A stretch of 42,015 bases of DNA, taken from Nitrospirota bacterium (GTDB lineage Bacteria > Nitrospirota > Nitrospiria > SBBL01 > JAADHI01). Position numbers and translations under genes: made by a program. Where the stretch lies: NCBI GenBank assembly GCA_029261215.1, contig JAJDBT010000098.1:1-42015 (forward strand). Reading direction: 5' to 3'. Positions 1 through 42,015 of this stretch are shown in pieces (position 1 is the first letter of the stretch; each line of letters opens with the position of its first letter). The notes below the pieces were generated by a model. It saw only the letters and a list, made by a program, of their open reading frames with translations, was not told the origin of the DNA and made no database searches.

Positions 1-74
1 AGTACCCAGTTTGCCATAAACGCCAGATCTCCTCTCGGGCAAGCGGCGTTAACCTGATCCTCTTGTGCATTACC

Positions 75-278
75 ATGTCTACAGAACCTCCTCAGAGATA
101 CAATACTCGAAATCCTGTAAACAACGCGCTTAATTCTTACAGATTAAACCACATCATCGACCACGAACTGGATCTGTCCATCTTTCTCGATCGTTACAAG
201 AACGATGAGACAGGGGCCTCCGCCTTCGATCCGGCCATCCGCTTAAAAATCATCTTCTTTGCCTACTCCCACGGTATA
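75..278 (+). pseudogene. Transposase N-terminal fragment (IS1182/DUF772-like)
   Basis: The reading frame from the ATG at 75 gives about 68 residues that look like the start of an IS1182-type (DUF772) transposase. The recognisable parts are NHIIDHELDLSIFLDRYKND, then ETGASAFDPAIRLKIIFFAY and SHGI, which match the family pattern of DLS-F--RY-NDETGA-A-DPA--LKI--FAYS-GI. After SHGI (about 278) the similarity ends abruptly and the frame runs antisense into the 3' end of uppP. The several hundred residues with the catalytic domain are missing, so it is a dead remnant. An alternative TTG start lies at 63. Family assignment is from memory of the motif; the truncation is seen directly. Confidence 0.7.
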
Positions 279-352
279 GAAGTGGGCCCCTTTTCGAATG
301 GATGCGGGAACGTAGAATCGATTTACTTCAATTGTTTTGTCCGACTTCATCT

Positions 353-1144
353 TCACATAAAAGCCAAAATCAAGAGCGCCATGCCAACTCGGTACCAGCC
401 GAAGGGTTTCAGGGTGTATTTTCCAAGTAGGCGGATGAAGAACTTGATGGCAAACCAGGCGGAGATAAAAGACACCACAAAGCCGATCAGAAAGATGGGA
501 ATATCCGAGGCCGATAAAAAGGCGCGGCTCTTGTAAAGATCGTAGATGCTTGCGGCGCACATGACGGGCACGGCAGCTAGAAAGGAATATTCGGCGGCGG
601 TTTTGCGTTCGATGCCAACCAACATGCCACCCACGATGGTTGCCCCGGAGCGCGATACGCCCGGCCACATCGCAAGGCATTGAAACAATCCCACGAACAA
701 AGCATCGCGCGGTTTGAGTTCATCAATTTTGTTGATTTTTGAAACGGGAAGTCTGTTTTCTGCCACGATCATAATCAGCCCGCCCACGCCTAATCCGAGC
801 GCAACGGTAAACGGATTGAAGAGATAGGTTTTGATATAAGAATGCACGAGGAAACCAACAACAAGTGCCGGTGCAGTGGTCACGGCCAGCAAGAGCAAAC
901 CATTCATGCCCGAAAGCCCTGTTTTCTTTTTAAAATCGAGCAGGCCGATGAATCGTTCTTTGTAGAGAAAGACGACGGCGAGAATCGCACCCAGTTGAAT
1001 AAAGACCTCAAATGTGGAGGCGGCATTGCCTTTAAAGGCCAGCAGATCACCCGTGATAATGAGGTGGCCGGTCGATGAAACGGGAATAAACTCGGTCAGG
1101 CCTTCCACCAAACCCAAAAGAACGGCCTTCATCCATTCGCTCAT
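353..1144 (-). CDS. uppP: Undecaprenyl-diphosphatase (BacA/UppP family)
   Basis: This 263-residue integral membrane protein should dephosphorylate undecaprenyl pyrophosphate and so recycle the lipid carrier for peptidoglycan and other cell-surface polymers. It also confers bacitracin resistance in other bacteria. The N-terminus carries the family signature LGLVEGLTEFIPVSSTGHLI (residues about 10-29), and the second conserved block appears as MWPGVSRSGATI near residue 160. Length is normal for the family (about 260-280). The ATG at 1144 is preceded by AGGGGAG, a good ribosome binding site. The gene stands alone, with a plausible promoter at 1274-1302. Its 3' end abuts the transposase remnant. 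Confidence 0.95.
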   Translation of the reverse strand: MSEWMKAVLLGLVEGLTEFIPVSSTGHLIITGDLLAFKGNAASTFEVFIQLGAILAVVFLYKERFIGLLDFKKKTGLSGMNGLLLLAVTTAPALVVGFLVHSYIKTYLFNPFTVALGLGVGGLIMIVAENRLPVSKINKIDELKPRDALFVGLFQCLAMWPGVSRSGATIVGGMLVGIERKTAAEYSFLAAVPVMCAASIYDLYKSRAFLSASDIPIFLIGFVVSFISAWFAIKFFIRLLGKYTLKPFGWYRVGMALLILAFM

Positions 1145-1273
1145 ACGACTCCCCTCTTACAACCAACAACCGGGATAAACTGCGGATGGCTTGTCATCGC
1201 AGGTTCGCAAGCCAAAGCCACCCATCGACATTGAGAGATATTCGAGAGGCTTGATTTATTCATGTTTTTAAAG

Positions 1274-1302
1274 ATAACAGAAATTTTTCGGAAGAAAGTC
1301 AA
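1274..1302 (-). promoter_or_regulatory. Candidate sigma70 promoter of uppP
   Basis: On the minus strand a -35 box TTGACT (1302-1297) and a -10 box TGTTAT (1279-1274) are separated by exactly 17 bases. This lies about 130 bases upstream of the uppP ATG, in an otherwise non-coding gap. Pattern match only. Confidence 0.5.
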
Positions 1303-1344
1303 AATAGGGAGGCCAATAAAAGAGACATCGTGTGATTCACGCCG

Positions 1345-1387
1345 TTTCAATCAACTGGAAACCGTGATCGTGTTCCAGTGATTGAAA
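1345..1387. repeat. Inverted repeat downstream of sucD
   Basis: TTTCAATCAACTGGAA (1345-1360) pairs with TTCCAGTGATTGAAA (1373-1387), leaving a single bulged A and a 12-base loop. It lies about 80 bases after the sucD stop on the minus strand, where a terminator would be expected, but no T-run follows on either strand. It may be an RNA 3'-end stabiliser, a Rho-assisted stop or a small palindromic element. Confidence 0.55.
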
Positions 1388-1466
1388 GCAAGTGTGGGTT
1401 TAAAAATCCCGGCCCTGCAAAAACAAAGACAATTATCGACTCTAAAGTCCTTCGTTGGCGCTTCGT

Positions 1467-2339
1467 TTATTTCTTGAGACGTTTCTGGATCGTTTCCCCA
1501 ATCAGAGCCGGGTTTTTCACGACCGTGACGCCTGCGGATTCGAGTGCGGCCATCTTATCCGCCGCCGTGCCTTTTCCGCCCGAAATAATGGCGCCCGCGT
1601 GACCCATTCTTCTACCTGGCGGGGCGGTCATGCCTGCGATAAAGGCCACGACCGGCTTGCTGACATTCTTGCTGATGTATTCCGCCGCCGCTTCTTCTGC
1701 ATCGCCGCCGATTTCTCCGATCATCACGATGGCTTCGGTCTCGCCGTCTTTTTCAAACATTTCCAATACATCGATAAAGTTCGTGCCATTCACAGGATCG
1801 CCGCCGATACCGATACAGGTCGATTGCCCCAGGCCCAGCTGGGTCAACTGCAAGACGGCTTCGTAAGTGAGTGTGCCGCTTCGAGAAACAACGCCGACAT
1901 GACCTTTTTTGTGAATGAAGCCCGGCATAATGCCAATTTTGCATTCACCCGGCGTGATGATACCAGGGCAATTGGGGCCAATGAGGCGCACAGGCTTTCC
2001 GGCCAGAAAACGCTTGACCCGCATCATGTCCATCAAGGGAATGCCTTCGGTAATACAGATAATCAGGGGCACTTCGGCGTCGGCCGATTCCATGATGGCG
2101 TCGGCGGCAAAAGGCGGCGGCACAAAAATCAACGCGACATCCGCCCGGGTTTCCTGAACGGCGTCTTTGACTGTATTAAAAACAGGAATCCCTTCAAAAT
2201 CAGTCCCGCCCTTTCCAGGGGTGACCCCGGCAACAACCTGGGTACCGTAGGCTTTGCAGGCCTCGGCATGATAAGATCCTTCTTTGCCCGTGATGCCCTG
2301 AACCAGAACACGCGTGTTTTTATCGACCAATATAGACAT
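1467..2339 (-). CDS. sucD: Succinyl-CoA synthetase (ADP/GDP-forming), alpha subunit
   Basis: This is the alpha subunit of succinate-CoA ligase, which interconverts succinate and succinyl-CoA with NTP or NDP. In the reductive TCA cycle it runs toward succinyl-CoA. At 290 residues it is the normal length. It shows the N-terminal CoA-binding Rossmann region with [11 protein letters not shown] (residues 12-21) and PGKGG, the [12 protein letters not shown] block near 121-132, and the phosphohistidine motif [14 protein letters not shown] with His247. The ATG at 2339 follows AAGGAG at good spacing. It lies 177 bases after sucC, a gap filled by a large palindromic repeat. It is the last gene of the reductive TCA block. 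Confidence 0.97.
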
Positions 2340-2361
2340 TGAAACTCCTTACTTTTGCTGT

Positions 2362-2490
2362 ACCAATTGAACTCACCTGTCTTTTCCTCCATCGCGGCGT
2401 TGCCGCGGGGCTCAAATTCTCACGTAGAGATTATACGTTCCGATTTTGCGCGCCTCGCGCCTTACCCTGAAGAAAAATCCACGCAAGTTG
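2362..2490. repeat. Large imperfect palindrome between sucC and sucD
   Basis: The gap between two normally tightly spaced genes is filled by a structure with several nested arms. The centre is ACGTA (minus strand) - 7-base loop - TACGT, flanked by AAAATC-like and GAATTT-like arms. Outside these are GC-rich arms (GGCGCGAGGCGCG against CCGCGGCAACGCCG) and outer arms resembling TTTTTCTTCAGG and CCTGTCTTTTCCTCC. The layout is that of dispersed palindromic intergenic elements found in many environmental bacterial genomes. No second copy is visible in this window. Boundaries are approximate. Confidence 0.5.
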
Positions 2491-2516
2491 AACCGGTACT
2501 TTTTCTAAGACCTCGG

Positions 2517-3677
2517 TTAGCTCACGGCCGCCACAACTTTTTGCGCGCCATCCCAAAGCGTATCGGCCACAATCAGTTCGATATCGGAAGCCGCCAGCAA
2601 AGCCTTGGCCTCAATCGCGTTGGTTCCCTCCAAACGCACCACCAGAGGCACATTCAACGAGACTTCTTTTGCGGCCTCAATAATTCCGCCGGCAATCCGC
2701 TCACAGCGCACAATGCCGCCAAAAATATTGACAAACACGCCTTTGACATTCGGGTCATCCAGTAAAATCTGAAAAGCCTGCCGAACGGTTTCTTTTGAAG
2801 CGCCGCCCCCCACATCCAGAAAATTGGCGGGTTCTGAACCGGCCAGCTTAATGACATCCATCGTGGACATCGCAAGACCCGCGCCATTCACCATACAGCC
2901 AATTTTGCCATCCAGTTTGACGTAGTTCAGGCCATGCTGTGCCGCACGTGTCTCAAGCGGATCTTCTTCATCCAAATCACGTAATTCGTTAATGTCCGGA
3001 TGTTTAAACAACGCGCTGTCGTCAAAACCCACTTTTGCATCCAGCGCGATTAAACGATTGTCCCCGGTAATGATCAAGGGATTAATCTCGATTTGCATCG
3101 CATTTTTTTCAGTAAACAAGCGATAAAGGTTTCCCAGTAATTTCACAAACTGACCGATCACCTCTTTCGGAAGACCCATCTGAAATGCGACCGAACGGCC
3201 TTGGTAGGCTTGAAAACCAAAAACAGGGTCCACCAGGCAGCGGATGATTTTTTCAGGGGTAGCTTCGGCGACTTCTTCAATCTCCATTCCGCCTTCGGTG
3301 CTGGCGATAATGACAACAGAACCACTTGCGCGATCCGCTACGAGACTCAAATAAAGTTCATTCTGGATATCCGCGCCTTCTTCGATTAAGAGCTTTTTCG
3401 TTTCTTTTCCTTCCGGGCCGGTTTGCGGCGTCACTAAAACCTTTCCGAGGATTTCGTTTGCCAGCGGCCGGACTTCATTCCGCGTTTTCGCCAGCTTGAC
3501 ACCACCGGCTTTTCCCCGGCCTCCGGCATGAATCTGAGCTTTCACCACACATATGGCGCTGTCCAAAGTCTTAGCCACAGCCACGGCCTCTTCCGCAGAA
3601 AAAGCCACACCGCCCTTGGGCACGGGAATCTGATATTTCGCGAAGAGCGCTTTCGCTTGATATTCGTGAATATTCAT
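2517..3677 (-). CDS. sucC: Succinyl-CoA synthetase (ADP-forming), beta subunit
   Basis: The beta subunit of succinate-CoA ligase carries the ATP-grasp domain that binds the nucleotide and partners SucD. The 386-residue length is normal. The start [20 protein letters not shown] is the classic SucC N-terminus. Further landmarks are the [18 protein letters not shown] glycine-rich loop (residues about 46-63), the IEINPLI metal and nucleotide segment near 196-202, the [11 protein letters not shown] block, and the C-terminal [16 protein letters not shown]. The ATG at 3677 follows AAGGAT. It starts only 14 bases after the DUF4399 gene ends, which supports co-transcription. Confidence 0.97.
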
Positions 3678-3691
3678 TCTTTTTTATCCTT

Positions 3692-4120
3692 TTATTTCAC
3701 GGTGATCGTGATTTTTTTCGAAAGAACAGGCGGGTCGTGCGGCACGTGCGCCATATCCCCCAAAATCAATTGCAAGGTGTGTTTGCCTGGAGCAAGCGTC
3801 ATGGCTGCCTCTGTCTGTCCGCCGCCAAAGTGTTGAACCACTTCTTTACTCATGGGCTGATCCATCGCGGGCAGCATCTTGCCGTCGATCATTAAATGAT
3901 GATGCCCTGTGTTTGGCTTATCCGTACCTGCTGGGGCAACACCCATGCCCTTCAAACCAAATTTCACCGTGAAGGTTTTTTCGACAGTATCGCCGTCTTT
4001 TGGGGAAATAATGTAGACTTCCGCGCCTTCAGGCGAAGGCGTTTTGGCCATGACATCGAAAACAACACCATGAGACAAAAATAAAATCCCGGCAATGATT
4101 CCTATCTTAAAAATGTTCAT
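3692..4120 (-). CDS. Secreted DUF4399-domain protein
   Basis: A small exported protein of 142 residues. The chosen ATG at 4120 follows GGGAGGT at ideal spacing; a longer frame from 4138 lacks such a site. Residues 1-25 form a Sec signal peptide (MNIFKIG, hydrophobic core, then VMAK). The mature part reads YIISPKDGDTVEKTFTVKFG, then NTGHHHLMIDG, a cluster of histidines, and APGKHTLQLILGD, typical of DUF4399 beta-sandwich proteins. Members are of unknown function; the His-rich loop could bind metal (inference). A periplasmic protein between frdA and sucC is odd for a carbon-fixation operon. Spacing of 14 bp to sucC and about 50 bp to the flavoprotein gene suggests one transcript. Confidence 0.8.
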   Translation of the reverse strand: MNIFKIGIIAGILFLSHGVVFDVMAKTPSPEGAEVYIISPKDGDTVEKTFTVKFGLKGMGVAPAGTDKPNTGHHHLMIDGKMLPAMDQPMSKEVVQHFGGGQTEAAMTLAPGKHTLQLILGDMAHVPHDPPVLSKKITITVK

Positions 4121-4170
4121 CTCTACCTCCCTGGTCATTGTGACGTATGTTGATCTTTTGGCAATTGGAC

Positions 4171-5757
4171 TCAGTTCTTATTCACATAATCCGGAAAAAG
4201 CATCGGAGAGACGGTCTTCGAGACAACCCCGGCCGATTTTTGTTCTGCCTGAAATTTACTGAGATGGTCCAGGGTCAATGCACCCGCTTCAATATCAGAT
4301 GATCGGCGCGAAGCGGCTTCCCCCGCCCTTTTTCCATAGACAATGATGTCGAGCAAAGAGTTGCCCATGAGTCGATTTCGTCCATGAATGCCGCCCGAAG
4401 CTTCCCCGGCCACAAACAGATTTTTTAAGGTCGATTCACCATCCACATCAATTTTGACCCCGCCATTTTGATAATGCAGCGTCGGGTAGATTAAAACCGG
4501 CTCTTTTTCAATATCGATATCGTAACGCGAAAACTGTCTGACCATGTTGGGAAAACGGTTTTTAAGTGTGCCTTCACCATTAATGAGATCTACCAGAGGC
4601 ATATCCAGCCAGACCCCTTTTCGTCCCGAAGGGGTCTCGATACCCCGCCCTTCCAAACATTCTCGAATCACCGCAGAGGCGACGGCATCCCGTGTTTCCA
4701 GCTCATAAACAAACCGTTCTCCGTTCACATTCAGCAAATGCGCCCCGGCAGAGCGAATGGCCTCAGTCACCAACAATCCAGCCATCGCCTCCGGAAAAAC
4801 AGAACCGGTGGGGTGATACTGAAAGGTATCCTGAAGCGTCAAGACGGCCCCGGCACGATAAGACATCGACAGTGCGTCCCCGGTCGCGCCGTAATGATTA
4901 CTTGTTGGAAAACCTTGAATATGCAGACGTCCGATACCACCGGTCGCTAAAATCACGGTTTTGGCCTTTACAATAATCAGTTGATTCGTATCGAGGTTTT
5001 TTAAAATTGCCCCGGTACAAGTGCCCTGACCATCGGTCAAAAGTTCGAGCACCGGTGAAAATTCCAGCACATTGACTTCTTCATTCAATACACAATCTTT
5101 TAAAACCCGCATTAGTTCGAGGCCCGTATAATCCTTACACCGGAGTAAACGTGGCATACTGCTGCCTCCCCCGCCTCTCAAACTGAGATTGCCGTCTTCT
5201 TCACGATCAAACAGCACCCCAATTTCGATCAGCCACTTGGCAATGGATGGGCCTTCTTCGACCAGGGTTTTGAGCAGTGGGCGGTCATTGGCCATTTGGC
5301 CGCCTTTGAGCGAATCGACAAAATGGCGCACAGGGGAATCTTCAGGAGCCACAGCGACCTGCATGCCACCCTCGGCCATAACGGTGTTTGAATCACCCAG
5401 GCGGAGCTTGGTGGTCATGAGGACATTGACACCCGCTGCTTTAGCCGTCAAGGCCGCCGTCGCCCCGGCGCCGCCACCGCCGACAATCAGCACATCCACT
5501 TCATGTGTCGGTTTTAATGAAACAGATTCGTCGGCAAAGGGACTTATGCCTTCGAGCAGACGAACCACCTCATGAACCGTTCGTTCCCCTTTATTGGGGC
5601 CAACGCGGATCGTAGCATAGGCTTCGTTTTTATAGTCGGGATGATACCGATGAACCAAGGCTTCTTTTACATCTGGAGCCAGACCTGGCATATCCTGCCC
5701 CTTCCGTCCAGCGCGGGAATCATTGACTCGTTTTTTTGAAGCTTCTAACTCACTCAT
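4171..5757 (-). CDS. frdA: Fumarate reductase/succinate dehydrogenase flavoprotein subunit
   Basis: This FAD-dependent catalytic subunit should interconvert fumarate and succinate. In this operon the reductive direction is expected. The 528 residues begin with an unusual extension of about 85 residues before the FAD-binding Rossmann motif VDVLIVGGGGAGATAAL (about 88-104). The family blocks follow: MAEGGMQVAV, the ATGGIGRL segment, GATGDALSMSYRAGA, QYHPTG, and a C-terminal GGIHGRNRLMGNSLLDIIVYG that binds FAD. The ATG at 5757 follows AAGGAAG. Two iron-sulfur genes lie immediately upstream; no membrane-anchor gene (sdhC/D type) is present, so the complex may be soluble, as in Hydrogenobacter-type fumarate reductase (inference). 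SdhA versus FrdA cannot be decided by eye. Confidence 0.88.
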   Translation of the reverse strand: MSELEASKKRVNDSRAGRKGQDMPGLAPDVKEALVHRYHPDYKNEAYATIRVGPNKGERTVHEVVRLLEGISPFADESVSLKPTHEVDVLIVGGGGAGATAALTAKAAGVNVLMTTKLRLGDSNTVMAEGGMQVAVAPEDSPVRHFVDSLKGGQMANDRPLLKTLVEEGPSIAKWLIEIGVLFDREEDGNLSLRGGGGSSMPRLLRCKDYTGLELMRVLKDCVLNEEVNVLEFSPVLELLTDGQGTCTGAILKNLDTNQLIIVKAKTVILATGGIGRLHIQGFPTSNHYGATGDALSMSYRAGAVLTLQDTFQYHPTGSVFPEAMAGLLVTEAIRSAGAHLLNVNGERFVYELETRDAVASAVIRECLEGRGIETPSGRKGVWLDMPLVDLINGEGTLKNRFPNMVRQFSRYDIDIEKEPVLIYPTLHYQNGGVKIDVDGESTLKNLFVAGEASGGIHGRNRLMGNSLLDIIVYGKRAGEAASRRSSDIEAGALTLDHLSKFQAEQKSAGVVSKTVSPMLFPDYVNKN

Positions 5758-5769
5758 TAAATACTTCCT

Positions 5770-6432
5770 TTATCCATTTCCGGTCATCTGCAATGCACTG
5801 TCCCATTCTGCCTGATACCGGCCAGCACTGATTTCATCAATACGATTCAATAATTGAGTCGGCGCTTTTGGGTAAAACGCGCCGTGCAAACGCCGTGCAT
5901 ATAAACCCACACGATGAGGCCGAACTTTCGACTCACATACCGCCGCACAAAGGCCGCACATCACACAAGATTCAAAACGTTCCGCAACAGCCGGAAGCTC
6001 ACCCATCATCGTTTCACGCACTGCCGCCATCACATCAATGCCCTGAGGACAAGCGGTAGAACAGGCGCCACAGGCCACGCATCGTCTTGTTTCCGGATAA
6101 TACTGAAAAAGGGTGTCACGGCTGGGGGTTTCGTTTGGAAGCAGCGCACGTGCTTTTACTGATACATCTGTCGATAAAAATGCGATATCCAGGCCCTCTG
6201 AAACCATCGTTTGACAAGCAAGCGCGGTCTTTGGCTGGGGCTGCCCCGGCCGTCGGGTCAAAATTGCGCAGGCACCGCAGGCGCCCCCAAGACAACCGAC
6301 GCCATGAAGCATCGAACGACCCAAATGCCACATCCCCTGAATAACAGTAATACCCTCGGGCACGGCATGCTGTTCGTTATCGACGGTAATCGTGACGAGG
6401 TTTGAAATCTTAGTGTTCCCTTCGATGATCAA
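5770..6432 (-). CDS. Iron-sulfur protein, [2Fe-2S] plus two [4Fe-4S] motifs (Frd/Sdh-B-like)
   Basis: A 220-residue electron-transfer protein. The N-terminal ferredoxin-like domain has the plant-type [2Fe-2S] pattern GCLGGACGAC followed by LACQT. The C-terminal half has two CxxCxxCxxxC motifs, CVACGACSTACPQG and CVMCGLCAAVCESK, as in the iron-sulfur subunits of succinate dehydrogenase, fumarate reductase or HdrC-like proteins. It ends 12 bases before frdA and most likely passes electrons to that flavoprotein. Stops in frame just upstream force a TTG start at 6432, five bases after the stop of its paralogue; no clear ribosome binding site is seen, so translation may depend on coupling. It is a tandem paralogue of the next gene upstream. 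Confidence 0.82.
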   Translation of the reverse strand: MIIEGNTKISNLVTITVDNEQHAVPEGITVIQGMWHLGRSMLHGVGCLGGACGACAILTRRPGQPQPKTALACQTMVSEGLDIAFLSTDVSVKARALLPNETPSRDTLFQYYPETRRCVACGACSTACPQGIDVMAAVRETMMGELPAVAERFESCVMCGLCAAVCESKVRPHRVGLYARRLHGAFYPKAPTQLLNRIDEISAGRYQAEWDSALQMTGNG

Positions 6433-6437
6433 TAAGG

Positions 6438-7133
6438 TTAAACGGTCTGTTCAGATTTAATGGCGTCGTCGGACAGGCTTAAAAGACGTGTCCACTCCGC
6501 ATCGTATTTCCCTTGGTCAATTTCTTCAACCCGTTTGGCAAGATCTGGTAATTTTTTGTCGTAAAAGATGCCCTGAGCCCGACGCATGTAAAGACCCACC
6601 TGGTTTGGCGCAATATCCGCAATACAGACCGGCACGCAAAGACTGCACATCACACAGGATAGAAAGAGGTCTGCACCTTCCTTAAAATCACCAAAAGCCG
6701 CCTTCCAGACCCCGGTTCTCACATCAATCCCTTTTGGACATGCCTGCGTACAGGCATCACAGTTTCGGCAGAGCGCCGTTTCCGGGTAGAATCGAAAGAG
6801 CTCCTTTTTAGGGTCTTCCATCTCATCAAAGTGATAAACAACTTTTTGATTCGGGTAGTAGGGTGCGATCAAGGAAAAGGACATGCCATCCTCGACCTGG
6901 GTTTGACAGGCCAGGGTGGTCTTGATTTTAGATGTGTTTTTCGTGCGGTACTTGGTCGGGCAGGCACCACAGATTCCACCGAGACATCCGACACCACGGG
7001 TCAACTCGTGACCCGTGTGCCACATGGATTGAAGCATCGTCAAGCCTTCAGGGACCTCGAACTTCTTCCCCATAATCTCAACACTGATCATCTGAGATGT
7101 CTTCTTTTCATCGCTTGGCGCTGCTGTCTTCAT
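6438..7133 (-). CDS. Iron-sulfur protein, tandem paralogue ([2Fe-2S] plus two [4Fe-4S])
   Basis: A 231-residue paralogue of the gene that follows it. Both share the plan MWHxGxxxxxGVGCLGGxCGAC, LACQT, CxxCxxCxxxCPxGIDV, CVMCxLC and a tail VGLYxRRxxGxFY. Here the motifs are GCLGGICGAC, CRNCDACTQACPKG and CVMCSLCVPVCIAD. It differs by an acidic, tyrosine-rich insert after the [2Fe-2S] domain (APYYPNQKVVYHFDEMEDP), so it probably docks with a different partner or forms the second step of an electron wire. Upstream of the ATG at 7133 the frame stays open with protein-like sequence (KEPLEKRIYRV), but no standard start is found there. Role in fumarate reduction is inferred from the operon. Confidence 0.8.
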   Translation of the reverse strand: MKTAAPSDEKKTSQMISVEIMGKKFEVPEGLTMLQSMWHTGHELTRGVGCLGGICGACPTKYRTKNTSKIKTTLACQTQVEDGMSFSLIAPYYPNQKVVYHFDEMEDPKKELFRFYPETALCRNCDACTQACPKGIDVRTGVWKAAFGDFKEGADLFLSCVMCSLCVPVCIADIAPNQVGLYMRRAQGIFYDKKLPDLAKRVEEIDQGKYDAEWTRLLSLSDDAIKSEQTV

Positions 7134-7199
7134 GACCCGATAAATCCGTTTTTCAAGGGGTTCTTTTTCAAAAGTCTTAGGCTGCAGGGCTTTTTCATC

Positions 7200-9446
7200 C
7201 TATGCATTCAAGGCATTCAGAGCCGAACCGGCCTTAAACCAGGCCACCTGGCTTTCGGTAAAGCTGTGGTTGGTTTGAATACGGACTTCGTCCTTGCCCT
7301 TATGGATGATCACTTCCACCGGCTTGCCGGGGGCCAAATCAGCCAAACCCACCACACTGATATGGTCTGTTTCTCCAATTTTTCCCCAGTCTGATGGATC
7401 GGAAAAGGTCAAAGGCAAGACACCCTGTTTTTTAAGGTTTGTTTCGTGGATTCGCGCAAAGCTTTTTGTAATCACTACCTGCACACCCAGGAAACGAGGC
7501 GACATGGCCGCATGTTCACGCGAACTACCTTCGCCGTAATTTTCATCTCCAATCACAACGGAGCCCAGCCCTTTCAGTTTATAACGTCGCGCCACCTGGG
7601 AAGGAGTGAGGTCTTTTTCCCCTGATAAAACATCATTGGCCTTACCCGGTGTGTCTGTAAAAACGTTGTTCGCACCGAGGAACATATTGTCGCTGATACG
7701 ATCTAAATGCCCGCGATAACGCAGCCACGGCCCGGCGGGAGAAATATGATCGGTGGTACATTTTCCTTCGACTTTGAGCAGAACAATCAACTGCTCAAAA
7801 TCATTGCCATCCCAAACGGGGAAAGGCGCAAGCAACTGAAGCCGCTCGCTGTCCTCCGGAACGATCACCGAAACACCCTCGCCATTTTCAGCTGGCGGGA
7901 TAAACCCTTCATCCCCACTTGCAAAACCGTTTGCGGGAAGTTCTTCTCCGACGGGCGGCTCGAATTGGATTTTTGTACCGTCCGCCGCCATCAGGCTGTC
8001 CGACAAAGGATTAAAATCCAAAGTGCCGGAAAAGGCCATCACCGTCACCATTTCCGGACTGCTCAAGAAAGAAAGGGTTTCAGGGTTGGCATCATTTCGA
8101 CCTTTAAAATTCCGGTTAAACGAGCTGATAATGGAATTGGGTTCGCCCTTCTTTTTATCTTCGCGCTGCCATTGCCCGATACAGGGACCGCAAGCATTCG
8201 CCAAGACTTTTCCGCCCATCTCCTCAAAGGTTTTCAAAAAACCGTCTCGAACCATGGTGTGGTAAATCCGCTCTGAGCCGGGAGATACTAAAAATTCCCC
8301 TTTGGCCTTCAGACCTGCCTTAAGCCCCTGGCGGGCAATATGCGCCGCACGGGTGATATCCTCATATGAAGAGTTTGTGCAGCTTCCCACCAAGGCCGCT
8401 GAAACCGTCAAAGGATACCCTTCTTTTTTGGCCTCTGCTCCCAATTTTGAGATTGGACGTGCCAAGTCGGGTGAATGCGGACCCACGACATAAGGCTCTA
8501 ACTCGGAGAGATTGATTTCCACCACTTCATCATAATAACTTGCCGGATCAGCCAAAACTTCCGGGTCGGCCGTCAGGATGGCTTTGTTCGCATCCGCCAA
8601 GGCGGCGATATCGGCGCGATCAGTGATTTTAAGATAAGCCGCCATTTTTTGATCATAAGGAAAAACAGAGGTCGTCGCGCCGAGTTCGGCGCCCATGTTG
8701 GTAATCGTGCCTTTTCCCGTCGCGCTGATCGTTTCCGCACCGGGGCCAAAATACTCAATGATTTTGTTGGTGCCGCCCTTCGTGGTTAAAAGACCACAGA
8801 GATACAGGATGACATCCTTTGCGGAAGTCCAACCCCTGAGGGAACCTGTGAGTCGAACGCCCAATAACTTGGGCTGCAACACTTCCCAAGGGAGACCGGC
8901 CATCACTTCACCCGCATCCGCACCACCGACCCCAATGGCCAGCATGCCCAGACCTCCGCCATTTGGCGTGTGGGAATCGGTTCCTATAATCAGTCCACCC
9001 GGATAGGCGTAATTTTCGAGCACAACCTGATGAATAATACCCGCGCCCGGCTTCCAAAATCCGATACCGTATTTTTTCGAAGCAGAGGCAAGAAAGTCGT
9101 AAACCTCCTTGTTTTCTGAAATGGCGCGATCAATGTCTTCCTTTGCGCCGCTGTGCGCACGAATTAAATGGTCGCAGTGAATCGTGCTCGGGACGGCCGC
9201 CGTCTTTTTATTGGCCTGAATAAACTGCAACATCGCCATTTGCGCCGTCGCATCCTGCATGGCCACCCGGTCCGGATTCAGCGCAAGCTGCGCTTTTCCG
9301 CGTTCTAAAGGTTGATTTTCCGCATCGTCCAGATGTGAAAAAAGGATTTTTTCGGTCAAGGTTAAGGGATGCCCCACACGCTTACGCATTGCATCAATCC
9401 GAACCTGCATTTCCTCGTACTGTTTCTTAATGATTTGAGCTGACAT
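7200..9446 (-). CDS. acnA: Aconitate hydratase (mitochondrial-type)
   Basis: Aconitase interconverts citrate and isocitrate using a [4Fe-4S] cluster; in the reductive cycle it supplies citrate to ATP-citrate lyase. The 748 residues match the mitochondrial-type family rather than AcnB or the 890-residue AcnA/IRP type. Cluster ligands are visible in VGSCTNSSYED (one Cys) and NACGPCIGQW (two Cys). Other landmarks are IGTDSHTPNGGGLGMLAIGVGG and the C-terminal swivel domain GDENYGEGSSREHAAMSPR. The ATG at 9446 has GGAGG eight bases upstream; the longer frame begins with TTG inside that site. It is separated from aclA by 136 bases containing a GC-rich hairpin. Symbol usage varies among annotations. 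Confidence 0.95.
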   Translation of the reverse strand: MSAQIIKKQYEEMQVRIDAMRKRVGHPLTLTEKILFSHLDDAENQPLERGKAQLALNPDRVAMQDATAQMAMLQFIQANKKTAAVPSTIHCDHLIRAHSGAKEDIDRAISENKEVYDFLASASKKYGIGFWKPGAGIIHQVVLENYAYPGGLIIGTDSHTPNGGGLGMLAIGVGGADAGEVMAGLPWEVLQPKLLGVRLTGSLRGWTSAKDVILYLCGLLTTKGGTNKIIEYFGPGAETISATGKGTITNMGAELGATTSVFPYDQKMAAYLKITDRADIAALADANKAILTADPEVLADPASYYDEVVEINLSELEPYVVGPHSPDLARPISKLGAEAKKEGYPLTVSAALVGSCTNSSYEDITRAAHIARQGLKAGLKAKGEFLVSPGSERIYHTMVRDGFLKTFEEMGGKVLANACGPCIGQWQREDKKKGEPNSIISSFNRNFKGRNDANPETLSFLSSPEMVTVMAFSGTLDFNPLSDSLMAADGTKIQFEPPVGEELPANGFASGDEGFIPPAENGEGVSVIVPEDSERLQLLAPFPVWDGNDFEQLIVLLKVEGKCTTDHISPAGPWLRYRGHLDRISDNMFLGANNVFTDTPGKANDVLSGEKDLTPSQVARRYKLKGLGSVVIGDENYGEGSSREHAAMSPRFLGVQVVITKSFARIHETNLKKQGVLPLTFSDPSDWGKIGETDHISVVGLADLAPGKPVEVIIHKGKDEVRIQTNHSFTESQVAWFKAGSALNALNA

Positions 9447-9518
9447 CTTCTTTTCCTCCAAACATACGCCTCTCCGATTCCATCAAAAAACCTGCATGGG
9501 AGAGGGGGTTTGATTCTA

Positions 9519-9559
9519 GCGGAGGCCGCGAGGGGAGATCAAGTCCCCCTCAGCTCCGC
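9519..9559 (-). terminator. GC-rich hairpin between aclA and aconitase genes
   Basis: On the minus strand an outer stem GCGGAG/CTCCGC (9559-9554 and 9524-9519) encloses an inner stem GAGGGG/CCCCTC. About 30 bases further downstream is a T6 run inside AGGTTTTTTGAT. This could be a leaky terminator or an RNA-processing hairpin that sets the ratio of ATP-citrate lyase to downstream enzymes. The T-run is not directly attached, so an intrinsic terminator is uncertain. Confidence 0.35.
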
Positions 9560-9582
9560 GCAAAGTTTCCTATCCCTTTCAT

Positions 9583-11409
9583 CTATGAATCAAGCGGGGG
9601 AACTTCTCTTCTTTTTCCAGTCGTATAATTCGCCAAATGTTTAAAAAGACGAACAAGTCGACTCCCTTGACGATTCTGATCAATCCAGTGTCCGATCAAA
9701 CCGATGGTTCGTGAAAGGATAAAAAATCCATTGAGCGACTCGACAGGAAAAGAAAGATCCACCAAAATTGCGGCCATGGTCCCGTCTACATTCAGGATAA
9801 GGGTGTCCTTTTTTGCAGTGGTTCGTTCTTCAACCGCCAATGCAAAATCGAGGTGCGGCGTTGGAATACCTGTCGATTTCACATAACTGACGAGTTCTTT
9901 CACGCGTTTGTCCGGGTTTCGGACAGATTTCACACGGTGCCCAATTCCGGGAACCGGGCCAACATTTTCCTTCATGTACGCCAAAAATTCATCAACCGTC
10001 ATTTTGTTTTTCACAGCATAGCTAAACCATTCTCCAGCACCGGTCACTGCGCCGCCAAAACGTGGGCCAATCATAATCATGCCTGCTGCAACCGCTTGAG
10101 CCATTTGGATTCCGGCGCAGGCGGCGATAATCGTCACAAGCGCGCCCGAAACGCAGGGGCCATGATCCGCAGACAGAATCACAATACGCTTAATAATCTC
10201 CGCTTCAACCGGTGTAATCAGTCGTTTGTCCCACAACAAACCAATCACGTGGGGGATTTGATACCCCTTGTTAATAAGTTCGGAGGCCGGATAACCGCTA
10301 TAAAGCGGCTCTTCGCCTCTGTCATCACAAATAGTGGTTTTTAAAAGCGGTTCGGCAAAAACATCCCCGTCTTTGATCGCCTCTTCAATCGGCTTCGGAA
10401 GATGTCGCGGCGCATGCGCTTCATCATCAATCGGTGTGACTTCACCTTTGGCGAGAATTTCTTCGTACGCTTTTTTAATGGCTGGCCCCAATCCACCGAA
10501 AGTCGCGGGAACCGTCGCGCCAGCGGCACGTAAAGCTTCTGCTTTACTCCGTGCGGAACCTTCTCCGTGTAAGCCCTCTTTGGCACCCGCGTGACCAAAC
10601 TTCATTCCTTTTGGAAGCTGTTCCTGGCAGTAACCCGAAACAACGGCAATCAGTTTGATCCGGCGAGGGCTTTTTGCATACCAGGCCGCAGCCAGTTCCT
10701 CAAGGTCCCCCCCCATTTCGCCCACCATCACGACGGCTTTTGTCTGTGGATCTTTTTCAAACATTTCAAGGTAAGTCGCAAAATCGGAACCGGGATAGGT
10801 ATCGCCCCCAATGCCGATGGCCGTGGTAATGCCGTCTGCAAACTGGCTGCAAATCCACATAATTTCATTTGAAAGCCCGCCGGACTTGGTGATGACGCCG
10901 AACGAACCCTGGCGATGCAGTTTACAGAGCACAAGATTGTCAAAAGATCCACCGATCACACCCAGGCGGGACTCCCCAGCCGAGACAATGCCAATGGAAG
11001 AAGGGCCGTTGAATGTCTTGCCGCGTTTTTCCGCCTCAATACGGAGCTTTTTTGCATCTTTTTCAGGCACGCCTTCCGTAATCATCGAGACGAGTTTAAT
11101 ATTCGGCTCGGCCAAAGCTTCCATCGTCCCTGCATAGGCGCGGTTTGGCCCGATATAAATCAGAGAAACATTAATTTCAGGAAATTCTTTAGTGGCGTCC
11201 GCAATGGTTTTAAACACTGGCACGGAGAGCAACTCACTGCCGAAGGGAATTTCGACGGTTTTACCTGCGTCTGGAGGAAAGACAAATGCGGCGACGTTAT
11301 AAGGAATACGGCTTAAATGGCAAAATTCGGCCATTCGTTTGGCCGCACTCGTGCCTGCTGGCCCGCCCGAAATGACAACACGGGTTTCTTTGTTGACAAG
11401 AATACTCAT
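9583..11409 (-). CDS. aclA: ATP-citrate lyase alpha subunit (large, catalytic)
   Basis: ATP-citrate lyase cleaves citrate with CoA and ATP to acetyl-CoA and oxaloacetate and is a hallmark of the reductive TCA cycle. The 608-residue subunit has an N-terminal succinyl-CoA-synthetase-alpha-like half, with GGPAGTSAAKRM near 15-26 and the phosphohistidine in MKFGHAGAKEG (His273). Its C-terminal half is citrate-synthase-like (about 345-600), including SADHGPCVSGALVT, GPRFGGAVTGAGEWF and GIGHRVKSVRNPDKRV (491 onward). The start overlaps the stop of aclB by four bases (ATGA), a clear sign of translational coupling. Size and domain order match the bacterial two-subunit enzyme of Chlorobium and Nitrospira type. 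Confidence 0.97.
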   Translation of the reverse strand: MSILVNKETRVVISGGPAGTSAAKRMAEFCHLSRIPYNVAAFVFPPDAGKTVEIPFGSELLSVPVFKTIADATKEFPEINVSLIYIGPNRAYAGTMEALAEPNIKLVSMITEGVPEKDAKKLRIEAEKRGKTFNGPSSIGIVSAGESRLGVIGGSFDNLVLCKLHRQGSFGVITKSGGLSNEIMWICSQFADGITTAIGIGGDTYPGSDFATYLEMFEKDPQTKAVVMVGEMGGDLEELAAAWYAKSPRRIKLIAVVSGYCQEQLPKGMKFGHAGAKEGLHGEGSARSKAEALRAAGATVPATFGGLGPAIKKAYEEILAKGEVTPIDDEAHAPRHLPKPIEEAIKDGDVFAEPLLKTTICDDRGEEPLYSGYPASELINKGYQIPHVIGLLWDKRLITPVEAEIIKRIVILSADHGPCVSGALVTIIAACAGIQMAQAVAAGMIMIGPRFGGAVTGAGEWFSYAVKNKMTVDEFLAYMKENVGPVPGIGHRVKSVRNPDKRVKELVSYVKSTGIPTPHLDFALAVEERTTAKKDTLILNVDGTMAAILVDLSFPVESLNGFFILSRTIGLIGHWIDQNRQGSRLVRLFKHLANYTTGKRREVPPLDS

Positions 11410-12611
11410 GCTTTAACTCCTTTAATTGCATAGTCCACGATATCGGTCAGAGGGGTGTATCGGTCAAAGACATGGATATTAAAGCCTTCGTCTTCCAATG
11501 CCTTCATCGCTGCGAGCCCCTCCTTTTCAAATGGACCGCCACGTCGCACCCAGATTTCAACGCCTTCCAGTTTGCCTTCCGCCTTTGCTTTCCTAAAACC
11601 GTTAATGATACCCGAAAAGGTTTTTTTGACGTTGGTAAAATTGGCGATGGCGCCGCCGACAATAATGCGTTTGATGCCTTTTAATGAACAGACTTTTTCC
11701 GTGAGGGCTTCCACCGCCCAATCAGGTGGATCACCGGAATATTCGGAATAATTCGCGAGCGTCCCGCCCATTGCCAGCACCGCATCAGAGTAATACACCG
11801 AAGCGCCGCCGCCCGCAGGAAGCAGGGCCGTATCGCCGCCGGGAATTTCGATAAATTTGACAGAACCTTTGACCCGGCTGTCAATTTCCATAATGGCTTT
11901 TTCGTTGTCGCTGTATGGCCGGCCAAACTCGGAAGCGAAATTAAAATTCCAGTCCGGGTGGCGAAAACGTGCATCGCCGTCCACCATGGTGACCGCATCC
12001 AGCGCCGTCAATTCGCCATTTGAAGACCTGACGACGAGAGGATTGATTTCCAGATAGGTTCCATCTTCGTGGTCATAACATTGAAAAAGTTTGATGGCAA
12101 ACGCGGCCACTTTTTTCGCCAGCTCACCCGTAAATCCGGCTTTCTTCGCCAGGGTTTCGACTTGAGTTAAGTCAGGATCACTGTCCAGAGGAATTTCCAG
12201 CTTCTGAACTTTTTCCCAATTTGCCTCAACTTCGATGCCGCCCATGCTGGCCAAAAGCAGCTCAGCTCCGGAACGGGTCGATTTCACCGCGACATAATAC
12301 TCTGCGTCATGTTCAACCATTTCAGAAATAATGACCTGAGAGATGCTGACTTCCGAGACCACTTTTCCGATCATTTCCCCGGCAGCGTTTCGGGCCGCAG
12401 CCAAATCCAGCCCCACTTTCACCAAACCGAGCTTCATTCGACCGCCAATCGCCTCATGCGCCTTGACCACCAGTTTGCACTCCCGCAACCAGGGGTTTGC
12501 CTGCGCAAGACTATCCAGCTGCGCCGCATCCGTGATCACCACATAATGTGGCACTGCCATGCCCCATTTTGACAGGAGTCCCATGCCGGGTCCTTCTAAG
12601 ACCTTTGCCAT
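11406..12611 (-). CDS. aclB: ATP-citrate lyase beta subunit (ATP-grasp)
   Basis: The 401-residue small subunit of ATP-citrate lyase is related to SucC and carries the ATP-grasp and citrate-binding parts. Recognisable features are VVKAHEAIGGRMKLGLVKVG (residues about 48-67), the TYLEINPLVV segment near 186-195, and the glycine-rich FIEIPGGDTALLPAGGGASV (about 253-272), which corresponds to the citrate and phosphohistidine-docking region. The ATG at 12611 follows GGAGG. It is the first gene of the reductive TCA operon, with a good promoter 135-165 bases upstream and a 4-bp overlap with aclA. Confidence 0.97.
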   Translation of the reverse strand: MAKVLEGPGMGLLSKWGMAVPHYVVITDAAQLDSLAQANPWLRECKLVVKAHEAIGGRMKLGLVKVGLDLAAARNAAGEMIGKVVSEVSISQVIISEMVEHDAEYYVAVKSTRSGAELLLASMGGIEVEANWEKVQKLEIPLDSDPDLTQVETLAKKAGFTGELAKKVAAFAIKLFQCYDHEDGTYLEINPLVVRSSNGELTALDAVTMVDGDARFRHPDWNFNFASEFGRPYSDNEKAIMEIDSRVKGSVKFIEIPGGDTALLPAGGGASVYYSDAVLAMGGTLANYSEYSGDPPDWAVEALTEKVCSLKGIKRIIVGGAIANFTNVKKTFSGIINGFRKAKAEGKLEGVEIWVRRGGPFEKEGLAAMKALEDEGFNIHVFDRYTPLTDIVDYAIKGVKA

Positions 12612-12744
12612 ATTACCGCCTCCACTTATTTCACTTGATTAGAATTTTCAGAAAAAAGAAACCCACTACTTTCAAATCATTAAGAAAAAACACCTACCCG
12701 CTCCTGTTGATTTAAATAAAACGATGGCCTTACAAAATTTTGGG

Positions 12745-12774
12745 ATTCTAGAGAGGTTCTTTCTGCCTTGTCAA
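12745..12774 (-). promoter_or_regulatory. Sigma70-type promoter of the reductive TCA operon
   Basis: On the minus strand TTGACA (12774-12769) and TAGAAT (12750-12745) are separated by 18 bases. The boxes match consensus at six and five of six positions. Transcription would start near 12738, leaving a leader of about 125 bases before aclB, in which no known riboswitch is recognised. The same gap, reading the other way, leads to the histidine kinase gene. Confidence 0.65.
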
Positions 12775-12906
12775 CCTAATTTTGAGGAATTTGGGTTTTG
12801 CAACAGACTTGCCGGAAACTCATCTTTATGTTATTTACCGACGACGCAGGCTTTTAAAGCCCGACACGTCTTTTTTGATTCCTTTCACCAGAGCAAACAA
12901 CGATAG

Positions 12907-13617
12907 ATGGCTCAACAAGAGATGTCTGAAGACGAGACCACCTTAAGAGAACAGCTCGACGCACTGCGTGCCCTCTCTGGCGGAGTCGCGCATGAAATTA
13001 GAAATCCCCTTGCCGTCATCCAATCCCTCGTGCAACTGCTCGCGTCAAAAACAGAGAACGCATCACAGAAAGAACTCGCCCGCTCCATTCTCACCGAGGT
13101 TCAGCGCTTAAATCAGTTGTTAAGCGAATTCCTTCAATTTTCAAGCCCTCCCGAACTAAACAGAGCGTCCCTCTCTGTAGAAACCTTGATCAACAAGGCC
13201 CTGACTTTCGCGATTAGCCCTGATCAACTGGAGCGCCTTGAGATTAAAATAGACATCCCCCCAGACAGGCCCTCCGTGACTGTAGATCCTGACCTCTTCC
13301 ATCAGGTGCTCTTAAACGTCATCGGCAATGCGGTTCAGTCAATGAAAGGGATAGGAATCTTAGAAATTCGTGTGGAAGTTTCAGACCGGCATTTCGGGAT
13401 TCAAATCAAAGACACGGGTATCGGGATTTCCTCCGAAAACATGGAAAAAATCTTCCTTCCTTTTTTCACAACAAGGCGCGGCGGCACAGGACTTGGGCTT
13501 GCAATATCGCATCAAATCATCATCCGTCACGGAGGAACACTCTACTTTAAGGAGAATAAAGATCAGGGAATGACCTTGTTTATTGAAGTTCCCCAACATG
13601 CAACCCGGACAGAATGA
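12907..13617 (+). CDS. Soluble orphan sensor histidine kinase
   Basis: A 236-residue cytoplasmic histidine kinase made only of the dimerisation/phosphoacceptor (HisKA) and ATPase (HATPase_c) domains. The H-box is SGGVAHEIRNPL with His29, the N-box NVIGNAVQSM (about 138-147), the G1 box DTGIGIS (about 173-179), the F-region FFTTRRGG and the G2 box GTGLGLAIS. There is no membrane segment or separate sensory domain; the first 20 residues are charged and may continue a coiled coil. No response regulator is adjacent. A TAG directly precedes the ATG at 12907; an ATG five codons later has AAGAG nearby and may be the true start. It faces away from the reductive TCA operon and precedes icd. Confidence 0.88.
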   Translation: MAQQEMSEDETTLREQLDALRALSGGVAHEIRNPLAVIQSLVQLLASKTENASQKELARSILTEVQRLNQLLSEFLQFSSPPELNRASLSVETLINKALTFAISPDQLERLEIKIDIPPDRPSVTVDPDLFHQVLLNVIGNAVQSMKGIGILEIRVEVSDRHFGIQIKDTGIGISSENMEKIFLPFFTTRRGGTGLGLAISHQIIIRHGGTLYFKENKDQGMTLFIEVPQHATRTE

Positions 13618-13675
13618 ATCGAATGAACTCTCCACAAAAAGCATCCACCACAAACAGAAGTTTGGGAAGAAAAAG

Positions 13676-13717
13676 TTGACAAGGATGCAAACAATGCATT
13701 AGTAGATAATGCTACTA
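13676..13717 (+). promoter_or_regulatory. icd promoter/operator region with two interlocked palindromes
   Basis: A consensus -35 box TTGACA lies at 13676-13681, but the -10 region is poor (TTAGTA at a 17-base spacing; GATAAT only at 23). Over this position lie two overlapping perfect inverted repeats. GCATTA-5-TAATGC occupies 13696-13712 and TAGTAG-6-CTACTA occupies 13700-13717. They cannot form as hairpins at the same time. A weak -10 buried in dyads suggests an activator or repressor site. The icd start codon is about 95 bases downstream. Confidence 0.45.
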
Positions 13718-13784
13718 GCACCGTGCGGAGCTGGTAATCTTTAACTGGGTAGATCCGTTTATTATTAAATCACTTAAAAAGTGA

Positions 13785-16037
<2,253 letters not shown>

Positions 16038-16090
16038 GGCACAAAAGAATGCCCTCGCTCAATATGGCGGAGGACAACATGCTTGGATGA

Positions 16091-16137
16091 AAGAGCCTGA
16101 GATAGACCAACTGATCTGTCTCAGGCTCTTTGTTTTT
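16091..16137 (+). terminator. Intrinsic terminator after icd
   Basis: AAGAGCCTGAGATAGA (16091-16106) pairs with TCTGTCTCAGGCTCTT (16115-16130), a 16-bp stem with one G-T wobble and an 8-base loop. It is followed by TGTTTTT. This is a textbook Rho-independent terminator, 54 bases after the icd stop and ahead of the convergent protease gene. Confidence 0.9.
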
Positions 16138-16178
16138 CTGGATCTACAAGATCATTTTTGTGCTTCAGAACAAAAAAT

Positions 16179-16670
16179 TTACAAGGGCAAAAATAGGACA
16201 AAATACCCAAAGTTGTAAAAAGAATGGAGAAAAACTGGCGGGATCACACTTTGGTAGCGATCCCGAAATACACCGAAAATCAATGATGGCACCAAGATAA
16301 GAAAAGCCCACAAGGGTGGGTGGGTGAAGAGATGTAAAACAACAAAGAGTACACTGGTCAGAAAATTGGCAGCCGTGACTCCAAACGGAAGAACCACACG
16401 GCGTCCGAAGGGATAACGCAATAAAAGCGGTTGCAACAAGCCCCTGAAGAGCCACTCTTCAAGAAGGGGATCAAGACCCGCAAACAGGAGTAATTGCCAC
16501 CCTCCTGCCAGAATTTTTGACCACTTGAAATCAGAAAACCCGAAAAAACCCAATACGAGCCAGAAAACAGGGCCCGCCACAAGCACCCGCCACAAACACG
16601 GATCGGAGCAAAGTGTTCCAAGGGGTCGCGTTGTGAAAGAATTTCTGCCCAAAACCCTGAGATCAGCCAT
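16179..16670 (-). CDS. CPBP-family glutamic intramembrane protease, probable MrtJ-like sorting protease
   Basis: A 163-residue multi-pass membrane protein of the CPBP/Abi (CAAX-like) protease family. The glutamate motif is EEWLFRG (Glu71, Glu72, Arg76), followed by a second-motif histidine in LFVVLHL (His113) and HSFYN (His149, Asn153). These are the catalytic features of the glutamic intramembrane proteases. It is the third gene of an operon whose first product ends with a Cys-containing C-terminal sorting tail resembling JDVT-CTERM. The CPBP enzymes dedicated to such tails are called MrtJ. Assignment as the sorting enzyme is inferred from motif, small size and context. The ATG at 16670 lies 27 bases after the OmpA-like gene; its ribosome binding site is weak. 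Confidence 0.75.
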   Translation of the reverse strand: MADLRVLGRNSFTTRPLGTLCSDPCLWRVLVAGPVFWLVLGFFGFSDFKWSKILAGGWQLLLFAGLDPLLEEWLFRGLLQPLLLRYPFGRRVVLPFGVTAANFLTSVLFVVLHLFTHPPLWAFLILVPSLIFGVFRDRYQSVIPPVFLHSFYNFGYFVLFLPL

Positions 16671-16697
16671 ATCACTGGCTTGTTCTAAGAAAAATGA

Positions 16698-18356
16698 CTA
16701 CTTCAAAATATGGAGTTCAACACGGCGATTGGCCGCTTGTCCAGCAGCAGTGTCATTGTTATCAATCGGTTTGTCGGGGCCATAGCCCTTCGCTGTGAGT
16801 CGATCTGGCGAAATCCCTTTTTGAATGAGATAGTTCCGCACAGACTCTGCGCGTTGCTTAGACAAGGCCAGATTGTAAGCCCGCTCTCCCCGTTTGTCGG
16901 TATGTCCGGCCACCTCCATTTTAAGGTCGAGGTGTCGCTTCAGGGTTGCGACCATTTCATCCAGTACACTCTCTGAATGGCGGATCAATTCGGCAGAATT
17001 CGTCGCAAAAGCAACACCTTTGAGCACAATAACGTCTTCCAAGCGGCATCCACGAGTATCCACGGCAGAGCCGACACCCGTTTGAGGACACCGATCTTTA
17101 CTATTTCCAATACCGTCGTCGTCATTGTCTTGTTCGCAACCCCGACGATCCACACCCACACCGCGCGGCGTGTCCGGACAGGCATCCACAGAATTCACAA
17201 CACCGTCGCCATCATTGTCGCGTTCGCAGCCCCGACGATCGACAGCCACATCTATAGGCGTGTCCGGGCAGGCATCGACAGAATTTTCAACGCCGTCGTC
17301 GTCACTGTCACGTTCGCAACCTCGTCGATCCACCCTGACCCCCATCGGCGTGTCTGGACAGGCATCCGCTGAATCCACAACGCTGTCACCATCACTATCC
17401 CGTTCACAGCCCAGACGATTCACGCCCACATCGCGCGGCGTGTCCGGACAGGTATCCACTGAATTCACGATGCCGTCATTGTCACTGTCCCATTCACAAC
17501 CTCTGCGATCCACGCTGACGCCTGTCGGCGTGTCCGGACAGGCGTCCCTGGAATCCACAACCTCATCGCCATCGCCATCTCGTTCACAACCCCGACGATC
17601 CACACTCACGCCACCTGAAGTGTCTGGACAAACATCAATAGAATTCACGACGCCGTCTCCGTCACTATCTCGCTCACAGCCGTTTCCATTGACCCGAGTC
17701 CCTCTCGGCGTGTTCGGACAGGCGTCCCTGGAATCCACAACCCGATCGCCATCAGAGTCCGCAGGGCGTGGTTCGAACCTGCGTTTCTGTTCATCGCCGC
17801 CACCAAAACGCTTAAGGAGATAAAAACCAAAAAGGTTAGCGTCTTTATCATAAAAATCCAGGTCTCCACGCAGGGAAAAACCATTGTCGAATCCATATTC
17901 GAGGCCGCCTCCAAACATCAGGTGATAGTCATGATCTCGTTCAAAAGTCACGTTGGCACTGTTGATCATGCGCCCGACACCCAAACGCCCAAACGCACTC
18001 CACCCTTCAGGAAAGGGGGTCGGCTTGTAAAAATAAAACGTCCCGTTTATCCCGTAAGACCGGTATTTGACTTCTCCTCTGGGGGAATCAATATCGGCCT
18101 TCCCCAAATAAGTGTAATACGCTTCGAGGGCGAGCCGCTCGGTAAAATGATAGCCTCCAAATATTTTTCCACCCAGCTCATAGGAATCATCTGCGCGCGT
18201 TGAGCCATTGCCGCCCGGTTTTAATCTCGAAATGCCTGGCCCGATGCCACCATACCACCGCAGGTCTTTTTCAATCAGATCAGCCCGTGCCTCTACAAAA
18301 AAAATCGCAAGGCCTACAAGCATCATGGCAACAACGGTTATTTTTTTAAAGACCAT
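16698..18356 (-). CDS. Outer-membrane protein: beta-barrel, eight TSP type-3 repeats, OmpA domain
   Basis: A 552-residue envelope protein. The ATG at 18356 has AAGGGAG at ideal spacing and lies within the last codons of the upstream gene (11-base overlap), so translation is coupled; GTG at 18383 or ATG at 18371 are less likely. Order: signal peptide ending in VEARA; an OmpA-like eight-stranded barrel of about 170 residues; eight 30-residue thrombospondin type-3 repeats of the form RDSDGDGVVNSxDxCPDTP, ending VDRRGCE; then a C-terminal OmpA peptidoglycan-binding domain with VAGHTDKRGERAYNLALSKQ and NRRVEL. TSP3 repeats bind calcium. It probably links outer membrane and cell wall and displays a calcium-stiffened linker, similar to OprF-like porins. 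Confidence 0.92.
   Translation of the reverse strand: MVFKKITVVAMMLVGLAIFFVEARADLIEKDLRWYGGIGPGISRLKPGGNGSTRADDSYELGGKIFGGYHFTERLALEAYYTYLGKADIDSPRGEVKYRSYGINGTFYFYKPTPFPEGWSAFGRLGVGRMINSANVTFERDHDYHLMFGGGLEYGFDNGFSLRGDLDFYDKDANLFGFYLLKRFGGGDEQKRRFEPRPADSDGDRVVDSRDACPNTPRGTRVNGNGCERDSDGDGVVNSIDVCPDTSGGVSVDRRGCERDGDGDEVVDSRDACPDTPTGVSVDRRGCEWDSDNDGIVNSVDTCPDTPRDVGVNRLGCERDSDGDSVVDSADACPDTPMGVRVDRRGCERDSDDDGVENSVDACPDTPIDVAVDRRGCERDNDGDGVVNSVDACPDTPRGVGVDRRGCEQDNDDDGIGNSKDRCPQTGVGSAVDTRGCRLEDVIVLKGVAFATNSAELIRHSESVLDEMVATLKRHLDLKMEVAGHTDKRGERAYNLALSKQRAESVRNYLIQKGISPDRLTAKGYGPDKPIDNNDTAAGQAANRRVELHILK
17040..17763 (-). repeat. Tandem ~90-bp repeats encoding TSP type-3 modules
   Basis: Eight tandem copies of about 90 bases encode the TSP3 modules of the OmpA-like protein. 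Copies keep the same codons around the Cys-Pro-Asp-Thr-Pro and Arg-Arg-Gly-Cys-Glu parts and vary elsewhere. The first (17763 side) and last copies are the most diverged, as expected if inner copies exchange or expand by recombination. Copy number could vary between strains. Confidence 0.85.
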
Positions 18357-20910
18357 GCTGGCTCCCTTCATTTTTACGCTCACTCAAATGCCTTCGCACA
18401 AGACAAAGACACAATATGGCGATTAACAAAGGAAAAGTGGGATCAAAGGGAGCACCTGTACGCAATGAACAACCGCCCACACCATCTACCCAGGTTTTGA
18501 GGGTACTTGGAGAACCTTCAGGGGAGCCCCCGCCTCCGGTGACAGGTGGTGCGCCTGCGCCGCCACTTGCGCCAATGGGGGTACCGTTTTCATCCACGAG
18601 CGGCGGAGTACCGGTTCCAAATTGCCCATCGCCATCGGGATCATTGCCGCCCGATTCAATGACATCATTGATCCCGTCACCGTCACTGTCCAGATCACGA
18701 AAATCAGGGGTGCCGTCTGCGTCGGTATCAATGGGGTCGTCAGCAACGCCGTCACCATTGTAGTCCGTCAACCCGGAATCCGGAGCGGTTTCCAGGGCGT
18801 CGGCAAGACCATTCGCTCCTACGGGCGAATTATTGTCAACACGTCCGTCCATATCCACATCCAGCTGAGAAAGTGTATTGGAATCAAGCCCGGTTTCATG
18901 CAGATCAAATATGCCGTCGTTGTCGGTATCGAGATCCCGGCTGTCCGGGACGCCATCACCGTCCGTATCGACGGTGCCATCACCTTCCACACGATCAAGG
19001 ATGCCGTCGCCGTCCGTATCGGCATCAATGATATTGGAAATGCCGTCTCCATCGATATCACCGGGGAAAATTGGGCCACCGCCGGGCACGCCGTTCATAT
19101 TCACTCCCGTCGAAGCCACACCGAGCTTGCCGTCATTGTCCTGATCGCTTCCGCCTGCTTCAATCACATCGTTAATCCCATCCCCGTCGCTGTCTAAATC
19201 GCGAAAATCGGGCAGGCTGTCTCCATCGGTATTCGCAGGCGCGTCGGAAATGCCATCGCCATTGTAGGCTGTCGCGCCACTATCCGGGGATGTTTCCAGC
19301 ACATCCGCAAGTCCGTTGTTTCCCACGGACACGCTTATATCAATCCGTCCGTCCCTGTCTGAGTCGATCGTAACAAGACGATCTGAGGAAACGCCCGTTT
19401 CGTGAAGGTCAGGAATGCCATCGTTATCAGAATCCAGATCCCGACTGTCCGGAACGCCGTCGCCATCCGTGTCGACAAGGCCATCGCCCTCGACGGCATT
19501 CAGGATACCGTCGCCATCGGTATCCACATCGGCATCATCTGACAAGCCGTCTCCGTCAAGATGCCCACTGTCAAGGTAGTTGGGAAGCCCGTCTCCGTCG
19601 TCATCACCCGTTCCCTCAGTCACGTCAGGGACGCCGTCGCCATCACTATCCAGATCTACAAAATTAGGACGCCCGTCTCCATCCTGGTCACCCGGAAACA
19701 AGGGGCCACCATCTGGAATGCCATTCGCATCCACCACAACCGGGCTTTCTCCCAGGATTCCGTCGTTGTCCCGATCACTTCCTCCGGCTTCAAGCACGTC
19801 ATTAATCAAGTCTCCGTCGCTGTCGAGATTCTTAAAACCCGGAGTGCCGTCACCATCCGCCGTATCGACCGGATTGTCGGGACTCTCGTCGGCATCGTAA
19901 TCTGCCACACCAGAATCGGGCGCAGTTTCCAGCACATCGGCCAAGCCGTTTTTCCCCACGGCATTGCCCGAATCAATTCTTCCATCCTGATCCGTATCCA
20001 GCAATGCCACAGGTGCAAAGACAACACCGGCTTCATACAGGTCGAGAATGCCGTCGTTGTCGGTATCTGTCCCGCCATCACCTTCTGCGCCATCGGGGAT
20101 GCCATCTCCATCATCATCGAAATCCAGTTCATCCGGCACGCCATCCCCATCCAAATCAATGGAAACACAGGCACCGCTTGTTGCATCTGGAATACAGGGA
20201 TTGTCGTTCGCCGGGTCAGTCTGATCCATCACGCCGTCGCTGTCCGTGGGATTATTCACGTCGCCCACTTCTGTTTTGTCGTTCGTGCCGTCCCCGTCAC
20301 TGTCGGCTTTGTCCGGATCCGTGCCTAGCCGTTTTTCCTCGGCGTTGCTTAAGCCGTCGCCGTCGTTATCTTTTGCACCGCAAGGAACACTGTCCGCGTT
20401 GGGAATACAGGGATTTGTGGGTGCAGAGTCTTTTCCATCAGGGAAGCCGTCATTGTCGGAATCGGCATCGCGAAAATCTGCCGTACCATCACCATCGGAG
20501 TCTACAGGGTTGTCTGTTTTCCCATCACCGTCGTAGTCCGGCCGGCCACTTTCAGATGCGGTTTCCAGTGTATTCGCCAAGCCGTTTTTCTCGACCGAAA
20601 AACTGCCGTCAATACGGCCATTGTTGTCCTTGTCGAGGATGGAACGTCTCTCCAGAGAAAGGCCCGTCTCATGCAGGTCTCGGATACCATCATTGTCTGC
20701 ATCAAGATCAAGGTAATCGGGAATGCCATCTCTATCGGTATCGGCCGGCGAATGGCCAGTGCCGCGTTCAACGGAATCCAGAATGGCATCATTATCAGAA
20801 TCGAGATCTTGAAAATCAGCGACTCCATCGGTGTCATCGTCGTCGTCCTCACCTCCGGATGCGAAAACAGTTTGTGTAGCAAAGTCGACACTAAAAGGAA
20901 GGATTGTCAT
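18346..20910 (-). CDS. TSP type-3 repeat surface protein with JDVT-CTERM-like sorting tail
   Basis: An 854-residue, strongly acidic protein almost wholly built of calcium-binding thrombospondin type-3 units (DxDxDGxxDxxE). About four long super-repeats contain DLHETG, DGRID, VGxNGLADxLETxPDSG and DFRDLDSDGDGINDVIEAGG. The C-terminus reads GVGGCS, a short linker, FDPT (822-825), a hydrophobic stretch (826-838), then RR and charged residues. This Cys + FDPT + TM + Arg plan matches the JDVT-CTERM class of sorting signals handled by CPBP proteases, and such a protease is encoded in the same operon. The frame as read from the ATG at 20910 lacks a proper signal peptide. The likely original start is at 20973, cut off by an in-frame TAA (20926-20928). 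Confidence 0.85.
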   Translation of the reverse strand: MTILPFSVDFATQTVFASGGEDDDDDTDGVADFQDLDSDNDAILDSVERGTGHSPADTDRDGIPDYLDLDADNDGIRDLHETGLSLERRSILDKDNNGRIDGSFSVEKNGLANTLETASESGRPDYDGDGKTDNPVDSDGDGTADFRDADSDNDGFPDGKDSAPTNPCIPNADSVPCGAKDNDGDGLSNAEEKRLGTDPDKADSDGDGTNDKTEVGDVNNPTDSDGVMDQTDPANDNPCIPDATSGACVSIDLDGDGVPDELDFDDDGDGIPDGAEGDGGTDTDNDGILDLYEAGVVFAPVALLDTDQDGRIDSGNAVGKNGLADVLETAPDSGVADYDADESPDNPVDTADGDGTPGFKNLDSDGDLINDVLEAGGSDRDNDGILGESPVVVDANGIPDGGPLFPGDQDGDGRPNFVDLDSDGDGVPDVTEGTGDDDGDGLPNYLDSGHLDGDGLSDDADVDTDGDGILNAVEGDGLVDTDGDGVPDSRDLDSDNDGIPDLHETGVSSDRLVTIDSDRDGRIDISVSVGNNGLADVLETSPDSGATAYNGDGISDAPANTDGDSLPDFRDLDSDGDGINDVIEAGGSDQDNDGKLGVASTGVNMNGVPGGGPIFPGDIDGDGISNIIDADTDGDGILDRVEGDGTVDTDGDGVPDSRDLDTDNDGIFDLHETGLDSNTLSQLDVDMDGRVDNNSPVGANGLADALETAPDSGLTDYNGDGVADDPIDTDADGTPDFRDLDSDGDGINDVIESGGNDPDGDGQFGTGTPPLVDENGTPIGASGGAGAPPVTGGGGSPEGSPSTLKTWVDGVGGCSLRTGAPFDPTFPLLIAILCLCLVRRHLSERKNEGSQHGL
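18600..20703 (-). repeat. Four long super-repeats within the TSP3 surface protein gene
   Basis: The DHETG-type module starts recur near 20703, 20068, 19438 and 18930, that is every 500-640 bases. Each contains a Glu-Thr-Gly loop, a DGRID segment, the NGLADVLET block, a DFRDLDSDGDGINDVIEAGG block and, in two, an MNGVPGGGPIFPGDIDGDG-type insert. This shows growth of the gene by duplication of modules of about 150-210 residues, not only of the short calcium-binding units. Confidence 0.8.
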
Positions 20911-20973
20911 TTCCAGAAAAAAAAATTAAAAAATAGAAATAAAACAATTAAAAATAATCCGGCTGTAATGCAT
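20911..20973 (-). pseudogene. Interrupted signal-peptide start of the TSP3 surface protein
   Basis: An ATG at 20973 with a near-perfect ribosome site (AAAGGAGATATA) opens a frame, MHYSRIIFNCFISIF, that is in phase with the ATG at 20910 but hits TAA at codon 16 (20928-20926), between runs of T6 and T9. After the stop the frame continues FFFLE and then into MTILPFSVDFATQTVFA. Joined, the two parts make a long Sec signal peptide with a plausible VFA cleavage site. Either the gene is knocked out by one substitution (or sequence error) next to a homopolymer, or a 15-codon leader is translated and reinitiation occurs. Confidence 0.65.
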
Positions 20974-21307
20974 TATATCTCCTTTAATCGACCAAACAGA
21001 ACCTCGTAACACAAAAGGTCCCACTCAGAAAAGACGTATCTGTCTTGGCAGAAACCTTAGGTCAAATTTTGACAAAAGATCGTAACAATAAGGAACCACC
21101 ATCAGACTAATAGGCAAGATTTTTAGAAAGTGGACCTATAGCGAATAATTTATTCAGATGTCAAGCTTCAGGATCTTCAGAAAAAACAACGGGATGAAGC
21201 AACAAACATACAAACAACTTGAAGGCAAAAGGGGCAGGCCTGAAACATCTTCGGCTGGCTATTGGCCAAAATATATTAAAACAGTGAACGTAAAACCAGA
21301 TGATCCC
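20974..21307. other. Non-coding gap between the rhomboid gene and the TSP3 operon
   Basis: This 334-base, A/T-rich stretch holds the promoter candidate (21135-21164) and leader of the TSP3 operon. A plus-strand frame at 21158-21424 overlaps the rhomboid gene antisense and has no recognisable features. No clear terminator for the rhomboid gene was found. Confidence 0.6.
21135..21164 (-). promoter_or_regulatory. Candidate promoter of the TSP3/JDVT-CTERM operon
   Basis: On the minus strand TTGACA (21164-21159) and TATAGG (21140-21135) are separated by 18 bases. Transcription from about 21128 would give a leader of roughly 155 bases before the ATG at 20973. The leader contains a short palindrome GTCAAA-T-TTTGAC (21061-21073). 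The remaining gap up to the rhomboid stop at 21308 shows no gene. Confidence 0.55.
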
Positions 21308-21988
21308 CTAAAACCGGCGCTGCCACCTTGGCCGTTTTTTTCTGAAAAATTGCAGCAGCACCATACCGGCAATGAAACCACCGATATGTGCAAACCAGGC
21401 GACCCCGCCTTGAGCCTGCCCTGATGTAAAGGCCCACATAAACTGTCCCACGACCCAGAGGCCGATCACGACAAGTGCTGGAATGCGAACGGTGGTGATA
21501 AAAAAACCAATGGGAAGCAGCGTCAGAATTTTTGCGCGAGGGAACAACAGAAAATAGGCGCCCAATACACCGGAAACCGCGCCGCTCGCGCCAATCATGG
21601 GGACTCTGGAAACCGAGTCAATGAAAGCGTGAGAATAGGCTGCAATCACGCCGCAGACCAGATAAAAAATGAGAAACTTGGTATGACCCAATTCATCTTC
21701 AACATTATTACCAAAAATCCAGAGATAGAGCATATTACCCGACACATGGAAAAAACCTGCATGAAGAAACATCGACGTAAAAATGCTTTTGATGACAGGT
21801 GCTGGCAGACCCGTCAGGTCGAAGCTATGCACCATTTGATTCGGGATCGCCCCGTATTTGAAAAACAGCGCGTTGACATTTGGGCCAATTGAGAGGGTAA
21901 ACAAGTAGAGCGCCACGTTGCTGAAAATCAAACCCAGGGTAATTAAAGGAACCGTTCGCGTGGGTAAATCAGCCTTCAATGGAATCAT
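21308..21988 (-). CDS. Rhomboid-family intramembrane serine protease
   Basis: A 226-residue, six-to-seven-TM rhomboid protease. The catalytic serine lies in GASGAVSGVLGAYF and the catalytic histidine in WFAHIGGFIAGM. Upstream helices carry the usual MFLHAGFFHVSGNMLYLWIFG, with the His and Asn of the oxyanion region. The ATG at 21988 follows AAAGGT; a longer GTG-started frame (22033) would add a non-family N-terminus. Length and plan resemble the soluble-substrate GlpG/YqgP branch seen in many Gram-negatives, not the shorter rhombosortase. It lies upstream of the TSP3 operon on the same strand but is separated by about 330 bases and an intervening promoter. Confidence 0.93.
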   Translation of the reverse strand: MIPLKADLPTRTVPLITLGLIFSNVALYLFTLSIGPNVNALFFKYGAIPNQMVHSFDLTGLPAPVIKSIFTSMFLHAGFFHVSGNMLYLWIFGNNVEDELGHTKFLIFYLVCGVIAAYSHAFIDSVSRVPMIGASGAVSGVLGAYFLLFPRAKILTLLPIGFFITTVRIPALVVIGLWVVGQFMWAFTSGQAQGGVAWFAHIGGFIAGMVLLQFFRKKRPRWQRRF

Positions 21989-22151
21989 CAATTGACCTTT
22001 CAGTCTGAAAAGGGGGACATTATAGACATGCACCCGCAGTCAACACAACACAACAAGGGGCAGCCTCTGACACATTCACCTATTTCCAAAGAAAGGCTTG
22101 AAACAAAAGGGGAAGTTGTAGGACACTAGACGCACGTTTCAATCAAATTCA

Positions 22152-22174
22152 AGAAGACCCGATTCGGGACTTCT
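22152..22174. repeat. Compact dyad upstream of yajQ
   Basis: AGAAG-A-CCCGA-T-TCGGG-A-CTTCT is a near-perfect 23-base palindrome ending 24 bases before the yajQ ATG, followed by ATTCTTT. It could be an operator or a 5'-leader hairpin. Confidence 0.45.
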
Positions 22175-22198
22175 ATTCTTTAACGAAAGGAGTTCGCT

Positions 22199-22693
22199 AT
22201 GGCTACATCCTGTTCATTTGATGTTGTTTCAAAGGTCGACATTCAAGAGGCCAAAAATGCGATTGATGCCGCATCAAAAGAATTATCACAGCGTTACGAC
22301 TTAAAAGGTTCCAACAGCGCCATTAAATTTGTGGACGACAAAGACATCATTATCAGTTCCGCCGACGACTTTAAATTAAAGGCTGTGCTGGATGTGCTTC
22401 AATCCAAGCTCGTAAAACGGGGCATTTCCTTAAAATCTCTGGAGTATCACAAAATCGAAAAAGCGCTGGGCGGCACGGCACGGCAAAAGATCACCCTCAC
22501 ACAAGGGATTGATGCTGAAAAAGCGAAAAAAATAAGCAAGGAAATCCGGGACAGCAAGATCAAAGTTCAGGCCCAGATCCAGGGCGAACAGCTGCGCGTG
22601 ACCGGGAAAAGCAGGGATGACCTTCAGGAAGTGATTCAATTGCTCAAATCAAAAGATTATGAAATTGACCTGCAATTTGTAAATTATCGCTAG
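22199..22693 (+). CDS. yajQ: YajQ-family nucleotide-binding protein (cyclic di-GMP effector)
   Basis: A 164-residue cytoplasmic protein of the YajQ (DUF520) family, whose members bind cyclic di-GMP or nucleic acid and, in Xanthomonas, act with transcription factors. The N-terminal [31 protein letters not shown] and the C-terminal [15 protein letters not shown] and LQFVNYR are characteristic, and the length is normal. AAAGGAG precedes the ATG. It ends 21 bases before tsaD and is probably co-transcribed with it. No cyclic di-GMP enzymes are seen nearby. Confidence 0.95.
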
Positions 22694-22714
22694 ACAACCC
22701 GTAAACAGAGGCAC

Positions 22715-23734
22715 TTGAATTTGATATTGCTCTCCATCGAAACCTCCTGCGACGAAACGGCTGTGGCCGTGCTCAAAGATGGACACACCATCCTCAGCGA
22801 CCTGCTCTCTTCACAAATCGACCTGCATAAACGGTACGGCGGCGTGGTGCCGGAATTGGCCTGCCGTCGGCACATCGAAACCATCGGGCCGCTTTTAACC
22901 GAAGCGCTCACAAAAGCCGGGGTGCCCCTCAATCAAGTAGACGCTGTCGCCGTCACCGCCGGGCCGGGACTTATTGGCGCGCTGCTTGTAGGTGTCTCCT
23001 TTGCGAAATCGCTGGCCTATGCGCTGGGAAAACCGCTTTTGGCCGTACATCATTTGGCCGGACACATCAACGCCGCTTTTATTGAACATCCGGATATTGT
23101 CTTCCCGGCCCTTGCACTCGTGGTTTCAGGTGGTCACACCAACCTGTATGCCATGCCGGAGCGGGGACATTATCGATTGATTGGAAAAACCGTGGACGAC
23201 GCTGCGGGAGAAGCCTTCGATAAAGGGGCGCGTATGATGGGGCTCGACTACCCTGGCGGACCGATCATTGACCGCCTGGCCAAAAAAGGAAATCCGGAGA
23301 AGTACCCCTTTACCCGCCCCTATCGGTCTTTGGAACATACCAACTTCAGTTTCAGCGGACTAAAAACGGCCCTGAAACAGTGTCTCGCCAAAATGCCTCA
23401 ATCAGAGAAAAAATCAGAACACTTTCAAAATGACATCGCAGCGGGTTTTCAGGAAGCCATTGTCGGCAGTCTCGTCGAAAAAACCCTGCAAGCCGCAGAA
23501 AAAGAAAAGGTAGAAAGCATCATCGTTTGCGGCGGCGTAGCTTCAAACAGCCTGCTCAGAACCCGCATGCAAGCAGAGGCTGCAAAACAAAGCATGGCAG
23601 TCCACATCCCATCTCCCCGCTACTGCACAGACAACGGCGCAATGATCGCAATGGCCGGCCACATCGCATTTGAACAGGGCCGTTTTGCACCGCTCAATCT
23701 AAACCCTAATCCACACCTGAAACTAAGTGAATAG
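22715..23734 (+). CDS. tsaD: tRNA N6-adenosine threonylcarbamoyltransferase
   Basis: TsaD transfers the threonylcarbamoyl group to A37 of ANN-reading tRNAs together with TsaB and TsaE. The 339 residues show the ASKHA-fold start LSIETSCDETAVAV, the metal-binding HHLAGHINAAF (about 110-120), VSGGHTNLY, DDAAGEAFDKGARMMGL and the C-terminal GGVASNSLLR and YCTDNGAMIAMAG. The start is TTG at 22715, preceded by AGAGG; no ATG gives a complete N-terminus. Essential in most bacteria. tsaB and tsaE are not in the window. Confidence 0.97.
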   Translation: MNLILLSIETSCDETAVAVLKDGHTILSDLLSSQIDLHKRYGGVVPELACRRHIETIGPLLTEALTKAGVPLNQVDAVAVTAGPGLIGALLVGVSFAKSLAYALGKPLLAVHHLAGHINAAFIEHPDIVFPALALVVSGGHTNLYAMPERGHYRLIGKTVDDAAGEAFDKGARMMGLDYPGGPIIDRLAKKGNPEKYPFTRPYRSLEHTNFSFSGLKTALKQCLAKMPQSEKKSEHFQNDIAAGFQEAIVGSLVEKTLQAAEKEKVESIIVCGGVASNSLLRTRMQAEAAKQSMAVHIPSPRYCTDNGAMIAMAGHIAFEQGRFAPLNLNPNPHLKLSE

Positions 23735-24149
23735 AGAAGCCCTTTGCTTTAAGGCCACCGGTAGCACGTGAATTTGGCAAGCCCCGGTCCCGATATAATC
23801 TAACAAAGACATGGCCCTCGCCCTCTTGTATTCCTTGTCGTTGTCCGAAAAACCAGGGACATCCTTCCAGGAAAAACGATGCAGAACAGCAGCCATTCTG
23901 AAGACCCTCAAAACCTTGCCTTGTTAAAAACTTTATTTGTAAGGAATAACCGTGTTGTGTTTTTCTATCCATGAATCTCGACTTCAAAATATAGGCACAT
24001 CACAGTGTAGACTGTCTCCCCAAGTTGATATTTTCATAGTTGTTTTTCCCCTAACAAAGTGATACAATTGCTGGCAAAAAGCTTCGTTCATTTCACTCAC
24101 TCTACCTTTTGCCGCAGCTCATAGCGATCTGATATAAGGAGATACGAAC
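23735..24149. other. Non-coding stretch between tsaD and the YciI-like gene
   Basis: No convincing gene is seen in these 415 bases; two overlapping minus-strand frames (23706-23987) look like noise. Near the end, an attC-like stem can be drawn: CCTAACAAAG at about 24050 begins it, then GCTGGCAAAA (24072 on) pairs with TTTTGCCGCAGC (about 24107-24118) with a two-base bulge. The right-hand core site (GTTRRRY) is not present, so this is at best a degenerate recombination site. Confidence 0.4.
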
Positions 24150-24467
24150 ATGACGCGATACATCATCACTTACCTGGGCGGCGATCAGCCAGCAAGCCCG
24201 GAAGAAGGGAAGCGACATTTCGAGAAATATAAAGCATGGTTATCTTCACTGGGCGACGCAGCAGTGAGCCCTGCAAATCCGTTAAAGAATACAAGCACGG
24301 TCCATTCTGACGGCACGGTCACCGCTGAAAGCGCCACTTCAATGTCTGGTTATACAATCATTCAAGCCGATAGTATGGAGAGGGCACTGGAAATGGCAAA
24401 AACCTGCCCCTTTCTTAAGATTGGCGGCTCACTTGAGGTGTCCGAGTTGATACAAATGCCTTTTTAA
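24150..24467 (+). CDS. YciI-like (YCII-related) small protein
   Basis: A 105-residue cytoplasmic protein of the dimeric alpha-beta-barrel type related to YCII. Typical traits are the opening beta strand TRYIITYLGG, the helix FEKYKAWLSSLGDA, and the later GYTIIQADSMERALEMAKTCPFL followed by GSLEVSELIQM. Relatives are often annotated as YciI family or anthrone-oxygenase-like and mostly lack a proven function. AAGGAG lies before the ATG. It stands alone with inverted repeats on both sides and could be a gene-cassette type acquisition (inference). Confidence 0.75.
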   Translation: MTRYIITYLGGDQPASPEEGKRHFEKYKAWLSSLGDAAVSPANPLKNTSTVHSDGTVTAESATSMSGYTIIQADSMERALEMAKTCPFLKIGGSLEVSELIQMPF

Positions 24468-24481
24468 AATAAGCACAACAA

Positions 24482-24575
24482 GCGAATAACGGGTACGTCA
24501 TCACAAAAAATCCGGCCGCCGCAAGACCTACACTGCATTTCAACAGCCGCTGAGCCGTTATTTTTGACGCTTAAA
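24482..24575. repeat. attC-like inverted repeat after the YciI-like gene
   Basis: AAGCG-AATAACGG near 24480-24493 is complementary to CCGTTATT (24556-24563) followed by a short spacer and CGCTT (about 24569-24573). The arms include the AAC/GTT cores expected for an integron attC site, with an unpaired centre containing CGGCCG. The outer bases do not fit the RYYYAAC/GTTRRRY consensus well. Positions are approximate. Confidence 0.3.
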
Positions 24576-24583
24576 GGAAAAAT

Positions 24584-25153
24584 ATGAGGGTTTCAGTTAA
24601 AACATTAAAAGAGTACCCATGGATTCTACGGCCATTTTTTTGGAATCAAAAAAGAAAATATGGCGCAATCCTTCAACCAGGATTACTTTGGGCAAGGGTG
24701 CCCAAATTGTTCGGCGCAGTGGCCATGCTTTATGGGGTGCTCGATAGAAAAAGTTCTCCCCTGAGTCCCGTTTTGCGTTCATTGGTGACCGTAAGGGTCT
24801 CGCAAATAAATGACTGCCGTTTCTGCGTGGACATCAATTCTGCCACCCTGGCCAAACGCGCTGACTCTATGGAAAAAGTCACGCAACTTGCCGCATGGAA
24901 AGAAAGCAGCCTCTTCGACAAAAAAGAACAAGTGGTGCTTGAATACACGGAAGCGGTCACTTATTCGGAGCAACGGGTAACGGATGAATTGGTCGATCGC
25001 TTAAAGGTTTTTTTTGACGAGGATGGTATTGTGGAATTAACCGGGCTGATCGCTTTTCAAAATTTATCCAGCAAGTTTAACAGCGCTCTGGATGTGCCGC
25101 CTCAAGGTTTTTGTAAACTTCCAAATAATCCTTCTAAGAGAAATAACGTCTAA
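24584..25153 (+). CDS. AhpD/carboxymuconolactone-decarboxylase-like protein
   Basis: A 189-residue all-helical protein of the CMD/AhpD superfamily. The core motif reads VSQINDCRFCVDINSATLA, giving the redox CxxC (Cys-Arg-Phe-Cys). The histidine usually found three or four residues after the second Cys in AhpD-type peroxidases is replaced by Asn, so peroxidase activity may be altered. A long N-terminal segment (FFWNQKRKYGAILQPGLLWA) precedes the domain. AAAGGA lies before the ATG. The stop codon sits inside GTCTAACAAAC, a sequence like the left core of an integron attC. Substrate is unknown. Confidence 0.8.
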   Translation: MRVSVKTLKEYPWILRPFFWNQKRKYGAILQPGLLWARVPKLFGAVAMLYGVLDRKSSPLSPVLRSLVTVRVSQINDCRFCVDINSATLAKRADSMEKVTQLAAWKESSLFDKKEQVVLEYTEAVTYSEQRVTDELVDRLKVFFDEDGIVELTGLIAFQNLSSKFNSALDVPPQGFCKLPNNPSKRNNV

Positions 25154-25238
25154 CAAACACATCCACGACATGAAACCGATTGTCCTCAATCAACAGACAA
25201 TCATGCATCATGAATTCTGCTGCGGAAACCGATGAATT

Positions 25239-27713
25239 CTAATCAGGTTTTGGGGTCTTGGCGGGTGGTCTGAGCATGTCGCCATCGACATTGTATTTTT
25301 GAAGCTCGCCACGGGTGTGCAATTCGATCCATTCACTGGGACGCACCCGAAACATAAATTTTGGACGGAAGACCATCACAAGAGAAGGCAAAATAATCAC
25401 AGCTGAAAGGGCACTGGTCAACATGGCCAGCGGCATTAAAATGCCTTCGATATGAAGATAATAACCGGAAAAGGCGACAAGAAATGTGCCGACGCCGAAA
25501 GCCGATGCGACGAGAAAAATGGCCCGGCCCGCAGTGGTGAGTGTGACCTTCACGACGCGTTCCAAATGGCGATTCACAGAAAGTTCGTCGCGAAGCCGGT
25601 ATAAAATGTAAATTGCATAATCCGCTCCCAGCCCCACAGCCATCGCCGAGGCCGCAGCCGTGGAAACACCCAAAGGAATGCCGGTGAGACCGAGAAAACC
25701 AAAATTCCAGGCGACGGCAATCAAGAGAGGAATCAGCACAAACAGACCTGCCGTAAAGGATTTAAACACCAGGGCGGCCATGAGAAAACAAATGATAATC
25801 ATTTGCGCGATGTTCTGTAGTTTTCCCCGGATAATCACCTGATTCAGCGCAAGCGTCACAGGGACTGATCCCGCAATGCCAATGGAAACATCCGCTGGAA
25901 AATGCTCAGCGGCATAAGCCTGAACCACTGAGATCAATTCTTCACCCAGCTCGGTCGCATCGGACTTAAGAAAAGTCATCAGCACCGCATGCTGGAATGA
26001 AATATCCGCGACCCGCTTGAAATCGTCCGGGTTTCCCGAAACGGAATACAAAAACAAAAACTGCGCGGCTTCTTCACGTGTGGCCGGAACTTGCGCTTCT
26101 GCTCGATTTCCGCCATAAAAAGACCGCCGCATGCCTTTGACATAATCAACATAGGATTCTGTACGCCCCACCATAGGGTGTTCTTTCAGTTTGGACTGCA
26201 GCCCATCAATCGCGCGCATGACTTCGGGGTTTTTGAGTCCACCCGGTTTTTGGGTGGTGATGAGCAGATTTAGAGTCGATGTCCCGCCAAACTTTTCATT
26301 TAAGACCGCATCGTCCCGCCTTAAATCCGTCCGTTCAAAAAAAAGGCTTCTCAGACTGTTGGCGATGGGAACCTGGGTCGCAAAAACAAGCGGAACCAGC
26401 AGGGCGATTACACCCCCCCAAAGCACCTTTTTTCGTGTTGGACTGAGCGCCCATTCACCAATAGCGCTGAGCAGTCGATCCGATGCGGGATGACGCAGGA
26501 CCGTTGCCATTTCTTCTCCGCTCGGAGGCGGGATCAGCGAACGCAGCGCCGGAATAAGCGTCATTTCAAGCACGAGCGCACTTAAAATACCAAAGGCCGT
26601 CATGAGCCCAAAAGATTGAAACGTCGGGAGCTTAAAAGTTACCAATGAGGCAAAACTTGCGGCCGCGACAAATCCGGCAGAAAGCGTCACGGGCGCCATT
26701 TTGGAGGTGGCTTCAACGACGGCGCTTTTCTGCGCAGGTTCGGGAACGTCCATCCCGATCGCGTACTCCAGCGCTTCATAAAAACGGCGAAGAATCTGGA
26801 CCGAATGCCCTGCCGCCGTAGCTACAATGAGGATCGGCGTGAGTCCCTTCGTCCAGAGGTCAATTTTTATATCCAGAAATCCGACCAGGCCCAGGGCCCA
26901 TAGGCCACTTAATAAAGCGGTGAGCGTAGGAATAAACATACCTTGCAGGGTCCTAAAGGCACGGTAATGCACCAGCATAATGACGATAAAGGCAATGGGG
27001 AAAATGAGCCTGTTCATTAATTCAGCATCTTTTTCAAGGAAGGCCAGAGAAATGGGGAGACCGCCTAAATGAATTTTGGCCTCGGCATCTTCTTCTTGGG
27101 CCACAACACGATGCAAAACCTCGTACAGCTCCAAATCACTCAAGGGTTGTCTTATTTTTTCTCCGCTGATGACGCCACTTTGTTTCGCCGCTTCGGGATC
27201 CTGAACATCAATAATAATGGCGGCCGCTGTGGCATCGTAGGAAACCAAGGCACCGACATACAGCGGATTGTTAAAGACCTGCTCCCGAATAGCGTCAGCC
27301 TCAGCCTGGGTTTTGGGGACAGCAGGCATGAGTCGTTCGACATTAAACCCCTGAGCGTTAAAACGAAGATTTTTTACCTTTCGGGATGCGATACTGAGCA
27401 CATTGTCTGAATAAATACCTGGTGTTTTTTTGATCTCGGCGGTCAGTCGATCAATTTTGGCCAGGAAAGTGGGGGTGAAAATATTTCCTTTTTTCGCGAC
27501 AACACCGACGACAATCACACGGCCGCCACCAAAGAGTTCTTCAATTCGGGTATTCGTTTCGATGTAGGGATGAGCTTTTGGCAGAATCTGCTTGGGATCG
27601 ATCTCTGTCTGAACAGATCCGACCTGCGTCAAAAAAAAGAGGGTCACGCCTGCAATCAATAACATGACGGCATAGGCATGATTTACAATGAATTGGAAAT
27701 ATCTTCTGATCAT
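25239..27713 (-). CDS. RND-superfamily (MMPL-type) exporter
   Basis: A large inner-membrane transporter (about 824 residues from the ATG at 27713). It follows the RND plan: one N-terminal TM (HAYAVMLLIAGVTLFFL), a periplasmic domain, a five-TM SSD-like bundle (FIVIMLVHYRAF, ALLSGLWALGLVGF, SFGLMTAFGILSALVLEM), then a repeat of both halves ending in HLERVVKVTLTTAGRAIFLV and HIEGILMPLAMLTSALSAV. The GLGADYAIYILYRL segment fits TM regions of MMPL/HpnN-like exporters. Substrates of this group are lipids, hopanoids or hydrophobic compounds. No membrane-fusion protein or TolC partner is nearby. A longer frame from GTG 27758/ATG 27755 is possible but its extra residues are not family-like. Confidence 0.88.
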   Translation of the reverse strand: MIRRYFQFIVNHAYAVMLLIAGVTLFFLTQVGSVQTEIDPKQILPKAHPYIETNTRIEELFGGGRVIVVGVVAKKGNIFTPTFLAKIDRLTAEIKKTPGIYSDNVLSIASRKVKNLRFNAQGFNVERLMPAVPKTQAEADAIREQVFNNPLYVGALVSYDATAAAIIIDVQDPEAAKQSGVISGEKIRQPLSDLELYEVLHRVVAQEEDAEAKIHLGGLPISLAFLEKDAELMNRLIFPIAFIVIMLVHYRAFRTLQGMFIPTLTALLSGLWALGLVGFLDIKIDLWTKGLTPILIVATAAGHSVQILRRFYEALEYAIGMDVPEPAQKSAVVEATSKMAPVTLSAGFVAAASFASLVTFKLPTFQSFGLMTAFGILSALVLEMTLIPALRSLIPPPSGEEMATVLRHPASDRLLSAIGEWALSPTRKKVLWGGVIALLVPLVFATQVPIANSLRSLFFERTDLRRDDAVLNEKFGGTSTLNLLITTQKPGGLKNPEVMRAIDGLQSKLKEHPMVGRTESYVDYVKGMRRSFYGGNRAEAQVPATREEAAQFLFLYSVSGNPDDFKRVADISFQHAVLMTFLKSDATELGEELISVVQAYAAEHFPADVSIGIAGSVPVTLALNQVIIRGKLQNIAQMIIICFLMAALVFKSFTAGLFVLIPLLIAVAWNFGFLGLTGIPLGVSTAAASAMAVGLGADYAIYILYRLRDELSVNRHLERVVKVTLTTAGRAIFLVASAFGVGTFLVAFSGYYLHIEGILMPLAMLTSALSAVIILPSLVMVFRPKFMFRVRPSEWIELHTRGELQKYNVDGDMLRPPAKTPKPD

Positions 27714-28131
27714 GGGAAACAAGCATAACATGCCGAAAAATAAGGCGCAATCCATCACATCGAGATGCCTTTTAGGTCATCCTGGGCAATCGCGACAAAG
27801 CGATTGGCATTCAAAACCTGATGATCCCCTGATCGGAGAAATCCATGGCACTTGATTCGGTTTATCTTTTAAAATACCCCGGCTCAAGGTTGGCGCAAGA
27901 TCCTTAACAAGAAGTTCGATTGACATTGACCACCCACCTTTCCTTGTTTTTAGTGAGAACGAACCACCCCATTTCAAAACATTTCGAGCATCACTTTGAA
28001 ATGAAATTATTGATTTTTTCACCGTAATGGGATAAACATTAGGGGATTGATACTTGATAAGGGTACGGGTTTTTCCTACATTTAAATCCTGCGGCCTCAT
28101 TCTTAGAACCCAATCAGGAGGAGAAACCATA
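27714..28131. other. Divergent intergenic region between RND exporter and AMIN lipoprotein
   Basis: This 418-base gap contains no credible gene. It has two clean inverted repeats: CAATCGC-6-GCGATTG (27787-27806) and CATTTCAAA-16-TTTGAAATG (27970-28003). A weak -35/-10 pair for the plus strand, TTGATT (28010-28015) with TAAACA 17 bases later, could drive the lipoprotein gene. A minus-strand frame at 27777-28391 crosses the lipoprotein gene and is judged a shadow. Confidence 0.45.
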
Positions 28132-29223
28132 GTGGACCTAAAAAATATCGTGCTGAGCCGAATACCCCGAATTGTATGTCTTTCCATCATTGTAGGGCTC
28201 AGCCTTTCCTGTACGGTCAAAAACACACGCAGATCCTTGAGTGCGCCTGATCCGATAAAAATACAGGACATCCGGGTTGCCGAAGGCACGGATAAAACCA
28301 TTATCGAGCTAGAGTCAGAAGAACCCATTTTATATACCTCTTTTCGCCTTTCTGACCCCGATCGTCTGGTCATCGAAATGGCGGATGTCACTTTTGGGCA
28401 ATATCAGGATGAAATTAAAATCTCGGAAGGTCCGGTACGCTCAATTATGCTGGCCTCCAGTGGGGAGCTTGATGTTTCACGACTTGAGTTTAAACTCAAT
28501 GGCCTGGTGAAGACGGATGTACGACCAGAAGGCCTGAATATTGTCATTGAAGTCACACGCATCGAACAGGCAAGCGGGCCAGGCAAGGCGAATCAAGTCG
28601 AATCGAACCACAAAAAAAGTTTTATTTTTTTTGGGGACAAAGAAAACCAGGCGCCAAATGAACTTGAGCCCAACCCTGGCATAGAAACAATTCGGGAAGA
28701 ACCGCTGGATGCAGACATCCCGTCTATAGATATGCCTTTAAATCCCCCGGCGCTGGCTCCCGCAATTCCTGAAATGGCGCTTCCCACTGTAGCAGAAATA
28801 CCCCCATCGCCCACAGATGTAAAAAAAGAAGCCCCTGTCACGGATCAAAAAATGGAGAAAATGCCATTACCTCTCGTAGACAAAAAAAAGATTAAAAAAG
28901 AAGTGGTCATGACCTCTCCAGCCCAATTCGTCTCAGGAGTGAAGTTTATAGAGGGAGATTCTCTGCAATTGGTCATCACCTCCGACGGGCGGCTCTCCCC
29001 CAACATTTTTTTTGTTGGTGAAAAAAAGGAACGACTCGTCATCGACTTTCCCGGGGTTCGTACGACCATAAAAGAAGAGACCCACCCCGGGGACGGCTTG
29101 TTCGTACGGAGAGTTCGTTTTGGCCGACACCCCAAAAAGCTTCGGCTCGTGCTTGATCTGAATCTGCCGGTGACCTATTCCTGGGAACAGAGAAAAAACG
29201 AATTGTGGGTAACCCTTAAATAA
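28132..29223 (+). CDS. Lipoprotein with two AMIN-like domains
   Basis: A 363-residue probable lipoprotein. The GTG at 28132 has GGAGGAG eight bases upstream; the longer frame (28054) does not. The N-terminus is a type II signal peptide with lipobox LSLSC. Two AMIN-like beta domains are visible. The first (about 32-135) contains TIIELESEEPILYTSFRLSD, DRLVIEM and GPVRSIML; the second (about 268-363) contains LQLVITSDG, ERLVIDFPG and FVRRVRFGRHPKKLRLVLDL. Between them is a Pro/Glu/Lys-rich linker. AMIN domains occur in AmiC and PilQ and target peptidoglycan or the septum or pilus secretin. No secretin domain or pil gene is present here, so its partner is unknown. Confidence 0.82.
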   Translation: MDLKNIVLSRIPRIVCLSIIVGLSLSCTVKNTRRSLSAPDPIKIQDIRVAEGTDKTIIELESEEPILYTSFRLSDPDRLVIEMADVTFGQYQDEIKISEGPVRSIMLASSGELDVSRLEFKLNGLVKTDVRPEGLNIVIEVTRIEQASGPGKANQVESNHKKSFIFFGDKENQAPNELEPNPGIETIREEPLDADIPSIDMPLNPPALAPAIPEMALPTVAEIPPSPTDVKKEAPVTDQKMEKMPLPLVDKKKIKKEVVMTSPAQFVSGVKFIEGDSLQLVITSDGRLSPNIFFVGEKKERLVIDFPGVRTTIKEETHPGDGLFVRRVRFGRHPKKLRLVLDLNLPVTYSWEQRKNELWVTLK

Positions 29224-29233
29224 TACCGCCCAC

Positions 29234-29611
29234 TCAACGGTTAAAATAGTACCGTGCCCCGATACGAAAACCATAGCCATCCAGATTGTTATCCGCTTCA
29301 TCTAGTAAAAAAGCGCTTTCCTGAGACGTTTCCTGAGAGAGCACTGAAAAAGCGCCAAAAAGCGTCACCTCGTGCGAAACGGGAAGACGTAAATCGATCG
29401 TCACATCTCTCGTTTTTAATCCGGAATTTTGTGATCGAGGCCCGAAAGAAGCCCCACTGGTTGTTTCACTTCTCGTGCCTTCGAGATCTGCCAAACCGAA
29501 TGAAAGCCCCACACTCGGATATCGATCAGGATTTTTGACAAAACCGCCAGCAAAACACGGGCGGCCTATCATTAATATGAGTACGGTTATCAGCGCCAAT
29601 TTTTTATTCAT
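29234..29611 (-). CDS. Small secreted beta-barrel-like protein
   Basis: A 125-residue exported protein. The ATG at 29611 follows GAGGAGAAGGC; the longer start (29629) lies inside the ribosome site region. A signal peptide (MNKKLALITVLILMIGRPCFA) is followed by alternating hydrophobic/polar strands: PSVGLSFGLADLEG, TRDVTIDLRLPVSHEVTLFG and GYGFRIGARYYFNR. The aromatic residues at the C-terminus fit a small outer-membrane barrel or a truncated porin. No family is recognised with certainty. Its stop lies 11 bases from the stop of the convergent AMIN lipoprotein gene. Confidence 0.65.
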   Translation of the reverse strand: MNKKLALITVLILMIGRPCFAGGFVKNPDRYPSVGLSFGLADLEGTRSETTSGASFGPRSQNSGLKTRDVTIDLRLPVSHEVTLFGAFSVLSQETSQESAFLLDEADNNLDGYGFRIGARYYFNR

Positions 29612-29701
29612 GCCTTCTCCTCTATCCACCTGTGAAATTCTTTGATATAATTCTGGTCTAAATTTTTTATCATATCCAAGATATTACAATAAACATATAG
29701 G

Positions 29702-29725
29702 GCGTATATCCAAAAGGGTATACGC
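29702..29725. promoter_or_regulatory. Operator-like inverted repeat upstream of the channel-PspA operon
   Basis: GCGTATA-10-TATACGC is a perfect dyad (29702-29725), about 93 bases before the first gene of the plus-strand operon and about 90 bases before the divergent barrel gene. Its position between divergent genes suits a transcription-factor site. No strong -35/-10 pair is evident beside it. Confidence 0.4.
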
Positions 29726-29817
29726 TATCAACTTTTCTTTTGTAAAGATCATTTCATTTTCTGACCTTGATCACCGTTTTATTGCAAAAGGGTTTGTAGA
29801 AGGACTTGATCTTCTAA

Positions 29818-30804
29818 ATGTTTGATCATAAGATCTTAAGACTCGCTTTGTTAACCATCTTCATCCTGGTGTTTGGCGCGGTCGGACTGAGTTATTTTGA
29901 GGACACCTCCTCCCCGCTTGATGCTTTGTGGTGGAGCTTTGTCACCATTACAACCGTCGGCTATGGAGATGTGACACCCTCTACAATCGGCGGAAGAATC
30001 ACCGGGGTGATTGTCATGGTCTTCGGAATCGGGATGCTGGGGATGTTTACCGCAACCGTCGCCAGCATCTTTGTAGAAGGCAAACTGAATGAGGGAAAGG
30101 GTTTAAAAACAGTGAAGGTGACGGAGCATTTTATTATCTGCGGATGGAGTTATAAGGTAGAAGAAATTATTGAAGAACTGCGGGCAGACCGGAAGATCGA
30201 GCACCGCCCTATCGTTCTGATTGCCAACTTGCCTGAAAAACCCCTCCGGGATGAAAACCTCCACTTTGTCTCAGGTACTGTAACAAACGACAGTCTCGAA
30301 AAAGCAAAACTCTCCGAAGCCGCAGGGGTTTTAATTTTATCAGACGAAGCCCTGGATGCTCAGTCACGAGATGCCAAAACGGTCTTCAATACCCTCACCA
30401 TTAGAGCGCTGCATCCCACAGTTTACATTTGCGCTGAAATCACCGACCCTCAAAATGAACCGCATTGTAAAATGGCGGGGGCGAATGAAATTGTAGTCAT
30501 CGGCGCGCTCAGCAGCAATCTATTGGTACAGGCCGCCCTAGATCACGGCATTACACACATGATTACCGAATTAATCAGCAACCGCTCCGGCAGTAATCTT
30601 TTCAAAGTAACGCCGCCGAAAAATCTGATCGGCCGGCCTTTTATCGAGGCCCTCACCATGATGAAACAGGATCACGATGCCATTCCCATCGCGATTGAAT
30701 CCAGTAATGACCACAAGTTTATTTCAAACCCATCCATGATGTATAAAATTCAGCCGGACGATCTTTTTGTCATTATTTCCAAACAGCGCCCTGAAGTGAC
30801 TTAA
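29818..30804 (+). CDS. Potassium channel with RCK (TrkA-N) domain
   Basis: A 328-residue ion channel. TM1 spans about 8-25, the selectivity filter is TTVGYGD (45-51), TM2 about 62-83, and a cytoplasmic RCK domain begins at EHFIICGWSYKVEEII (about 103), followed by a RCK_C-like segment NLFKVTPPKNLIGRPF and DDLFVIISK. This two-TM/RCK plan is MthK-like. The RCK nucleotide motif is IICGWS rather than the canonical GxGxxG, so the ligand may not be NAD. It is the first gene of an eight-gene operon with pspA, DUF350 and spermidine synthase. Gating by polyamine, Ca2+ or nucleotide is a guess. Confidence 0.92.
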   Translation: MFDHKILRLALLTIFILVFGAVGLSYFEDTSSPLDALWWSFVTITTVGYGDVTPSTIGGRITGVIVMVFGIGMLGMFTATVASIFVEGKLNEGKGLKTVKVTEHFIICGWSYKVEEIIEELRADRKIEHRPIVLIANLPEKPLRDENLHFVSGTVTNDSLEKAKLSEAAGVLILSDEALDAQSRDAKTVFNTLTIRALHPTVYICAEITDPQNEPHCKMAGANEIVVIGALSSNLLVQAALDHGITHMITELISNRSGSNLFKVTPPKNLIGRPFIEALTMMKQDHDAIPIAIESSNDHKFISNPSMMYKIQPDDLFVIISKQRPEVT

Positions 30805-30840
30805 ACAGATAAAATAACGCAATAAAATAGGAGTCAAATC

Positions 30841-31248
30841 ATGTCTGAACATTTTGAAAAAGTAAAAAACTATCTTCTGGAGCTGGGCTTGTCCATTTCC
30901 AGTGAAAATGAGAAAGAAGCCCTGGTCTTTGTGGATGACGAAGACAAGGGCATCAAAAACCTGATCATTGATTGCGAAGACCCGATTCTGGTCATTGAGC
31001 AAAGAATTATGGCCGTACCGGCAACAACAGACCTGTTTTACAAACGTCTGCTTCAGATGAATCGCACCCTCGTACATGGGGCCTTTGCGCTGGATGATGA
31101 GGGAAAATACCTTATCTTTCGGGACACCCTGCAACTCGAAAACCTCGACTTAAATGAGTTGGAAGGCACCATTAACGCCTTGAGTCTCGCTCTGGCGGAA
31201 AATGCCAGCGAGTTGATCGCCTTTAGCAAGGATGGCTCGAAGGGATAA
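30841..31248 (+). CDS. YbjN/CesT-like chaperone-fold protein
   Basis: A 135-residue acidic cytoplasmic protein with the alternating pattern of the YbjN / type III secretion chaperone-like fold: an opening helix HFEKVKNYLLELGL, strands ALVFVDDEDKGIKNLIIDCE and ILVIEQRIMAVP, the helix DLFYKRLLQMNRTLVHGAFA, strand KYLIFRDTLQLENL, and a closing long helix. Proteins of this fold (YbjN or DUF2170/YjfI) sit next to PspA genes in other bacteria. AGGAG lies before the ATG; 36 bases separate it from the channel gene. Likely role: adaptor or regulator of the PspA protein (inference). Confidence 0.7.
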   Translation: MSEHFEKVKNYLLELGLSISSENEKEALVFVDDEDKGIKNLIIDCEDPILVIEQRIMAVPATTDLFYKRLLQMNRTLVHGAFALDDEGKYLIFRDTLQLENLDLNELEGTINALSLALAENASELIAFSKDGSKG

Positions 31249-31306
31249 TAGCAGACTCCAAACGTGGGTTATTGCTTCATAAAAATCAGGAAGAAGGAGA
31301 AATCAG

Positions 31307-32023
31307 ATGGCGGGAATATTTCAGAGATTATTTAAAGTCGGACAGGCCGAAGCTCATAGCGCAATCGATCAGTTTGAAAATCCGATCAAATTAACGGAAC
31401 AAGGTATACGGGATCTCAAAAAAGATTTACAGGAGTCCATGCGCTCCCTCGCAGAGGTAAAGGGAGTGGCCATTCGCCTGAAGCGGGAAGCCGAAGAAGA
31501 TAAAAAACGGGCGGCGGACTACGAACGAAAAGCCATGCTTTTATTGCAAAAGATGCAAAATGGTGAATTGGAGCCTGTTCAGGCCGAACGTCTGGCCTCG
31601 GAGTCTTTGGCCCGCAAAGAAGAGGTCAGCCAAAAAGCAGTGAAACTGATGCAGGACTGGGAACGGCAGGATAAAATGGCCGCGCAGCTTCAGCGCAGTG
31701 TGGAAAAGCTGAAATCAACCGTGTCCGCCTACGAAAACGATTTAATCACCCTTCGGGCCAGAGCAAAAACGGCTTCAGCCACGCGAAAAATCAACGAGCA
31801 AATGGCCAAAGTTGATTCTTCAGGCACGATTTCCATGCTGGAAAAAATGAAGGCAAAAGTCGAGGAAGATGAAGCCCTCGCGGAATCCTATGGCGAGATC
31901 GCTGCCGTCGATAAAAGTGTCGATGATGAAATCAATGCCGCCTTGAACACCGGCTCAACCAGTCCTGCCAGTGCACAACTGGAAGCCTTGAAAGCCAAAA
32001 TGGGCATCAAACAAATTCAATGA
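31307..32023 (+). CDS. pspA: PspA/IM30 family membrane-remodelling protein
   Basis: A 238-residue PspA/Vipp1 (bacterial ESCRT-III) protein. The amphipathic N-terminus MAGIFQRLFKVGQAEAHSAI is the membrane-binding helix; the rest is a long coiled coil (LKKDLQESMRSLAEVKGVAI, KAMLLLQKMQNGELEPVQ) ending with MLEKMKAKVEEDEALAESYG and a short helix. Such proteins polymerise on stressed inner membrane and keep it sealed. AAGGAG lies before the ATG. There is no pspF, pspB or pspC, so regulation differs from E. coli Psp; the genomic setting is like YjfJ, the PspA paralogue of the yjf operon. Confidence 0.93.
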   Translation: MAGIFQRLFKVGQAEAHSAIDQFENPIKLTEQGIRDLKKDLQESMRSLAEVKGVAIRLKREAEEDKKRAADYERKAMLLLQKMQNGELEPVQAERLASESLARKEEVSQKAVKLMQDWERQDKMAAQLQRSVEKLKSTVSAYENDLITLRARAKTASATRKINEQMAKVDSSGTISMLEKMKAKVEEDEALAESYGEIAAVDKSVDDEINAALNTGSTSPASAQLEALKAKMGIKQIQ

Positions 32024-32061
32024 TGTTCAAAAAAATACTTCCTTATTAGAAAGGACTGAGT

Positions 32062-32709
32062 ATGAGTACTGCGATCATCATTCTGCTTGCCGTCTGTGGC
32101 TTTCTTTTTTACAGAATGAACAAGAAAAAACCTGAACAAGTAACATCCGAGCAGGGAGCGCTCATCGGCGCTTCGGGCAAACGCCCCTATGCAAAAGACG
32201 AACTGCGCATCGAAAATGTGGAAGCGGGCGGGATGATTCATATTTCCGGCATCGGGCCAAACCTGGATGAATTTGATGTCAAGATCCTTGCCAAACATCT
32301 CTACCGGGAAGGCACTTCATCATGGTACGAACTCGAGGGAGAGTCCACCGAGGGCAAAGTATGGATTGATCTGGAGGAAGACGACGAGCTGGAACTCAAC
32401 ATTACACTTAAAAAGATCAAACTCCGGGAAGCCGGCTTGTCTAAAAAAGACCTCGAACGCATAGACGATGAAGAAGAAGGCGAAATCACCTTTGAAGGAG
32501 AAACCTACATCTATGAGGACTCCGACCGCGCCATTTTTTATAAATATGGCGATGAATCCAATGGAGAGCCTTTCTATTATTGGGATTTTGAAAACGAAGC
32601 CGGGAATAAATTCATCAGCGTTGAGAAGTGGGAAGATGGCGAGTATGATGTCTCATACAGTGAACCCATTGCATCCCATCAAGTCAGTGTTTTTAATCTC
32701 AAAACATAA
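32062..32709 (+). CDS. DUF4178-domain protein with N-terminal membrane anchor
   Basis: A 215-residue protein. An N-terminal TM (STAIIILLAVCGFLFYRM) is followed by a soluble beta-rich part that looks like DUF4178: LYREGTSSWYELEGE, KVWIDLEEDDELELNIT, and a second part GEITFEGETYIYEDSDRAIF, FYYWDFENEAGNKFISVEKW and YDVSYSEPI. DUF4178 proteins are regularly found with PspA, DUF350 and spermidine synthase; their biochemical role is unknown. AAGGACT lies before the ATG. It is 38 bases after pspA. Confidence 0.78.
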   Translation: MSTAIIILLAVCGFLFYRMNKKKPEQVTSEQGALIGASGKRPYAKDELRIENVEAGGMIHISGIGPNLDEFDVKILAKHLYREGTSSWYELEGESTEGKVWIDLEEDDELELNITLKKIKLREAGLSKKDLERIDDEEEGEITFEGETYIYEDSDRAIFYKYGDESNGEPFYYWDFENEAGNKFISVEKWEDGEYDVSYSEPIASHQVSVFNLKT

Positions 32710-32735
32710 AGGGCCTGCCCCAAAAGGATCACATC

Positions 32736-33581
32736 ATGGAAAACCTTGGCTACGAAATCCTGCATGGCATAAGCCTCATCCTGCTCTTTATGCTGATCCT
32801 GCTGATATCCAAAGCGGCCAATGACTTTTTTACGCCCTACAAGCTGGATGAAGAGCTGCACGAGAAAGACAATGTCGCCCTTGCCACAAGCATCGCGGGT
32901 TACCTTTCCGCCACAACCGTTATTTTTATTGGGGCACTTTTAGGCCCGACCAAAGGCATTTTGGCAGATCTCATGAACGTGGGCGGCTACGCCCTGCTGG
33001 GGATTGTCCTTTTAAATCTCTCCCATGAAATCAACGACCGCTTTATCCTGCATCGCTTTTGTAATGTGAAAGAAATCATTGAAGACCGTAACATCGGCGC
33101 AGGCGCGGTGCAATTCGGCTCCTACATGGCTTCAGGCCTCGTCGTCGCCGGATCGATTCACGGCGAAGGCGGCGGCATCGGATCAATTCTCGTCTTTTAT
33201 ATTCTCGGTCAGGCCGCCCTGATTCTCTTCACGGCCTTTTATAACTGGATCACGCCTTTCGACATTCATGATGAAATCGAACAGGACAACGCCGCCGTCG
33301 GGGTGGCCTTTGGCGGTACCTTAACCGCCGTTGGGATTATATTAATGAAAGGCGCCTCCGGGGATTTTGTCAGTTGGGGGCATAACCTTTCCATTTTTGT
33401 TATGGACGCTGCGCTCATCTTCATTCTTTTGCCCGTCGTACGATTCTTTTTTGACAAAGTGATTATGCCGCGCACCTCGCTTGATCATGAGATTCAACAC
33501 GACCGTAATCTGGGCGCGGGTTTTTTGGAAGTGATCGGCGCGATCTCTTTTTCAATTATTTTGCTGTTTGTCATGGGATAA
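32736..33581 (+). CDS. DUF350 (YjfL-like) multi-pass membrane protein
   Basis: A 281-residue inner-membrane protein made of two similar four-TM halves. Each half has a polar, conserved cytoplasmic loop: KLDEELHEKDNVALATSIAG in the first and FDIHDEIEQDNAAVGVAFGG in the second; each ends with a helix followed by another His/Asn-rich loop (EIIEDRNIGAGAVQFGSYMA and LDHEIQHDRNLGAGFLEVIG). This internal repeat, with EI/DN/GAG motifs, is the DUF350 hallmark. YjfL in E. coli is about 130 residues, so this is a duplicated long form. Function unknown; the repeated acidic/Asn loops suggest a transport or cation or polyamine-binding role (inference). Confidence 0.88.
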   Translation: MENLGYEILHGISLILLFMLILLISKAANDFFTPYKLDEELHEKDNVALATSIAGYLSATTVIFIGALLGPTKGILADLMNVGGYALLGIVLLNLSHEINDRFILHRFCNVKEIIEDRNIGAGAVQFGSYMASGLVVAGSIHGEGGGIGSILVFYILGQAALILFTAFYNWITPFDIHDEIEQDNAAVGVAFGGTLTAVGIILMKGASGDFVSWGHNLSIFVMDAALIFILLPVVRFFFDKVIMPRTSLDHEIQHDRNLGAGFLEVIGAISFSIILLFVMG

Positions 33582-33614
33582 GCACATCAGATTGACCTTC
33601 CCTTTGGAGCTTCA

Positions 33615-34199
33615 ATGAACAAGATCGACCAAAAAGATAAAGTCCAGACCGCAATGGCTCTCATCGGTTTTGCCATGCTTAGTTTTGTGACCGCCCTAGC
33701 CTTCAATTTGACCACAGGCACACTCATCTCGGAAGTCCTGCCTGCCGCAGGCGGCGTCGTCGGGCCAATCCAGGTTGAAAAAGATCGCACGGTTTACCAG
33801 ATTAAAGTCGAGCAAAGCGTTGGTCGTGACGGGGCCTGGAACCAGGTGACCGGAGAAATCCTGGATGAAAAGAAAGAACCCCTCTTTAGTTTTGGAGAAG
33901 AATTCTGGGCCGAATCAGGCTATGACGATGGTGGTCGATGGTCGGAACAGAAAACGGACTACGATATCAAGATCACGCTGCAAAAGGGCACCTATTTTCT
34001 GGGCCTGGAATCCGAAAATCAGGATGCCAGCCTCAGTCAGGTTCGGGTGAGCGTCAAGAAAAAAGGGGGCAGCGCCGTCCCCTTTTTCACAGCGGGCATT
34101 ATCGCCCTCATAATAGGCGTGGTCATGAACGAAATGGCAAAAGGCACCATCAGTCGAGGCTTAAAAAGTATGGACACAGGGGCAAATCGATGGGAATAA
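33615..34199 (+). CDS. Two-TM protein with extracytoplasmic beta domain (PspA-cluster associated)
   Basis: A 194-residue membrane protein. TM1 (QTAMALIGFAMLSFVTALAF) and TM2 (AVPFFTAGIIALIIGVVM) flank an approximately 110-residue domain that should lie outside the cytoplasm: GPIQVEKDRTVYQIKVEQSV, EEFWAESGYDDGGRWSE, and YDIKITLQKGTYFLGLESEN. The pattern of strands resembles a jelly-roll or PPC-like sandwich. No family is recognised with certainty. It overlaps the start of the next gene by 10 bases. Position in the operon suggests it is a partner of the DUF350 channel-like protein. Confidence 0.75.
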   Translation: MNKIDQKDKVQTAMALIGFAMLSFVTALAFNLTTGTLISEVLPAAGGVVGPIQVEKDRTVYQIKVEQSVGRDGAWNQVTGEILDEKKEPLFSFGEEFWAESGYDDGGRWSEQKTDYDIKITLQKGTYFLGLESENQDASLSQVRVSVKKKGGSAVPFFTAGIIALIIGVVMNEMAKGTISRGLKSMDTGANRWE

Positions 34200-34456
34200 A
34201 AAAGAAACCTGTTTTGAATAATCAAAAAGGCGGCATTATTTTGGGCGTCGGACTCTTTCTCGTGGTGATCTATATTTTCCTGCTTTCACTCAGCTTTCGT
34301 GGGTGGGGCTATCCCATGTTTTATGGCGGTTATGCCTACGGGCCCTCATTTTGGTATTGGGGCGGCCCGCGTTATTACGGCGGCGGCCCAAGCGTGCGCA
34401 CCGGCAGCACTGGCGGCCCCAGTCGCATGGGAGGCGGCCCAGGGGCCGGAAAATAA
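34190..34456 (+). CDS. Small Gly/Tyr-rich single-TM peptide
   Basis: An 88-residue peptide. A basic N-terminus (MGIKKKPVLNNQKG) precedes one TM (GIILGVGLFLVVIYIFLLSL), and then a low-complexity tail of Gly, Tyr, Trp, Pro and Ser (for example YPMFYGGYAYGPSFWYWGGP). The chosen ATG at 34190 overlaps the upstream gene's end by 10 bases, giving translational coupling; the longer frame to 33938 is a shadow. Its stop abuts the start of the spermidine synthase gene. Similar short aromatic-glycine tails are seen in other PspA/DUF350 clusters (recollection, not checked). Confidence 0.72.
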   Translation: MGIKKKPVLNNQKGGIILGVGLFLVVIYIFLLSLSFRGWGYPMFYGGYAYGPSFWYWGGPRYYGGGPSVRTGSTGGPSRMGGGPGAGK

Positions 34457-36004
34457 GTGCCAGACATAAACACCGCCGCACCCGAAACCGGGTCGCGGAA
34501 AGAAGTTTCCATCCTCATTATTTCGATTTTCATCGCGGGCCTCTGTTCGATTATTTACGAACTGCTTATCAGTACCGCCTCCTCCTATTTTCTGGGCGAC
34601 AGCGTCAAACAATTTTCCATCACCATCGGGCTGTACATGGCCGCGATGGGCATCGGTTCCTATTTTTCACGCCTGATCAAGACAAACCTGCTCTCCAAAT
34701 TTATCGCCGTCGAAATCCTGCTCGGGTTTTTAGGCGGCATGAGCGTCCCCATCCTCTATTTTTGTTACGCCTATACCGACATGTACTCGCTCTACATGGT
34801 CATCGTCATACTGGCCATTGGTGTTTTAATCGGCCTTGAAATTCCGCTGCTCACGCGCATCATGCAGCGTTATTACACCCTGAAGATCAATATCTCCACC
34901 GTACTTTCCATCGATTACCTGGGTGCGCTCATCGCCACCCTGCTTTTTCCATTTATATTGCTGCCCTTTCTGGGCACTTTTAAAAGCTCGCTCTTTTTTG
35001 GCTTGATCAACATGGGCATCGGCTTTTTAAACCTTTGGTGTTTCCGGGAAACGCTGCAACTTCAGCGGCGCCGGGTTTATATGATGGCCTCGCTCGTGGT
35101 TTCCCTCGCGCTTTTGACCGTCTTTCTCTCCGCGCCCTTTTTCCTCAAGCAATGGAGCAACAGCCTCTATGAAGACCGCATTATTTTTTCACAGCAAACC
35201 CGCTATCAAAAAATCATCCTCACCAAAAACAAGGACGACATTCGTTTGTTTTTAGATGGCAATCTTCAATTCTCTTCCATCGACGAATACCGCTACCACG
35301 AAGCCCTCGTGCACATCCCCTTCGGGCTCGCAAAAAAACGATCCCGTGTCCTGCTTTTAGGCGGGGGCGACGGACTGGCGATTCGGGAAATGCTAAAATA
35401 CCCGGATGTCGAACACATCACCGTCGTGGATATCGACCCCGCAATGACCCAAATTTCAAAAGAAAACCGGCACATCCGCCACATGAACAAAGACAGCCTG
35501 CAAAATCCGCGCGTCAAGATTGTGAATGCCGATGCCTTTATCTTCTTAAAAGAAGGACAGGAAGACTATGACCTCATCATCGCCGACCTGCCCGATCCCA
35601 ACAACACCAGCCTTTCACGGCTCTACAGCCAAACCTTTTATCAACTCGTGCGCGCACGCCTTTCACCGCACGGAATCTTTCTGACACAGGCAACCAGTCC
35701 GTATTATGCAAAACAGGCCTTTTGGTGTATCAACACCACTATTCAATCTGCCGGACTCAAAACGGCACCTTATCATCTCTACATTCCCTCTTTCGGAGAT
35801 TGGGGCTTTGTCCTCGCCGCACGGGATGCCCTAGACCCAACGGCGGTTAAAATAGAAGTCCCCACACAATATTTAGAAGAAAACATCCTGCAAAGCCTCT
35901 TCGCCTTTTCCAAAGACATGATGGAAGAAGAAACCGAACCCAGCACCCTGGATCAACCCGTCATCCTGAGCTATTACCTCAAAGGCTGGCGGCATTGGAA
36001 TTAG
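34457..36004 (+). CDS. speE: Membrane-anchored spermidine synthase (polyamine aminopropyltransferase)
   Basis: A 515-residue fusion of an N-terminal integral membrane domain (about 7-8 TMs, residues 15-235) and a C-terminal spermidine-synthase-fold methyltransferase-like domain. The catalytic half shows YQKIILTKN, LFLDGNLQFSSIDEYRYHEA, the decarboxylated-SAM site LLLGGGDGLAIREM (about 298-312), VVDIDPAMTQIS and the proton-acceptor region DLIIADLPDP. It would transfer an aminopropyl group from decarboxylated S-adenosylmethionine to putrescine or a related amine at the membrane surface. A GTG directly follows the preceding stop. No SAM decarboxylase is in the cluster. It is the last gene of the operon. 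Confidence 0.9.
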   Translation: MPDINTAAPETGSRKEVSILIISIFIAGLCSIIYELLISTASSYFLGDSVKQFSITIGLYMAAMGIGSYFSRLIKTNLLSKFIAVEILLGFLGGMSVPILYFCYAYTDMYSLYMVIVILAIGVLIGLEIPLLTRIMQRYYTLKINISTVLSIDYLGALIATLLFPFILLPFLGTFKSSLFFGLINMGIGFLNLWCFRETLQLQRRRVYMMASLVVSLALLTVFLSAPFFLKQWSNSLYEDRIIFSQQTRYQKIILTKNKDDIRLFLDGNLQFSSIDEYRYHEALVHIPFGLAKKRSRVLLLGGGDGLAIREMLKYPDVEHITVVDIDPAMTQISKENRHIRHMNKDSLQNPRVKIVNADAFIFLKEGQEDYDLIIADLPDPNNTSLSRLYSQTFYQLVRARLSPHGIFLTQATSPYYAKQAFWCINTTIQSAGLKTAPYHLYIPSFGDWGFVLAARDALDPTAVKIEVPTQYLEENILQSLFAFSKDMMEEETEPSTLDQPVILSYYLKGWRHWN

Positions 36005-36028
36005 ATTAAAAGGAAGTGTGTCTACACA

Positions 36029-36745
36029 TTGGGAAACGAGTCAAAGAAAAAAATGTCGCAATATCGTCCGATACTATACGGTTCTCTTCTTGCTATCGGA
36101 GTTTCTTCTCTTGTAGCGGCATGGTATCTACCTATAAATGAAATATCAAAATCGATTGTAGCTTTGCCCTTTGTTGGTGCTTTATTTTCCGCTTTATTCC
36201 AATTAATAAGGGACAAGTCTTCATTTATTAATGACACAGTAAAACAACGTCGAGAGCATGCTTTTGTAGTCGCGGCTACTTCTCATATGTCAAAAGTGGT
36301 TTTTGATAAGCATGTCGCGTTTGGCGAAGCTTACATAGAGGAATTGCTGAACGTATTGGGGAAAATTATTGCTGAAGGTCCAACCGAAAAGGCAATTGGC
36401 TATACACAACCATTATACGACGTTAGAAGAAAATATCGACTTTGGATTTCTTCGGATACGGCAACGGCTCTCGATGAATTTGAAGGAAAGATGCTGAAAA
36501 TGGGTACTTCCCATTTGGTATGGGCCGCAACACGAGGCGAAGACGGTTCTCATAAAAAGCTCGACGAGGCTAATGAATTGTTTTTAGAGATAACACACTT
36601 GGATAAAAAAAACCGTAGTTCCCCTGAAGTTAAAACAAAGGAACACCAAGGATATAACTTGGTGATTAATCATTTTCAAGAAATTCTTGGAATTGAAAAG
36701 TTAACGAAACTAAGAGACACGGTTTTAGATCAAAAGAGTAATTGA
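36029..36745 (+). CDS. Two-TM protein of unknown function
   Basis: I do not recognise this 238-residue protein. Two TM segments near the N-terminus (ILYGSLLAIGVSSLVAAWYL and KSIVALPFVGALFSALFQLI) are followed by a cytosolic, mostly helical part of about 165 residues rich in charged residues (RREHAFVVAATSHMSKVVFD, EELLNVLGKIIAEGPTEK, LWISSDTATALDEFEGK). The plan recalls SLATT-type sensors, but no family motif is certain. The start is TTG at 36029 or ATG at 36053, neither with a strong ribosome site. The gene is visibly richer in A/T than its neighbours, which suggests transfer. It may be an independent or defence-related insertion after the PspA operon. Confidence 0.65.
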   Translation: MGNESKKKMSQYRPILYGSLLAIGVSSLVAAWYLPINEISKSIVALPFVGALFSALFQLIRDKSSFINDTVKQRREHAFVVAATSHMSKVVFDKHVAFGEAYIEELLNVLGKIIAEGPTEKAIGYTQPLYDVRRKYRLWISSDTATALDEFEGKMLKMGTSHLVWAATRGEDGSHKKLDEANELFLEITHLDKKNRSSPEVKTKEHQGYNLVINHFQEILGIEKLTKLRDTVLDQKSN

Positions 36746-36779
36746 TTTTAATGACACCAACACGATACCCACAACTTCA

Positions 36780-38921
36780 ATGAAGTCCCGCCACGCAACA
36801 ACCTGCTTTTTCCTTATCTCATTAATTGTTCTTTCTACTCCGCCGAAAACAAGCCACGCCCAGGAACTCCCTAAACGCACACTCACGGCGATTCCTGTCG
36901 GTGATGAAGTCATCGAAATCGATGGGCTGCTTAATGAACGTCTTTGGCAGACCGGGGCGGCGGCAACGCAATTCATACAACAGGAGCCGCATGTCGGCAC
37001 CGACGCAAAGGCAGTCTCTGTTGTTCGCATGGCTTACGATGCACAATATCTTTACATCGGAGCGCTGTTAAATGATCCCGAACCGGACGCGGTTCAGGCG
37101 GACGAGCGGCAGGAGGACGGGCTGTTTGATCGAAGCGATTCCTTTGCCGTGCTCATCGACAGCTATCACGATCACCAAAACGCCTTTTTCTTTGAAACAA
37201 ATCCGCTTTCAGCGGTCTCCGACGCCCTCGTGAGCCAGGAAGGCACCCAAGTGAATCGGGACTGGGACGGTTCCTGGCGCGTTTCGGCGCGCCGAACCCC
37301 GACGGGCTGGTCGGCGGAGTTTCGTATTCCCTTTGAAACGCTGCGTTTTCGGCCGGGCGATGCGCAAACCTGGGGCGTACAATTTCGCCGCCGCGTGCCG
37401 CATTTGAAAGAAATTTCCTTTTGGAACCCTCTCACCTCGGAGCAGGATTTTTTTGAAATCTCGCGTTCCGGACATCTGGAAGGCATTGAACCCACCCAGC
37501 GCATTCGGCCTTTAATCATTAAACCTTACGTCAAAGAATCCTATCAAAAAGACACGACAACGGGAAACGACCGCTCCGACACCGAATTTGACGGGGGCAT
37601 GGATTTTCGATATCGCTTCCGCACAAACCTGACCCTAGATCTCACCTACAACACGGATTTTGCGGAAACAGAGGTGGACCGCTTTCAGGCCAACCTCACG
37701 CGCTTCCCCCTTTTTTTTCCGGAAAAACGCGAGTTCTTTTTGGAAGGCAAGGGGTATTATGATTTTGGCCTCTCCGGCCGGGTACAGCCTTTTTTCAGCC
37801 GACGCATCGGACTCATCAACCGGGAAGCCATTCCGATTCTCGGCGGGGGAAAAATGAGCGGGAAGGTCGGCCCTTACGGCATCGGCACCCTCTTTATGAA
37901 AACAGAATCGGAGCATGGGAATCCCGGCGAGCGTTTTGGCGTCTTCCGGCTTTCAAGAGATCTGGGGCTTCGTTCCAATATTGGGATGATTGCGACAGGA
38001 CGCAAAGACCCGGACAATCCTCACAAGGAGACACTCGGTTTTGACGGCGTTTTTGCACCCAATCAATACTTAAGCACAAATGCGTTCTGGTTGTCTTCAG
38101 ACAGCAGCGATCCCACAGAGCAGGGAGAGGCTTCTTTTGGCGAGATCACCTGGCGCGATCCCTTTTGGCGGATTCAGTTAAATCATTTGCGTATCGATGA
38201 AGATTTCGACCCCGCGCTGGGTTTTGTTCAGCAAACGGATCTGCGCGAGACGTATGGATATGTGGATATCCGGCCGCAGCCCGAAGGCGGGATCGTGCGA
38301 GAATATGGGTTTAAAACAGAAATAACCTATCAAACGGATGATCGCGGCGGTTTTCTTTATCAAAGCAACTACAACCGCTTTCAGGCCGATTTTCGTTCTG
38401 GAGATTTTTTATTAATCAGTGTGGACCCGCAACGCGAGCGGCCCGAAGAATTTGATATTCGGCCGGGGATCACAATTCCTCAGAGAACGTATGAATACAC
38501 ACACACCAATATTTATTTCAGCAGCGATACGCGGCGGCCACTTTCCAGCATTGTCAGTCTTTTGTGGGGCGGTTATTACGGCGGCCGGAGAACCTCGCTC
38601 GACATTATCCTGACGACGGCCCCAAGAGAAGGCGTAAAAGTCGGGGCAGGCTGGGAGATCGATTGGATCCGTCTGCCGCAAGGGGATTTCTCGGCTCAGA
38701 TCCTCAGTGCAGACATCGCCTGGTCCCTCAGCAACAGGCTGCTGCTTCAGGGGTTGTTTCAATGGGACAAGGAAGAAAACTCGACGGCCGCCAATCTCCG
38801 TCTTTCATGGGAATATTACGAGCGCAGCTGGTTTTATTTCATCATCAACCCCGCCCATCAGCGCGACGGGAATACCTTAAGTATCCTCACAAAAATAACC
38901 TTTCAGTGGGAACCGCTGTAA
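36780..38921 (+). CDS. DUF5916 outer-membrane protein with CBM9-like domain
   Basis: A 713-residue exported protein. A signal peptide (to about SHAQ, residue 28) is followed by a CBM9-like domain of about 190 residues: VIEIDGLLNERLWQTGAAAT, VRMAYDAQYLYIGALLNDPE, SDSFAVLIDSYHDHQNAFFF and GWSAEFRIPFETLRF. The remainder is a DUF5916 barrel-like region with LDLTYNTDFAETEVDR, FFPEKREFFLEG and many aromatic-ended strands. The last strand ends FQWEPL. DUF5916 proteins are common in Bacteroidota and some Gemmatimonadota and Nitrospirota and of unknown role; the N-terminal domain suggests glycan binding. No sugar-degrading genes are near. The ATG at 36780 has no clear ribosome site and overlaps the stop of a 10-codon frame starting at 36751. 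Confidence 0.85.
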   Translation: MKSRHATTCFFLISLIVLSTPPKTSHAQELPKRTLTAIPVGDEVIEIDGLLNERLWQTGAAATQFIQQEPHVGTDAKAVSVVRMAYDAQYLYIGALLNDPEPDAVQADERQEDGLFDRSDSFAVLIDSYHDHQNAFFFETNPLSAVSDALVSQEGTQVNRDWDGSWRVSARRTPTGWSAEFRIPFETLRFRPGDAQTWGVQFRRRVPHLKEISFWNPLTSEQDFFEISRSGHLEGIEPTQRIRPLIIKPYVKESYQKDTTTGNDRSDTEFDGGMDFRYRFRTNLTLDLTYNTDFAETEVDRFQANLTRFPLFFPEKREFFLEGKGYYDFGLSGRVQPFFSRRIGLINREAIPILGGGKMSGKVGPYGIGTLFMKTESEHGNPGERFGVFRLSRDLGLRSNIGMIATGRKDPDNPHKETLGFDGVFAPNQYLSTNAFWLSSDSSDPTEQGEASFGEITWRDPFWRIQLNHLRIDEDFDPALGFVQQTDLRETYGYVDIRPQPEGGIVREYGFKTEITYQTDDRGGFLYQSNYNRFQADFRSGDFLLISVDPQRERPEEFDIRPGITIPQRTYEYTHTNIYFSSDTRRPLSSIVSLLWGGYYGGRRTSLDIILTTAPREGVKVGAGWEIDWIRLPQGDFSAQILSADIAWSLSNRLLLQGLFQWDKEENSTAANLRLSWEYYERSWFYFIINPAHQRDGNTLSILTKITFQWEPL

Positions 38922-39046
38922 GATTAAAAAGAACAAATAGATTGTAAATTTTTATTTTATTCTTGTAATATGCAAGAAAATTAACTACCCGATTGGTACT
39001 CCCTCGCGACAACGATACCTTTTTATAAATTTAGATGGAGTTTGAC

Positions 39047-40060
39047 ATGAAAAGACCACTTTCACTTGATCTTTTTGCTGGTGCTGGAGGTCTATCGCTC
39101 GGGCTCCGCTGGGCAGGGTTCAAAACCATCGGCGCGATTGAGATTGACCCTGTTGCTACGCTCTCATATTCTCACAACCACCCTGAGGTACAGGTTTGGA
39201 ATGACGACATACGAACAATTTCTCCTAAATCGATCTTACAAGAGCTTCGACTAAAAACAGGGGAGTTGGACTTACTCGCTGGCTGTCCGCCATGCCAAGG
39301 CTTCTCAACTCTTAGAACTAAAAACGGTCGGCGTGCCAATCACGACCCTCGAAATGACCTAGTCAAACAAATGAGTCGGTTCATCCGTGGACTCCAACCA
39401 AAAGCGATTATGCTCGAAAACGTTCCTGGCCTCGCTCGTGATAAACGTTTCACCATTTTTATTCAGGATCTTGAGAAATCTAGTTACACCGTCAAGTGGG
39501 CAGTTCTAAATGCAGAAAATTACGGGGTCGCCCAACGACGGAAACGCTTGGTGATGCTTGCGAGTCGCGTCGGTGATATCCGGTTCCCTCAATTATCTTT
39601 TCAAAAAGTAACAGTGAGAGAGATAATTGGGAGCCTGATTGAACCAAACACGTCAACAGATCCCCTCCACAATGTTCGAGAAAATCGTAAAGAATCAGTC
39701 CGAAAAATTATCGAACTCATTCCTAAAGACGGAGGGAGCCGAGGCGATCTCCCTGATGAGTATCAACTCAAGTGCCATCAACGTATACGAGGTTTTCATG
39801 ATATTTATGGGCGTCTGGCGTGGGACTCCGTTGCCCCCACAATGACCAGCGGGTGCCTCAATCCCTCAAAAGGGAGATTTCTTCATCCTTCTCAAAACAG
39901 AGCAATCACACCTAGAGAAGCAGCATTACTACAATCTTTCCCGGAAGATTATTGGTTCTCATCAAAACGGGGAAAAGGGCACCTTGCGCTTCAAATCGGA
40001 AACGCTTTCCCGCCTAAAATGATTGAAAAAGTTGCAAATCCCTCTAATTTCGGACTTTAG
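39047..40060 (+). CDS. DNA (cytosine-5) methyltransferase
   Basis: A 337-residue C5-cytosine methyltransferase. All main motifs are present: I DLFAGAGGLSLGLRWAG, the SAM-binding EIDPVA, IV with the catalytic cysteine GCPPCQGFSTLR (about Cys83), VI ENVPGL, VIII QRRKRL, IX TPREAALLQSFPEDY and X QIGNAFPPKMIEKV. The enzyme should be active. The ATG at 39047 has GGAG six bases upstream; ATG at 39035 lies ahead of that site. The target-recognition region is between VIII and IX and cannot be read by eye. It is followed after two bases by an OLD-like ATPase gene, so the two are probably one unit. No typical type II endonuclease is adjacent. Confidence 0.95.
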   Translation: MKRPLSLDLFAGAGGLSLGLRWAGFKTIGAIEIDPVATLSYSHNHPEVQVWNDDIRTISPKSILQELRLKTGELDLLAGCPPCQGFSTLRTKNGRRANHDPRNDLVKQMSRFIRGLQPKAIMLENVPGLARDKRFTIFIQDLEKSSYTVKWAVLNAENYGVAQRRKRLVMLASRVGDIRFPQLSFQKVTVREIIGSLIEPNTSTDPLHNVRENRKESVRKIIELIPKDGGSRGDLPDEYQLKCHQRIRGFHDIYGRLAWDSVAPTMTSGCLNPSKGRFLHPSQNRAITPREAALLQSFPEDYWFSSKRGKGHLALQIGNAFPPKMIEKVANPSNFGL

Positions 40061-40062
40061 TA

Positions 40063-41904
40063 ATGAGCACAAAAAACCAGAAAAAAAGCAACCCAATCCA
40101 AGATCTCAAAAATCTATTGAGGACCAACCGGATGGGCCCCTATATATCTCACATTAGGTTTCCGCATTTTAAAAATATTCAAAAAGACACCCGAATCGAT
40201 TTTAATTTCCCCGTCACCGCTTTAGTTGGACCAAACGGGTGCGGAAAAACATCGGTATTACATGCACTTTATGGGGCACCTCTTAACCAAAGTACGGGTG
40301 AATTCTGGTTCTCAACCGATATGGACCCCATCAAAACCAAAGATCCCCATCGATTCATTTATGGACATTGGCTTCAAGGGCAAAAACAGATAGTAGAAAC
40401 AAGGAAAGCAAGGGTTGGGCAGAGTGAAAGCCGAAGATCTGAGTATTGGGAACCAACAAAACCGACCGTTGGCGACAAAATGGATCGTACTCCCTTCCCT
40501 GCAACCGGAGAAATTGAGGGCCAGTCAACAGATCGATGGAATCCCGCTAAGCGGAATGTTCTCTATATTAATTTTCGAAGCGAACTTAGCGCGTTCGACA
40601 AGTTCTTTTTTTTTGGTCATCATCGTCACCAACCCACGAAAACTCTGCGTGACAAACAAGAACGGCTTAAAAGAGATGCGAAGAGACTCAAAAAGGTCTT
40701 CGAAGATAAACCAAATTCGGAAATATTTATGGGTAAAAATATTGTTCACGAAAATCGTATTTTATCCGATAAAGAACTTCAACTTGTCTGTCGAATTCTT
40801 GGGAAAAATTACACTTCTGCAAAACTTGTACGGCACGAATATTATGGAAAGGAAGAGGGACTCAGTGTGAGATTTACAACATCCCATGCAACCTACTCAG
40901 AGGCATTTGCTGGCAGTGGGGAGCTTGCTGTAACCAGTTTGGTTGCACAACTTTGCGATGCAACCGAAAATCAAGAGCACTCTCTGGTGCTCTTGGACGA
41001 ACCAGAAGTTTCTTTACACCCAGGAGCACAGGAGCAATTATTAACCTTCTTAATGGACGAAGCTATCAAAGGGAAACACCAAATTGTATTCACAACCCAT
41101 GCACCAGGGATGATAGAACACTTGCCTCCTGAGGCGATCAAAGTATTTAACGAAAGTGATGGTGGTCGGTTTGACGTATTGGAATCTTGCCATCCTTATG
41201 TTGCATTTAGACGGCTCGGAGCTGAAGCTCCCAAGCAGATTAGGGTCCTGGTTGAAGACAGATTAGCGGCCGACCTTGTCGAGATTGCTCTTTTAACATT
41301 GGAAGATTCTGAACGAGAACTTTTTGTCGTCGAATATCTTCCCGGAGGCTCTGAGACTTATTTCACTCAACGAATTCCAACTCTAATGCTACAAAGTGAA
41401 CATACCTATATTTTCCTTGATGGAGATAAAACCCCGACTGGAGGTTCATACCCAGACCCCGATACTATCCCTTCCAGCGAAAATGACACATTAATGGAAA
41501 AACTTAAAAGTCTCACCCGCTGTGGAAAAAAAATACAAATAGGTGCGGATGGCGGAAACGATCCAGATGCAGAACCCAAATCGTTTGACCTTCAACGAAA
41601 ATATCTGAGATTTTTGTACGATAAAGTTCGGTTTCTTCCTAGATGCTGTCCAGAAGCGGTTGCCCTACATATAATAGACCCAAATTTGAAAATCACAACT
41701 TCACAGCAAGCAAAAGAAGCCCTAAAGAAAATTGTGCTGGATTGCTATGGGAGAGACACGTCACAGGACATTGATGGTTACGCGAAATATAAGATCGCAG
41801 ATGCTCAGAAATCTGGCAACACCGATCTACTTTCCATACAAAACCATCTGCGTAAATGTTTAGAAAACCTTGGTCAGAGGTGGACCCCAAGCCTGACACA
41901 GTGA
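40063..41904 (+). CDS. OLD-like ATPase with TOPRIM-type C-terminal half
   Basis: A 613-residue AAA/ABC-type ATPase. Walker A is VGPNGCGKTSVLHALYG (residues 56-63 for the P-loop); after a long charged, partly coiled middle, Walker B is LVLLDEPEVSLHPGAQEQLL (about 308-320) and the sensor histidine is in QIVFTTHAPGMIEHLP. The part from about 394 has TOPRIM-like motifs: an acidic VLVEDRLAADLVEIAL, YLPGGSETYF, then YIFLDGDKTP with DGD. These match OLD-family nucleases (as in Gabija GajA or PARIS-like systems). Coupled to a C5-methyltransferase, it could be the restriction partner. TOPRIM identity is inferred from motifs, not proven; activity is unknown. Confidence 0.82.
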   Translation: MSTKNQKKSNPIQDLKNLLRTNRMGPYISHIRFPHFKNIQKDTRIDFNFPVTALVGPNGCGKTSVLHALYGAPLNQSTGEFWFSTDMDPIKTKDPHRFIYGHWLQGQKQIVETRKARVGQSESRRSEYWEPTKPTVGDKMDRTPFPATGEIEGQSTDRWNPAKRNVLYINFRSELSAFDKFFFFGHHRHQPTKTLRDKQERLKRDAKRLKKVFEDKPNSEIFMGKNIVHENRILSDKELQLVCRILGKNYTSAKLVRHEYYGKEEGLSVRFTTSHATYSEAFAGSGELAVTSLVAQLCDATENQEHSLVLLDEPEVSLHPGAQEQLLTFLMDEAIKGKHQIVFTTHAPGMIEHLPPEAIKVFNESDGGRFDVLESCHPYVAFRRLGAEAPKQIRVLVEDRLAADLVEIALLTLEDSERELFVVEYLPGGSETYFTQRIPTLMLQSEHTYIFLDGDKTPTGGSYPDPDTIPSSENDTLMEKLKSLTRCGKKIQIGADGGNDPDAEPKSFDLQRKYLRFLYDKVRFLPRCCPEAVALHIIDPNLKITTSQQAKEALKKIVLDCYGRDTSQDIDGYAKYKIADAQKSGNTDLLSIQNHLRKCLENLGQRWTPSLTQ

Positions 41905-41937
41905 ATCGCTTTTTATAAGTGAAATCCTGGGGCATTG

Positions 41938-42015
41938 TCATGCGGCCTCTGGAAGCCCGGAAGGCAGCTTATAATAAACCTGGTCTGGGGTCATCCTTTT
42001 CAGGTTGGCATGCCG
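41938..42015 (-). pseudogene. C-terminal end of a probable IS3-type transposase (cut by window edge)
   Basis: On the minus strand the last 25 codons entering the window read RHANLKRMTPDQVYYKL followed by PSGLPEAA and a stop. The NL--MTP-QVYY pattern matches the C-terminus of IS3-family OrfB (rve-type) transposases, where the sequence around RPH--L---TP-EVY is conserved. Whether the upstream portion is intact cannot be seen. The bases between this stop and the OLD-like gene (41905-41937) may hold the IS end. Confidence 0.5.

What the first reader, a model, noticed from the sequence alone, without database searches (positions are those of the whole stretch)
29818..36004. PspA-DUF350-DUF4178-spermidine synthase membrane operon with a K+ channel
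Eight consecutive plus-strand genes with gaps of 0-58 bases (two overlap or abut) encode a two-TM/RCK potassium channel, a YbjN/CesT-like protein, PspA, DUF4178, a duplicated DUF350 protein, a two-TM beta-domain protein, a Gly/Tyr-rich single-TM peptide and a membrane-anchored spermidine synthase. The set parallels the E. coli yjfIJKLMC operon, where an ATP-grasp polyamine ligase takes the place of SpeE. Inference: a membrane-integrity system in which a polyamine made at the membrane modulates or modifies PspA, DUF350 and the channel. Channel plus aminopropyltransferase in one operon is unusual and not explained by known Psp biology.
Basis: partly seen in the sequence, partly recalled or inferred. 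Interest (0 to 1): 0.72.

Follow-up and report, generated by a model that had tools for sequence, protein, structure and literature searches.

The report
Membrane aminopropyltransferase operon with lysine-ended tail
The eight genes are a real, widely conserved membrane-stress operon, and beside its polyamine-type enzyme there is nearly always a membrane or secreted protein that ends in the same short tail with a final lysine, which is probably what the enzyme modifies: a protein modification not described before.

Summary
In detail: eight plus-strand genes (29818-36004) encode a 2TM/RCK K+ channel, CesT/Tir protein, PspA, DUF4178, double DUF350, a two-TM protein, a one-TM Gly/Tyr peptide (g7) and a 7TM-fused aminopropyltransferase (SpeE). 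Gene order is conserved in the Ca. Manganitrophaceae. The operon type is published (Ravi 2024); the channel beside SpeE is a hybrid of two published variants and recurs in about nine other lineages. The new result concerns g7. It ends exactly in Gly-Lys-COOH, as do all 36 of its homologues. The same C-terminal signature (S-x-R-x-x-S-x9-G-x3-G-K-COOH, or a looser [G/H]K end) sits on unrelated carriers beside membrane SpeE: DUF4178/DUF4247 proteins, lipoproteins, tiny TM peptides. It is present in 60 of 61 loci with DUF350, and in 18 of 22 (Proteobacteria) and 6 of 8 (plasmid) held-out loci. Where an ATP-grasp peptide-spermidine ligase replaces SpeE, the lipoprotein ends in Gly-Gly instead. I infer that membrane SpeE aminopropylates this C-terminal lysine, giving a spermidine-like end group, probably outside the cytoplasmic membrane. 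The tail is a sequence fact; the chemistry is inferred.

The parts
29818..30804 (+). 2TM K+ channel (TTVGYGD filter) with cytoplasmic RCK/TrkA_N domain; accessory gene of the operon
   Evidence: Pfam; syntenic in 5 relatives; also beside SpeE operons in other lineages
30841..31248 (+). CesT/Tir-like (CesT_Tir_1, YbjN-like) protein
   Evidence: PF22550 E=8.7e-53
31307..32023 (+). PspA/IM30 family protein
   Evidence: PF04012 E=7e-42
32062..32709 (+). DUF4178 protein (short form without tail)
   Evidence: PF13785 E=3e-16; short forms never end in GK, 0 of 36
32736..33581 (+). double DUF350 membrane protein (YjfL-like)
   Evidence: PF03994, two copies
33615..34199 (+). gene 6: two TM helices flanking a beta-rich domain, no accepted family
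   Evidence: HMM hits in 38 of 80 loci
34190..34456 (+). gene 7 (g7): 88-aa single-TM peptide, tail carrier and proposed substrate
   Evidence: 36 of 36 homologues end in GK-COOH
34391..34453 (+). codons of the 21-residue C-terminal tail SVRTGSTGGPSRMGGGPGAGK; last codon = proposed modified lysine
   Evidence: signature S.R..S.{9}G...GK$
34457..36004 (+). membrane-fused aminopropyltransferase (SpeE-like, NF002956/PRK03612 family), GTG start, abuts g7
   Evidence: 651 bits against cut-off 472; fold of aminopropyltransferases
34496..35128 (+). membrane domain of SpeE, 7 TM helices (residues 14-224); invariant E35, E86, E128, R134, D153
   Evidence: AlphaFold2 pLDDT 88.6; conservation
35168..36001 (+). 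aminopropyltransferase domain; GGGDG, D377-x-P-D380-P
   Evidence: conservation; PDB alignments; Foldseek best 1uir

Best explanation
The operon is a PspA/CesT/DUF350 membrane-stress module built around a protein-modification pair: a membrane-fused aminopropyltransferase (34457-36004) and a small membrane peptide (34190-34456) with an exposed C-terminal tail. The enzyme takes the aminopropyl group of decarboxylated SAM (made by the genome's SpeD) and puts it on the side-chain amine of the tail's C-terminal lysine, whose aminobutyl side chain resembles putrescine, the usual acceptor of this enzyme family. The product is a Gly-linked, spermidine-like polycation tethered at the membrane, close to what the ATP-grasp peptide-spermidine ligase of the yjf-type operons would make by joining spermidine to a C-terminal glycine. 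Topology suggests that tail and catalytic domain both lie outside the cytoplasmic membrane. Shown: operon, tail, its portability and its co-occurrence with this enzyme. Inferred: the reaction, the side of the membrane, and any effect on PspA, DUF350 or the channel.
For: g7 homologues picked by HMM, not by ending, end in GK in 36 of 36; DUF4178 proteins of 300 aa or more in 19 of 20, shorter ones in 0 of 36; the 21-residue signature is in 32 of 36 g7, 17 of 20 long DUF4178 and only 5 other ORFs of 6,953, all tail carriers beside SpeE. Background C-terminal GK is 4 of 677 gene-like ORFs once two tail carriers are set aside. Tail near SpeE in 60 of 61 loci with DUF350 (L056 added by hand). Held-out loci: 13 of 17 Gammaproteobacteria, 5 of 5 Alphaproteobacteria, 6 of 8 plasmid loci, with new carriers. 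In L179, L180 and L182 the pair is just a GK lipoprotein plus SpeE. DUF1190 lipoproteins of the ATP-grasp operons end in GG in 9 of 10. The field reports the bacterial membrane-fused enzymes to be uninvolved in spermidine/spermine synthesis and speaks of aminopropylation of other substrates. Topology: 7 TM helices; K+R on the N-terminal side 9.9 against 2.4, in 56 of 56 sequences; carriers are lipoproteins or N-anchored peptides.
Against: No chemistry was tested. AlphaFold2 on g7 read through into SpeE left the tail disordered, not in the active site, though that fusion cannot offer a free C-terminus. 14 related SpeE in two clades (Bacteroidota, Poribacteria) have no tail gene nearby, and L100 has DUF350 but no tail found. 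If the catalytic domain is outside, decarboxylated SAM must cross the membrane, for which there is no precedent known to me. Gly/Ser/Arg-rich tails are of low complexity, so the looser [G/H]K endings outside the g7 and DUF4178 groups were partly chosen by eye.
Confidence: 0.5

Rival explanations
1. Published view and first reader: the membrane SpeE makes or senses a free polyamine at the membrane, which tunes PspA-based membrane dynamics, DUF350 and the channel; the GK tail is only a flexible cationic anchor.
For: Intact aminopropyltransferase active site and repeated linkage of polyamine genes with PspA.
Against: Membrane-fused relatives are reported as uninvolved in spermidine/spermine synthesis; a canonical speD-speE pair is elsewhere in the genome; it does not explain why the last residue is always lysine at the very C-terminus on unrelated carriers.
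Confidence: 0.22
2. Braun-lipoprotein-like anchoring: the C-terminal lysine is the point at which an L,D-transpeptidase joins the carrier to peptidoglycan, and SpeE either lengthens that amine or acts elsewhere.
For: Lipoprotein or membrane-anchored carriers with an extracytoplasmic C-terminal lysine resemble Lpp (established knowledge); three YkuD-type domains are in this genome. It could be a later step after aminopropylation.
Against: The tail tracks SpeE and DUF350, and in the ATP-grasp variant the lysine is replaced by Gly-Gly, which could not be joined in this way without prior modification; no YkuD gene is in the operon.
Confidence: 0.12
3. The tail is a docking or processing signal read by another operon member (DUF350, gene 6, PspA or a protease), not a substrate of SpeE.
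For: The tail also tracks DUF350, and DUF350 is shared by both enzyme variants.
Against: Minimal pairs of tail lipoprotein plus SpeE with no DUF350 detected on the stretch (L179, L180, L182); tail end and enzyme type change together (GK with SpeE, GG with ATP-grasp).
Confidence: 0.13

Closest known systems
CesT/Tir-PspA operon with 7TM-fused spermine/spermidine synthase (second group of Ravi et al. 2024, PMC11237479; Shewanella AAN56744-AAN56747)
   Same: CesT/Tir, PspA, DUF4178, 8TM DUF350 and SpeE with a 7TM N-terminal domain.
   Different: The paper mentions no K+ channel for this group and no C-terminal tail ('lysine' and 'glycine' do not occur in its main text); its 'novel lipoprotein' is here a one-TM peptide.
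E. coli yjfIJKLMC and its channel-bearing relatives (third group of Ravi et al. 2024; for example Rhizobium L195, L198)
   Same: CesT-like, PspA, DUF350, K+ channel, a Gly-tailed membrane protein and a polyamine enzyme.
   Different: ATP-grasp peptide-spermidine ligase instead of SpeE, DUF2491 instead of DUF4178, DUF1190 lipoprotein ending in GG instead of GK; no PF03738 enzyme in this genome.
Polyamine aminopropyltransferases (SpeE; Thermus 1uir/3anx, thermospermine synthase 6bq2)
   Same: Fold, GGGDG and D-x-x-D catalytic motif.
   Different: Fused to a 7TM domain and far below the cut-off of TIGR00417 speE (152 against 250 bits); probably a different acceptor.
Deoxyhypusine synthase / eIF5A
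   Same: Puts a polyamine-derived chain on a protein lysine (established knowledge).
   Different: Unrelated enzyme, aminobutyl from spermidine on an internal lysine; here aminopropyl from decarboxylated SAM on a C-terminal lysine (inferred).

Membership tests
CesT-PspA operon with membrane SpeE (Ravi 2024, group 2) | CesT/Tir-PspA gene dyad | tested here: met
   Pfam, adjacent genes
CesT-PspA operon with membrane SpeE (Ravi 2024, group 2) | spermine/spermidine synthase domain fused to N-terminal 7TM domain | tested here: met
CesT-PspA operon with membrane SpeE (Ravi 2024, group 2) | 8TM DUF350 protein and DUF4178 protein | tested here: met
   DUF350 twice
CesT-PspA operon with membrane SpeE (Ravi 2024, group 2) | lipoprotein with Ctha_1186 domain | tested here: inconclusive
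   gene 7 is a single-TM peptide without a lipobox and gene 6 has two TM; the Ctha_1186 profile was not available
yjf-type ATP-grasp operon (Ravi 2024, group 3) | glutathionylspermidine synthetase-like ATP-grasp ligase | tested here: not met
   no PF03738 in the genome
yjf-type ATP-grasp operon (Ravi 2024, group 3) | K+ channel with intracellular sensing domain | tested here: met
yjf-type ATP-grasp operon (Ravi 2024, group 3) | DUF1190 lipoprotein and DUF2491 protein | tested here: not met
   no such Pfam hits in the operon
NF002956 / PRK03612 polyamine aminopropyltransferase | score over curated cut-off with catalytic motifs | tested here: met
   651 against 472 bits; D377 and D380 invariant
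Canonical spermidine synthase (TIGR00417) | score over equivalog cut-off | tested here: not met
   151.8 against 249.55 bits
Canonical spermidine synthase (TIGR00417) | makes spermidine from putrescine | not testable with these tools
   needs an assay; literature on relatives says uninvolved
Protein aminopropyltransferase acting on a C-terminal lysine (proposed) | invariant free C-terminal lysine on an operon neighbour | tested here: met
Protein aminopropyltransferase acting on a C-terminal lysine (proposed) | aminopropyl-lysine in the product | not testable with these tools
   needs mass spectrometry
Braun-lipoprotein-like peptidoglycan anchor | C-terminal lysine joined to peptidoglycan by an L,D-transpeptidase | not testable with these tools
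   YkuD domains exist in the genome, no linkage to the operon

The most novel reading that the evidence does not exclude
A family of membrane-fused aminopropyltransferases, found from Clostridia to Nitrospirota, modifies proteins: each acts on a portable C-terminal tail (S-x-R-x-x-S-x9-G-x3-[G/H]-K-COOH) and turns its last lysine into a spermidine-like group outside the cell membrane, in parallel with ATP-grasp enzymes that would join spermidine to Gly-Gly tails. This would be a new protein modification and would answer what the membrane 'spermidine synthases' do.
Probability: 0.42. Interest if true: 0.92.

Novelty: new variant of a known kind. Interest (0 to 1): 0.76.

Why it matters
Bacterial membrane-fused 'spermidine synthases' are described as not taking part in polyamine synthesis, and their acceptor is unknown. 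A conserved, portable C-terminal tail next to almost every DUF350-linked copy names a concrete substrate and residue that one mass-spectrometry experiment can test (+57.06 Da on the last lysine). It would also join two operon types that look different (SpeE with GK tail, ATP-grasp with GG tail) as two chemical routes to nearly the same polyamine end group on a membrane protein, and give PspA-linked stress operons a defined chemical output.

Tried and rejected
(1) Chance gene order: rejected by synteny in five relatives and recurrence in other phyla. (2) Gene 36029-36745 as an operon member: rejected, no homologue in 80 loci. (3) Channel plus SpeE as a quirk of this genome: rejected; there are 11 K+ channels in 1.30 Mb of flanking DNA, 10 of them beside operon genes, against 2 per 3.37 Mb genome here. 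(4) A docked model of tail and enzyme: the read-through fusion left the tail disordered, so it gives no support. (5) One tail in every membrane SpeE locus: not so; Bacteroidota and Poribacteria clades lack it nearby, and L126, L184, L185, L186, L190 gave none (two of these, L184 and L186, are cut by contig ends; L190 stands alone; L131 has a truncated speE). (7) Actinobacterial DUF4247 genes could not be reached with these collections. (8) Li et al. 2019 (doi 10.1042/BCJ20190561) is not held; I know its abstract from memory and rely on later papers that cite it. (9) Promoter and terminator scans were at background or uninformative.
Full report
THE GENES. The window holds eight consecutive plus-strand genes at 29818-36004 with gaps of 0-58 bases. 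Pfam and NCBIfam identify a 2TM K+ channel with RCK domain, a CesT/Tir-like protein, PspA, DUF4178, a double DUF350 protein and a membrane-fused aminopropyltransferase over the curated cut-off of NF002956; genes 6 and 7 have no accepted family. The nearest named relatives are Ca. Manganitrophaceae / Nitrospirota. In five relatives of the genus and family the eight genes stand in the same order, one of them split by a contig end; in a more distant genome of the same class (G093) the seven genes without the channel stand together. The ORF at 36029 has no homologue in any related locus and is not part of the unit.

WHAT IS ALREADY KNOWN. Ravi et al. 2024 (PMC11237479) describe a six-to-seven-gene CesT/Tir-PspA operon with DUF350, DUF4178, a lipoprotein and a spermidine-synthase domain fused to a 7TM domain, and a separate group with an ATP-grasp ligase, DUF350, DUF1190 and a K+ channel. 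They suggest that PspA systems monitor polyamines 'or aminopropylation of other substrates'. The hybrid is not unique: 2TM/RCK channels stand beside SpeE operons in Marinobacter (L057), a Rickettsiales bacterium (L061, opposite strand), Opitutia (L070), a Bacteroidetes MAG (L075, opposite strand), Clostridia (L089) and three Gammaproteobacteria (L181, L189, L192), and a 6TM channel in L058. In 1.30 Mb of DNA around 80 SpeE genes there are 11 K+ channels, 10 of them beside operon genes, while this whole 3.37 Mb genome has two. The channel is a recurrent accessory, present in a minority of loci.

THE NEW OBSERVATION. Gene 7 (34190-34456) was passed over as Gly/Tyr-rich. Its homologues, found by profile and not by their ending, end exactly in Gly-Lys-COOH in 36 of 36 cases, across Nitrospirota, Gastranaerophilales, Alpha- and Gammaproteobacteria, SAR324 and Verrucomicrobia. 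Where gene 7 is missing, the same ending sits on unrelated proteins beside SpeE: at the end of long DUF4178 proteins in Clostridia, of a DUF4247 protein (L094), of lipoproteins, of roughly 60-residue TM peptides in Bacteroidota and Chloroflexi, and fused to gene 6 in SAR324 L056. Counted from the C-terminus the signature is S(-21)-x-R(-19)-x-x-S(-16)-x9-G(-6)-x3-G(-2)-K(-1). The strict form occurs in 32 of 36 gene 7 proteins, 17 of 20 long DUF4178 proteins and just five other ORFs out of 6,953, all of them tail carriers beside SpeE. Ordinary proteins in the same stretches end in GK in 4 of 677 cases and in K in 15%. DUF4178 proteins shorter than 300 residues never carry it (0 of 36).

HELD-OUT TESTS. 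The pattern was found in the 80 loci and then tested on loci fetched later: plasmids (6 of 8), Gammaproteobacteria (13 of 17) and Alphaproteobacteria (5 of 5). New carriers appeared, among them a 510-residue lipoprotein on an Alteromonas plasmid (..RNRGPSSGK), 310-370-residue lipoproteins (..SRGGK..RSGK), and 45-55-residue TM peptides that end in His-Lys (..GPSHK..IPTHK). The last residue stays lysine; the one before is Gly or His (once Val). In L179, L180 and L182 the unit looks reduced to a GK-ended lipoprotein and SpeE. These looser tails were judged partly by eye and carry less weight than the profile-based counts. In the 80 loci, a tail is near SpeE in 60 of the 61 that have DUF350 nearby (59 by pattern plus L056 by hand) and in four more where DUF350 was not detected; 15 lack both. 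Those 15 are a Bacteroidota clade, a Poribacteria clade and one cut contig, and two Bacteroidota genomes checked have no DUF350 at all.

THE PARALLEL. In operons with the ATP-grasp enzyme, the protein encoded next to it is a DUF1190 lipoprotein. E. coli YjfM ends in ..RGHWGG and YgiB in ..SRSMGG; nine of ten DUF1190 proteins read here end in Gly-Gly and the tenth in Cys-Gly. RefSeq names YjfC and YgiC peptide-spermidine ligases, after work cited in PMC10948618. Joining spermidine to a C-terminal glycine and aminopropylating a lysine that follows a glycine give almost the same end group; this comparison is my inference.

HOW IT MOST LIKELY WORKS. Aminopropyltransferases move an aminopropyl group from decarboxylated SAM to an amine, usually of putrescine. 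A lysine side chain carries the same aminobutyl amine. The catalytic motifs are intact and the fold is that of Thermus and plant aminopropyltransferases. A 2025 paper states that bacterial membrane-fused homologues were shown to be uninvolved in spermidine or spermine synthesis (PMC12803844), and this genome has its own speD-speE pair on another contig. I conclude that the acceptor is probably the C-terminal lysine of the tail. The AlphaFold2 model has seven TM helices before the catalytic domain; lysine and arginine lie on the N-terminal side in all 56 sequences (9.9 against 2.4 per protein), so by the positive-inside rule the catalytic domain is outside. Lipoprotein and N-anchored carriers put the tail outside too. 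The donor would then have to cross the membrane; invariant E35, E86, E128, R134 and D153 in the membrane domain would suit a path for a cation, but that is speculation. What the modified tail does to the envelope, PspA or the channel is unknown.

LIMITS. No reaction was observed. A read-through model of gene 7 and SpeE left the tail disordered. Two SpeE clades lack a tail gene nearby. A Braun-lipoprotein-like attachment of the lysine to peptidoglycan remains possible, alone or as a later step (YkuD domains are present). Actinobacteria could not be sampled. The literature searched is open-access only; no earlier report of the tail was found there.

Noticed in passing
window 36029-36745: ORF of 238 aa without a family, 25 bases after SpeE, absent from all related loci; the gene at 36780-38921 is syntenic in relatives, so this looks like a lineage-specific insertion.
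   Followed up: partly
window 28054-29223 and 36780-38921: Upstream and downstream neighbours of the operon are syntenic in several Manganitrophaceae relatives, so the operon sits in a stable chromosomal place.
   Followed up: partly
G000:C57:16154-17291 (L001, L035): Canonical speD and a second speE side by side elsewhere in the genome.
   Followed up: yes
L130 (Alteromonas mediterranea plasmid pAMCP48-600, 196769-212361): A plasmid-borne variant without PspA: SpeE, SpeD, a small protein, toxic-anion-resistance (TelA-like) protein, DUF4178, a 510-aa lipoprotein with GK tail, DUF350.
   Followed up: partly
L132 (Novosphingobium plasmid, 3583-10432): Variant with SPFH/band-7 protein, two DUF4178 proteins, a 48-aa TM peptide ending in HK, DUF350, SpeE, FAD-dependent oxidoreductase and SpeD.
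   Followed up: partly
L207:8653-9258 and 10050-10304: Two different GK-tailed proteins in one operon (201 aa and 84 aa).
   Followed up: no
L179, L180, L182: Apparently minimal pairs of a short lipoprotein with Arg/Ser-rich GK tail and membrane SpeE; in L179 and L182 they sit between a GNAT-like gene and type IV pilin-like genes.
   Followed up: partly
L071:8619-11111: A second short SpeE-like ORF directly follows the membrane SpeE in a Bacteroidetes MAG without a tail gene.
   Followed up: no
L195:573-5777 and L198:554-5744 (Rhizobium plasmids): ATP-grasp operons with an ion channel gene divergent from YjfI-PspA and upstream of YjfK, DUF350, DUF1190 and the ligase; the channel is only about 26% identical to the window channel.
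   Followed up: partly
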